Shown here: piece after piece, positions 1 to 64,000 of the stretch
How the letters are laid out: each line of letters begins with the position of its first letter
Position numbering within the stretch: position 1 is the first letter of the stretch
NCBI GenBank assembly: GCA_023853785.1
Contig: JAJIRX010000140.1
Span: 56,531 to 120,530, forward strand
DNA from: Psilocybe azurescens
Taxonomy: Eukaryota; Basidiomycota; Agaricomycetes; Agaricales; Agrocybaceae
DNA length: 64,000 nt
Direction of reading: 5' to 3'
Made by a program: the position numbers and the translations under genes
The notes under the pieces: generated by a model
Database searches by the model: none
What the model saw: the letters and a program-made list of their open reading frames with translations, nothing else
Told to the model about the DNA's origin: nothing

Positions 1-2248
1 GAAGCCAAATAACGAACCTTTGTCAACAACCCTCCATGTCCCAGTGGCTTATAATGATGGTTGCGGATCAGGTAAGCGTGTAATCTGTATAAAATGCGTG
101 CTATCTTACCGATTTTTGCATATTTGCATGAACTACCCATCTCAGAAATGTCTTGGACTATAGTTTCAACCACGAGCGCTGCCGCCGCCTACCTAGCACC
201 AACTGGCTTTTCTCTCTGTAGAGATTCCTCCACGAATACACTACCAACCCCTGCGTCTCAATAAGAGCACATGATGGGCTATAAACCCTTGTTGAGCCTT
301 TCTATAAACTGTCTGAGGCGTGTATTTGCTGTATAGATCTTATTTTATGAGATAGCTCATGTCCTGCACATACATCACGGGAATACTCACAGGCCCGCAG
401 CGGGTGGAGCAATCTGAGAGTGATAGATGTACATTGCTCGTGATTGTGTGCGTGTGCAGGCTCGGACCGGGGTCAACTCACGAACCGATATCATTCCAAA
501 CCCCTCAGTTGATTTCTCTGTCCGTCCGAAACGTTCATCACCCTCGCGAGTCGAACCTGATACTGAGTATGAGTGCGAGCCAGGCCACTCCTCCGACTCC
601 CATTGCAGGCCAGAGCCGATACGACGACCCAACCCCGGGGACACAAGAGTCTGACAACCATCTCCCGGTCCTGTTTTGACTTTTGTACCCTGCTTCGCCA
701 CGCTTGACGACTTGATGTCCGGTTTATCATCCGTCGTAGCCTACAGCATAATACTGTAGCCCCTGCACGTACGATCCGTAAGTCACTGTGCATTATTATT
801 CGCATCCTCATCCTCGTTCCCATTACATTCCCATTCTCATCTTACTCCCATGATCATTCGTCCTCACCGTGCATATGCATAAATTTACGCATATACCCCC
901 TAATAATCATCGACATCCAACCCGCATCCACTTCTTCCCAACGCCGACGTTTTCTTGTTCCCTTCCTTTCCCTTCTGCTCTTTGGCTACCCGCATTCATA
1001 CCCACTGACGTACTTCCAAGGTACAACCATGGAAAGCTCCGGGATCGCATAGCGGTGGGCCAATCTGCCCTCTATGAGAAACAGTCACAGACACAACATC
1101 GAAGACAGTTTACTCGGGTGGTAGACGGTCAGGGTCCGGGTCGCGATCAGGGGAGATTGCGGGTGTGGGTGTGGGTGGCGTAGAGCTCGATGGAAAATGT
1201 GGATGCAGTAGGGTAGAAGCTGAGAGAGGGAGAGGAAGGGGAGAGGGCGGGTGATATGGAGAGGGCGCGGGCAGGAGTGTTGTACATCCGCCCGTGGGAT
1301 ACGAAGGCGCGTGCGAGGTCCATCCTAAAAGAGGGGAATGATGAAGAGCGACGAAAGGTGGCTCAATTTTCTGTGAGCATGCATTTCTCTCCCACCCTCC
1401 AATGATCCACATCTCGCTAGTAACTGACGTTTTAACTTTCAAGCTCTTTTCCCTTGTCAATTTGCAATTTTCTACCGATCTATGTGTGTTCTCAAATACA
1501 TCGACCGTCTGAACAAAAGCGCCTGTCGACACGACACTCAGATGTCGGATATCTTACGGACACTCATCCTCTAAGAGTATATCTATCCACACTTCCTTTC
1601 AGTCCTATCCCTACTTTCCTTTATTCGTGTTCTGCGCAGCTGCATTACGCCGTCTTAACGCGAACCATCGAAAGCCCGCCACCGGTAGACGGATCCCGTT
1701 CTGTTATACAGACATTCTACAGTCGCGCGATGCTATGACGTTCTTGGGGTCTGAACAGAATCCACGCATTGGTCGTCTTAGCTGCTCTTCGTATGCTCGA
1801 AACCAACCGAGTCACTGAGACCGTAGGTTCGGGATAGGCGTTGGCTCCAATAAGCTGACTGCTTTCATTGTTTGATTCACATATATGCGACCATACGTTG
1901 ATTTCCATACAGCACGAACCTCGAATCGGTGATCACCATTCAGATCGAAGGCTGCTTGTTGAAGGTTGAAGGCTGAAGGCCGATGCTCCCGGCCTTCTTC
2001 TCTTCTTCTCTTTAGACTTGTCTCAAGGTTACTCGTATGCCACGCACGGGTTGGCGGGCTTGGGAAATGGAGATACGCCGGAGTTCATCTCCGACACGCT
2101 AGGAGCAGGTCTGTCGTGGATGTTCATACTCGATGAGTTTCTATTCTATTACACGCTTATTGTATCAGAGGGTCTACTAGTCTGTGGTTAATGAAGACAT
2201 TACTGTATATGATACTTCTTTATCATTATGTCTCTACGTTCTTCACAG
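1..2248. other. No recognisable gene
   Basis: Only short open frames with no recognisable motif are present. One stretch around 2060-2190 on the + strand stays open for about 45 codons just upstream of the membrane-protein exon and could be an earlier exon of it, but nothing proves this. Confidence 0.4.
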
Positions 2249-2794
2249 ATATGGAGGTGCTTTAATATGTGGAGAAGTTCATGTTGGGTCCCGCTGCTAG
2301 TTTTGTTGCGGAACTTGGTGAGGATCGGAGAGCGATATTCCGCATTCACATTCCTATTAATTGCTTTTCATGCTGTTATAGGTCTCTTAGGTGCTGTGAT
2401 GGTTCTAACAGGGCCGTTTACCAATACATCCACCGATCCGACCTTCAACCTCTTCAATCGCATCGAAAGTGGTCTGACATTCATCTCGCTAGGCGTTGCT
2501 GTGTCTTCCACATTTCTCATTGGATGCAGATTGAATTCCTCTAGAGTCTCCAGCATACGCATAACACCATCCGGCCTGCAAGGAATATTCAAGCATATGG
2601 TAATGTCAGTGGTAGATTTGGCCGTGGCGTACCCGCTCGCACTTCTGCTGTATGCCATCTCCATAATGATTCTGTCATTCAGCGTGATAAGGTCTCCCTG
2701 CACAAAATTTCAGTATTATATCATGTCCGTACTGATAATTGTTGCGGTTCGTAGCTCGGTATGTCTTTTTGATGATTATATTTGTGTGACCTAG
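2249..2794 (+). CDS. Multi-pass membrane protein, C-terminal exon(s), basidiomycete type
   Basis: The translated segment is almost entirely hydrophobic. About four to five membrane spans are visible: near the start (WVPLLVLL), then roughly residues 38-62, 78-99, 124-153 and 163-174 counted from 2228. A consensus 3' splice site (ttcttcacag) lies immediately before 2249, so the readable exon probably begins there with IWRCFNMW. That resembles the Y/W-R-C-x2-x-W motif that opens a mid-protein exon in a large family of uncharacterised basidiomycete membrane proteins with about seven spans. A GTATGT donor at about 2759 suggests the coding part may splice out before the nominal stop at 2794. Upstream exons were not located with confidence. 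No ligand or function can be assigned. The fold class is fairly sure; completeness is doubtful. Confidence 0.5.
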   Translation: MWRCFNMWRSSCWVPLLVLLRNLVRIGERYSAFTFLLIAFHAVIGLLGAVMVLTGPFTNTSTDPTFNLFNRIESGLTFISLGVAVSSTFLIGCRLNSSRVSSIRITPSGLQGIFKHMVMSVVDLAVAYPLALLLYAISIMILSFSVIRSPCTKFQYYIMSVLIIVAVRSSVCLFDDYICVT

Positions 2795-3225
2795 AGTTGA
2801 GGGATAGTGCCGACGGTGCTGGTGGCGAGGCTTGCCATTACGAAAAGAGAAGGGTAATAACAGGTTCATGAATAAATTATGCATTGAGCTTGCAATTGAA
2901 GTCATAGCATGCGATTGATAGCCGTAGTGTGATACCACTGCAGAGTTTAACACATCAAGTAGCGCAGACGATTGGGGCGTAGGAACATTTATTCAAGCTC
3001 CGATCTAATTAAATCGCCGTGTGGTTCCGCTTGCTTGTTCTTTGCTTCCGGCCCATTTCTTCCGACTAGACTCAAAGCATGTTTATTCTTTATCGTCATT
3101 TGCGCACCTGGTCTATTTGGTTGGTGTAGGGGCAGATATACGCCCAACATCACCGCTGCAAAGGTGCGCTTCCCGGCATCTTATCCTGGACCAGCACCAC
3201 TAAAGATCGTGATGGCGATGGTAAT
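2795..3225. other. No recognisable gene
   Basis: This is the spacer between the membrane-protein exon and the chaperonin pseudogene. No supported feature was seen. Confidence 0.4.
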
Positions 3226-5836
3226 GTGCAGACGGTCGCAGATGTGATCAGGACGTGTCTGGGCCCCAGAGCCATGCTCAAAATCATCCTGGGCGGTGTC
3301 CTGTGCGTCCATCTCTCTTTTATCCACCTTCTTCCACATGTTGTCCATTATCCTGACTGTAATCATCATCCTCCCCGTCCTCCCCATGCAGGCTGACGAC
3401 CGACGGCAACGCAATCCTGAGCGAGATCGAAGTCGCGCATCCCGCCGCGAAGAACATGATCGAGCTCAGCAGGACCCAGGACGAGGAGTGCGGCGATGGC
3501 GTCATCAGTATCATCATCCTCGGCACGCAGTCCCCCTTCCTCTTTTTCCTCTTTCCACTCACCTCCCTCCCTCTCTCTCTATTCCATCCACCCAGCCGAC
3601 AAGATCCTTGCACAGCCCCTCTCCCAGCTCGAGCGTGAAATCTATACCGTCGTCATCATCTCCGCGTACAACAAAGTCCTCGCCGAGGCGCTCTCCATCA
3701 TCCAACGCATCTCTGTCCCCATCGACACCGCCAAGGACGCGCAAACTCTCGGCCTTGACATCCATCGGCACCAAGTTATTCAAGTGCTAGTCGGACATAG
3801 TGTGTGCGCTCGCCTTGCAGGCGGTGCGCACTGTCTCTATGAGCCACGGCCATGGTGTCGCTCCCGGGGCTGCAGCTGCGGCGGGGGAGGGTATAGGCGG
3901 AGGCAGGCAGGGCCATGTGCATAGGCAGACGAATGCTGATATAAAATATGCACGCGTCGAGAAGATCCCGGGCGGCGAGATCGAGGAATCGCGCGTGCTT
4001 TCCGGCCTGCTCCTCAACAAAGACATCACGCTCCCGCGCATCAAACTGCTCGACTGCCCCCACGAGTATAAGAAGGACAAGTCGCAGACGAACATGGAGT
4101 CCAGCAAGGAGAGTGACTGGGCGCGGGCGCAGGAGATCAAGGAGGAGCAGGTAAGGGGCTGTGTGAGTGGTTGTTGAAATGAAGCCGGATTTGGTTGTTA
4201 CGGAGAAGGGGGTGTCTGGTGTGTTCTTTTGCTCCTTTTCCCCCTCCCTTTTCCCGCTTCCCCTTAGTTCATGTGTTTATATCAATACTAATAATAACAT
4301 CTCCCCTCCTCGCAGACCTCGCGCAGCACATATTCGCGCAAGTCGGACAACCGCCGTATCGCGCTCACGGTCGCCGCGACCATCGTGAACTACATAGAGT
4401 ATATCAGGGAGAGCGATATCGGGACAGGTGTGGACTTTTTAGGGTGAAGAAGATCAGAGATGAGTGAGTGTTATTTTTGGTTTTTTTTCTCTCTCCCTGT
4501 TTTTCGACATATATGCGTGCGTGCGTACGTGCACACCCGCAATCCGATTCTTGTTTTTGTGGACTTGAACTTGGACGTTCGCGTGATTTTTGCTCTTTCC
4601 ACTGTTCTGTTCTCGTTCTGATTTTTCTTCTTGTCGTCCCTTTTTGATTTTTTCCTCCCGTGGTTCGTTCGTTCTGCGTGCGCGGGCCTTCCCCCTGCCC
4701 TTTTCTTTTTCTTTTCCTCTGTGGTGCTGTGCTGATGCTTGACAATGACCATCTCTTCTATCTTCGATGGATGGATGGAATTGGAACTGGAGCTGGAATC
4801 TTGGCCTCTCGTTCCCAATCCCAATCCCGTTCTTTTTTACTTCTTGAGTTGAGTTCGGTTCGGTTCGGTTCACGACGAAAACAAAAACAAAAAGTCGTGC
4901 TTCTCTCTGTCCTCTGTCCGTCTCTTTTTCTGCATCCGCGATTGTGTTCTCTCTCTCTCTCTCTTTCCCTCTGGTTTACTTGTTTGTGCGGCTGGGTCGC
5001 ATTTCATTATTATTATTATTACCCTTTTCCTCTTTCACTTTACGCTTTCACTGTCTCATTTGTTTTCACTTTTGTCAGCGTCGCAGCCCTACTTAAAAAT
5101 TTCTTTTCTTCGGTTTTCACTGGCTGGTGCTTGTTTCTTCGTTTTTGTTTTTGCTTTGCTTTTCTCCTTGTGCGTGCGAGCCAGTGCCACATGACTTTCA
5201 TCGTTTGTCTCTTTGGAATTAGGAATTACGGGTCACATGTTTCGGGCTTGCCTTTTTGTTTTTGTTTGATTAATGCTACTATCTTCTATATGTTTTACCC
5301 TTTTATTTTCTTATCCGTTACTTCATGAATCTCGCTGCCGACTCTAAACTAACCAACCAATTCCTCTCTCCCCGCTACACCAGATACTTCACGTTCCTCA
5401 CCCAATACCACTCCCCAAAAGTATGCACCATCCTCTTCCACGGTTCCTCCAAAGACATCTTCAACGAGATTGACCGTAACCTCGCTGATGCCATGTCCGT
5501 CTCCCGCAACGTCTTCTTCAATCCCACCCTCTGCCTTGGCGGCCGTGCAACTTAGATGGCCATTAGCGTCCGCCTGCAGCAGAAAGCCCGCAACGGCGCG
5601 GTGCAGGGCATGGAGACATGGCCATATAGAGCGGTTGCGGATGCGATGGAGGTTATCCCCGGGTTCCGATCCAGAATTCGGGCGGGAATGTTATTAGGGT
5701 GTTGACGGAGTTGATGGCGCGTTTTCTTTTTTCTTTTCTTTTTTGTCATATTTTTTGTTGCTCTGGTGCTGAATGGAATATGGGGTTTGCAGAGACCACC
5801 GTCACCGTATTGATGGCTTTACGGGTGCCATACATA
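3226..5836 (+). pseudogene. CCT3: Chaperonin CCT/TRiC gamma-subunit pseudogene with introns
   Basis: Conserved group II chaperonin segments occur in order: VADVIRTCLGPRAMLK near 3235; TDGNAILSEIEVAHPAAKNM and ELSRTQDEECGDG from 3390; ISAYNKVLAEAL near 3660; the ARVEKIPGGEIEESRVLSG segment near 3950; LLDCPHEYKKDKSQTNM near 4050; KPDLVVTEKGVS near 4180; CGLFRVKKIRDE near 4440; and EIDRNLADAMSVSRNVFFNP near 5470. In eukaryotes CCT gamma is one of eight subunits of the cytosolic actin/tubulin-folding ring. This copy is dead. A frameshift lies at about 3755. An in-frame TAG at 3788-3790 replaces the expected Trp, and a TAG near 5553 falls inside the conserved GGGATEMA motif. About nine codons are missing before LLDCP, and the ATP-site GDGTT motif reads GDGVI. 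Introns are retained, so it came from duplicated genomic DNA and not from a retrocopied mRNA. The N-terminal ~10% and the C-terminal quarter are missing or unrecognisable. Confidence 0.85.
4466..5380 (+). other. Pyrimidine-rich insertion within the CCT3 pseudogene
   Basis: About 0.9 kb of T/C-rich sequence separates two adjacent chaperonin coding blocks where an ordinary intron of ~60 bp would be expected. It includes CT dinucleotide and ATT trinucleotide runs. It keeps a 222-codon frame open on the + strand, but that translation is a low-complexity Phe/Leu/Ser/Cys sequence and is not a gene. Confidence 0.5.
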
Positions 5837-6375
5837 AGGTCACCGAACATGTCCCGTTGGCCTCAAAATTATATTTTTATGGTTCGGCTGATGGTACGGA
5901 GGATACCCGTAAAACACCATATGGAGACGTGTACGGCCGTCATTGTGATCTATTAAGTTTGTTCTATGCACATCACAGGCACTGAAGTCGATTTGAATGG
6001 GACTGACAACTTAGTCTTCAAGTAGTCTACACATCAACAAAGTATACACGTAGTCAGTCTCAATTTTTTGTCCTAAAGCCAAGGTGTGCCAATTTCACGT
6101 TCTAATTTATTATGTGTCCGTATCTCTACCGTATACACCGTTTTCGGCCGTATTGGTACCCTGTACCGTCCTGTTGAGATAAAAATTTCAACTATGGCCA
6201 CGATATACGGGTAGCCTGTAGCCCGTAACCCAATCTTCATTTTACGGCTGTATACCGTATACGGTACGGTGTGCATTCCTATCAGCGACTGCTAATATGT
6301 TCTGATATCCCTTAGGCAATCTTTGCTGGCCATGACTTAAGGAAAAGATGAGCCTCCAGGTCACATAATCATTAG
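5837..6375. other. No recognisable gene
   Basis: Short repeats of the type CCGTATAC/GTATACGG occur around 6120-6280. No coding signal was seen. Confidence 0.35.
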
Positions 6376-6511
6376 GGACGCTCACGGTAGCGTTTTGGGC
6401 TGTTTTTCGGTTTGTTTTTCATTCGTTTTTACTGCCAACTTGAAAATGTTGGCGGTAAAAACAAACAAAAACAAACCCAAAAACAACTGAAAAGAGCTAC
6501 CGTGAGCGTCC
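6376..6511. mobile_element. Foldback miniature element (136 bp)
   Basis: The segment starts with GGACGCTCACGGTAGC and ends with the exact reverse complement. The arms are A/T-biased (poly-T tracts on the left, poly-A tracts on the right) and pair around a short centre near 6430-6445. That is the form of a small non-autonomous foldback transposon. No clear target duplication can be read in the flanks. Confidence 0.65.
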
Positions 6512-7357
6512 ACCCGGGAAAATTTCAAAAAAACAGATGAAAAATGAACCAGAAGCTGTTTTTCTCACATTCGGCTCTGCGGCTTCCATTAAACTCCGCT
6601 TCGTTGAGACTTTTTACCCTGGACAACTAAGTAAAGATATATTTCGCTACACTGAACTAAGTATAATACACTCCCAATCCTCTGAGATTGAGTTTTAGAG
6701 AGTTTGTTTATTGAAGGCCACTCCGAGTAAGTCATAAAACAGTATATTAAATGTCTAGTAAATACAACAATGAAGTCAAGTAAATTATCTAAAAACTATG
6801 GCATGCAAAAGATGTTCAAGGGGTAAAGAAAGTGGAAGGTGCGGTGTCAGCAGAGAGGTCTAGCTTGTAGTGCCAGCCTGGCCACTGACTATGGAGGCTG
6901 TGAGTGGGTTAAGCAGGTCCTGTGGCTGATTGCATGGCCACATCCTGCCAACTACATACTTGCAGAAAGCGGCCACAGTGGTCAAACAGCCATGAAGGGC
7001 AACAGCAATGTTGAACATGATGTCAGTGTTGGGTTGAGTTGTAGAGCTAGCACACACTCACCGGGATGTAGAATTCCCCACTCCTAAGCTCAACATGACA
7101 TGCCTAAGTGGAGGTTATAGGCATCATTTGCACCATCAATGGACTACCTTGCTTTTGTTCTAGGGTGCTGAGGTGAGAGACACAAAGCCCTGAGCCCAGT
7201 TGAAATGGATTGTGGTTGCCATCATTATGTGGCCTTGACAATGACAATGTGGGGCTGGAGCTGAGACAATGAGCAGAGGTGGTGGTGGGTGACGGAAATA
7301 GTGCAGGCAGTCAACGTGGTGGGTGAGATTTAGGTTGGAGATTGAAATACTACCTGA

Positions 7358-7522
7358 AAAAGAGATGCAAAAACAACAGAAAAAACAACAGTTCTGAAAA
7401 AGTGCTCCACGAGGACTTTTTCTTTTCGGATTGTTTTTGATCTGTTTTTGAGCTTGTTTTTCTTTGGAAAATGAAACTAAAAAAAGTGAAAAACAAACCA
7501 AAAATGCTACCGTGAGCAACCC
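7358..7522. repeat. Decayed relative of the 136-bp foldback element
   Basis: The right end carries GCTACCGTGAGCAACC, close to the terminus of the element at 6376-6511. The centre near 7398-7424 is a palindrome (AAAAAGTGCTC...GGACTTTTT) with A-rich and T-rich arms. The left terminal motif is not preserved. Confidence 0.4.
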
Positions 7523-8460
7523 TATTGGGTATCTTCTCATCAGAGAAATGCATGCACAAAAATGAGATCACAACCAGTTGGGGTATTCAAAGTCGGTGTT
7601 CCCTAAACATGCAACTTGTATCATTTTGGTGCGGAAGAATGTGGCAGATGCCCATTATTGCACAAGTATCTAGTCAATATTGCTAATACTTAAATCCATA
7701 AGATGACAGGTGATCAGAAAGATGAATATGATATAGCCTTGACTAACAGATTGCTGAGGCTACTGGGGAGCTTGAAATTTCCATAAGGGCGTACAACCAG
7801 TCAATTCTGCCTTGTTCGTCTCCAGTAGGATTTGGAGTTGGCGAGGTCATAGCCCTTCATCTCCTTAATTTGGACATCGGCAGTAACAATTCTTACTGAG
7901 TCTCTGTGTTCTGTATTCACCAAGATGTGTCTTAGAGCGCTATTTGACTAGCACCCAATTCTAGAGTCTGCATTCAATACATGCTACATTCTGATTTTTC
8001 TTTCTTCTGTGTATAGATCCAGAGCAGCCTTTTAATAATTGCTCATCAAGGGCTATGGCTATGCATTCTGATCCACAGAAAGCGCCAGTCTGTATATAGG
8101 GCAAAGCTGTGGTTTACTAAGAAAATCACGTTAGCTATTCTGATCTTGAAGTATGGATGAGAATGATGCACGACAATGTGGGTAGATATCTCATCGATAA
8201 TATATCCTGATCTGCTAGCTCCCCTACATATATAAAGGACTCCCGGACTCTCCATCTTCCTGATTTCAGACTTCTGCTGCCTGCTGTGATATCATCCTTT
8301 GTCACTTGAGGCTTCTCAGAACCTTGGATATGGCTTTTTCAACTTGAATGCAAACAATACTTTTGGTGCATATGCCCTTGATACCTTTGCATCCTCGATG
8401 TCAGTATTCTGTCTCAGACTGTATTACGCTTATGACACTTTCTGAGAATCTATATCGGTA
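7523..8460. other. No recognisable gene
   Basis: Gene-poor DNA, with no supported coding, RNA or repeat feature. Confidence 0.35.
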
Positions 8461-8760
8461 TGTTTTTGGTGTACTTTACAGTGCCCCCATATTCCGTTGG
8501 ACTCCAACGGACTTTCACCAGACCCAGCCAATTCCAATGGACAGTCCATTGGACGTCCAACGGATTCCATTGGACTTGACAAAATTCGGTACCAGTCCAG
8601 TCAGAGTCCGGCCAAATTCGGTCAAAGTCCGGTCAAGTCACTTCAAGACAAAAACAGGTGGACTGGCTGGACTGTCCAGTCTGTTGGACTTCCATTGGAC
8701 TTCCAGTGAACTTCCACCGGACTCTCAGCACTTAATTAGACCAGATCCAAGAGTGCTCTG

Positions 8761-8868
8761 TCCAGTGGAGTCCAGTGGATGTCCAGTGGATGTCCAGTGG
8801 ATGTCCAGTGGATGTCCAGTGGATGTCCAGTGGATGTCCAGTGGATGTCCAGTGGATGTCCAGTGGAC
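8761..8868 (+). repeat. 11-bp minisatellite (about 10 units)
   Basis: The unit TCCAGTGGATG repeats about ten times without interruption in the left subterminal array. The related element at 44,053 has only about three such units at the same place (44,345-44,378), so the array has expanded here or contracted there. Confidence 0.85.
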
Positions 8869-9050
8869 TGTCACTGGTTTAATTACAGACTTGGGAGGGG
8901 GAGTTAGGGGCAGTAGCAGTGTTCTTGGAAGCTTTGGGAGCCATATTAAGGAAGCTAGGTCACTAGGATAATACTTCAATCTTATCTTTAATTCATGTAA
9001 CAATGTAATATAATATATTGAAAACTATATACTACATTATTATCTGACTT

Positions 9051-9405
9051 GTGTACTTTACCTCCACCCAGGAACTCCATGTGGAGTCCACTGACTCCAT
9101 ACAAAAGTGGTGGACTCCACATGGACTCCATCTGGAACATATGCAAATGTCCCAAAAATTATCTTTGGTAGGTGGAGTTCAGATGGACTCCAGGTGGACT
9201 CCAGGTAGTGTCCAGGTGGAGTTCAATTAGACACCACCTGGAGTCCACCTGGACTCCAGTTGGAGTTCCCAACTTTAACTTCATGGAATAGAATTCAATT
9301 GGACTCCAACTGAAATATATTAATGTTTCAATCTTAATGTAAATTCATATAAGTGTAATATAATATATTAACAACTATCTATTACATTGTTACATACTGT
9401 GAGAT
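9051..9405. mobile_element. Left end of a family-2 subterminal-repeat element
   Basis: GTGTACTTTACCTCCACCC starts at 9051 and is followed by many copies of the palindromic unit ACTCCACCTGGAGT, then by the AT core (TAATATAATATATT) near 9360. The matching right end is absent: the sequence runs on into the GC-rich block and the family-1 right end. Confidence 0.6.
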
Positions 9406-9589
9406 CCATCATTAAAAAATTTAAAAACAAAAACAAAAACATAAATTTAAATTTAAAAGAAAAATGGGGATGGAGGTACATACCTGGGTCAGATGAACAA
9501 ATAAATATATAAATGTAAAAGAAAAAGAAGAAAAAAACACGAAAAAAATCTACGAAAAAAGGGGAAAACCTTAAAAAAAGGGGGCAGGA

Positions 9590-10640
9590 GGGTCATCGTC
9601 GTGGGGTGCGTTGTGTTGGGTGTACGTGGCCATATGGCGGTGTCATCCTACACCCCGCCGTGTCCGTCGTCGTTGTCTTCGCCCTCGCTGTCTCACCCTC
9701 GCTGTCTCACCCTCGCCGCCTTGCCCTTGCCCCGCCCCACCGTCTCACCCTCGCTGTCTCACCCTCGCCGCCTTGCCCTTGCCCCGCCCCGCCGTCTCAC
9801 CCTCACCCTCGCCCCGCCTCCGCTGTCTTGCCCTCACCCCCGCTGTCTTGCCCCCTTGCCCTGCCCCGCTGTCTCGCCCTCACCCCTGCTGTCTCGCCCT
9901 CACCCCCACTGTCTCGCCCCCTGCTGTCTCGCCCCCCCCCTCGCCCTGCCCCTGCTGTCTCGCCCTCATCCTACGCCCTTGCCGCTGCCGTCTTCGCCCC
10001 CCCTCGCCCTGCCCCCGCTGTCTAGCCCTCATCCTCGCCCTCGCCCCCCGCTGTCTACGCCCCTGCCGTCTCGTCCTACGCCCCTGCCGTCTCGTCCTCA
10101 CCCCCGCTGTCTTGCCCTTGCTCCTGCTGTCTCGCCTTACCCTCGCTGTCTCGCCCTTGCCCTTGCTCTCGCCTCACCGTCTTGCCCCGCCGTCTTGCCC
10201 TCACCCCGCCGTCTTGCCCTCACTGTCTTGCCCCTGCTGTCTTGCCCCCGCCATCTTGCCCTTGCCCTCACCCTCACCCTCACCCTCACCGTCTCACCCC
10301 GCTGTCTCGCACCACCCTTGCTGTGCCCGTTGCTGTTGCCGTCTCGCCGCACCGTCTCGCCCCCACCCTTGCTGTTGCTGTTGCCGTCCTCGCTGTCGCC
10401 CTTGCCGTCGCTGTCGTCTGCATTCTACGTCATTGCGGTACTCCTTGTCCGCGTCCGCATTGTCGTTATTGTTGCCGCGGTTGCGGTCGTGGTCGTGGCC
10501 GTCGTGGTCGTGTTTGTCCTCCATCGCGTCGGGTTGGCTTTCGCCTGGCTCCGACCGACGAGGCAGTAGTGGTGGTGGAAGGAAAAGTGGGGCTGGAATC
10601 AACAACAGACCGACATGGCATCAACATGTCACGTGCGTGT
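9590..10640. repeat. GC-rich low-complexity block with conserved 3' tag
   Basis: About 0.9 kb is built of degenerate GCCCTCACC / GCTGTCTCGCC units. Because stops are rare in such sequence, frames of more than 300 codons stay open on both strands, but the translations are Pro/Ser/Leu- or Arg-rich repeats and are not proteins I can support. The last ~105 bp (about 10,530-10,640) are not simple repeat and recur at 45,775-45,880 and, inverted, at 57,165-57,290. Confidence 0.7.
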
Positions 10641-10719
10641 TGTTGTTTGGCCGGTGCCGAGCAGTGCCGAGAATTTCGGCCACATCACTATCTATTTAAC
10701 TAATTTTTTGTTTTCCATA

Positions 10720-10797
10720 AGCCTTTGTGGCTCAGTTGGTTTATCCTGCTTGTGTTCGGTGTTCTCCGATGCCCAAGTTCAATTCTCGTTTGTGTCT
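10720..10797 (+). ncRNA. tRNA-like (SINE-type) RNA polymerase III module
   Basis: TGGCTCAGTTGG fits the A-box consensus TRGCNNAGYNGG. About 45 bp later AGTTCAATTCT resembles the B-box GGTTCRANTCC, and a T run (a polymerase III terminator) follows. A homologous module lies inverted in the element at 56.6-58.5 kb. The folding is too poor for a working tRNA, so I call it tRNA-derived. Confidence 0.5.
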
Positions 10798-10847
10798 TTT
10801 TTTTTCTATACTATTATAAATTATAATAAAAGGACATCCATTGGACT

Positions 10848-11117
10848 TGTCCGCTGGAATTCCAATGGTCATGTCCGGTGGGATTCCGATGGACTTCCAT
10901 TGGACTTCCGTTGGTCCTTTGACTGCTGGTTTGGCATTATTCCAGTGGACAGTCCACCCGGACAGTCCATTGGACTTGTAGTCCGTCGGACATTCACTGG
11001 AATCTCACCGGAAAATTTCAGCAGTCCTAGACCAGAAAAATTGTCATTCTGAATATAGAAAGTCCAACGGAGTCTGACCGGAGTCCGACCAAAAAATGGG
11101 GGCCATGTAAAGACCTC
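10848..11117. repeat. Right subterminal array of family-1 copy 1
   Basis: Many copies of TCCATTGGACTT, TCCAGTGGAC and diverged relatives end at the terminal GTAAAGACCTC. The same array, about 85-90% similar by eye, recurs at 61,755-62,084. Confidence 0.75.
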
Positions 11118-11125
11118 TGTTTTTG

Positions 11126-12634
11126 TACCCATGTCTCAAAAAGGTTCATTAGCACTGATATTTGAATCTCTAGTAAGCAGGAGGACCTATAATTCAGACT
11201 CTGGATAAAGTGTCTTTGTCCATCGCGAGTGGAAATTGATATCACCATAGCCTCCACTCTCATGTACTATCTCCATACCAGTAGTACACAGATAAGATGG
11301 TATGTCCCTGTTTCTGCGTAAAATTGAAGGATGCATTTAGCTAATACACCTCTTCTTGACCATAATACCGACAAGCTAATCAACCATTTGATAATCTAAT
11401 ACCATAAACAGTGGAGTATTAACGATGCAAGTGTCCCTCGTCGTTCAGAGCTTAGAGCTTTTGTTAAATTAGCGCCTGTAGAGTTTTCGAGATTATCACA
11501 CTGACATTGATCAGAGATATTTCTGAACCTCATGATGTCCAGTGCAGAGCTCAACATGCTCCATGTTATAGGTTATCACTTGTCCAAGCGATCTTCTCTT
11601 CTTAGCGTTCTCTCAAGTTGTTGCCACATGTAGGATCCCCATTCATTAGCCTTCAACTGTCAATTCAAAAAGTTAACAATATATGACTTACATGGCAGTA
11701 TACAGCAATTCTTTCTGAGCCATGCTGAACTCTCGACAAAGGCCAGAAAATGCAGATGCAGAGTGTCCTCAAACACTTTGACTCTCCGGACCATCAATTT
11801 CTGGGCTGGCACGGTCAATAGTGATTCGACATCTTCGCCTATAGAGAGTGGGTCCTATAAGGTATTTTCTTGCATGTTTAATGTAATTGTTTGGAAGGCT
11901 CATGAGATTGAACAGGATAAAAATAATCTTCTTGTACCCGACGTGGTATAGCAAAAGAAGGGGTGAATATTGATGGGTGCCTGTGGACGTTAAATTGCAT
12001 ATGACTTCCTCGAAGCTGGACTTTCTTACGCATTCAATCATTCACATGACTCAGAGGACACTTTTTCATTTCCAGCCCCTTTTCTTTATGTATCTTCTTA
12101 GTACCAATTTTCATTTTTGTAGTACTCCAAATCCAACACATGATAATCAATGACCTGAAGGCACTCCCATCATCCCACCTACAAACCATTGCACGTAAGC
12201 CCAATATCCTGGCTAAACCCAAAGAACGTCAGATTTATAACCCCGCTCCCCATTTCCAAATACCACCCCTGCTCGCTTCCATGGTGGGGTCCTGGAATGC
12301 AACAATCTCCCAGCTGATCCTGCCCCAGTGCATGGTGGCGGGATCGTTGAAGGACAAGGGGGCGTCGTACCAGGCGTCACTGCCCCCAGAGTAGCCCACC
12401 CTTTGCCAATGGTGTCCCATAGTCCAACACCTGGATGACCAGGGAAATGTCCATGTACTGACATTTCACCTGCTATGGAGAAAAGCAAGAGACCTCATCA
12501 AGGATAGTTCCAGATCTCAGTACATATCATTGTCGGGTGACATGTAGATTTTTTTGTAATGCCTTTCACTGCTCTGATGTTCTATAAATTTTATTCTATT
12601 TTGTTCATGGTAATATAAGGAAGATTGGTGCAGT
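11126..12634. other. Unassigned DNA with one broken open frame
   Basis: A frame from 12,140 to about 12,540 (+) reads through a single TAG at 12,392 and then resumes with LCQWC and a DQGNVHVLTFHLLWRKARDL segment. It may be the remnant of a protein gene. I do not recognise it. Nothing else is supported here. Confidence 0.3.
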
Positions 12635-12779
12635 TTATCTGTGCCTTGTACTGAGTCTAACTGGTATCTCTGCTGTTAATGTGGCTGATGTTGATCCTAC
12701 ATCTCCAGCTACTATCTTTTGTTTTCCTTTCTTTTTATGTGATGTAGCAGAAACCATATGGTAACTGTGTGGTTCTGTG

Positions 12780-12852
12780 TTTCCTTCTGTTGAGACCTGT
12801 GTCAGGACCTGTGTTGGGACCTGTGTTGGGACCTGTGTTGGGAACAGTGTTG
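12780..12852 (-). repeat. 15-bp coding minisatellite (TQVP units)
   Basis: The unit GGACCTGTGTTGGGA and close variants repeat about four to five times and encode Thr-Gln-Val-Pro repeats on the minus strand. The homologous gene at 54.9 kb lacks the array. Confidence 0.7.
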
Positions 12853-14282
12853 GGACTGGTGTCAGTGTTGCCCTTGGAGTGGGCATAGTTGCACCAAGTA
12901 GCCTTGGATCAATATTACCATTGTTAATGAAATTGGTTGCTCCTTGTGTGGATAGACTTGAATCCAATAGGTACATCAGTATACCATCTGTGGGACCATT
13001 CACTGGGAATTGGTGTTCAACTCCAGACAGAAAAATTGACACTACTTCTTGCTGAGTGGCATAGACATCATCTCTGAAGATTAAATTTGGGATGTCTTGC
13101 TGGTTGGTTTCCATATCTTCATGTATTGCCTCCTAATTATTAAAAGATTTTAAGAAGGTGGTTCAGCATCAGTGGTAATTGGGACCAATACACTTACAAT
13201 CTGCCTGACATAATCAGGTCTCCAGCCCTATATCGATGTTGGAGTCGGTTGATATTCTTCAATGTTTGGTGTGGTGTGCATATTGGTCAGTGCTAAAGTA
13301 TTTTCCACTTGGTCTGACTCAATTTGGTATTGATTTGTTGTCTTATTTTGACGTTTATTTTTTGCTTAACATCGGCCCCAATCAGCATTGGCATTGGTAT
13401 CTGGGTACTCTGAGGGAGCAGGACCATCTTTATGTTTAATAGACTGGAATCAAAAAGTGTCTCGTGGTTGATATAATTGCTGTCTTTTGATCAAATGCCC
13501 AAAAAGGCTTGTATGCTGTCTTTATTAAAATTCCAGGGGTTTGTAAATATCATGTTGGGAGGTAAATATTTTGATTCAATAAAGATTGCCTGAGCATAGG
13601 ATATTTGAGTGTATGGAACTTTCTCTGTTTTGCCACCAGTGGCAAGGTCTATCTATAAATCAGACAAATCGGACTCGAGGCATGCCTGAACTATACTCAC
13701 AATAATGATTATTTACAGACAGACTGAAAGCTTCTTCCCAGTCACTTTTTGTCCAATTGTTATCTGGCAAAGGGATAGGTATGATTGGGAAACCATTAGT
13801 AGTTTTTCCCAATGTAAATATTGGCTTCTTTGCTGTTGCTCAATTAACCATGAATGCTAAGTGAGGGTTTTTCTTGAGATTTTGCAAGCCCATCATATAA
13901 TCCAATATGTTTTGTTTCATGTAGTCAATGTCAGCCCAATATGTATTCATGAATGAAGACAGTACTTTACAGTGCCCCACAGGTACCCCGGTCGGAACCG
14001 CTTGGACCCAGTCGGAACTGATCGAACTGGTCAGAATCCGATCGGAATCCACTCGGACCCACTCGAAACCGGTCGGAATCCAGTCGGAATCCAGTCGAAT
14101 TTCTCATAATGTATTTAATCAGTGTATAATACAATGCTTAATCAGCATTATATAATAATTGCTTACATAAGCTTATAAATAATGTATTGAAATTACACAA
14201 TATAGTCTGCTTAGTCAGTATTATATAATATTTCTTACATAAGCTCTTAAGCAATCACGAGCTTTATGACCGCCGCTACAGC

Positions 14283-14632
14283 GTCGGGGGGATTCGCTCG
14301 CTCACCCCCCTGTGCTTCACGGCAGGGTCAACAGCTCGCTGGGGCTGCGCCCCAGACCCCCAGCTGTCGGCGCCTCGCGCCTCCTCATTGATAAATAAAT
14401 AATACCAATCACAATCATAATGTCTTTGGGGGGAATGAGCTTCGCTCATCCCCCCCTTCTATTGGCACTTCATGTCTCATTAAAAAAATTAATAATAGCA
14501 GTCACTTATATAATGTTTTAAGGGGAATGAGCTTCACTCATCCCCCTTGCTTCATCTCCTCACTCAAAAATATACATTAATTGTCTTTCATGTGGGGTGA
14601 GGATGAGCTGTGCTCACCCCCTCCCTTGCTTC
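14283..14632. repeat. Series of four G/C-clamped hairpins
   Basis: Hairpins of the form GGGGGAATGAGC-TTC-GCTCATCCCCC lie near 14,283-14,311, 14,430-14,457, 14,521-14,547 and 14,595-14,632. They are spaced roughly 65-150 bp apart and each is followed by a related GCTTCAC stretch. A separate perfect palindrome, CTGGGGCTGCGCCCCAG, lies near 14,339. They are transcription- or replication-capable hairpins of unknown role. Confidence 0.6.
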
Positions 14633-15011
14633 ACAGCCAGTTCAACAGCTTGAAGGAATTTTTAAACTCCACTATGGAGACACACAGCATCTACATAGTC
14701 AAATTATATACACTCACAGTCAATAACAGTCAATATTTCTGGCCTTATCTAAACAGTGAACAAATACAAATATATATACACAGAACTCTACATTCTGTGT
14801 TCATTAAATATTTCTTTGCTTTGCAAATCTCAAACCAAAATTTCAAATTATATTAGACCCACTCCAACTAACACACAGTATTTTTGCCACCATGCCTGTT
14901 TTAATATCCACACCCCTGCCCATGTCCACTCCCAATCAATCATCATCCTACTTTATATCTTATATAATATTGCACTACTCATTCACTACCCACAAATCAC
15001 CTCATATGCAC

Positions 15012-15660
15012 AGTGCCTGTGGCACTGTGCTATTTTAAATTTCATACCTTATACTCTTTCTCTTCACAGTTAAATAGTACTGAAAATTAATCATGTTAAT
15101 TTACAACCTATAGTACATTAATTTTTAAAACTCAATTCTCACATGCAATACCTAATAATGTATTCATTTTTACATGTGTAAAGCATACTGGAGCTTTATC
15201 CTCAAATAAATAATTTTATCACCTGTACAGTATTGTACACTGCTTATTTCCAATTACAAAATCATGTCTCAATGCTATCTTTCCATCCACATCTTTATTT
15301 AAACAGAACCAACACACCCACAAATCCTCCTGCTGCTATATGCCTGCAGCACTGTACAATTTTAAAATTTATAGCTTACACTCTTCACAATTGAAATAGA
15401 TGTTATCTCACCCCACTACATTTGTTCTGCAAATTAATCACTTTAATCTACAGCCCATAGTCATTGAAATTTACATGTTAATTCTCATGCACAATAGTTA
15501 ACAGTGTTTATATTTTACCCATTACATTCAGAGTAAAGCTCACTGCAGCTTCATCCTTAAAAAAAAATATTATCTGTACTGTACTGGAGACTACTTATTT
15601 TCAATTACAAAACCATATCCCACTGCTATCTCTCTATGTACATCTTTCACTCAGAGAAAA
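15012..15660 (+). repeat. Tandem duplication of ~320 bp in family-4 interior
   Basis: Two diverged direct units (about 15,012-15,310 and 15,343-15,660) share the order GCACTGT, TTAATCA, CTCACATGCA, GTAAAGC, ACTGCTTATT and TCTTTATTT-like landmarks. Confidence 0.5.
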
Positions 15661-17843
15661 CATGATCATCCACCCATAGTTTATTCCACATTAACTTGTC
15701 CACTTTTCACAACACCCCTTGCTTGCAAATTTATTCAGCAGTTTCCATTTCAACTTTTCAACTTTATACAGTTGTTATACAGGTGGCAAACAAACACAAT
15801 ATCTGTGGACAGAAATGCTATTAAAATAGTCTTTAATGTATGTGGATTTATTGGCCCACTTGACCCTGGTGCTCACTGTACATATTTTTTTGTTTTGTTT
15901 TTTAAGCCACCCAGGTTATGGCTAATAGACATGTTCAGTGTGGGCACAAAATGTTTGTTAGGCCATGGCACCCATTTTGTTGTTTGCCATCAGCCACTGA
16001 TTGTTTATTTCAAAAGGCACCGCTTTACAGGCCCCAAAACACAACGGTGTGCTTTGTCATGATTAAGTAACTTGACTTACATAATTTGGTTTTTCCTTTT
16101 TAGAAACCGTCCTCTCTTATATTATAGATTCACATCACATGATATTTGTAATAAATGCAAAATTATAAAATACACTCTACAGGAATTGAACCAACAGCTT
16201 CATATATATTAATTCTATACACACATTACCAACTACACTATTATGGCTTGTGGTATTATCAACATTTTATGAATTATATACCATTCTTTACAACACCCAA
16301 TAATATATTCTGTCACTTCCTATGAAGCTATACCCACATATTATATATCAAAATGATCAGAAAATTGAGGGCAATGCATCTGTAATTACACCATCATCAG
16401 AATATTATGTCAGCATGTTCAATATACAAAATACTGTAAATTTGAATATATATAGATATTGTAAACTACATTTTGCAACAAAATAGCACTCTGTTAGCTA
16501 TATATTAATAGTGTTACAATAATAGAAATTAATGGAATACAAAGATTAATTTTATTCAAGACATTTAGATTATATAAGCACAAATTTATATGAAAAATAG
16601 GTATTTCTTTACCAGAAATTTTTTAATTTTATATAACTATTACATAAACATATTCTCCTCAATTTTACAATTCTAATAATACCAAATTTGTCACAAACTG
16701 TTGAGATCTATGTATACTTTTTGTGTTATTACTTGCTGAGCTGTAAATAGTATGCTGACATAATATAGTTCCGTTTGGTACCACTCGGATTCCACTCGGA
16801 ATTGGGTCTAATTGGGTTTCAAATTTGATGAATTCCACTTGGATTCCAGTCAGATTCGATCGGATTTTGGTTGGACTTGTTAACAGTGGAACCGGTTGGT
16901 ACCGGTGGTTCCGATCGGAATCCGGTCGGAAAAATTTGGACATTTACTGCTAATTTGGCAGGGACACTGCCAAATAAAATTCTGGTCAGAACCGGTCGGA
17001 ATCCAACCGGTTCCGATCGGTACCTGTGGGGAGTGTAAAGACCTCAATTATGTCAGCCCTGAGAAAACTCGGCCATTATCAGCAATAATGTACCCATTGA
17101 CTGTGACATTGCCATCTGCTAATTTGAAGCAAAAAAAACCACACTGGTCATCCCCATCTCTTTATATTGGTCATTCATTTTTGATCAATCTGCCTGACAT
17201 GATATTTTTGGCCAAACTGTGATATAATTGTTAGGTCAGCCGCAGACACAGGGCCGTATGACCAACCTTGCTTGTGTGTGCTTGTCATACCCCTGCATTG
17301 AACACCTTTCTACTTCATCATCAATGTCCTTGTGTTCATTCTCAGTCATCTTGTCCCAGATATTTCTTCATGGTGACTGTCCTGTGGCCAAACCAACCAG
17401 ACATCTCTGCTGAAGCCTCTTTGAGACCCATAATATTTGTGATTTCCACCCAAATTTTTGATTGATAATCGTACCAGAGTACATCTGATCTTTTTGGTGA
17501 AAGTGGTTGGATTTGCAAGCCATTCCTCATTTAATTTGCCAATTGTTTGAGCACCAGGTGATGATCTCCTGCATTATCTTCAGATACATGCTGTTCGAAG
17601 TTGGCTACATATCACCTTACCTTTGTCCAAAGGCGACTTTTGGTGTCATCCTTAGCCCTTTTCCTTGACTGGCCCAGTAATTGAATACTGTGACTAGTAT
17701 GTGGTTTGTTAAGATGAATAGACGTTCTTTGACTGTCCTTGCTTTCACAAAAGTTCTTTGAAAGGCAGGATTTTCTGTAGTTCTTTGGCACTGAACATCT
17801 TTGCTTTCTGTTTCTTGTTTTGTAATACTATGGTTGTGGTCAT

Positions 17844-18034
17844 GTTGCTGAGTGAAAATACCTGTAAAAATGGCAAAATGGCAAAATGCAAGATTAAGAA
17901 ATTTGGATATGATTAGGAATGGACCTAAAACATTCACAGACTGTGAGTTGTGACAACATGCCTCATGGAAGCCTCATGTTCATTTAGTGCCCAGCCCGTG
18001 ATAAGCACATACATCTTGCTCTTTGCCTTCAACC
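17844..18034. promoter_or_regulatory. Divergent promoter between KDZ gene and partner, copy A
   Basis: This is the 190-bp interval between the two head-to-head start codons. The same interval is 184 bp in copy B (52,684-52,867) and 183 bp in the remnant at 62,370-62,552. The preserved spacing is the only evidence for a shared promoter. Confidence 0.5.
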
Positions 18035-21000
18035 ATGAACTCTTCCAGTGGACCAGCTAACAAAAGACAAAGAAAGTCAAAACACTTGGTTCAAGGAAGT
18101 GTTGAAGCCTCTCAGGCAGTTACCCACCTCTCCGATGTTTTCCGCGTCCAAAATCACAGCAAAGAGTGTTAGTGCCTCTTGTGAAAACTATTGCAGAAGG
18201 TCCAACATTGAGTGACCAAACTAATCCAAGAGAACATATGGTTAGCCATAATATGTTAAATAATGATGGAGGTCACAGAGCCCTTGAATATGACCTGTCA
18301 AAATAAAAGCAAGGTAACCATTTATTAAATCAGGTATAACATTTTTCAAACAGTGCTATGCAAATGCAGCAAGAATATATAAGAGAATGGGTAGATAGAA
18401 TAGAAGACTTACTTCAAGTGTCACTTGCTCGAGAGACCTGGCCAGCCAACAAGCAGCACTGCCAATCTTGTCCAGTTGACTCCTGGGCCATATGGAGATG
18501 TATAGATTGCACACATGCAGAGCCAGTCTGTCGCAAATGTATGCAAAATTTGCATTGGGTTGCAACTTTCCATCAAATTGAATACTGGGCACAAACACAC
18601 TTCCGCAGAGCCAAGTTATGGGAAGTCAGTTGTTACATTCTTGTCCCACATTATGCAGGGATTGCTGTATGTTAATTACTACTGTCCAAATTAAATATTT
18701 GGAAACTCTACAGGAACATCCTGACCACCTGAGAACAAGAGAAATTTGATACATTGTATGGCTTGGTTGGTTTGGGGCTGACACACACTAGTTTGGGGCT
18801 GATATATACTAGTACAGGGCCGACAGATGCTAGTTCAGAGCCAACAAATAGTTTGGCATTGGCCAACTACTCGGCCCTGAAACAAACAGCATTTGGTGTA
18901 CAATCTAAAGCACATCCAATAGACGTGGACAATGAAAAAGTAAAGGATGGATACTCTTTCCATTTTTGCATCAGTGCAACATAGATGAAGAAGATGATCC
19001 CGACAGCTCAATCAATAAAGACATGACTGGAGACGATGATGGTGGTGATCCTGAAACAGATGTTGAAGGATTCAGTGACTACCTGGTCATTGGTGATTTG
19101 ACCAACCAGCTGTCTGGTGTCGGGGCCAATCATATGGCTGAATACAGGGCCTACAGTATGGCTGAACATGAGGGCGATTGTATGGGCTGAACACGGGACC
19201 AAATACATGGTGAACATCAGGGCTGACACCTTATCAGGACACATGGCTGATCATATTGACACTCAGAATGAACTTAATACTGACAGTGTTCACCCAAGCT
19301 TCCCAGTGGCTGATGGTTTAAATAACACCTATGTCAGAATTTTACACACCAATGGTATTCACCATATGGCCATGGTAACTTGTCAATGCTGAGGGGAGAA
19401 TTTGGCCCTGATGGACTTGGTTGCCTGCTGGCTCCTCCCAGCCAGCTTTAAAAGATACAGACCCTCTTCTCTGTTCAACTCATGGATTATTTTTGTCTTT
19501 CTAATTTGGAGCTGAAGGCAACAGCCTATCAGTTTTATCAACTCATCCACAGAATTACAACACCGATCGGCCAGACCAAAATTGTCAATGTTTATCATGA
19601 GTTTTGCTGTATTTCTCAGCTCTGGAGATGGCTCAACAAATTAAGGTGGGCTGGGTATGGCCATAAAGCAGAAGATCCTCACAACCCGCCAGCTGGTTCA
19701 TTGTTTTTGTATTGCCCTACATGCCCTCAGCCTGGTATAAACTTACCCACTGATTGGAAGAATGATCCAAATCAGTTAGTACAATATACATCTAATAAAA
19801 TTTTGTTTCTAACCTGCTATCAATGCAGTACCATATACAAGTGTATGTTTGTGACCGATGGCAATTTCAAAGCTGACCATGTTCAGCAAAAATATAACAA
19901 CAATATCTGGCTGATGGATGAGTCTGGAATGGCACCCAATAAGGATGATTATCATACTTTTTGGAGTCTGCAATAGATCAACTGACGGTATGTGAAGTCC
20001 AGGGCCGATACTCGGCCGACACAATTTATCTGATGGCTGAGTTTCAGAAAGCACCATGTGAAAATATGTTCAGAGCAATTACAAATGCATTACTGTTGAC
20101 CAAAGCATGTGATTGCACAGGGAAGGTAGCCTTTGCATGCGCTCGACATGGCTGCTTTGCCAAATTCCTTGGCCGACTTGTTCAAAGGTGAACAACAAAA
20201 AAACATTGATTATGCATTACTGCAGGCCATTAAAACCACACATGTACATAGAGCCCGCACAAGGGCTATTTATCATCTATGACATTGTCTGTACATGGAT
20301 TGTCTATCTCTATGACCAAATCAGCCACCTGCTCCCTGCTGGTATTATTATTGATCAGGCAATTGATTTATTCCACGTTCATGGCCACAAAGATGCATGT
20401 TTCTTTTATTTTGCCACAAATTTTGTCCCCAGTGCCACAGTAGTTGCTGGTCAAATTCTTGAATCACTATGGTCAAGTCTCAATGTAATCTTGTCTTCGG
20501 TCTGGACAGCAAGTCTTGCACACAGGGAAGAAGTATTTAATGACCATGCTACAGATTCCAACTACAAAAATTGCTCAGAATTACAGACATTCTTTGCAAC
20601 AGATATACTGATGCAATTATTATGGTGGGGTGGGCTGACTCTTATTTCCTTGAATTTTCAGGGGATATTGTACAGGTGACACTTAATGAATGGGAAGATG
20701 AAATTAAGAGTGTTGAGGCAATGTGACTAGCTGACATCAAAAGAATGGACATTTATGGTGCCCAGCTGCCAACATCTTTGACCGATGATATGGGTGAGGA
20801 ACATGGCACCAATACCAGTCCCAATATCAATTCAGGTACAGCAGCCGAGATGTGGCTTTGATTAGCTTTGCTAATTGAAGAAAAGCAGTATGTGGAGTCT
20901 TATATTTTTGCTCACAATGTGATCACTTTTTTGTTAGAATTGAAATCCAGGATAAAGTTCATCGGTTCAGCTCCACACCTTGGGACCAAGACCAACAAAT

Positions 21001-22046
21001 AGATAGGCAACTGCATCAAGCATTGACTATGATGCTTGCAGAACTTAAAATACAACAACAGAATGCTGGGGTGCACAATACTCAATGTGGGCAGCAAAGT
21101 ATGCCACTTAACAATGAGACCGAATACGACAACATTGAAGAAAATCCCAATATTTCCAGTCGACCGGCTGTTCAAGCCAACATGCAAGACCATTCTGTTC
21201 CCGAAGGTCACAACCCTCCAACTCCAACTATCCTGAGTGTTGAACTCCAAATACTTTCATTACCATCCAATCACAATGTTTTGGCAGGCTACAAAGGATT
21301 AGAAATGGAATTGAGAAAACAGCAAGCACACAATCATATAATGAGGATTCAGGACATTGTGCCCAATATCTTGTTTCTATATCGATACATGGTGAAGAGG
21401 GGGACTCAAACCAGAATTCGTTCTAATGGTCAAAAGAAAGTGAAATCCCTGAATCACAATAAAGTATTGCATGCCCACATATATTTGGCATGTTGGTCTC
21501 GCCTTGTCACACTCAGCTGTGATCAAGAATTCTTTTCAATCTTCTGTCTACTTACACGCAATGACCTCAAGGCGAGTACAGATATATGGAAACCAAACTT
21601 AAAAGGATCTTCCACCTTGGAGCTGTCATGGATTTGGAGAACTGGCTGATGGTATTTGTTTGGGAATATGATCAATGCCAATACCAATTATCACATTGGG
21701 CCTGACACATTACAGTGATTTCAACTTGAATGTACGTAACTTATTCTTATTATGTTTCTGGAGTAACTTTTCAATTCATTTGACAGTCAATCAAGTCCAT
21801 TGGCTTCGTGCTCAGGCCCAGAAAAATAGGTGGCATGAAGAAGTTGTCTTAGTGGTGTATGAAATGCAATGAACTGTCAGATATTTTATTCATTGTCGAG
21901 AGGAGTGGGCCCAAGCCGCTCAAATGGAGGATATCAATTTGGGCCCAAGAGCCTATGCCTATTAGCAAAGTACTATATGGTATAAGTATGCAGTCATAGC
22001 TGATCATGCCTTTAAAAATAACAATGACTCATATTTATTTATTTAA
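18035..22046 (+). pseudogene. KDZ transposase pseudogene, copy A
   Basis: KDZ transposases are large DDE-type enzymes that move KDZ DNA elements in fungi. The order is: a basic N-terminus (ANKRQRKSK); the CxC2 cysteine cluster near 18,460-18,560 (CQSC...CIDC...CRKC); LYCPTCPQPGINLP near 19,710; and VTDGNFKADHV near 19,850. Then come FACARHGCFA near 20,140, IIYDIVCTWIVYL near 20,275, the IDLFHVHGHKDACFF segment near 20,365, GQILESLWSSLN near 20,450 and AHREEVFNDHATDSNYK near 20,520. The C-terminal WLRAQAQKNRWHEE segment lies near 21,800. The acidic residues in IYDIV, LFHVHGHKD and ILESLW are the likely catalytic set by analogy. Substituted stops and frameshifts are frequent and CpG is depleted relative to copy B, so the gene is old and dead. 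Confidence 0.85.
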
Positions 22047-22096
22047 TTATGTAATTAGGCACTACAATCAGATAGATTATCTTTGCACACTGCCCC

Positions 22097-24464
22097 TTGA
22101 AAACATTCTATAAAGAACTTTCAATCTACAACCCACTCACTACTGTTGCTGGTGCTTGTTATTCAAATCATTTGGACATACAACAACTCATGTACTATGC
22201 TGAGTCCAGATTTTGGGCCACACTGCTTGCGATTTCTGTGTTGACAAAAGAACAACAGGTGTGGAAACAAAAGTTCCTTTGTGCTGAAGTTTTATGTACT
22301 GAATATATTTCAGAGATTTGAAGCTTACCCAATCATAATATAGGAGTTGATTTTATTTTTATTGGCCAAGCCTCAGCACTCAGCCTTCCTATAATCATTC
22401 CTATCATTGTTCGGTCATTGGCAGCTTTGATTCTTGGTGTCCCCCTTGATCAATATCCACTCAAACTGTTGAATGATCTCTTGTGTTTATTGAATGCTGG
22501 TGTGGATAAGGACAGCCCAATTTGGCTGGTAGACAATTACCTATATGATTGGTGGAATAGTGACACTGAAATTTCCATGGATTACACTTTGAAGCCCATC
22601 CTCATTGCAGCCGATTTGCAAATGCATGCAGATAGCAGCTTGCAGAAAATCATAACTGACTCATTGCCGAAACCATTGGGCATATCGGTCCCAACTATAT
22701 CCTGTGGCCGATGTGACAAATACCTCAATCTTGCCATTGGACTCCATGAAGACTTCTTGAGAATTTCAACATCTATTCAAGCTTCACAAACCAAAGCTGA
22801 CACCGACACTGGATTTAGTGTGTGTCAGACAGCCGGGTTTCATCTAGTGCATGAAGCAGTTGTTCTCAAAGAGCAGCAAACAGGAGATCCCATCCTGATT
22901 GACAAACAATCAGTCAAACAATCAGCATTGGGTCTGTACAGCCGACCAACGAGTAAGACTTATCCTGATAGCTTAATCACTCGACAATCATGGTGTATGG
23001 CCATGAATGCTGTGGATCAATTATCTATGCTCAAGTTGCTCCCAACTTCATTGCAGAAGTGGACTTGGGGCACTGCACTTATGGCAACCGACCTGATGGC
23101 ACTGGCAGCAGATCCATCAACACAAAAACTTCCTAACTCTGGATATTCACATTCACTGCCTGAAGGTCATATTTATAGGCAGGAGTGGTCTTCTGATCCT
23201 ACACATCCAACAGAATTGTCAGTTGCATCAGCTATCAGGGCTGACACAGCTGACTTGGCAGCCATCCCTCCCATCTCTGATCTTATCAGTTCATTGCCAA
23301 CAATTTGCCACACCACTTGGCAGAATACAGACTCCATAGCTCACATCAATCATACAGTTTGCTCACATTCAGTGCCAATTGAGACAGCCTTGTCAGCGCT
23401 GATGGAGGAAGTCTTGTCAGCACCAGTGGCAGAAGCCTTGTCAGCCCCAATGAAGGAGCCCACAGCAGTGCTGATTGACCATATTGGTGGAATTGGGATT
23501 CAATCAACATCAGTCCCAAATCTTAACTTTGTGGCTTCTGCCTCAGAAGCTGCTGCAGTCTGGAATACATCATCTGGCTCCAGAAATAATAGTTTTAATC
23601 TCCATCTCTGTGTCTCACCCACAACAATGCCATCAACTCACCCGAGTTGCTCCATGGCCGCACAGACAGCCACATCTTGGTTACACAACTTATCTGATAA
23701 TGAGTTGTCCACCAAGGAAGCTGAAGCAGCATCTCAAGCAAATGCTGCTGATTTTGCAGCTGCCTGGGTGATTTCTTCTGATGATAATCTCACTTCTGAC
23801 AAAGCCAATCCAGACAATGCCCATTCTGTTGAGCCCAATAATCTGGCCAATTCACTTGAAAATCTGCACATTGGCAGATTTATAGGTGCTTCGGCATCAG
23901 CTGCTATCTGGTCCAATTCATCCAATAGCAGTGCCAAAAATGTTTCAGGACCAATCGCCTATCCTGACAATACTGATTCTGTTGAGCCCAATGATCCAGC
24001 CCATTCACTTGAACATCCGCACATTGACAGACTTGTAGGTGCTTTGGAAGCCACTGCTGTGTGGTCTGATTCATCTGATAGCAGCACCAAAGATGTTTTG
24101 GGACCAGTGGCAGGCCAACAATCAATTAGTATATGTACTGGCTCCATTACCTTTCCAGTCGGACCTGCTGAAGTTGCGGACATTTAGTATTCCTCTGACA
24201 AAGATGAATCTTTTGATTCACAATTAATCCCACCAGCCAACCAGACTGCATCTCCAGCTGAATCTTCAATGAGTGTGGTTTATCAAGGAAATAATGTTGA
24301 TACTGTTACTCCCACTCAAATCACACTTTCTTGTCCGTTCTCTTGCTCGTTTTTTTTTTGGTTTTGTCAATGACACTTGGCTTCCAGCTGATGATTATGC
24401 CAATGGTTACAGCAGTGAAGAACAAGATGCTGATGATGAAGAAGGTGGTGAACTGACATTGTAA
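22097..24464 (+). pseudogene. Ser/Asp-rich KDZ-element protein, copy A (partly open)
   Basis: A 589-codon frame is open from 22,418 to the TAG at 24,185-24,187, where copy B has Trp. Homology to the 46.7-48.8 kb gene continues past that stop to the TAA at 24,462-24,464. Exon 1 (NPLTTVAGACYSNH, YYAESRF) begins near 22,120 but has lost its ATG, and its intron donor is mutated (TTATGT where copy B has GTATGT). Shared features are GVDKDSP, NYLxDWW, a CxxC pair (CGRCDKYLNLA), HEAVVLKEQQTGDP and a repeated C-terminal motif of the type A-x-W-x2-SSD. It follows the KDZ gene in the same orientation. The function is unknown. Confidence 0.7.
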
Positions 24465-24485
24465 ATGATTTGATAGAGCCATATA

Positions 24486-24698
24486 CAGTGAGGGACAAAA
24501 CTGTACTAATGTTTTAAATATTTCCAATAAATCATGAATAACTTGGGAACTAAGAAAGCTAGAGTCTTGAAATTTTAAAGATAGGTAGCCTTGGATATTA
24601 TCTATCTAACCATATGACAACAATTATGTAATCATGTTTTCTTCCCACACTATAAATTGTTTAATAAAATAAGTACATTGGTACAGTTTTGTCCCTCT
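24486..24698 (+). repeat. Left terminal inverted repeat of Tc1-like element
   Basis: It is ~213 bp and pairs with 25,865-26,076. The outer end GAGGGACAAAACTGTA recurs inverted at the inner end (TACAGTTTTGTCCCTCT), so each repeat is itself bounded by inverted copies of the presumed transposase-binding site. Confidence 0.9.
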
Positions 24699-24823
24699 CA
24701 GTCAATTCACCTGACTTTGTTGATTATAACCAAATATATACAAATAAAATTACATGATTCAAGTGCAAAGAGTATATATACTCTTGTACATTGATTACAA
24801 CACCCCCAACTTATCATTTCACC

Positions 24824-25846
24824 ATGCACCGACTTACCATTGCCCAACGCACTCACATTATCTTTCTTCTTAATAAAGGAGATTCTGCTCATCAAATTGA
24901 AGCAACTACTGGTGTTTCCATGTCCTCTATATCTCGTATCCACAACAAACACTGTCCTGATCTTGCCAAGTCCACTGGTGGCCGTCCTCAGAAACTTTCA
25001 CCCTCCAATGTGCAGTATGCACTCCGTCTTATCACTTCTTGCAAGGCTGAAAATGCTGTTGAGGTTACCAAAACCTTAAAAGAAGTCACCAATCAGTCCC
25101 TCACACCAAAAACTGTTTGTTGGGCCCTTTGAAACATTGGTCTAAAGGCTGTAGTCAAGAAAAAACAGCCTCTACTCTCCAAACACCATAAGAGGGAACA
25201 TATGGACTTTGCAATGGCTCACCTACACTGGACCATTGATGACTGGAAGAAGTTTGGCTTTACAGACGAGACTAAAGTCAATTGTATGGGGTCAGATGGG
25301 AGGAAGTGGGTGTGTAAAATGCCAGGAGAAGCACTTTCTGATAGGCTGGTAGAAGACACAGTCAAGTTTGGAGGAGGATCTTTGATGTTTTGGGGCTGTA
25401 TGTTTTGGGAAGGAGTTGGATATGGGGCCAAGATTGATGGGAGGATGGATGCTGACCTTTATGTCTCCATTCTGGAAGATGAACTCCAACAAAGCCTTGC
25501 ATATTACAAAAAATCCTGAAGATGTCATTTTTCAATAAGACAATGACCCAAAGCACAAGAGCAAAAGGCTATGAAGTGGCTAGAAGACAGTGGTATGGAG
25601 ATTATGGTATGGCCCCCACAATCAGCAGACCTTATCCCAATTGAACATCTTTGGGTTCATCTCAAAACAAGGCTTGGAGACTATGAAAACCATCCATCTA
25701 GTATAGCAGAACTTTGGGAAAGGGTTCAGAAGGTTTGGAATGAAATTCCAGCTTCTGTGTGTCAGAATTTGATAGAAAGTATGCCTAGAAGGGTAGCAGC
25801 TGTTGTAAAAGCCCAAGGAGGATACACCAAGTACTGTTTATTATAA
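24824..25846 (+). pseudogene. Tc1-type DD34E transposase, broken
   Basis: The N-terminal helix-turn-helix (MHRLTIAQRTHIIFLL...VSMSSISRI) is followed by the catalytic core. The first Asp is in GFTDETK near 25,262, the second in the DNDPKH segment near 25,541, and the Glu in LIPIEHLW near 25,642. Reading across the frame breaks, 34 residues separate the second Asp from the Glu, exactly the DD34E spacing. Lesions are an in-frame TGA at 25,130-25,132, a frameshift near 25,512 in an A-run, a CAA-to-TAA change near 25,532 and another frameshift near 25,567. All catalytic residues survive, so inactivation is recent. The gene is 340 codons, a usual Tc1 length. Confidence 0.9.
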
Positions 25847-25864
25847 TATAGTATATAATTTTCA

Positions 25865-26076
25865 AGAGGGACAAAACTGTATCAATGTACTTATTTTATT
25901 AAACAATTTATAGTGTGGGAAGAAAACATGATTACATAATTTTGTCATATAGTTAGATAGATAATATCCAAGGCTATCTATCTTTAAAATTTCAAGACTC
26001 TAGCCTTCTTAGTTCCTAAGTTATTCATAATTTATTAGAAATACCTGAAACATTGGTACAGTTTTGTCCCTCACTG
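25865..26076 (-). repeat. Right terminal inverted repeat of Tc1-like element
   Basis: It pairs with 24,486-24,698 over its whole length with only a few mismatches, and ends in GTCCCTCACTG next to the TA duplication. Confidence 0.9.
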
Positions 26077-26344
26077 TATTGTCCTTTTGATAGATTTCAA
26101 TTGCATCTCTGTTTTTCTGTTTGCTTCATATGCTGATATTGTCTGAGGCCGAGTTTGCCTACTTGACCATCCTGCCAAGAAATGCATAATGGGTTTGAAT
26201 TTCAGGTGGTTGACATTATATTCAATCCTAAGCAAGTCATAGATCATAGCTGAATGTATCCTCTGCTGAGCAAACTACTTTGGTCAGCTTGTGGCCAATA
26301 TATTTGCCGCTGACCCTACCAGCATAGAATTACACAGCATTAAC

Positions 26345-26485
26345 TGATTTGCTACATTTGTAAGTAATTCCCACTGCACTAAAATGTATGTGGTTTCCAT
26401 AGAATTCTATGGCCCCATGTCACATGTATACATTGTGTGTGTTCTACGGCCCATGTCACTTGCTACAATGTAGCTGCCCTATGTG
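26345..26485 (-). repeat. Right terminal inverted repeat of KDZ copy A
   Basis: Read inward from 26,485 it begins CACATAGGGCAGCTACATTG. It contains two tandem copies of a GTGACATGGGGCCATAGAA-like unit and ends in a GGGAATTACTTACAAATG-like stretch. The same ~140-bp terminus occurs at 42,542 and 62,715, and a diverged form bounds KDZ copy B. Confidence 0.75.
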
Positions 26486-26663
26486 TCTTATCAGTAACAT
26501 CCCAGTCCACCAGCATATCACTCATCAGCCTGACATCCACTAATCTTGAGTGGGCCATGTTCCTTGAGGTTTTGTAGCTGGGAGAACCAAGGGCCTCTAC
26601 TTGTGATTCTCCTGGCCATTTCCCTGCTATTCATAATCATTCTCAAAGTCTAGGTGACAGGCA

Positions 26664-26963
26664 TTATAGATAGCTGGGTTGTAGGGGGGATGTGTCATTG
26701 AACTCTACTGTGGTCAATATTTGCAAGATTTCTACAGTGTCTGGTCTGCTCACAGAGCAAAACCTAAAGAGTTGGCAGCCTATGAATGCACACCACTGCT
26801 GTTCCCTGTTATTAATTTGGACTGTATATGTAGCACATTCTCTGGTGATGTGTCCATGTTGACCACATGAAAAGCACTTCTGAGAGCTAATATTTGCTGT
26901 TCCAGGGGTCAGAGGGTTTGGAGCCATTGAAAGGGTGTAAACCAGTCTGAGCTTACAATTCAA
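26664..26963 (-). pseudogene. Gag-type zinc knuckle fragment of an LTR retrotransposon
   Basis: The 99-codon minus-strand frame contains CFSCGQHGHITREC, a perfect C-x2-C-x4-H-x4-C zinc knuckle as in Gag nucleocapsid domains. No protease, reverse transcriptase or integrase was found nearby, so this is a remnant. The LTR-like repeats at 27,290-27,763 lie upstream on the same strand, which fits the 5' end of a minus-strand element. A cellular CCHC protein fragment is the alternative. Confidence 0.5.
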
Positions 26964-27289
26964 AGTGAGACAAGGAGGCCCTTATTATTGTGATTGTTAT
27001 CTGTAATAAGCTAGTATATTATACTAGTGAAGGGTAGGAGAGACACCAGATTATTAGACTTCAAGGCTTCACTTCCTAGTGGGCCAACAAGTGTAGTAAA
27101 CCTTACAAACCAACTAAGGGGTAGTATGTCCTATTAATCAGCACTATGAATCAAAGACCACCTTTAGTTTCCTACACAGATATCAAAGCAGCCCTACTGA
27201 GTGACCATGATGATTGCCTGCACCATTGACAACACTATCAGTCCTCATTCTTTGTCTGACTCATTCTTCATCTGACCCACTTATGACTC

Positions 27290-27763
27290 ACATCATACTA
27301 GTTGGTTGATACTCAAATGCTTAAATAGCCAGTAGATATGATGGTTGTTCTTTAGCTAATTCTTGAGAATCCTATCTCTACTTACTTGATAATTGGCTTG
27401 GAACACTTGAGTCCTTAATTACTTGACTATCAGCTTTATCCATGCACATGAATATAAACTTAAAGTTGTACCATATGGACAATATCATGTAATCATATTC
27501 TAACTCATTCATAGTTGAATCACATTCTGACTAGTGCCAGACTCTGACTCATGTTGGCACAATTATGACTCACTCAATAGCTAGTAGTTGTATAGCCTCA
27601 AAATGCTTAAATAGCCAGTAGATACAATGGTTGTTTTTTAGCTAGTTCTTGAGAATCTTATCTCTTCTCACTTGAAACCACTTGGAACACTTTAGTTCTT
27701 GATTACTTGACTGTTGACTTATTTCACATATGTGAATATAAATCTGAAGTCATAACAATGTGA
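27290..27763. repeat. Direct duplication of an LTR-like sequence (~195 bp x 2)
   Basis: Units at 27,290-27,480 and 27,563-27,763 share TTATGACTCAC, GCTTAAATAGCCAGTAGATA and TTCTTGAGAAT. A diverged inverted copy, with GAGTCAGAGTCTGGTACTGG, lies at about 42,110-42,330. The order and the promoter-like TTAAATA suggest retrotransposon LTR remnants. Confidence 0.5.
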
Positions 27764-28369
27764 CTTGATTTCATAGAGCTAACAAAAAGGAATAATTGGC
27801 AGAATTTCAGACAAGGTTGTGATAAACACTGTGATTTATTAAAGCAGTGTGCTGCCCGTCATGTTCAACAAGATATACAGAACAAGGGACAAGGGAACAA
27901 TGGACAATTGTTTAACCCAGGTTGGCAAAGGATTTCAGCAAGAAGTGCATGTATTTGAACAAACAAATATGAAAGATGATGAGTACCAAGTATGTCAACT
28001 GATAAATATTCTTAAAGAAGTCAAATCAACTGAACATTCTGGAAGATATTTGCTATTGACAAGAAACAGAAAGCCATTGCACATATACACATGACAATAG
28101 ATAAGAATAAAAAGGCCCAACTCACTGTTGAATCACTAAAAGACAGCCCAAAAGTAAAGAGCCATTAAATATAGAGCCAGAACTCTCTAGGACATTGGAT
28201 TCTTTACATGCATATACTTTCACGATATCACTGCTAGGTGTAAAATAACTGCTGAACAGGAAGGAACGGAGACACAGGGTTTCAGTCCTTAGTCTTTCCC
28301 ACAAACAATTCAGGAGTTAATAATGGTCAGTGGTTTTCAGAAACAAAGTAATAGCCGCTGCGGCTCTCT
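27764..28369. other. No recognised gene; one 81-codon open frame
   Basis: A + strand frame at 27,849-28,094 is open, with no motif I recognise. It may be part of the adjacent retrotransposon remnant. Confidence 0.3.
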
Positions 28370-29640
28370 CGACCTCCAGCCTGTTGTCCCAACATTAGGA
28401 CCCCCTCGGTAATACATTCTTCCTTCCTTCCTTGCTTCCACATTGCCTGGCCCAAAGTTCACTCCTGATTTAGACGGACCACCATTAAAGGTTCACAAAG
28501 CAGATAAACAATTTCACCAGTGATTCTCTACTCATCCATCCAGCTTTGTACATTTCAGCCCATCCCTCCGCTCAGAGGCAGTAGTCTATAAATAGTACCG
28601 GAGCTTTTCCTATACCGTGTGGACCCCGTGGTGTTGTCTTTGAATTCATTCCCAAGGGCCAGACAGAATGTTGGTTATGAACCATGTCCGACGGAATCGA
28701 TTTCCCGTTCGGTTGTAAACAAGCATCTAGCGTGGATGCGCCTGAGCGGGTAAGCACCCCACCTCAGTCTAGATAGAGGTTGGAGATATGAACGTGGCAA
28801 CCTATCAGCGTGATTTGTATCTGCATCCGTATGGTGGTACTAATTATTAAAAAGTGGGGAACGTCTATATATATGATCAAAGGATAAGCCATTCTGAAGT
28901 TCCATATCTTGTGTCTACCATACTCCAGACTCTCGGTTTCAAAAGTGCAGGCAGTAGTCTATAAACGGCACCGGGATATTCCATGCAATGTATGGGGTCC
29001 GTCTGGGCTCCTTATTCCCCTCAGAAATCCCAGGATGTCAGATCTGAGCCAAGTCCATAGGAATCAGTTTCCCATTGGTCATGAATAGGGCGCTCTAGCG
29101 TGGGTGCCCGAACGCGGATAAGCGCTCAGGCTCAAATCCAGTTTGCTAGGTCAAAGATATCAAGATTCAACTCATCCGCTGTGTCAAGCTCATCTTCGTC
29201 ACAGATGGCTTAGGCCCAAAGTCAACATAGAAGAGAAGATCATTACTATAGGCTGCGGACTGCGGAAGATGTTGAAAGGACGTTCACATGTAAAAGTAAT
29301 TAGACGTATAACTATGATGAACCTATCCGACTAGGCAGCCAACCAACCCATGTGAAACACGCCCCTAGGAGCTGATGGATTAATGCTATGCCCAACCATA
29401 GTGAGGAACACGTTACGAAAATAAGTTGAGCCCCACCTGTAGTTATCCATTAAGAATTTCCTCTACAGCCAGAGGAACGCGGTGCACACCGATAAATGGT
29501 CCGTGTGGAACAGTTATTTTAATAGCAGGGGCCAGTTTTCACAATGTACAATCCTTTGTGAACAGACGGAAAAACTCACATCGGAAAGACCGCATGGACT
29601 CACTTAATATTGGTGTTATATAGTTCTATCAGCCACCCAA
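28370..29640. repeat. 1.27-kb dispersed repeat, copy 1
   Basis: It aligns by eye, roughly 75% similar, with 38,865-40,130 in direct orientation. Shared landmarks in order are CCAACATTAGGA, CCCAAAGTTCACTC, TCCATCCAGCTT, CTATAAATAGTACCGG and GGAATCAGTTTCCC, then GGAAGATGT and TTATTTTAATAGCAGG-like text. Two internal ~250-bp sub-units (from about 28,575 and 28,950) each start with a TATA-like CTATAAA. No coding frame was found. Confidence 0.6.
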
Positions 29641-30114
29641 AGCCCTCGGCCTGGGCCGCAGCTCTAGCTCGAAATCTGAAGCCTGAGCCGTGAGCCGCCA
29701 GAGGGTTAGAAAACGGATCTTCACGACCTCGGCTACCGACGGCTCGACACGGCCGGCCTCAGGCTTCGAGCCTAAGCCTGCACATCGCTAACGGAGCGGT
29801 AAACTTTAATTACTTCATTGCTACCCTGCCTACGATGTTTTTCAAATTAATCGTCTATGACTTGCGGAAACAATTGGGCTAGTGGTTCCTATGGGATTGG
29901 GGACAGGTTGGAGGTGGTAAGGAATCGAAGACAAAACAGACGGACAGAACGGAACTTTATTGTGACTCAGACTTCTCGTACTCAAAGAAACAAACCCATT
30001 CTACAATTCGGATATCCCAATTCCTGTGCATCCCCTCAACGTTCAACGACTCTGATCAAAGTTATAATGGCTCTACTTAGATACTGATCACTTTACAATG
30101 GTGCAAAGATATGG
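29641..30114. other. Short GC-rich foldback, otherwise no gene
   Basis: Between 29,650 and 29,790 the text GAAGCCTGAGCC pairs imperfectly with GGCCTCAGGCTTCGAGCC. The rest shows no feature. Confidence 0.35.
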
Positions 30115-30706
30115 CTAAATATGATCATGGCACAGTTGGTCGAAACATACGATGCAAACTGCCAAGATGGCGACTGCCTCCAAATTATTATCACGAACGG
30201 CCCAACCGGTCTCAGTGACTCTAGATTTCAAACCCTCCGATACCTCATTTTTCCACTCTGTGATATTCTTCCTACCATCAGTCTTCTCAACGAGAACACC
30301 GCCGTTTTGAGGATCGTTTATCGCGAAAGATACCGAGGGTGGTGGGACCCACACCCATGTCCACGAGGATCTTCTGGAAGGCATCAAAGAGACTGGTGGG
30401 CGGCGGGTCAGTCCGAATACGTGTGAATTCGTATGGTTCGCCTGTCGATAGCCAGCGTTCTGGGTAGATATTCTCAGGGTGATCTCCCAGATTTTCTGGC
30501 TGAGAGACATTCCCCGTTGCGACCATTCGTTCGCCTTCTTCGAGCCTGCAGTGACGGTGAACGAGACAGACACCGTATTTGCCGCTGTACGAGGCAAAGA
30601 GCGGTGCAAGGCTCGATAGCACTTGCTTGCAGTCTGCAAACGCGCTCGCTGCTTCTATCAGCGGCAGCTTGTTGTAAATAACGATGTCGAATGCCGAGGC
30701 GGGCAT
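30115..30706 (-). CDS. Conserved fungal hypothetical protein, frameshifted near the 3' end
   Basis: From the Met at 30,706 the frame reads MPASAFD...KLPLIEAASAF...VLSSLAPLFA, then the KYGVCLVHRHCRLEEGERMV segment, YPERWLSTGEPYEF and a Leu-Gly-Ile-Phe block. It then shifts frame near 30,305-30,325 into NGGVLVEKTDGRKNI and ends at 30,115. I recall small, widespread, uncharacterised fungal proteins with the same order (a V-C-L-x-H-R-H core, then YPxRW and E-G-R), but no function is known to me. Only the single indel prevents an intact product, so it is either a recent pseudogene or a sequence error. It is not related to the nearby transposons. Confidence 0.55.
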
Positions 30707-30812
30707 GATTGGTTTCTGAAGACGGGTCAGATGGCGGATTTCTTTCGCAGTGAGCAAACTTACCGGGTGTAGAGCAGCTGGAGGTGAGCTTGATGAAAAA
30801 TTGAATGGTCAT

Positions 30813-33243
30813 AATCCTTTAGTACTTGGAAGCTTTTATACTGCGCGAGCCAATCAAATATCAACACCGGCAATGCAACAAAGATGTGATATTAAGTGGC
30901 ACTCCCAGCGTGATATCTAATGATCATGCAGGTAAGCACTGCCCTGGAATAGGTTCGTATGAGTCTCCGGTTCGGTAGTCAATGTTATAGGCGCCGAGCG
31001 TGTGGCCAGCTGCTCGTTTGGGTGTGCCTAGTAAGATATCAACCAACCCCATCCTTTGCCTATTTTTACGCCCTCAAAATGGGCAGTGACAGTGACACCT
31101 GTCCGCCGATGTGAAATGAATTCGACGGAAGGAACTCAGCCAAAATATAATACATTCCCATACCGTGGTATATATATTTAATGCTTTCCATCAGAATCAA
31201 CATTGGAACAGCTCATGCTATTTTTGCAATAGGTAATCCCAATGATTAAAGAACTTCGGCTTATACCGGTTCACAAAGATATTGCTATGTCTAGGATAGA
31301 ATGAGGCATCGTTTCGAAAGATAAAGCTGCCAAGCCCGACTGGACGATGCGAGGACAAGTTTCCCGAGACCTGTAGGGGCCAATTTCAAGGCAGATGGTT
31401 ATTTTAAAAGCAAAAACATTTACATTGAACCTCAGTATGGACGGACGAAAGAATTTACAATGGCACCTGTCTATACAGAAGTTACCTGGGCCAAGCTTTG
31501 GCGGGACTAGTAAGATTGATCAGCGAGAGTAAAGCAAAAGCTAGGCAGTCCGTTACTTTAATAAGCGAGACGATGGAACGAGCATTCTCGTAGTCGCATA
31601 ACAGGGGTTACGCCGACGGGGCAGAGACGGAGTGTCGTTCGATGGTCTGAAGGTGACAATGACTTCAGTCGCTATTCCAGTTCTAGTCGTCAAACTGAGG
31701 CTTCTTTCAACGTACAAGCCGTGAAAAATACAAGAAGGTAATGGATGGAAAAAGGCCGGATTGAGTGGCATCCTCAATTCATATCAGGATTTATGTTGAC
31801 GCTTAACTTCCCAGACCATTGGGAGTCTGTCGCGCTGCGCATTCGGCGGCTCTCGTGGCTCGGATGCCATTTCCGAAGAGAGAAGAGGTAGTGACCAGAA
31901 GAGAATTGATGGTGTTGAGAAACATCGAAAGGAAGCCACAAAGGAAGGAAAACAAGAGGGAGGACCAAAGGCACGAAAAGAATCAAGACGAGCCATGCTT
32001 CCAGTACGTATCTTACACTGTCTAACAATCCTTCAAAGCATCCCTCCAGCGACATAGCACCAAGAACAGAGATAATAGCTGCATCGTAAATGTTTGTATC
32101 AGTGGAGTCACAAACGGAATGTGATATGCATCCCGAAAGTGAAACCAACCTACCCATAGCCAATGTGAAGCGTTAAGGTTGAGGTAGCCGCATGGGTGTA
32201 CAGCTGACAGGATGACGAGTTACACCCCACCCCTAAATTCTCAACAACCTCAATAACATCCACAAAAACAGCATTTCCCATTGGGAGAATGGAGCTTCTG
32301 TATCATGTAGCGTGGTTTACATAACGGCTGTGTAAAGATCAATGTACACCAGGTTGGAGAATTCGAGAAAGATGACCATGCTCTCCACAGCGGAGGCACG
32401 GTTTCTGTGCTATTCTCTCATATGTATCCTCATTTGAGAGTTTTGGAGTGCTACACAGCTTATATTTTACATACTGACCTCTCTGGGGAGTCCTATTATT
32501 GCTCGGATGCTGTTACATGTGACCACTATATTATTGACGTATTTCGAATATCAATTGCATGGCGCTTTTGAGACTTTTTCTTCTTCTTTCTAGACGGTTT
32601 ATTGGACTGCGTAGCTCATTGATAGTATAATCTGAACTCAACAAGGACGAGGGCTCAAAATATTCTGAGCTGAGTCACTCTGGAAGCTCGAGGATGATTC
32701 TCTTCAGTGACGTCGATTTGCCGAGCTAGGCATTGGAAGTAAAAGGGAAAGGGAATAAACCTCCTTGGTTGACTTCAATTTAAAATAAAGTAAGGTAATT
32801 GGGCTGTCTTGAGTGGTACCGAAATGTAAACTGACAAGTCATGCAACCGGCATTTATTAGGTCCTATAAAATGACGGTTTAAAGGCTTTAAACCTCCCAA
32901 TGAATTCTAGACATGACTTAGGGACCAAGTAAATCATTCAAGATAACCGGAGGGGCTGGAGAAAATATTTTGCGAACGGAGAAGGCCCAAGACTTTTCAG
33001 TTGTCCAAAATTCACATAGAGTTATATCGTGCTGCCAATTTTTCGGCATAAAATCGCATATATTCAATCAAGAGTATTTATGTATTTCCTAAGAGACTTC
33101 ACCCTCTCTGTCTGCAAAAAGTTCAAAAGAAAAGTCATAGAATCAAGGTCAGGAGCATGAGTTTAATTTGTTTCGCGGCCTGATTGGGAGACGAAGTCCT
33201 AAATTCCGCTTCCTTCGGGCCATGGTAGATCTATGTTGTCAGT
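30813..33243. other. No recognised gene
   Basis: A minus-strand frame of 129 codons (31,774-32,163) includes one hydrophobic stretch, but no splice pattern or known motif supports it. The remainder is featureless to me. Confidence 0.3.
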
Positions 33244-34215
33244 CTAGAGATTAAAATCCAATGTGTCCAAAAATGAGATAACACCTACTGCAAGGTAATA
33301 CAAGATGGTGTGAGTACCCTTTTCGCCATTTTCAATCAAGGTAGTGTTGGTGTAGAGGAAAGCAATACGGGCTTCGATCGTGCCTTGGCCGGGATTGGGA
33401 CCTTCGTAGGAAGCATTGAATGTCGCTTCACCCCATTGACCGTGCTTCGCGTCATTGAATATTTTGATTGCTTGCGTGCCAATGTCCAATTCGGCTTTAG
33501 CTAAGAAATTTTATAGAATAAATCGTGAATATTGTTTGTAATTCTTACCGCGAAGCCATTCAGGTGCTTTGCCATCGCTGGGTAAAATGCAGTATTAATG
33601 ATAATAAAATATAACATTTATTTGATTGCAACATTACCCAAGAATATGCTTCAAGGTATCAGAGTTATCGGCAGCCTCGTGGATATGAATGTCATCGAAG
33701 GAATTCAAGGCCTTCAAACGTGCATCAGAGCCAATGTCGGAAGGAATTGTATTGGCTCCATCCCAAGCATATCCATGAGTATCTTTGAAAAGTCCCTTTG
33801 GCGAGGAGTCCGTGCAAGGTCGATTCCAATTGTTCGATGTTGGTGATTGGGTTGGTCTTGTACTAATTTTCCGTCAGCTGCAGGATTAATCGAATGCAAC
33901 CGCAATAATTAAATACCTTCAAAGCGAGAGCTTTGTTAAGCTACTCCAGGGTGTCGGGATCTTGAGGTATGGTATCGCTGGCAATGCGGCAACACATGGT
34001 TATATCAGTGATAGGTAGTGCAACTTTGTTAAGTGAGGTATGTGAGCGATCAGTAACTGGGTAGTCACTCAGAGAGTTGCTAACGAGAACACCAAGTTTG
34101 CATTCATTTTTAAATGAAAACAGAATAGAGATGTGAGTCAACTACCTTCTTTATCCAAGAATTGCCGAGATTGTGGATCTCTTCGTAACGAACAAGGTCA
34201 ATAGTAGTGCAGATC
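33244..34215 (-). pseudogene. Unidentified multi-exon gene, nearly intact
   Basis: On the minus strand at least five exons connect in phase through GT-AG introns. They are TIDLVRYEEIHNLGNSWIKK; a CKLGVLVSNSLSDYPVTDR...LNKALALK exon; YKTNPITNIEQLESTLHGLL running into FKDTHGYAWDGAN...NSDTLKHIL; a tiny DGKAPEWLR exon; and a last exon starting KAELDIGTQAIKIFNDAKHG and ending at 33,244. Two lesions are visible: an in-frame TAG after DPDTLE near 33,940 and a one-base excess in a GGG run near 33,802. The last exon resembles a secreted or enzyme-like domain rather than transposon protein, but I cannot name the family. Preserved splicing phases argue that this was recently a real gene. The 5' end was not found. 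Confidence 0.5.
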
Positions 34216-36315
34216 TAACAAAAGGTCTCTTGATACGTGAGAATGGGGCAGTGGGCGTGATGATTGGGGGTGAATCATGGGTTCCATATCAAACAGGTAC
34301 AGATGGAATCTGTGACAAGTCCATGGGGAATCCTAGATCTAATTCCTACTGAGCAATATAAAATTTCAGTAGTCTTGTTAGCTTGGCGGATGACCATGAT
34401 ACAGCATGTCAAGTAGTAAAACGGAAAGACATACAGTTCAAACGTCAAGTTCATTAACAAAGACTGAATTAAGGGGTCTCCCTTGTTATTGGTGCCACAT
34501 GGTCACCATCTCTGTGAACGGTTTGTCATGAGAAACAACATGACAATCCGGCGGTTCGCTCTCAGTATTCTTGTCCCAACACATTTTACTTGCTTCATCA
34601 TGGACACCCGCCAGATAATTGTCTTAACTTATAGTGACCCATTTTAAGAAACATAATTCTCGACTCAGAAGCAAGAATTGACTCCCCCAATACCACCCGT
34701 GCTCTAATTGCATATTAGAAGGATTTAAGCGTCTACGCCCGACTGGCGCTAATTGATAAGACACCTTTCACACGCCATTTATCTTTGTAGTCCTCGTTTT
34801 GGAAATCAGAATGGAAGATCAGATCTTCTGTGCGTGACGTTTACCGACGGTGAATTGCGTCGATATGTTACCATTAAAGGAGTAATTACTCCAAGAATTG
34901 TTGGTTCCCGGCAGTCTGGCTCGGAATTTTCTTTTCTACTTGTGTTCTTCCTTTTTCACTCAACCGCTACTATTTTGTCTCCGACTTTCACTTACGGACG
35001 TATTTCTGGTTATCAGGTCATATGCTATCATGTTGAAACCCTTTATTTAGAATGGATTTTGTCGTGTAGTTTGTCTCTTTATATCTAGACAACCTGCGCG
35101 CGAATGTCGAGCTTCCATAGCTTATGTTCCGTTGTTTTTGTTCAGAGCATATTCAATCTTGGGGTTCCATCGGCTTTTCTTTGTTTCACCGTTACTCTCA
35201 TATAACTTTCCTTCGACTATTAATAGCCTCATTTTTAATTTCATTCGCCTCGTTGACATATCTCCACCATATTCTTATCTCCTCCTGGAAAATGACGACC
35301 TGCTTCTTTTTCAAGCCAAGAATGCTTCTAAACAGGCACCCTGTTCTTTTATCTTCGTTATAGGGTGCTAGGCGAGACGATTCGCCTCCTTTCGTGACTC
35401 GTCAACTCGTCATTTTACACCTAGTTAAGTTTTAAAATAACTAACTATCCGATAGATTAACTGATGCTGAAATTCTCGCATCCAGCTCATCGACTCTAAG
35501 CAGAGCCAATGCAATAAGCCTATAAAGGGGTATGGGCGTTGCTTGGAGGAATCCATCCCCATGTCGAATAAGAGGCCAGGAAGTTCTCTGCTTGCTTGAC
35601 GTTCGTTATCCTTTATCTTAGAGTATCAATAAGATATTTTTCAATGAAATCCAGTCCTTGCGTTTACGATCCGCAGTGCACCTCGTTTTACTTGTTCTTT
35701 GTAGTTCGGGATCAGGCCTACAGGGCATTGATAATCCAACATAAAAAATGTCAGAACTTCGTCCATGTCATGCACCGAAAGTGGGCCACACCCGCCAGGT
35801 TTTGTTCGTCAAGCATCGTGAAATAGTGCACCAGCTTGAAAGATTGTAGGAAAACATCGATGTTGGTATCAATCTGTCTAAGTCGTTACATACGGATCCA
35901 AGGGCTTTTGCAGGACTAAAAAGACCCGGAAGATCCGTGCTTGGTATTCAAGTAACCGAAATAAATTTTTGAAAGATGTAGTAACATGCTTTGTTTTGAT
36001 ACCATGTTGCAAGTGGAGAGGGTAAGGGAAACATTCACGCCATGGCGTTTCGAACTTAGCACATTAAATATTCAAGTTACATCATGATTCGGAGGGTATG
36101 ATAGGAAATAGAATACATACAACGTAATATCACACAACACAAAAATTCGCTTGGATCGTACTCGAGTAGTCTATCTATGAGAGACTAACACCAATTTCTA
36201 ACTTGGAATTCTCATCTTAAACAATTTTTAGAGGAGAGAATATACGAAGACTTCGAAGGAAAAAGAACTGCCATGTAATCTGCAGTGTGATATCCGCTTC
36301 CAACTAACTGGTATC
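34216..36315. other. No recognised gene
   Basis: Short open frames only. A hydrophobic + strand frame near 35,130-35,370 lacks any recognisable motif. Confidence 0.3.
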
Positions 36316-37940
36316 CTATTTCTTTTCCATCCTGTCCCTCACAAGCTGTAAATACGGTACCCACCCACCTTCCTTTTCTATTACAGCATCTAGGTCAACT
36401 TCATACCCCTTCACATCGACAGCCGCGTCTGTCATCTGCGTAGTTTCTCTTCTAATATGTTTACTTCCGCCATCAGTCGTATTAGCTTGAGGGTACGGCG
36501 GAAGCCCAAGAATATGTCTCGTTCTGAAGGTGTCAAAACGCACGACTTTGTTCAGCATGGGACGGTATGCCGCAATTAGGTTTTTAGCACTGATGTAAGT
36601 GCGGTCAAGTTTAACGTTTGGCTTGTTGAGAATTGCCATTGGTATAGACCATGGCGAGCCATCACCTGCAGCGGCGTGAGTAGATAGAACGTTACTCCCA
36701 ATACGGAGAGGGTATAACGGATTTTTGGCTCCTGTGTGGTGTGCTGCGGCTGTCAACCCAAGGAGTTGATTCACTGCAATATCGATGGGGATGACTTTGA
36801 GCCAAGAATATGAGGGCATTCGATAATCAGTTTTGAATCACTTCGTTTATTGGAAGAGAATGGGGACAGACCATCAAGCTCGGCCTGGGAAGCCAAACAG
36901 TCGGGTCATTGACAACTTCAGCTGCGATACCGGCACAAACAGGAGACTGAAAGCAAGATAGATAGTCTAAAACAAGGATTAAAATTGTTATATATTTGCA
37001 CCGCTCACTGAAACGTGTCCAGCCCCCACCCAGGTGTTGGAAACGACATCGCTGGGCCTAGAGTGCTGATTCTTACTATCGCGCCCACGTGGTTTTCCCG
37101 ACGGTGGCCTCCCTATCGCGTTAACGACACCTTCAGCAATGGATTTGGCGTGCAAATCTTAGAAAGCCATATGATGTAAATAAGTTTAGCATATAAGAAG
37201 GTGACGAACGTACAAGTGTTTGCGTGTTCCTCATATTCAACATTGGGTTGAATGGCAGGAACAAGCTCCTCGCGTACAACACTGCCCGATGGGAGAAACC
37301 AGCCGGTAAAACAAGTAGAGATGTGCATATGTGTCCGCACATTTGGGTTATTTAACGTGAAGTGACACATGCTATACGCAATATCCGACTATAAAGGAAA
37401 ACATGTAGTCAAGATATAGACAAATCACATATATTTTGTGCCACTCACGATGGCTTTCACGGCCTTGGGAAGCGACAGAGTAAACCTTGTAAAGCTAGGC
37501 GCTGTTGATGACAATATCGACTTCTACGTAACCACTTTGTCTCTTTCTCTGACAAGCCAAACCCAGGAACAGAGCAGTCGCAATGGAGGACAACGATCAG
37601 TCCACTCTCTTCGAAATCCCCATTTTCATCCACTTTCACGATATATTGATTGAGGTCTTCTGGAAGGCGGGATGTCCCCCTCTCTTTGCGGATAAGGGCG
37701 AATACACGCCCGGATGCGGAGGGAGGGTCGACAAGGCGATACAAGAGCGCTGTTCCCAAAAATCCAGCAGCACCTCTATAGAGAGAAAGTTGGGTAACTT
37801 AATAGATGAAACGCGATAGATACTCACGTTACTAGTACTGTTTGTCCCTCAAAAATCTCAATTAAAGTAGGTCCTTTATCTTGAATAGGTCCGGTCTTTG
37901 TCTCGACAACGCTTACAATGTTCTCACCCCGAGTTGTTAG
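36316..37940 (-). pseudogene. Fatty acyl-CoA reductase-like (NAD-binding_4) pseudogene
   Basis: Minus-strand exons encode the Rossmann entry VLVT/GAAGFLGTALLYRLV, split by a 52-bp GT-AG intron at 37,776-37,827. After it come VFALIRKERG, DCSVPGFGLSEKE, a VDIVINSA core and the HISTCFTGWFLPSGSVVREE segment near 37,300. IPIDIAVNQLL follows near 36,790, and the C-terminal domain ends at 36,316. This order matches fatty acyl-CoA reductases (male-sterility family), which reduce acyl-CoA to alcohol using NADPH on membranes. Two frame changes and a TAG disrupt the segment around VDIVINSA (about 37,490-37,550), and the start codon is not clear, so it looks decayed. The 167-codon last exon is clean. Confidence 0.6.
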
Positions 37941-38864
37941 TATATTTCCGTTCCGAGTCAGACATGGGATAGAGCAAATGAAAGCGAATTAGTAACAAGA
38001 ACGCTTTTCTTCCCTGAGGTTGGATATAACTTTAAAGCAATGTCCTACACCATTGTTAATAAATTTATGCCGAAGATGACATACTTGATGATCATTTGAT
38101 ATATCCTAGGACAAGAATACAATTGAATGGTAAACTATGCTATATACTGTACCATTTCGAATTCTTGGGCAGGGGGTGACCTAAGACTGATTGGACTTAA
38201 ATTGGACATCGGCCAGATGATAAGGCCCTCAGATAGAGAAAATTGTCGGTTATTGGCTACACAGAGCGCTCAGCTGATGCTTGGTTATATTGGTCTCAAT
38301 ATTTGCTGTTCACGGACCGGTGAACCTAATTGGCTGAAAATAGTGAAGGTTCTCGTCGAATCTGGCGGTTCCCCTAGTATCCGAATTCTCGCAAACAGGA
38401 ATGATTCTCAGTAACTGCACACTATTAGTCCTGGCCAAAGGCTTTGAAAGCGTACCTCGGTTTCTACCGTCCAAATTTACTTACCTCAGCATCTGGGAGC
38501 ATTTAAAGTTGAGCCGTGAAAATGGGCGCCCTAGATTTCAATTATATTCTTTCTCCGACGAGAATGGTGCTGATGCACGCACACTGAGACTTCTTTCAAA
38601 CATACAAAATCCGCCGTCCTTTTCCTACTCGGTATTGATAGCGAGATTCCACCGTAGTGCCTAAGGGTAATATCCAGAGTGATATTTAGCCAAGTCTAAA
38701 CGTTCCACATTCTGCGGGAAATCCATCCAGGGAGGTAAACGGGGTGAGTGTTCAAATTCGATGTACTTTCCAGAGCATCTTCATGGATAATGTGTTGACG
38801 CATATATATCTTGCTCTGCAGAATTATCCTCATCCTTTGTAGATACTTCATATATAAGTCGACG
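37941..38864. other. No recognised gene
   Basis: Two short + strand frames (38,127-38,414 and 38,401-38,664) show no motif. Confidence 0.3.
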
Positions 38865-40130
38865 CGGCACTCTCACTCTCAACCTCAGGCAGATCATTCC
38901 AACATTAGGATCTCCGCGGTAGTACTTAGTTACTTCCTTCCTTCCTTCTTTTCTTCCTCATTATTTTGCCCAAAGTTCACTCTTAATTTAGACATACTAC
39001 CGTGGGAGGGTTCACAGATTAAAATAATTTTGCCACCTGTTCTCTATTCGTCCATCCAGCTTGGTGCATTTCCGCACATCCAGATCCTGCCTTTATAGGC
39101 GGTATAAATAATACCGGGATTTTCATTCACCCGTGTGGAATCCGTGGAGTCTCCTTCAAATTTATTCCCGTGGACCAAGATATTGGACCTAAGCCGTGTC
39201 CGAGGGAATAGGTTTCCCTATTCGGTCGTAAACGCGTCTAAGGTGGATGCATCTTAGCACGGCTATGCACCCAGCCTCAGGTCCAGATGTTGAGGGAGAT
39301 CGAGCCTCCAACCTATGAGCATAGTGTGCAGACAAACATTTTGCGTCCGTATGGCGGGATGCTATTTATTAAAAGGTTGAAACCCTGTGGATATATGAAT
39401 CGAGATAGGCTGATCTGAAGTTCCATATTTTAAGTTTAACGAGTATCCACTCTACATACAGTAGCCTATAAATAGAACCAGCATTTTTCATGTAGCGTGT
39501 GGGATCCATGTGAGCTCCTTATTCCCCTCAGATATCCCAGGCTGTCAGATCTAAGCCGAGTCCGAAGGAATCAGTTTCCCTTTTGATAATGAACAGGCGT
39601 CTAGCGTGGAGCGCCCGAAGCGCGGATAAGCGCTCAAGCTCGGATATCGGGTTCCTCACGTTAAAGATATCAAGGTTCAACCCATTCGCGTCGATCCCAT
39701 CTTCCTCGCAGATGACTTGGGTACAACTTCAACATAGCAGATAAGACCATTACCGTAGGTCGTGGGCTGCGGAAGATGTCGAACGAACGTTTCCATGTAA
39801 AATTAGTCGGCCGATATAGCTATGGTAAACTTATCCGACAGGACAGCCAACCTGTGTGATGGACACTCTGGAGGGTAATGCTTTGATTCTATGCCCAAGA
39901 ATGGGGAGGAGCAAGTTATGAAAAATGAGTTGAACCCTATTGTTAGTTATATCATTGATAATTCCTCCTAGATCAGAGGCGCGAGGTGCACATCACTGAT
40001 AAATAGCCCATGCCGAAAAGTTATTTTAATTCCAGGGACCATATTTCATAGTGTACAATCTGATGTGGAAACTACTTAACATTGGAAAGACAGTATGAAA
40101 TCACTAAATTAGTATGACTTTATGGGAAGC
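38865..40130. repeat. 1.27-kb dispersed repeat, copy 2
   Basis: This is a direct, diverged copy of 28,370-29,640, with the same landmarks and two internal sub-units starting with TATA-like GGTATAAATA (39,101) and CCTATAAATAGA (39,468). Confidence 0.6.
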
Positions 40131-42541
40131 AGGGAATCATAATTTTTTGGACCCCAAAACCATTCCCATGGACAAAAAATTCCGCCTCACCCTTCTCATT
40201 AAGCTCGATTAATAAGAGACAACATTTAGGGTGATAACTCTAGGGTCCATATGGCTCTCAATACATCCCACACGCACGGAGCAGTAGATCAAATTGGAAA
40301 AGTAGTGCTCCAGCGAGTGGTTTGCCATTTCAGTCTGCGGAAAAATAGGTATTCGAACCACCCTGCCCGAGTAGGGAGGGGCCGAAACAGCAGTCCCGAG
40401 GTCATGACCAGAGTTATTGCGCAAAGCACCTTCCATTGATACCTGCGAGATTTATGATTGCCCGGATGCACATTTATTCCCGTGTGCGCCAAACCAGTTT
40501 GCACCCGTTCCGAAGTCCCAAAACCTCAGAACAGCCTACCTTCTAGTGGATGGTAGCTCAGAGGATCTAATTGATACCGACACTGTTTAGATAGTTGATT
40601 GGGAGGCCCAGGTGGACCATTCTTTATCTATCCTTTAGTTGACTCCCTCACCAGTGCGGCAGCGCCATCTGGGCCAACTCATACTCACCTCTGTTTCCTG
40701 ACACATGGTGGCCACGAACTTGAGGGACTGAAAAGCAATAAGTATGGCGAATGTGAACATTCAGTATTCACTAATAGTTAAAATCTAAATATTTAGAGAA
40801 GTGACATAATTCACTTCCAGTGACGTCAATTGAGTTATCATTATGCATTCAACATGGCAAAGAGAAATCTCCGTGCTGGTCAGTGCATGTCAGTGCACCC
40901 TTTGCACTAACATGCACTGATATAGATTTCTCAGAATATATTTTATTTGTAACATACAGGAGTATTTTTGACTCAGTAACATAGAATAAGATACTGTACA
41001 TGTATATTGGTACCTTCTGAGGTATTTCCATGGCAACTACATAGTTTAGCAATTGTGATGGCCGTGTTGTATGTGAGAATGGTCAAAAAATTGTCAGATT
41101 GATGACTTGTAGGTTCATCATAGGCTGAGGCTTGAATGTATAACAGTTATAAAAGCAGAAATGTGCTTTAGGAGTATTTTAATCTATAGAGAAACCCTCT
41201 ATTTTTACAAGTACTTTACATAATTAAAGACTCCTTCTTTTATACAGGGACCCAACAAGGGTGCAATGTCAAGAATCTATCTTTGTGTGAATATATCTCC
41301 CATTTTGTCTTTAATAACATGATGTGAATTAGATTTCTGTTGGGACCATAAACTTGGTATTTCCCATTTTGTTGTCCATAATGTGACATGAATTCAATTG
41401 CTTTTGTAAAATTGGCTTCCAAGTTATTTTTGCCAAATGATGCTCAAATCCCTTCCATTGCTTTGATAATGCGACATGAATTCTGAATTCTGAATTCTAT
41501 TGCATTTGTCATCCAGTACTTTGAAAGTACTATCACTAACTCAGTGTTTGTAAACTGACACTTTTTATTTATAACTTTACAACTGCAGCTCTGTTAAATC
41601 AGATTTTTGGCACTCTCATAGAGACAGCTCATATGCACATTAATCTGAATTTTTATATTTTTATGTTCAATGTAAGGGCCAAGATATTGTAATAAATTTG
41701 CTAAAAAGTGTAAAATCAGGCTCTAACATCACAAAATAGCTCCTTTTCTGTAGTTTTTGCATTGTACAGAACAAGTCATTCATTATCTAGCTTATAATAT
41801 TATGAAGCCATAAAGTTTGAGAAAGGATGGTAAAAGTGCAGGTGTGACAAGACACTGCAATATTGTATCATTTCAACTGATTGTTTATATAATGTGTAAC
41901 AGACCTCTGTAAACTGAACAAATTTGTAAATAGTAATGCATGGCAAGGATGGATGAACAAGTTAAAAAATATAATTTTTTGGGCAACAACACTGATAGAA
42001 CCAAAATTTATCTATAATTTTCTGTAGAGAATGAATTGCAGCAAGAAAAATTTGCTTCAGTGAACAGCCAGATGTTGAAAGATGATAGGCTTCAAATTGT
42101 ACCTGTTTTGTTGCATCTTGACTGCACCTGGGTTATGACCTTAGACTTATATTCACATGCATGGATATAGTATGACTACTAGCTATCAAGTTAGAAGTGA
42201 GTCAAATGAGAAGAATGAGTTATAATAGTGCTAGTGTGAGTCAGAGTCTGGTACTGGTCAGAATGTGAGTCAACTATGAAATGAGTCAGAATATGGTCAC
42301 ATGATACTGTTCACCATGCAATGAAAATGTGTTATTTATGTATAAAAGGGAAAGACAAGAAAAGAATAGTCAAAAAGAGTGTGTCTGTAAATGTCCATAA
42401 CAACCCAGTGCCACCACCCATTGCTACCCATTAAAAATTGCAAATTATATAGACAGTACAAGGAAACACAATTTTTGCTTCAAAGTACAGAATGACAAAT
42501 TTCATGCACAATGTCAAGAAATTTGGCAGTGAACAATTTGG
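40131..42541. other. AT-rich DNA without recognised gene; contains a hairpin
   Basis: No coding signal was seen. A long hairpin lies at 40,862-40,932 and a retrotransposon LTR-like inverted copy at about 42,110-42,330. The rest is featureless. Confidence 0.35.
40862..40932. repeat. 71-bp hairpin
   Basis: Outer arms GAGAAATCT / AGATTTCTC enclose a 17-bp inner stem, CAGTGCATGTCAGTGCA pairing with TGCACTAACATGCACTG with one mismatch, around a ~5-base loop. It may be a tiny foldback element. Confidence 0.6.
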
Positions 42542-42685
42542 ACATAGGGCAGCTACATTGTAGCAAGTGACATGGGCCATAGAACGCACACAATGTATAC
42601 GTGTGACATGGGGCCATAGAATTCTATGGAAACCATGTACATTTTAGTGCGGTGGGAATTACTTACAAATGAATGACTCAGAGCC
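42542..42685 (+). repeat. KDZ-type terminal inverted repeat (outer remnant, left end)
   Basis: ACATAGGGCAGCTACATTG followed by tandem GTGACATGGG-like units and GGGAATTACTTACAAATG matches the reverse complement of the copy A terminus at 26,345-26,485. Confidence 0.75.
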
Positions 42686-42914
42686 GACTGATACCTTACT
42701 TCACCTGTGGCTGTTCAAATTGTGAGGTCAGCTACAAAAATATTGGCCACATGCCGACCTAGATGAAATAAATTATTGTATTACTTCAGCTACAGAATTG
42801 GGGGCTTCAGCTACGTATGTGGAGGCCAGCAAGTATCTTCTAAGTGTTGAGGCTGCAACTCGGTCCCAACATTTCTTGGCCAGCATTCAGATTAACTATC
42901 ATCCGATAGTGCCA

Positions 42915-43866
42915 TTAACTCTTTATCAAACTTCCCAATTGCATCGATAGTTTGATCATTGAGATTCTTGAATGCTTTTGAGCCCAGTCACTTGCTCTAA
43001 GCTTCTCCCATTCTGCCATGTAAAGCTGATGGCTAGCGTCTTTGTATAATATACCAAGGGTTTCACGAAGATAATTGACCTCAGTATGTATTTGTAGTAG
43101 CTCACGCTCGGTCAAATGCTATTATCCATAAATTAAATAGTGTTCAACATAAATAAAGTCATGCTTACAGGATCAGCAGGGACCAAAACTCTGTCACCGA
43201 GAATAACAAAATCCCATCCAGTACTGTTTCCTGACTGAAGATTGAGTGAGTTTGGATTCTAAAGCAAGACAATGAAAACAAATGATAAATGGTATGTAGG
43301 CAGCACAGAAGGGCGGCAGATTAAATCAGCCCGATAACTGCAGCCACTACACAATACCGAGTCAAATTGGCCTCAAATTATGTAAGACAATATATAGCTA
43401 TCACATCATATTGATCTCTACATGCTATCAGAGACCTGATATTCAAACATAAAAAGAGCAGGAACAGATATCTGAGAATTTGGGGCTGATATGTTTACAC
43501 AGCCATCAACTTCAGAGATAAATCGGGCCCAAGCTGTGTAACAGCGTGGTGGGGCCAACGGTATGTTTGGCACTGATGCAATTAGCTAGTCAGCCGTTCA
43601 CAGCTGGAAGAATAGTTATGAGTGCAACGAAAAATATTTACCTCACCAGGTTGAGTCTCCAGCTGTAGACGATCTTGTTGGTGCGCAATAATGAATCCTT
43701 TTCTGGTGGCAGAAACCAGGAATTCAGGTACGTAAATCTTCTCATTATTGGGCCCGATCAACTGCAGGAACCCTTCAGGAATGCTGCCATACTCCTGAGC
43801 AGAAACAGTGTCCGGAGTAGCGATTGGCTCGGCTTCAATTTGTAAAGTCGGCTGAATATCTGGTCA
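42915..43866 (-). pseudogene. KDZ terminal small gene, outer remnant
   Basis: The exons match the gene at 59,842-60,992. EGFLQLIGPNNEKIYVPEFL (near 43,760) corresponds to a TSLPGPDGNTIYVPEFL segment there, and MTERELLQIHTEVNYL...YKDASHQLYMAEWEKL (42,915-43,115) to its last exon. The matching position beside the terminal repeat shows that 42,542-44,052 is the end of another KDZ element. Frame breaks are present. Confidence 0.65.
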
Positions 43867-44571
43867 GTGCTGATCACTGAATACCTCCAATGTATGATGG
43901 TTGATGCGAGATAATGGCGTACCTACAGGTTTGAACATATCATGAGAGTTCATCTGAATGTCGTGTACATGGCTTTCTTGCATCGTTGATGGTGATATAA
44001 TATGTTTGAGGAGATCAGAATAGAGATTGCGACTGGATTAGGGAGTTATTTGGTGTACTTTACAGTGCCCCCATATTCCGTTGGACTCCAACAGACTTTC
44101 ACCAGACCCAGCCAATTCCAATGAACAGTCCATTGGACGTCCAACGGATTCCATTGGACTTGACAAAATTCGGTACCAGTCCAATCAGAGTCCAGCCAAA
44201 TTCTGGTCAAAGTCCGGTCAAGTCACTTCAAGACAGAAAACAGGTGGACTGGCTGGACTGTCCAGTCCATTGGACTTCTGTTGGACTTCCAGTGGACCTC
44301 CACCGGACTCTCAGCACTTAATTAGACCAGATCCAAGAGTGCTCTGTCCAGTGGAGTCCAGTGGATGTCCAGTGGACTGTCACTGGTTTAATTGCAGACT
44401 TGGGAGGGGAGTTAGGGACAGTAGCAGTGTTCTTGGAAGCTTTGGGAGCCATATTAAGGAAGCTAGGTCACTAGGATAATACTTCAATCTTATCTTTAAT
44501 TCATGTAACAATGTAATATAATATATTGAAAACTATATACTACATTATTATCTGACTTTGTGAATTTCACT

Positions 44572-44870
44572 CAGTACTTTACTGTCCCCCACCCATTCCA
44601 AATGGAATCCAGACCAATTCCAATTTGATTCCATTTAATGGTTTCAAGTGGAATGGCTGGGAATCATGGAATGAGCCCATTCCAACTGGAATCCAAGTTC
44701 ATTCCAGCTTATTTCATTCAATAAGACTTTGTGAATTTCACTAAGTCCAACTTTAAATTCACATGGAATGGAATCCAATTGGATTCCAACTGGAATACTT
44801 TAATCTTAGCTTAAATTTATGTGACAATGTAATATAATATATTAAAAACTATATACTACATGATTATATA
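44572..44870. mobile_element. Left end of a family-3 subterminal-repeat element
   Basis: CAGTACTTTACTGTCCCCCA begins a new end. Its subterminal unit is TGGAATCCAATTGGATTCCA-like, distinct from families 1, 2 and 4. The shared AT core (TAATATAATATATT) follows near 44,831. No matching right end is present. Confidence 0.55.
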
Positions 44871-44949
44871 CAGGTAAAAATAAAATAAAAACATAATAAA
44901 AAAGAAACAAAAAAAGAAAAAAAGAAAGAAAGAACAGAAAAAGGGGCGG

Positions 44950-45880
44950 AGGGTACATTGGTGGTGTTGTTGTCTGTGTTATCGACGTCGTGGTTGGCCG
45001 TACCCTCCGTTGTATGTGTCGGTGTCACCGTCGGGTGTTGTTGTCAGCCATACCCACCATGGTACACGTCGGTGTTGTTGTTGGTGTCGTCCGTACGTGT
45101 CATGGTACGTGTCGCTGTCATCGTTGCGTGTTGTGGTCATCTCTGTCATCTTCGCTGTCGCTGTGGTGGTATGTGTTGTCGCAGTCCGTACCTGTTGTGG
45201 TACGTGTCAGTGTCGTTGTCCACCATGCCTGTCCTGGTACCCATTGGTGCCTTTGTCATGGGTCGTCGCAGTCCATACCTGTTGCGGTACGTGCTGGTGT
45301 CATTGTCACATGTTGTTGTCGGCCCTGTCGTCCTGGCCTTTGCCGTCGCTGTGGTGGTATCTGTCAGTGCCGTTGTCACGGGTTGTCCTCATCCTCACCC
45401 TCGCCACCCTTGTCCTTGCCCTTGCCGTCCTTGCCCTTGCCCTTGCCATCCTCGTCTTCATCCTAGCCCTTGGCCTTGCCCTCATCGTCCTTGCCCTCAC
45501 CCTTGCTCTCGTCCTTGCCGCCATCCTCACCCTCGCCCTCTCTGTCCTTGTCCTTGTCCTCACTCTCACTGTCATCCTCGCCCACGTCCTGGTCCACACC
45601 GGTGTCTTGGTCCTTGCTGTCGTGACCCTGGTCCTAGCCGTTGTCCTCGCAGTCACTCACGGTCCTCACCCTCGCGGTCCTTGTTGTGGTCCTTGTTGTG
45701 GTCCTTGTTGTTGCTGTTGCAGTCGTCTTCGTCGGTGTGGCTGTCACGGTTGTTCTCGTCCTCTGTCACGTTGGGTTGGCTTTTGCCTGGCTCCGACCGA
45801 TGAGGTGGTGGTGGTGGTGGAAGGAAAAGGGTGGGGGTCAGAATCAACAACGGACCAACATGGCATCAACATGTCACGCA
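44950..45880. repeat. GC-rich low-complexity block with conserved 3' tag, copy 2
   Basis: It consists of degenerate GTCGTTGTC / GCCCTTGCC units with several frames of 150-300 codons open, judged spurious. The tag at 45,775-45,880 is about 85% similar by eye to 10,530-10,640. Confidence 0.7.
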
Positions 45881-45886
45881 CACACT

Positions 45887-46315
45887 CACATAGGGAAGTT
45901 ACATTGTAGCGAGTGACTCGGTCCATAGAATGCATAGAATGTATACGAGTCACTCGGTGCCAATGAATTCTATGGAAGGTAACTATAACTAATAGGATAA
46001 TAGACCACATACAATATAGCGGCTGCGTCAATGCTACAAATGTATACATATCAGCATGTTGGTGCCCATCTCGGGCTACGGCCACTAAAGTTGTCGGGTC
46101 GGCCCCGTGTAACTCGGTCAATTTTAGTACTACGTTCGCCATCAGGACACGCAACATCTGCCATCTTTTAAATACATTTCCATAAATTTGCATATATTAC
46201 CATAGTATTATTCAACTCAAGCTGCCTCGAAGATTCCGATGGCGGCGCCGATATAAATCGGCCGAGTATTGTCCTGCCACATTACGGCTTGGTCCCGATA
46301 GTACACACCTCATTA
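45887..46315 (+). repeat. Left terminal inverted repeat, KDZ copy B
   Basis: It pairs with 61,085-61,510. The first 100 bp contain two tandem ~40-bp units, each with a GAGTGACTCGG / GAGTCACTCGG core and a CCATAGAAT-like arm, which are likely transposase sites. A ~100-codon frame (minus strand) runs through it and is also open in the partner repeat. Confidence 0.85.
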
Positions 46316-46680
46316 ACGAGCTTATAAACAAAATGAGGAGACTGAAAACTGCATGTAGCGCGCACAAGTTATTAAATATTAAAATTGTTCCAAACAACAT
46401 TAGGTTGTGGCCAAAGAAATTTTGTTCGGCCCCGATAACTATCGGCTTATATATGTGATATATTGTTAAGCAACTTTGGGAGCAACATGCCCGACGATAT
46501 CATCGGCCCCGTAGGGCATCGGCCATGTGTCAACCACAATAATCCAATATATGTGCTGTGCAGTGAAGTTGGCCAATGGAATTTATGATGGTCTACATAT
46601 ACATTTTTAAATTGGTAGGCAGACCGGTTGTGCAGCTACACTAGGCCTCGTATAATGTCAAGTATGAAAATGTTTACAAA
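46316..46680. other. KDZ copy B subterminal region
   Basis: Non-coding DNA between the inverted repeat and the Ser/Asp-rich gene, with CGGCCCCG sites at 46,427 and 46,504. Confidence 0.5.
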
Positions 46681-48782
46681 AACATGTCACCGGCATCGTC
46701 ATCACCTGCAGACTGTCCTTCACTGTTGGGATCCATGTCATTTTTAGTCAACTGGCAGCCAGGTGTGATCAACAAAATCGAAAAAAGAAGGGGAAAAAGG
46801 ACGGCGAGGGAGAGTAATTCTGGAGGGGGTCACAGTGTGTACTGCAGTATCTGCATCGACCGCGTGGGTCAAAGATTCGGCGGGAGAGCTGCGTCGATCG
46901 GCCGACGGGCCCGTGAAGCGAGTGGCAGATTCATCATCATCAGAAGAATACCAAGCAGCGGCAGCGTCGGCCACGCCGACAGGAGACACAAAAGAATTCA
47001 AAGGAACACTCATGCGCTGCAAATGATTGCCCGGGACCAGTATATCATCCTCATCACTATCTGTAGAATCCGACCAAACACCGGCCGCTTCTGCAACCCC
47101 AACTAAACGCTCATTCTCCCGGTGTGCAGGCATTGCGATATGAGCATCGGCCATGGCTGGTTCGTTTATGGAGGAGTCGGGCGCATCCGAAGCAAGATCA
47201 TCGTCAGAAGAGATCGCCCATGCATCAGCTAAAGTGTCAGCATCGGTTGAATGTGGGTGCGTAGCGGCTTTGTTATCAGATTCGTCGTCGGATGAGTCTT
47301 CTAACCAGAGTGCAGCCGTCTGGGCAGGCAGATGTCGGGTTGTGTCAGAAACGTCATCGCTGGAGACTGATGATAGATTCCACATTGCCGCAGCGTCTGC
47401 GGCCGTGCTAACGAATGCTAAACTCGGGGCCGACATTTGAACATCAGGCACCGAGGACACTTCGGTAATCGGCCTTGAACCAGAGTCGTTAAAAGACACG
47501 GATTGTGCAATAACAGAATCTTCATGCTTCATAACACTCTCTGTAGCACTCCAAGTTGTCGTTCGAACATTGGGTAATGGTTCCAGGCAGTCGGGAATGG
47601 AATGGGTGTGGACGTTGTTTCCCGAATCGGCCCCAATAGCCGACATTGCGGCCGATTCGATAGAAGATACATAATTGGTTGAAGATTCTTGTCGACGTTG
47701 ACGACCATCGGGTAGCGACTGTGAGTAGCCAGAATGAGGGATGTTCCGACTTTTTGGATCGTTCGCTAGAGCCTTCAGTTCAGTCTGTGTAAGTTCCGCC
47801 CCCCACGTCCATTTTTGAGAAGATATGGGAAGGGATAGAAGATCAGAAAATTGTTCGGCCGCATTCATCGCCATACGCCTTGATCGACGTGTAATCAAAA
47901 TGTTGTCAATGGTGTCAGGATATAACATAGTCGTCGCTCGCCGGTGCAGGCCCGATGCCGATCGCGTAGCAGAGTCTTCATTTCCATGCGCGGGATCGCC
48001 TGTTTGCTGTTCTTTCAACACGACCGCTTCATGTACTTGATGAAAACCGGCTGCCCACCTCATATTCAAATCACTATTGGTATCCGCATGAATGTGAGCG
48101 GCCTGTGCTGCGGTCGACACGGCCATTAAATTTTCACGCAATTCTAGCGCCAGATTAAGGTAATTTTGACAGTGGTCGCAGGTGGTGTCAGCACCGACAT
48201 CGGCGGGGGGCCGCGGCAACGTGTCGGTCACGATTTCCCGCAGTCCGCTTCGTGGCGTGAGTGTGAAGGGCATCTTTGATTATGAAACTGTTCAGCGTAT
48301 ACTTCATTGATACCTCATTTTCGCTATGCCACCAATCATTCAAGTAATTGTCGATGAGACGAACCGGACTGTCCTTATCCACACCGGCATCTAATAAAGC
48401 TTGGAAATTGTCGGAGAATTTGAGTGGGTAATGTTCATAAGGGATTTGCACAAGTGAGGCCGCTAACGACCGAATAATTATAGGAATGGTGACCGATAGG
48501 CCAAGTGCCGATGCCCGGCCAACAAAAGACAAGACCAACTCCTATATCGATATCGGATAAAAATCAATACTTCAAGTTAAATTTATTACATACAACCTCG
48601 GCGCACAGGAAGTGTTGTTTCCACTCCTGTTGTTCAATGGGCGACACGGCGATGACGAGAAGTGCGGCCCGAAATCTTGACTCAGCATAATATACAAGTT
48701 CTTGGACGTCAGCGTGAATTGAATAGTGGGTGCCAGTCAAAGTAGTAAGTGGGTTGAAAACTATAAGTTCTTGGTTGGACAT
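46681..48782 (-). CDS. Ser/Asp-rich KDZ-element protein with repeated A-x-W-x2-SSDD motif, copy B
   Basis: Exon 1 runs from the ATG at 48,782 (MSNQELIVFNPLTT) to about 48,594. A 52-bp GT-AG intron (48,542-48,593) follows. Exon 2 begins ELVLSFVGRASALGL, shifts frame once near 48,250 and stays open for 509 codons to 46,744; homology with copy A suggests the true end is near 46,683 after another shift. Features are GVDKDSP, NYLNDWW, CDHCQNYLNLALE, HEAVVLKEQQTGDP, then a low-complexity acidic C-terminus with five to six A-x-W-x2-SSDDD units, for example DAWAISSDDD and GVWSDSTDSDED. There is no enzyme signature. Hydrophobic-plus-acidic-Ser motifs could bind SUMO or be kinase targets; this is inference. 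Confidence 0.6.
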
Positions 48783-48847
48783 GATCGATTGAATGCAAGA
48801 TGAGTGTGAATAGATAATCTATTTAATCATCATATCGAATTACATAA

Positions 48848-51800
48848 TCATATGAATGGAGACACATAACGTTGGCAACTATTTTTAAATGTAAGATCAG
48901 CACTGATCGCATACTTGTGCCATATATGACTTTGTCGACAAGCATAGGCTTTCGGGCCCGGATTAATATTTGCCATGTCCGATGCTTTTGCCCACTCTTC
49001 GCGACGATGAGCGAAATATCGAACCGTCCATATCATTTCGTACTCGACTAAGATAATTTCTTCATTCCATCGATTTTTCTGCGCCCGAGCGCGCAACCAA
49101 TGGACGCGGTTGACTATAAAATATATTGTCGTTATTTAAAATATGAAAGAAATGAACATCTGATTCACATTCAGTTTGAAATCGTTGTTGAACGTCGGGC
49201 CCGTTTGACCGATCGGTATCGGCGGCTCCGACTGCGTCATTCAGCAAATGCCAACGGCCGGTCCTCCATATCCATGGCAAATTGATTTTGGATGAACCCG
49301 GCACATTGGGTTTCCAAATAGCGGTGCTTGGTTTTAGATCGTTCACGTGTTAGCTCGCGAAATATGTGGAGGAACTCTTGCTCGCATTTAAGGGCAACGA
49401 GGGCGGGACCGACATGCCGAGTATATACGAGCGTGCAGAATTTTTGCATGATTCAGTGATTTGACTTTTTTCTGGCCATCATTGCGAATGCTGGATCGGC
49501 TTCCTGTACGAACAACATAGCGATATAAAAATGAGATGTCGGCCACAATATCCCGAATACGCTTGATATGGTTTCGAGCTTGATTTTTCCTAATGCCCAG
49601 TTCTAAACTAGCGAACCTTGGTGGAACGTTGAAATTGGAAGGAAGTGACAGTATCTGCCGTTCGGGAAATATTGCAGTTGAAGTCGACTGTGTAGCGCGG
49701 GGCAGAGTGGGCTCGTCACTGGTATTGGGCCCGCGTTGGCCATCTTGATCGTTATCGGCAATGTCGTCAGAACTCGGCCTCATCTTGGAAATGGACTAGC
49801 TCAGTGCTGTTCCCGATATCCGGCACCTCTGCCTCTTGCTGCAAAAGTTTAACTTGCCCAAGCATTGAGGTGAGTACTTGACGCAGTTGATTAACTACCT
49901 GACGGTCTTGTTCCGTAGATGCTGTCCCCAGCCGACGAACTTTGTCTTGTAACTCCAATCTAATTCGGAATAAACGGTCACATTTCAGTTCTTCGTTACA
50001 TATTACTTACTGTTTTTCTTCGACTTGTATAGTTAATCTAAGCCAGTTACCCACCGGACTATCGGTGCCGGTGTCGGTGTCGGTGTCGGTGCCGTCGACC
50101 GCATCATCGGTCAATGAATGCGGCATTCGGGCACCGTAGATATCCATTCGCTTAATGTCGACAGTGCGCATTGCTTCCACACTTTGAATTTCGTCTTCCC
50201 ATTCATTAAGTGTTTCCGGCGCCATATCTGCAGATAATTCCGTGAAATAAGAGTTGGCCTGGCTCACCATGCTAATCGCATCTGCATATCTGATGCACAG
50301 AACTTGCGTAATTCCAAGCATTTTTTGAAGTTTGAATCCGTAGTGTGGTCGCCGAGTACTTCTTCTCTGTGCGCCAGACTTGCTGTCCGAACCGAGGGCG
50401 AAATTGCGTTGAGGTTCGACCATAGCGATTCAAGAATTTGACCAGCAACGATTGCAGCACCGGGAACAAAAGTGGTTGCATAGCGAAAAAACAAACATCC
50501 TTGTGCCCATGAACATGAAATAAGTCAATCGCCTGGTCAATAATTAGACCGGCCGGGATCATATGGCCAATTCGTTCAAAAAGATACACAATCCATGTGC
50601 AGACAATGTCATATATGACAAGCAACCCTTGTTCAGGTTCAACGTGTGTTGACTTGATAGCTTGCAGTAACGCATAATCAATATTCTTTTGCTGCTCCCC
50701 TCTGAACAAGTCAGCCAACGTATTGGGTGCAAAGCAGCCATGACAAGCACATGCGAAGGCCACCTTGCCTGTCCTATCACATGCTTTTGTTGATAGTAAA
50801 GCGTTCATAACGGCTTTAAATGTGTTTTCGCATGGTGCTTTCTGCATTGTAGATGTCAGTCAAATTATGTCGGCCAAATCTCGGCCCCGATTCACACTTA
50901 CTGTTAATCGGTCAATGGCAGATTGTAAGAAATCTTGATAATGAACACGGTTGGGTGCCATTCCTGCCCCATCTATCAACCAGACGTCGTCATCACATTT
51001 TTGCCGAACATGATTGGCTTTGAAATTGCCATCGGTGACAAAAATACGTTTGTAGACAGATCTGTACAGAAGTGTTGTTATATCAGAAATTCAATATTTG
51101 TAAGTTGCACTCACCGATTGGGATCGTTCTTCCAATCATCGGGCAAGTTTATACCAGGTTGGGGGCAGGTCGGGCAATACAGAGATAATGATCCAGCTGG
51201 CGGGTTGCGAGGATCTTCTTTTTGTGTCCATAGCCGGCCCATCGTAATTTTTTTAACCATCGCCAAAGGCGCGACATTCGGCGAATTCATGATACAAATT
51301 GACAATGTCGGCCCGCCCGATCGGCAATGTCATTCTGCGGATAAGTTGGTAAAATTGGTACGCTGATGCCTTCAGCTCCAGATTAAATAGCCGAAATTGA
51401 TCCATTAGTTGAACGGAGAAGAGAGTGCGTATCCTGGTAAAGCTGGCCGGTAGAAGTCGACAAGAAACCAAATCCAACGGGACCGAATGTTCGCCTCGGC
51501 AATGACAGGTTACCATGGCCATATAATGAATTCCATTGGTGTGGAGAATCCTTACATATGTGTTGTTTAAACCATCAGCTGAAGGGACATTTGGCTGTAC
51601 CCAAGGGGTGTTGAATTTACTTTGTTGACGAATATTATCGGCCCGCTGACCGACACTTCTTCGGCCACATTACCAACATTGTTGTCCGTTTCTAAATAAG
51701 GGCCGAAATCTTGACATCGGCCTCGGGATCGTCGCCGTCCAAATCATCGGCCGTATGTTCTTCAACATAATCCTGATTATCTTCGTCGAGACCTTGGTAG

Positions 51801-52683
51801 CATTGATTCAGAAAACGAAAAGCTTGTTCGGCGCCACGTTCATCTGACACCCAATCGGTTGCATATGCAGGATTTGAATCACTGTACGCAGAAGGGTGCG
51901 AGGCCGATGTATCAGCTGAATCTGTTTTTGCAGTCGGCCCCGCCTCGGTCGCGGCTTGCATTTTATTTAATTTTGCCTGTTCCCGTCTGTCCGGATGTTT
52001 CTGTAATGATTCTAAATGATTTCTTTGAAACTGAAGGGAGTCGCATATCGCCAAGCCAGCACAATGTGGAACCAATATGTAGCAGCCGACTTCCCATAAC
52101 TCGGCTCTGCGAAGTGGGTTTCTGCCCAACATTCAATTCTATGAAAAGGAGCAGACCGGTGGGAATGCCTCATGCATTTGCAGCAGATAGGCTCTGAAAG
52201 TGTACAATCAATGCATCTCCATATTGCCCAGGAGCCAGTTGAACAGGATCGGCAATGCTGCTTGTCTGCCGGCCAGGTTTCTCGCGCAAGTGATGCTTGT
52301 AGTAAATCTTCTATTCTGTCGACCCATTCTCTCATGTATTCTTTTTGGGTCTGAGAAAGCACTGTGTAAGCTTTTATATAACCTATGTGATAATCCATTA
52401 CCTTGGTTTTTCTGTGGCGGGGCATATTCCAAAAGTCCGGAATGCTTCCACCGTCAGTGTATATATTTTGGTTCACTGATTGATGCCTGAGATCTGCCGG
52501 GTCATTTGACATACTATTCTCTTTTATTGTGGAGACTAGAGGGACAAAAATTCCTCGTTGGGATTTGGGACCACTGAAAACATCGGAGAGATGTGTAACA
52601 GCCTGAGAAGCTTCAACACTTCCTTGAACCAGGTGTTTCGACTTTCTTTGCCTTTTATTAGCTGGTCCGTTTGAAGAGTTCAT
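48848..52683 (-). CDS. KDZ transposase with CxC2 cysteine cluster, copy B
   Basis: From the ATG at 52,683 the first exon encodes a basic stretch (ANKRQRKSK) and a CxC2 cluster at residues 144-181 (CRSC, CIDC, CCKC and following His). The core follows: LYCPTCPQPGINLP near 51,160; VTDGNFKANHV near 51,020; a VIYDIVCTWIVYL segment near 50,610; IDLFHVHGHKDVCFF near 50,500; and GQILESLWSNLN near 50,430. The C-terminal WLRARAQKNRWNEE lies near 49,080 and the end is at 48,848. KDZ transposases catalyse cut-and-paste movement; Asp/Asp/Glu in these blocks are the presumed catalytic residues. About six single-base frame changes interrupt it (near 52,113, 51,708, 51,260, 50,488, 50,265 and 49,790) with almost no substituted stops. 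It is either a young pseudogene or a victim of sequence indels. Confidence 0.85.
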
Positions 52684-52867
52684 GGTGCAAAGAAGAGAGT
52701 GCTATATACATTGCTCCAGCATGTAACTGAGTACGAAATAATGCACATGAGGTTTCCATGAGGCATGCAGGCAAAAATCTCACCGTGCTCATGCTTCTTA
52801 ATTCATAATCACCCCCATTGCGCTTTATTTCTCATTCATCCATTTTCAATCGTATTTCATCAGTGAC
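52684..52867. promoter_or_regulatory. Divergent promoter, KDZ copy B
   Basis: The 184-bp interval between head-to-head start codons has the same spacing as in copy A and the 62-kb remnant. No further element could be assigned. Confidence 0.5.
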
Positions 52868-55031
52868 ATGGCTACAGCAATCGAGTTACAGAACAAAAAA
52901 CGCAGACCGAAGATGTTCAATTCAGAAGAACTCCAACACATTCTACCTTTCAAAGAATCTTTTGTGAATGCGCCGGACAGTCAAAGAACGTCTCTCCATC
53001 TTGACAAATCACATATTGGTTGCAATATTTAATTACTGGGACAGCCAGGGGAAAAGGGCAACAGATGACCTTGAGAGTCGCCGTTGGACACAGGTATGGC
53101 CATATACATAAGCTGGCTCTGCGTCTTTCTGAATATGGTTCAGGCAGTCATCACCTGGTGCTCGAATAATTGGAGGGCAGAAAGAGGAATTGCTCGGAAG
53201 TCCAACCACTTTCGACCGAAGAGACCTGACGTTCTCTGGTACAATCATCAGGCGATGGTTTGGGCAGAAATTGCTAATATTATGGGGATCGAAAAAGCGT
53301 CCGCCGACACAGTTGGTTGGTTCAGGCATCGGACAGCGGCAATGAAGAACATTTGGACACGCATGACTGAGGGTGAACGCACGGCCATTGACCAGGGAAG
53401 TGGAAATGTGTGCAATGAAAGGGTACAATGAACATACGCAAGCAAGGTGAGTAAATCGCCACTTACTTCATGCCTTTATCTGAACTGCATTTAAGTTTGG
53501 CGAAGAAATATCACGTCAAGAGGATTGATCAATCAATGAAAGATCAGTATAATGAAATGGGGATGACGAGTGTGGTTTTTGTATGCTTTCCACTGCCTGA
53601 CGGCAAGATAGCAGTTGATGGGTATGTGAATGCCCGATTACGTCCGAGTCGATATCGGGACCGATGAACGTTGGCCGAAGTTCATGTCGGGGCCGATCAA
53701 CATTCACGGCCGGCATATCACGACCTAGTACGCAGACAACGGCTGACATAGTTTTAGATACGAGCAAATATCAAACTTGATGGATATTCCGGCCCAATCG
53801 TTCATGAGTATTTATAAGGCCGACGTCGACCGGATGAAACAAAATATATTGGATTATGTGACCGGGTTGCAAAATCTCAAGAAACACGGACACTTAGCGT
53901 TTACAGTCAACAGAATACCGGCTAAGAAACCAATATTTACATTTGGAAACACAACCAATGGTTTCCCAATCATACCTATTCCATTGCCAGACAAAGACTG
54001 GACCAAAAGTGATTTGGAAGAGGTGTTTAGTTTATATGTGAAGACTCATTACAGTGGGTACAGTCAGTGATATACTCGGGCCCGACACATCTGAAAGATT
54101 AGTAGAACTCGCCACCGGTGGCATAACCGACAAGGTGCCGTACACCGAAATCGGAAAGGATCAGAACACTTTTATCAAATCAAAATATCTGCCTTCGAAC
54201 ATGAAGTTTGCAAATCCCAGAAATCTACATAAAGAAGACATACAGGCATTTTTTGCACATTTAGTGCACCGACAGCAAATATATCATCCACAGGACACAT
54301 TTAGGTTCCAGTGCATTAAACATAAACATGGACCGGTGCCGACTCGATATTCAGACGATCAACCGGTAGCCGACCGGGGCCGACGCAAATCAATTCATAG
54401 AGAAGAACATAAAAGAAAACACCAAAATCAAATTATTCCGCAAGATAATCTCCTGAAACCTGTTATGAAGCCACCTGCAGAAACATCTTCAATGACACCA
54501 GCCCCGATTAACCTCGGGGCCGAGCCGACACAACGGAACGGCAAACACCCTGAAGTGGAAAATGTCGCTATCGAAAGACAATTCATGACATCCACTGTTG
54601 GTCAGCATCTGGTGTATGTCACTCAAGATGTTATGGAGTGCATGTATCCTGCTGGTACAGAATACCCACTACCGGTCAATGGTCCGGCCGATGGTATGCC
54701 TATGTATTTAGTTGATTCAACTGAATATGCGGCATATTGCACAACACAAAGTGAAAGGAATCATCATATGGTGGCCCATGATTTACATCATATTTCAGAT
54801 TCTCAAATTGATTCCACCTTACTGGGTGCCACCATGCCAACCCCAAGGGCAACACCTATGCGAGGGCCAGGGCCAACTGCACGCTATACAGGATCCTCAA
54901 ATACAAATGTCATGCCAAGTAGTTTGAAGAAAGTAAAACCTAAGAAAAAGGTTGCCTTCAAAGGTGTTGAAATAGCGTCTGCAGTGATATCAGGTCCAAA
55001 GTCACTTAGGAGGAGCGCTCGGAATAAATGA
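52868..55031 (+). CDS. KDZ-linked accessory protein, copy B (five exons)
   Basis: The exons are 52,868-53,093, 53,144-53,446, 53,496-53,621, 53,758-54,053 and 54,103-55,031, joined by GT-AG introns of ~50-136 bp in phase. Visible segments are MFNSEELQHILPFKE, TVKERLSILTNHILVAIFNYW, the VAIFNYWDSQGKR segment, RPDVLWYNHQAMVWAEIANI, KQNILDYVTGLQNLKKHGHL, GFPIIPIPLPDKDW and a C-terminal LKKVKPKKKVAFKG. The basic tail suggests nuclear or DNA-associated action. Single-base shifts occur near 52,972 and 53,425. The family is a recurrent, uncharacterised neighbour of basidiomycete KDZ genes as far as this window shows (three copies, always divergent from the transposase). No catalytic motif was seen. 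Confidence 0.65.
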
Positions 55032-56978
55032 CCATCCCCAAGCCAAGTCCTACACCAAGGACAAAACAAAGTTAATAGTTACAAGAAATGGGACTATTAT
55101 ACTACAAGAAATAAAATATATACATGTGTCCCTAACATGCTATAGAATTCAAGATTATACTATCACTGACGAGCCTTTTTAGTATTTCCATCAGTGGCTG
55201 AACTCTGAGTGCGTGGACGTTTGCCCAAATGGCCAGGAGTTGGGCTGCGTGACATTGTTCTTGAAGGGCTAGGGAGACGTAAGACGAGGCGAACGACGGA
55301 GGTCAGTTCTATCACGGTCATGTAGAAGTGGTGGTGCAAGAAGAGACGGCGACGGAAGAATGATCATCGTTGACGGGGCCGGTTGAGCAATATCGGGGCC
55401 GATTTTGATCGGCCCCGATTCCGACGATGCTACCGCAGTCAGATTTGCGGCAGCCGATCCAGTGGGGTCCGAGGTGGTGTCGGTCGGTGGAGACGTAACG
55501 GAGCCGATGCAATTCGGCCCTAATGTTGTCGATCCGCTCAAAGTTGGATTTGCGGCAGCCAGCGTCAATAGGGTGCATGAGAGAGTCACTCGGCCCCGAC
55601 GGCCGCTAAGTATCATTTTCCGACTGCGACTGACCTTCTACATATGCAGGGGCCGGAAACAAATTCTGAGGAAGTCATGTCTGCATGTATTATGGCTGAG
55701 TCCACAGATACAGGGATAGGTTCTATCGGGGTCCCATCAACAATCGTTATGGTGCCATATAAAGCTTGCTCCTGTGAGTTATTCGGGGTTGGAGGAATTA
55801 ATTGCACAGATGGGACAATTGCTGAACGAACCGAAGAAAGGTCTATCTTCCGTGCTTTGGCTGCATGGCGTTCTGATTGATTAACTTCGGGGTGGATGGG
55901 GTCGGGAGTCGAGTCAGCAGAGTTCGGGGTCGCACAGATAGAGGTGGCGACGATTCCATCCGTTCGCGGTATCGGGGCCGATGACACAGGGCCGATGACG
56001 GTATCTACTGGGCGGTCCTCTAAGTCTTCTGATATGGGACCGGCCCCCAAATAGTCGGCAGACGGCGCCGACAGTTGCGCCCGTCGGCCCCGAATCACCC
56101 TTGTCCTGCAACTCCGTTTGAATTTCTTCGTCCACCAGGGTTGCAATTCCTCGGCCGGTCACAGGGAGTACGGTACTTTGGATGGAACGTAGAACTTGCA
56201 TAATGTCCGCATATTTGTCCTCGAAGTGTCCCAATTTCTCAAAGATATTGTCGATCTTCCCCTCCAGCCGAGTGACCCGATCGCCGAGTCTAGCATTTGG
56301 CCCATGAATAGCGGATTGCTCCATTTGAGCGCAGGCTTCGTTGCAGTCATATACCATTGACAATGCGGTGGACGCAGTGGTTGTGGCAGTGACCACTTTG
56401 GAAGTCAGGGGCGTCAACATGAGCGATAAGGTCGTTATCATCTTCATCTTCGCTCATAGCTTAAAAAAAATTTAAAGTCGATATGTATTTCCTGAAGTAA
56501 TGTACATACCACGATGTTTCCCCTTTCCAATGCCGAAAATCGAGGTGCATAATCTTCGTCGGCCGTGGCCGCATCAACTTGCTGCGGCCGACTGGTCGTT
56601 CGAGGTCTTACCTCACCCATATATTCCGGTGGAGTCCACCAACTCCATGCTGGAGTTGGTGGAGTCCACATGGAGTTTGGTGACTTTTTTGGCAGGTGTA
56701 CCAGCCATTTAGAGGTGGAGGCTCCACCTGGAGTCCAGCTGGAATCCGCTCATCCTCCATGTGGGCCAATGTGGAGGATGTGGAACTCCATGTGGACTCC
56801 ATGTGGAACTTCATCTGAGTCTCATCCTCCATATGGATTCCATATGGATTTGACTCAAGAAGCATGTATATCAGCATTAATACACTATTTCAGGGTCAAT
56901 TTCTAATGGACTCCAGGTGGAGGATGATCCCCAGATTTTATTTATATTTTATTTATATTTTATTATAATGTAAAAAAA

Positions 56979-57062
56979 AAAAGCACCAATAGGAATTGAA
57001 CTCGGGCATCCGAGAATGCCGCACACTGACGTTAAACCAACTAAGCTATAGAGCCTTTGTAA
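56979..57062 (-). ncRNA. tRNA-like (SINE-type) RNA polymerase III module, copy 2
   Basis: On the minus strand TAGCTTAGTTGG matches the A-box exactly. GAGTTCAATTCC resembles a B-box and a run of ten T follows. It is homologous to 10,720-10,797, with the shared GATGCCCRAGTTCAATTC core. Confidence 0.6.
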
Positions 57063-57149
57063 TTCATCAAATTTTGATGGCCTACATACCAATACGGCTA
57101 TTTACTCGGCATTTCTCGGCAGTGACAAATAACGTCACGTATGTGACTT

Positions 57150-57945
57150 ATTGATGCCACGTCGGTCCGTTAATTATTTCCACCACCCCACCTCTTCCTC
57201 CGACCACCACCACCCCGCTGCCGCCGTCGTGCGTGCCCCCACCTCGCCGTCGTCGGTCGGAGCCAGGCCCATGCCAACCCGACCGACCGCATGCATCGCA
57301 ACGAACCGAGACCGACGAAGAACAGACGGACACCCGAACGAAGGGAGGTGAGTACGGAACGAGACGGAACGAGGCGGGTAGAGAACGAGGAACGAGGCGA
57401 GCGAATGCGGAACGAGGGGAACGAGGCAATGCGATGCGAACGAGAACGAGGTCGCGACCCCAGGTAAGTCGCGAATTCGCATGCCGCCGCCATTAACCGC
57501 TCCCCCTCTTTTCGTGTAGGCCGATGACAACGACAACGACGGGTACGTACGGTACGTACAACGATGGTGACGGCACGCAGGACGCGTACGGACGACGACA
57601 CCAACGTGTCGCAGACCATGACGACGACGCGTACAACGGCCACGACAATGACGACAACGGCCACAACGACCACGACCAGCGCATCGACGGCCACGACAAC
57701 GACGTGTGACGGCCACGACAACAACAACAACGTGTACAACGACGACAACGCGTGTACAACGACGATGACCGAGCGACGTGTACGACAACGACAACGACGT
57801 GTACGACAGCCACAACGACGGCGACAACACGTATGACAGACGCAGCGGACACGACAGCACAACGTACGGACACGCCGGACGTGTACGACGGCCACCACAA
57901 CGACGACAATGCGACGGCGGGCTACGAGCAACACGGCCATCCTCT
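57150..57945. repeat. GC-rich low-complexity block with conserved tag, copy 3 (inverted)
   Basis: ACGACAACGACG-type units keep long frames open on both strands; they are judged non-coding. The conserved tag is at 57,165-57,290. Confidence 0.7.
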
Positions 57946-59841
57946 CGCCCCTTTTTCTTTTTCTTTTTTAATCTTGTTTTCTCTTTTTTCATGTTCATGT
58001 GCTTCTATATTTATTTGAACCAACTATGTACCCTCTCGCCTCCTTTTTTGTCTGTTTTGTATGTTTTTCTTTTATTTCTTTTGTTTTATATATTTTTATA
58101 TATTTCTTTTTATGTTTCAGTGGTGATGAACTTTGCTAGTAGATAATACAGATAATAATGTAGTATATAGTTTTTAATATATTATATATACATTCTTACA
58201 TGAATTTACTCTAAGAAAATACATTCCAATTAAAATCTGGCTATAGCTGGACTTTGTGAAATTCAATAAGTCTGCTCTCTGATGGCCTAAGCTGGAATAT
58301 TGTTACCCAGGTATGGAGTCCAGGTGGATTCTAATTGAACTCCACCTGGACTCCACCTGGACTCCACCTGGCCTCCAGTTGGATTCAAGTGGAATTGCTT
58401 GAAGTCCATCTGGAGTCCACCTGAACTCCACCTATCAAAGATAACTTTCTGAACACTTGGATATGTTCCAGATGGAGTCCATGTGGAGTCCACCACTTCT
58501 GTATGGAGTTGGTGGACTCACATGAGTATATGGTGGAGGTAAGTACACGGTCGTTCCTGCAGGCTGTTGTTGGTCTGGAGATGTAGGCTGACGTCGTCGA
58601 GCTTTACGACGTATGGCCATCGGTACTTCATCATCATTGTCACCGTCATTCTTCTCGACGGCCGACCGGTCTTCACGAGATTCCACAACGGCCAGTGGAC
58701 GTTTCATTCTTCGGGGCCTTGATCTTGATCGGCTGCGGATTGGATTGGATACACCACCGGGGCCGAGACTACATTTCACTTTCTGTTTGCTGCACCGATA
58801 ACACGCCCCTCGGCCACGGGCCCGATCGTAACAATTTGCCTGTGCTTTGACGCATCGGTCGCATGATTCCCTGTTCAAGCGGCCCTGTTCAGGCTGGGGG
58901 CGTACTTTTCGTCTTCCTCGTGACCCGTACTGTCGATGGGTGACATTTCGCGTTCAGAATTACTTGCCGAACTTGATTTCCTCCCTCGATAGGACATCTC
59001 GTCGGCCGTGTCACGTCGGCCCCGATTGGACACATCCTTGTGGCCGGGATCTAGAGGCACTCTGAGGACAGGAATATGTCCTTTGGCCAGACAAATGGCT
59101 GCAGTTCCTGTGCGGATGGAACCTCCGGAATATGTTCTTCATGATTCGGTGCGTGCTGGAAAGATTGAGATCGGGCCCGTGGTGACTGACGCCGAGAATC
59201 GATGATATCTTGCTGAGTCGTTTCATTACGTTTTGTAACATCGGGGTTATTCGCTTTACCGTACTGTATACTTGGCATATGTAAATTTTTGGATGGAAGC
59301 TCCTGTACTGTAGTGCTTTTCGGTGGCCGGGTAGTCGGGGCCGATATAGTGTTGTCGAAGGTCGCCATGTTACGAAGATGCTGCTGTATGAAATCTGGAG
59401 TGCGACCAGCTTGTTTGACCTCTTTCCAAGCTTTCAGAAACCCCCAGAAAAACATTGGACTGTCAAAATCGGCCTCAAGTGTGCGACTTCGGCGCCGGTC
59501 ATTCTTTGCAGAAAGAATATCTCATGCTGCAATAATTCAATCCTATGTCGAAATGCTTACAACGTTGTTATGACTTACCAGTTTGCCCTTCATTTCCTTA
59601 ATTTTTGTAGAAACGGTTCCGGTGGTCAATCCGTCAGCGGATGTTGTTATCTAAATAGCGAAGTGTTCGCTCAAGCTCGGTGGCAGACGGAATAGCGGTA
59701 TCATTGGACATGGTATTTGTTTTGTAGTTTTCAGAAATTTATAGTAGATGTTGATGCTCGGGGGCGAGTCGGCTGATGGTGAAAGAAGACGACGGGTAAG
59801 GGATACCACAAACGTCTGTTGCGTTGTAAATCAACAAACAC

Positions 59842-60992
59842 GTGATACAAAGAGTGGCAAACAATACACATACTCGGGCGCTGACGTTATCTGCGGCAAT
59901 CTTTTCAAACATATCGTATTCTAGTCCACCGAAAACAGAACATATGGATTGTGTTAAACAAGATACAATCTCCGAAACCCACCTCACGAAATCGACACTC
60001 CCTGACACCACTCATAGTACATCGGCTCGATCAATCCATGGGTACCGCTTAAATAGCCAACCGACCCGTACTGTAGAGGCTTCCTCAACCAGCGAAAGAT
60101 GTGACATTCGGCCTCAGCCGACAATCAGCCTTCCTGCTGGTTTTACTTCATTGCCCGGGCCCGATGGGAACACGATTTATGTTCCCGAATTTTTAGTTTC
60201 CACTGCACACAAAGAATTCACCATTGCGAGGGCACGAGCAGAGCTTCCACTTGAAAACAGTCAAGGTGGTGTAAGTTTACTTTATTCGTTTTATTTGGAT
60301 GATAGGAGGACTACGATATATTGTCATCAGCAACGTATAGTCGTTGAGTATATATATCGGGGCCGATAAGCCGCTTTTGTTATTGACAGCCGATATTCCG
60401 GGGGCCGATTACGGTCTGTTTGGTCGGTGTCGCTGCATTCATCGGGGGCCGAACATGCGCGAAATGTCAATTCATCGGCTTCATATCTCGGGGCCGGTTT
60501 TATTTAAACCGCATGTTTCTGGCCGATCTTTTGCATTCAGATATTTACCATGTCCAACATCCTAGCTCCATTCTCTCCCTTTCTCTGGCTATTTTCTATA
60601 TGCTCACTTATTTTACAGTCTCAAAATAGCACTGGGGCGAAATTTTGTCATTCTTGGAAACAGGGTATTGGTCCCAGCCGACCCAGTAAGCTGAAATGTA
60701 GTACAGGTCAAATAGCAATTAATATATATATTTTTAGCATTTAACCGAACGTGAACTCCTTCAGATAGATACTGAGGTCCATTATCTCTGCCACACACTT
60801 GGCATATCCTACAAGGACGCCAGCCATCGGCTTTACATGTCTGAGTGGGAAAAGCTCAAGGCGAATGACTGGGCCCAAAAATTATTTAAGGACCTCGATA
60901 ACCAATGTTTCCGAGCCATCGAGAAGTTTGACAAGAAATTAATTGCTCTCTCAGCCGATCTTCCGGCTGACCAGCCGCATACAGTGGAATGA
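59842..60992 (+). CDS. KDZ terminal small gene, copy B (two exons)
   Basis: Exon 1 (59,842 or a later ATG at 59,941, to 60,270) ends at a GTAAGT donor. Exon 2 (60,738-60,992) starts HLTERELLQIDTEVHYL and includes YKDASHRLYMSEWEKLKAND and a predicted helical IEKFDKKLIALSADL tail. The conserved core of exon 1 is PAGFTSLPGPDGNTIYVPEF. The 467-bp intron is long for this genome and is rich in CGG(G)GCCG sites. A homologue is next to the terminal repeat at 42.5 kb. No known domain was recognised. This gene looks the most intact in the element. Confidence 0.6.
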
Positions 60993-61084
60993 TTTGTAGT
61001 TTTTCTATTCTTTCTACACCATATCTACACCATATTCAATCTAAATACTCATTTGTGTGTAAATTTCACTGCTAAGCTGGGTAA

Positions 61085-61510
61085 TGCGGTATGTAATATC
61101 GGGACCGAGCCGTATTGTGTCGGGACAACAATCGGCCGATTTATATCGGCGCCGAGATTGGAATCTTCGAGGTAGCTTGAGTTTCATAATAATATGCTAA
61201 TATATGCAAATTGATGGAAATGCATTTGAACGATGGCAGATTTTGCGTGTCTTGATGGCTAACTTAGTACTAAAATTGACCGAGATACACGGGGCCGACC
61301 CGACAACTTTAGTGGCCGTAACCCGAGATGGGCACCCACATGCTGATATGTATACATTTGTAGCATTGACGCAGCCGCTATATTGTATGTGGTCTATTAC
61401 CCTATTAGTTATAGTTACCTTCCATAGAATTCATTGGCACCGAGTGACTCGTATACATTGTATGCATTCTATGGACCGAGTCACTCGCTACAATGTAACT
61501 TCCCTATGTG
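61085..61510 (-). repeat. Right terminal inverted repeat, KDZ copy B
   Basis: It is the reverse complement of 45,887-46,315, nearly identical over the outer ~280 bp and more diverged inward. A ~100-codon frame beginning at 61,204 (MQIDGNAFERWQILRVLMAN) is conserved with the left repeat. Confidence 0.85.
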
Positions 61511-61754
61511 ACACATTGTTGTTACATTTGAGTCATGTGACTTTGAATGTGTCACATCGGACCACTCACCCTGCGGACTGAACAAAATACAGAATTCTGT
61601 TGATAAGGACCATATACACTCAGAAAAATATATCAGTCTATTGACTCTACACTCTCTACTGTGTTCTATGTGTGATAACTCTTTAATTGATCTAAGGTTT
61701 ATTTTTCTCTTAATATTTTCTTTTTATTAATACTAATATGAACAACCCTCTGCT

Positions 61755-62084
61755 TTCTGTCCGTTGGACTTCCATTGGACTTCTGTTGGTCTTGTCCATT
61801 GGAATTCCAATGGTCATGTCCGTGGGATTCTGATGGACTTCCATTGGTCCTGTCTGGTCATTTCCATTGGACTTTGACTGCTGGTTTGGCATTATTCCAG
61901 TGGACAGTCCACCCGGACAGTCCATTGGACTTGTAGTCTGGTTGGACATTCACCGGAATCTCATCGGAATCTCACCGGAAAATTTCAGCAGTCCTAGACT
62001 AGAAAAATTGTCATTCTGAATATAGAAAGTCCGATGGAGTCCGACCAGAGTCCGACCAAAAAATGGGGGACCGTGAAAGACCTC
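61755..62084. repeat. Right subterminal array, family-1 copy 2
   Basis: TCCATTGGAC / GTCCAGTGG-type units end in GTGAAAGACCTC at 62,084, closely matching 10,848-11,117. Confidence 0.7.
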
Positions 62085-62198
62085 CATTCCTCATTCAATT
62101 CACCAATTGTTTGAGCACCAGGTGATGATCTCCTGAATTATCTTCAGATACATGCTCTTAGAAGTTGGCTACATATCACCTTACCTTTGTCCACTGGC

Positions 62199-62369
62199 CT
62201 AGTAATTGAATATTGCAACTAGTATGTGGTTTGTTAAGATGAATAGACATTCTTTGACTGTCCTTGCTTTCACAAAAGTTTCTTTGAAAGGCAGGATTTG
62301 CTGTAGTTCTTCAGCACTGAACATCTTCGCTTTCCGTTTCCTGTTTTGTAATACTATGGTTGTGGTCAT
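62199..62369 (-). pseudogene. KDZ accessory gene exon 1, outer remnant
   Basis: MTTTIVLQNKKRKAKMFSAE... through FVKARTVKECLFILTNHIL is an undamaged first exon, divergent from the KDZ start at 62,553. The rest of the gene lay to the left and was lost around the family-1 insertion. Confidence 0.7.
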
Positions 62370-62552
62370 GTTGCTTAGTGAAAATACATGTAAAAATAGC
62401 ACAATGCAAGATAAAGAAATGTGGATGTGATTAGGAATGGACCTGAAACATTCACAGAGTGTGAGTTGTGACAACATGCCTCATGGAAGCCTCATGTTCA
62501 TTTAGTGCCCAGCCCCATGATGACTACATACATCTTGCTTTTGCCTTCAAGC

Positions 62553-62700
62553 ATGAACTCTTCCAGTGGATCAGCTAACAAAAGACAAAGAAAGTCAAAA
62601 CACTTGGTACAAAGAAGTGTGGAAGCCTCTCCGGAAGTTACCCACCTCTCCGATGTTTTCAGCAGTCCCAAATCCGGCTCCTCCTTCCAGCTTTAAAAGA
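62553..62700 (+). pseudogene. KDZ transposase 5' end, internally deleted remnant
   Basis: MNSSSGSANKRQRKSKHLVQ... matches both KDZ starts for ~40 codons. It then jumps near 62,673 to sequence matching 19,430-19,471 of copy A (AGCTTTAAAAGATACAGACC), deleting ~1.25 kb. It ends where the next element begins. Confidence 0.7.
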
Positions 62701-62714
62701 TACAGACCCTCTTC

Positions 62715-62850
62715 CACATAGGGCAGCTACATTGTAGCGAGTGACATGAGCCGTAGAACACACACAATGTATCTGTGTGACACGGGGCCAATGAATTCTA
62801 TGGAAGCTGCGTACATTTTAGGGTGGTGGGAATTAATTACAAATGCTGTG
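62715..62850 (+). repeat. KDZ-type terminal inverted repeat at left end of a further element
   Basis: CACATAGGGCAGCTACATTG and the tandem GTGACA..GGGCC units match the copy A terminus. The element extends to the right beyond the window. Confidence 0.75.
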
Positions 62851-62885
62851 GGACTGCCTGCATGAGCCTACAGTTAGCATACCAC

Positions 62886-64000
62886 GGACTGGGTTCAGCC
62901 CCGAGACGGCTGGTCAAATACCCGATGCTGATGTAGCAGCTCATGCAAATCCAACTGTTCAATGACTCAAAATACAGTATATTTGCATAATTAAATGGAA
63001 TTTAATGATTGGAAAAATGGTACAGCTGTGTAGTGTTAATTTATGCTTAGCAGTTGTATCAGCTCGGGCCTGATGTGGCCGATTAAATGAACTGGTGCCG
63101 ATGATGCAATGCAGACAAATCTGACCATTTATTCAGTCAGAATACTGAATATTTCTATAACTGAAGCAAATCAAATAATGGGAATAGTTGTACAGAAGTG
63201 CAGTATACATTTAGTTTATTCTCGGCAGCTGCATTAGCTCGGGCCCGATGTGGCCGATTAAATGAACCAGTGCCAATGATGCAGTGCAGACAAAACTGAC
63301 CATTTATTCAGTCGGAATACTGAATATTTCTATAACTGAAGGATATTAAATAATGGGAATAATTGTATAGCAGTGCAGTATACATTTAGTTTATACTCAG
63401 CAGTTGCATCAGCTCGGGCCCAATGTGGCCGATCAAATAAACCGGTGCCAATGATGCAATGCAGACAAAACTGACTACTTATTCAGTCGGAATACTGAAT
63501 ATTTCTATAACTGAAGGATATTAAATAATGGGAATAATTGTATAGCAGTGCAGTATACATTTAGTTTATACTCAGCAGTTGCATCAGCTCGGGCCCAATG
63601 TGGCCGATCAAATAAACCAGTGCCGATGATGCAATACAGACAAAACTGACCACTTATTCAGTCGGAATACTGAATATTTCTATGACTGAAGCAAATTAAA
63701 AATGGGAATAATTGTACAGAAGTTCATTATACATTTAGTTTATACCTGGCAGTTGCATCAGCTCAGGCCTGACATGGCCGATTAAATGAACCGGTGCCGA
63801 TGATGCAGTGCGGACAAAACTGACCATTTATTCAGTTGGAATACTGAATATTTCTATAACTGAAGGAAATCAAATAATGGGAATAATTGTACAGCAGTGT
63901 AGTATACATTTAATTTATACTCGGCAGTTGATCAGCTTGGGCTTGATGTGGCGAAATAAATAACTAGGTGCCGATGATGCAGTGCAGACAAAACTGACTA
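62886..64000 (+). repeat. Tandem satellite, ~175-bp monomer, at least six copies
   Basis: The landmark AGCTCGGGCC (or a variant) recurs at 63,061, 63,236, 63,411, 63,586, 63,760 and 63,934, i.e. every 174-175 bp. Each monomer has GATGTGGCCGAT, GATGATGCAATGCAGACAAA, TCAGTCGGAATACTGAATAT and GTATACATTTAGTTTAT. A diverged monomer precedes 63,061. The array directly follows a KDZ-type terminus and continues past the window. Confidence 0.9.

Follow-up and report, generated by a model that had tools for sequence, protein, structure and literature searches.

Zinc-cluster proteins and CGG dyads of related KDZ transposons suggest that each element may use a protein of its own to mark its DNA

Anti-silencing proteins that transposons encode and that co-evolve with motif arrays are, to our knowledge, known chiefly from plants. 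Zn2Cys6 proteins carry the cysteine spacing C-x2-C-x6-C-x5-12-C-x2-C-x6-8-C, and CGG triplets or dyads are their usual textbook target; regulators of the Gal4/Ppr1/Pho7 class share this six-cysteine spacing, the CGG dyads and a coiled-coil-like stretch with the proteins described here. Passages of PMC5735166 on the VANC/VANDAL system of Arabidopsis describe, as here, an element-encoded DNA-binding protein (in our case a candidate binder), a short motif which is dense in its own family only and differs between families, and motif arrays formed via tandem repeats. TnpA of the Spm/En CACTA element, as set out in parts of PMC2613891, is likewise an element-encoded accessory protein with many short sites, comparable to the reader predicted here, and non-autonomous derivatives must keep those sites, as in our elements. 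Kyakuja and other fungal DNA transposons carrying TET/JBP, treated in portions of PMC12730594, resemble our elements in being mushroom KDZ transposons with 7-bp duplications and CA..TG termini, and in bearing a gene thought to counter methylation.

The element under study, copy B (45,887–61,510, no strand assigned), lies in a 64-kb window, meaning the whole stretch of DNA analysed, and is a transposon of 15,624 bp with termini CACATAGGG...CCCTATGTG. Its ends form a 439-nt inverted repeat pair (93%) shared by other elements of the same genome, the left arm at 45,887–46,324 (plus strand) and the right at 61,073–61,510 (minus strand). The flanks, ACACACT and ACACATT, agree at 6/7 positions by eye, and the 7-bp target duplication, also judged by eye from the flanks, is perfect in C714, C33, L073, L074 and L075. 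Copy B is a member of the KDZ superfamily: the transposase domain (50,470–51,054, minus strand; C136:107000-107584) matches PF18758 at 93.7 bits, and the ORF at 50,272–50,847 alone scores 77.8 bits (E 1.2e-21), against a cut-off of 26.6 bits. No MULE domain was found among ten scanned ORFs, the transposase being KDZ, and the termini are CACATAGGG and not those of CACTA elements. The CA..TG termini and 7-bp target duplication described for Kyakuja in portions of PMC12730594 are present, but the lack of terminal inverted repeats given there for two Laccaria families is not shared by copy B, which we therefore did not file as Kyakuja on account of its 439-bp inverted repeat. A 509-aa acidic ORF (46,744–48,273, minus strand) and opposite-strand ORFs with several sites inside (53,084–55,031, plus strand) were assigned to no family by Pfam scan. 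A nested insertion of 1,955 bp (56,593–58,547, no strand assigned), missing in C714 and bearing GGTCGTTC at each edge, cuts the zinc-cluster gene in two.

An earlier note on this DNA had listed 20 positions of CGGGGCCG or CGGCCCCG in copy B; all proved exact, and one further site was found at 55,374, giving 21 within 45,887–61,510 and none in the rest of the window. These start at 46,100, 46,427, 46,504, 47,425, 50,882, 51,935, 53,688, 54,375, 54,515, 55,374, 55,394, 55,410, 55,591, 55,973, 56,085, 58,758, 59,017, 59,336, 60,358, 60,489 and 61,290, where dinucleotide shuffles of copy B yielded 0.36 ± 0.58 such sites and at most 2 in all 300. The general form CGG-N2-CCG (CGGNNCCG) occurs 42 times in copy B (46,100–61,297, no strand assigned; consensus R-T-CGG-NN-CCG-A-Y) and 6 times in the other 48 kb of the window, with a mean of 3.2 (maximum 9) in shuffled copy B and 4.8 (maximum 11, 100 runs) under a third-order Markov model; the crowding of sites that the note had claimed is thus far above both controls. 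CpG-rich composition is disfavoured as its source, both nulls falling far below the counts. Other spacings remained inside the shuffle range (N1, N3, N4 and N11 at 4, 6, 4 and 2 against 2.7, 2.9, 2.9 and 3.0), with N0 (CGGCCG) raised at 18 against 2.9. Per tenth of copy B the counts of CGGNNCCG are 6, 1, 5, 3, 2, 4, 8, 0, 7 and 6, the zero corresponding to the nested insertion, which holds no CGGNNCCG. The left terminal repeat carries sites at 46,100 and 46,243 and the right at 61,290, 61,147 and 61,100, two being identical in both arms and the third intact in one arm only.

The sites outlast the sequence around them. Full elements contain 42 (copy B), 45 (C714) and 55 (C33) copies of CGGNNCCG, against Markov expectations of 4.8, 5.5 and 4.5. 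From copy B to C714, 30 of the 41 alignable sites are intact where local identity predicts 9.3, while control two-CpG words are close to expectation (19/43 against 15.4). These counts omit sites whose surroundings were below 55% identity or had fewer than 70 of 100 flanking bases in the alignment, namely 1/42 from B to C714, 2/45 in reverse, 22/42 from B to C33 and 41/55 from C33 to B. Averaged over both halves, conservation between copy B and C714 is 0.91–0.94 at the triplet bases, 0.85 at the adjacent T/A, 0.83 at NN and 0.65–0.82 further out, and at sites intact in both elements the spacer NN is itself constrained (identical at 53/62 bases for B/C714 and 25/30 for B/C33). Zinc-gene relatives keep the site density, though many positions differ. 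Coding constraint is disfavoured, since 8 of the 12 sites outside ORFs of at least 100 aa are intact in C714 against 2.3 expected. With a 60-aa ORF threshold, 0 sites of copy B fall outside ORFs. In C33, some sites are multiplied as tandem repeats within an open frame. We regard it as scarcely credible that the sites are a by-product of composition, coding constraint or the copies' common ancestry: the members of a lineage do share ancestry, and both the tandem multiplication in C33 and the result at 60 aa fit such an origin, but the counts exceed third-order Markov nulls, conservation exceeds local identity with the excess confined to these sites, sites outside ORFs of at least 100 aa are conserved, and short relatives carry them too.

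The C-x2-C-x6-C-x9-C-x2-C-x6-C cluster proposed in the note is present at 58,771–58,863 on the minus strand (CDRCVKAQANCYDRARGRGACYRCSKQKVKC), within an ORF at 58,435–58,878 (minus strand). The upstream part of the gene (FFWGFLKAWKEVKQAGRT...) lies at 59,051–59,455 (minus strand), and in C714 and C33 a similar stretch and the zinc cluster sit within a single open frame. The downstream part (55,914–56,447, minus strand) includes a leucine-spaced stretch (RVTRLEGKIDNIFEKL) that appears coiled-coil-like by eye only; its product has no Pfam match and resembles the C-terminal part of P0001 of Psilocybe cyanescens (48% over 62 aa, E 2e-14). As the gene is split by the 1,955-bp insertion, copy B would depend on the protein of other copies. 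The Zn2Cys6 spacing was read directly in lineages 1 and 2 and in two pieces in C644 (lineage 3). A PF00172 scan of the lineage 1 proteins and P0001 gave 21.1 bits for the copy B ORF (cut-off 21), covering only 13/39 profile positions, 15.8 for C33 and 18.0 for C714, both under the cut-off, and no match for P0001; in the annotated Psilocybe protein the second CxxC is missing. A single-sequence model of the fold of the zinc region reached a mean pLDDT of 55, too low for use. Weak similarity links the first half of the cluster to the latter half of the Pho7 cluster (E 0.25) and its second half to the opening half of Ppr1 (E 0.79), so that, compared with the Gal4/Ppr1/Pho7 class, the order of the halves looks swapped in the copy B lineage. 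Protein searches returned one match among 1,517 candidates for the lineage 1 zinc protein and none at E 0.001 among 1,814 for that of lineage 2.

Dyads and zinc genes were then compared across the genome, reading as DNA the best 30 of 170 KDZ matches, with 150 of 256 KDZ candidates scored, and keeping 79 zinc matches (31, 20 and 28) after overlapping duplicates were left out. Within 12 kb of each of the 11 KDZ loci where a CGG dyad is enriched lies a zinc-cluster gene, against 0/19 dyad-negative loci with any of the three zinc families at that distance; dyad labels were set by hand, the weakest accepted at p 1e-5 and the strongest rejected at 0.007. Since the loci fall into about three lineages versus two (three dyad-positive and two dyad-negative groups by nucleotide grouping, with C854 merging into the C714/C447 group at a looser threshold), this association rests on few independent events. 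Among the KDZ matches listed, 28/79 zinc-gene matches have no KDZ within 12 kb. The note had held that absence of the motif from relatives carrying the zinc gene would speak against a self-encoded binder; in a set of 30 zinc loci (28 places, C323 and C311 each counting twice, and L009 being copy B itself), all 24 with CpG o/e of at least 0.8 show 6–15 sites in about 3 kb. The best KDZ loci lacking a copy-B-type zinc gene have 0–1 CGGNNCCG in 27/28 cases, the 28th, C854, carrying 8 together with a different zinc-cluster gene. A general KDZ feature is disfavoured, no enriched dyad being found at 19/30 KDZ loci. Some dyad-negative KDZ loci are CpG-intact, with o/e up to 1.0, so the zinc system is unnecessary for escape from CpG loss.

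Three KDZ lineages thus carry three zinc genes and three dyads (inverted N2, inverted N3 and direct N3), and one lineage has two zinc paralogs, one on each side of the transposase. Judged against third-order Markov expectation, C644 has 38 inverted N3 (2.2 expected) and 3 inverted N2 (1.9), copy B has 6 inverted N3 (5.2) and C854 has 31 direct N3 (6.0), direct N3 recurring in a 1.5-kb fragment from a second family in the C854 lineage (8 against 0.54). The dyads are not exclusive: direct N3 is raised in B (25 against 9.3) and C33 (28 against 8.3), and inverted N2 in C854 (12 against 3.0) and C16 (3 against 0.20). It is improbable that the KDZ transposase or another element protein reads the sites, leaving the zinc gene a passenger. 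Intact KDZ elements of Pleurotus have a CxC2 cysteine-cluster region ahead (passages of PMC7641404), and copy B holds further ORFs of no assigned function, which would suit such a reader, but dyad geometry shifts with the zinc gene family, the 19 KDZ loci lacking zinc genes show no enriched CGG dyad, and Zn2Cys6 proteins classically recognise CGG triplets. Still more remote is a host Zn2Cys6 regulator exploited by the transposon. A Zn_clus profile search of the genome did find 47 matches at E 0.1 or better that might supply one, yet this genome has three dyads, each going with a gene that its own element carries, and CGGNNCCG is unenriched genome-wide (10,357 in 70.37 Mb, or 2.3 per 15.6 kb, against 10,984 for the reversed control), which also disfavours a host-wide motif; CGGGGCCG numbers 1,312, or 0.29 per 15.6 kb. 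None of the transposon zinc genes is among the 47 matches, so this search is a poor guide to unrecognised zinc genes around dyad-negative KDZ loci.

Short relatives hold the site in subterminal tandem arrays. Short elements with copy-B-type ends and perfect 7-bp duplications have no ORF above 139 aa and consist of arrays of a 155-bp unit containing the site. In the window, the end of another element of the copy B terminal-repeat group (62,715–62,809, plus strand) is followed by a 175-bp tandem array (63,036–63,998, plus strand) with intact and decayed CGGNNCCG; the satellite site that the note placed near 63 kb is real, at 63,240. The decayed sites it saw in copy A are also present: this decayed relative (roughly 12,000–28,000, no strand assigned; CpG o/e 0.24), with a KDZ match at 20,260–20,562 (plus strand) and a terminal-repeat match at 26,395–26,485, contains 15 derivatives of CGGNNCCG by CpG transition with one CpG lost and 54 with both lost, where shuffles yield 2.6 and 20.8. 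Such arrays, and the sites in both terminal repeats with two identical between arms, would also be expected if the same binder served transposition only, as TnpA does, pairing ends or loading transposase, with methylation irrelevant; we consider this doubtful, as full-size elements have sites across the whole body, coding exons included.

Taken together, we put at roughly 65% the reading that the Zn2Cys6 protein of each lineage binds the site array particular to that lineage's elements, like VANC on VANDAL or TnpA on Spm. From the enrichment, site-level conservation, co-occurrence of dyads and zinc genes, lineage-specific dyads and arrays in short relatives computed here, we infer binding by the encoded protein, its dimeric mode and an anti-silencing role. 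The self-encoded binder of the earlier note is favoured by site density, presence in zinc-gene relatives and the pairing of three genes with three dyads, and is weakened by the split of copy B's own gene. The copy B lineage would combine a KDZ transposase with a Zn2Cys6-type protein having a coiled-coil-like stretch, which most likely binds inverted CGG-N2-CCG as a dimer, with selection holding sites dense throughout genes, spacers and terminal repeats; the scheme would recur in at least two further KDZ lineages of the genome, whose zinc cluster and CGG arrangement differ. A protein coating the whole element would mark it as self, would maintain it in an open, expressed state in spite of CpG methylation, as VANC does for VANDAL, and would perhaps, in the manner of TnpA on Spm, help the transposase locate the termini. 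More tentatively, one mushroom genome may run several self-recognition codes side by side, each joining a lineage's own zinc protein to its CGG geometry in a co-evolving, sequence-specific anti-silencing system whose origin in fungi was separate from that of plant VANCs.

Judged by titles, abstracts and the portions of PMC7641404 and PMC12810828 consulted, none of the papers found links KDZ elements with both zinc-cluster genes and arrays of sites, though the founding KDZ paper may mention such a link; a term search of the main text of PMC12730594 returned neither 'zinc' nor 'subterminal'. If true, our reading would extend plant-type logic to KDZ elements of fungi, built on a DNA-binding domain classic for fungi and on dyads of three geometries existing in one genome. 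Recognition of transposon self versus host DNA would become directly testable, both the predicted proteins and the predicted sites being known, and naturally varied Zn2Cys6-type proteins, each with its matched target, would be available to study what determines half-site spacing. Compared with TET/JBP Kyakuja, copy B has 439-bp inverted ends, and of 15 TET/JBP matches in the genome none lies inside the listed zinc-gene elements or on contigs C136, C714 and C33. Spm sites are subterminal, with a 12-bp motif in En-1 (parts of PMC2613891), whereas here the whole body is covered. Hypomethylation and binding by VANC are features of VANDAL, and their counterparts here are predictions from sequence; VANDAL is Mutator-like, whereas the elements here are KDZ with a Zn2Cys6-type protein and inverted or direct CGG dyads, and the VANC21 motif is mainly non-coding (passages of PMC5735166), whereas sites here also fall within ORFs. 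VANC-like family specificity is limited here by cross-enriched dyads in B, C33, C854 and C16. With these cross-enrichments, the KDZ lineages share with VANC/VANDAL a family-specific motif density and an element-encoded candidate binder.

The sites in copy B, a KDZ transposon, far exceed chance. We counted 21 copies of the longer form, CGGGGCCG/CGGCCCCG, inside 45,887-61,510 and none in the remaining 48 kb of the window; all 20 positions listed in the earlier note were exact, with one additional copy at 55,374. Across 300 dinucleotide-preserving shuffles of the element, this form occurred 0.36 times on average and twice at most. The core site CGGNNCCG (CGG-N2-CCG) occurs 42 times, compared with 3.2 under the dinucleotide shuffle and 4.8 under a third-order Markov chain, and is not enriched across the whole genome (70.4 Mb, 937 contigs; 10,357 vs 10,984 for the reversed control). 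The limits previously assigned to the element were correct: it contains a KDZ domain and is bounded by 439-nt inverted repeats of 93% identity, which start CACATAGGG and are flanked by ACACACT and ACACATT. At least 41 matches to B-type ends were found across the genome, many in facing pairs (40 of 97 candidates scored). Perfect 7-bp duplications, judged by eye on flanking sequence, accompany the elements on contigs C714 (54,283-68,341) and C33 (160,522-174,398) and three short elements. A further terminal-repeat match lies at 42542-42631, around which no element was delimited, and the opposite-strand ORFs of B (53084-55031, +) matched no Pfam family.

These sites are under selection. B and C714 share 83.5% identity across 13.5 kb, and 30 of 41 alignable B sites are intact in C714 when local identity predicts 9.3; in the reverse direction the count is 32 of 43 (9.5 expected). 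Control words with two CpGs were intact in 19/43 and 22/65 cases (15.4 and 22.4 expected), and control positions, taken at each seventh, in 724/1,925 (745 expected). Against C33, 8 of 20 alignable B sites are intact (1.7 expected). Sites beyond ORFs of at least 100 aa are also retained (8/12, 2.3 expected), with all B sites falling within ORFs at a 60-aa threshold. Per-base conservation from B to C714, with halves averaged, is 0.91-0.94 in the triplets, 0.85 at the adjoining T/A, 0.83 in the spacer and 0.65-0.82 in the outer flanks; against C33 it is 0.68-0.88 in the triplets and 0.47-0.69 in the spacer, varying with pair and direction. The spacer has mostly identical bases at sites intact in both elements (53/62 for B/C714, 25/30 for B/C33); it is therefore under weaker constraint than the triplets without being free to vary. 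As 41 of the 55 C33 sites sit where B aligns poorly, density has been maintained though many positions differ. Some C33 sites are amplified as ~21-24 bp tandem repeats within an open frame (L041, C33:168220-168760). These tandem sites yield GPT/GAD peptide repeats, the DNA sites apparently shaping protein sequence.

The zinc cluster reported earlier was confirmed at 58,771-58,863. In C714 a single open frame spans the FFWGFLKAWKEVKQ region through the cluster, and C33 has a similar frame. The zinc gene of B is interrupted by a nested 1,955-bp insertion (56,593-58,547) with GGTCGTTC at both edges, absent from C714, which explains most of the site-free gap at 56,085-58,758. This insertion carries 11-bp TGGACTCCACC-type repeats and resembles sequence found elsewhere in the window, at about 9.0-9.3 kb and about 44.5 kb. 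Among 1,517 candidates, the sole protein relative found was from Psilocybe cyanescens (70% identity), which makes a source within the Agaricales likely; it continues into a stretch matching the B ORF at 55,914-56,447 (48% over 62 aa), and its annotated sequence is missing the cluster's second CxxC. The B-lineage cluster is unusual: its Pfam alignment covers only 13 positions, and in comparison with solved structures the order of its halves looks swapped, the first being similar to the second half of Pho7 (E 0.25) and the second to the first half of Ppr1 (E 0.79), both weak matches.

The tie between sites and this gene extends to its relatives. The gene has 31 genome matches, and 30 loci, representing 28 places, were read as DNA. 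The 24 loci with CpG o/e of at least 0.8 hold 6-15 CGGNNCCG per ~3 kb (shuffle 0.25-1.2), and the six with CpG o/e of 0.16-0.72 hold 0-4; the most enriched words in some of the latter (L013, L025) include products of CpG transition, for example GGCCAA and ATCAGC. Decayed sites noted earlier in copy A, the decayed relative at roughly 12000-28000, were borne out and show similar CpG-transition decay. In copy A, everted CCG-N2-CGG (8 vs 0.13) and direct N8 CGG pairs (7 vs 0.12) are also overrepresented, perhaps owing to local repeats.

We scanned for every arrangement of CGG/CCG pairs, at spacings from 0 to 16, in the best 30 of 170 KDZ matches, 27 of which have 0-1 CGGNNCCG (exceptions C714, C447 and C854). 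Inverted N2 was enriched in C714 and C447 and direct N3 in C854; eight further loci (C547, C644, C438, C642, C546, C711, C712, C648) were enriched for inverted N3. The best dyad in the remaining 19 had p 0.007, comparable to unrelated window stretches (0.002). C854 codes for a different zinc cluster, CLRCKRKKLEC...CYYCALSHMAC (25 genome matches), and the inverted-N3 lineage for a third, CRSCIRAQIPC...CMECNAKR/KKKC. In at least seven loci of that lineage (C547, C644, C438, C546, C711, C810, C643) the transposase is flanked on either side by zinc matches, apparently two paralogs. Zinc genes and dyads co-occur in a lineage-specific manner: one of the three genes lies within 12 kb of 11/11 dyad-positive and 0/19 dyad-negative loci (Fisher 1.8e-8), these loci being non-independent: by nucleotide similarity they form three groups with a dyad and two without, and C854 merges with C714/C447 at a looser threshold. 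Conversely, 20/31, 10/20 and 21/28 zinc hits of the three families, overlapping duplicates left out, have a KDZ match within 12 kb among the KDZ matches listed. The geometry matrix is largely diagonal, not clean, since B and C33 are also raised for direct N3 and C854 for inverted N2. In a 1.5-kb piece of C16, which represents another family within the C854 lineage, direct N3 (8 vs 0.54) and inverted N2 (3 vs 0.20) are raised, and the CCGGAC word of C854 is not enriched (0 vs 0.55).

The short elements with B-type ends (C673, C254, C220) have no ORF above 139 aa and are made largely of 155-bp units, the unit consensus including AACTCGGCCCC. They hold 2, 4 and 4 intact CGGNNCCG (0.03-0.15 expected) and a surplus of copies missing one or both CpGs. 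This retention of sites without genes favours a cis role, with protein provided in trans. In the window, an array of 175-bp units (63,036-63,998, up to the edge) follows another B-type end of the same terminal-repeat group at 62,715.

CpG o/e is near 1 in B, C714 and C33 and as low as 0.05 in other window stretches; some site-less KDZ loci are also CpG-intact, so this retention is no evidence of protection. Elsewhere in the genome there are 15 TET/JBP matches, and the mushroom thus also has TET genes of the transposon-linked kind.

Taken together, enrichment, site selection, co-occurrence and lineage specificity support part of the earlier proposal of a self-encoded binder and widen it to further lineages; we infer the binding itself, in which the zinc protein would engage the sites as a dimer and coat its own element. 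A purely terminal role, as for TnpA at Spm, would fit the subterminal arrays of the short elements, but the sites are spread over the entire element body, which favours a marking or anti-silencing role like that of VANC at Arabidopsis VANDAL elements. The system would work like VANC or TnpA, while being a member of neither family.
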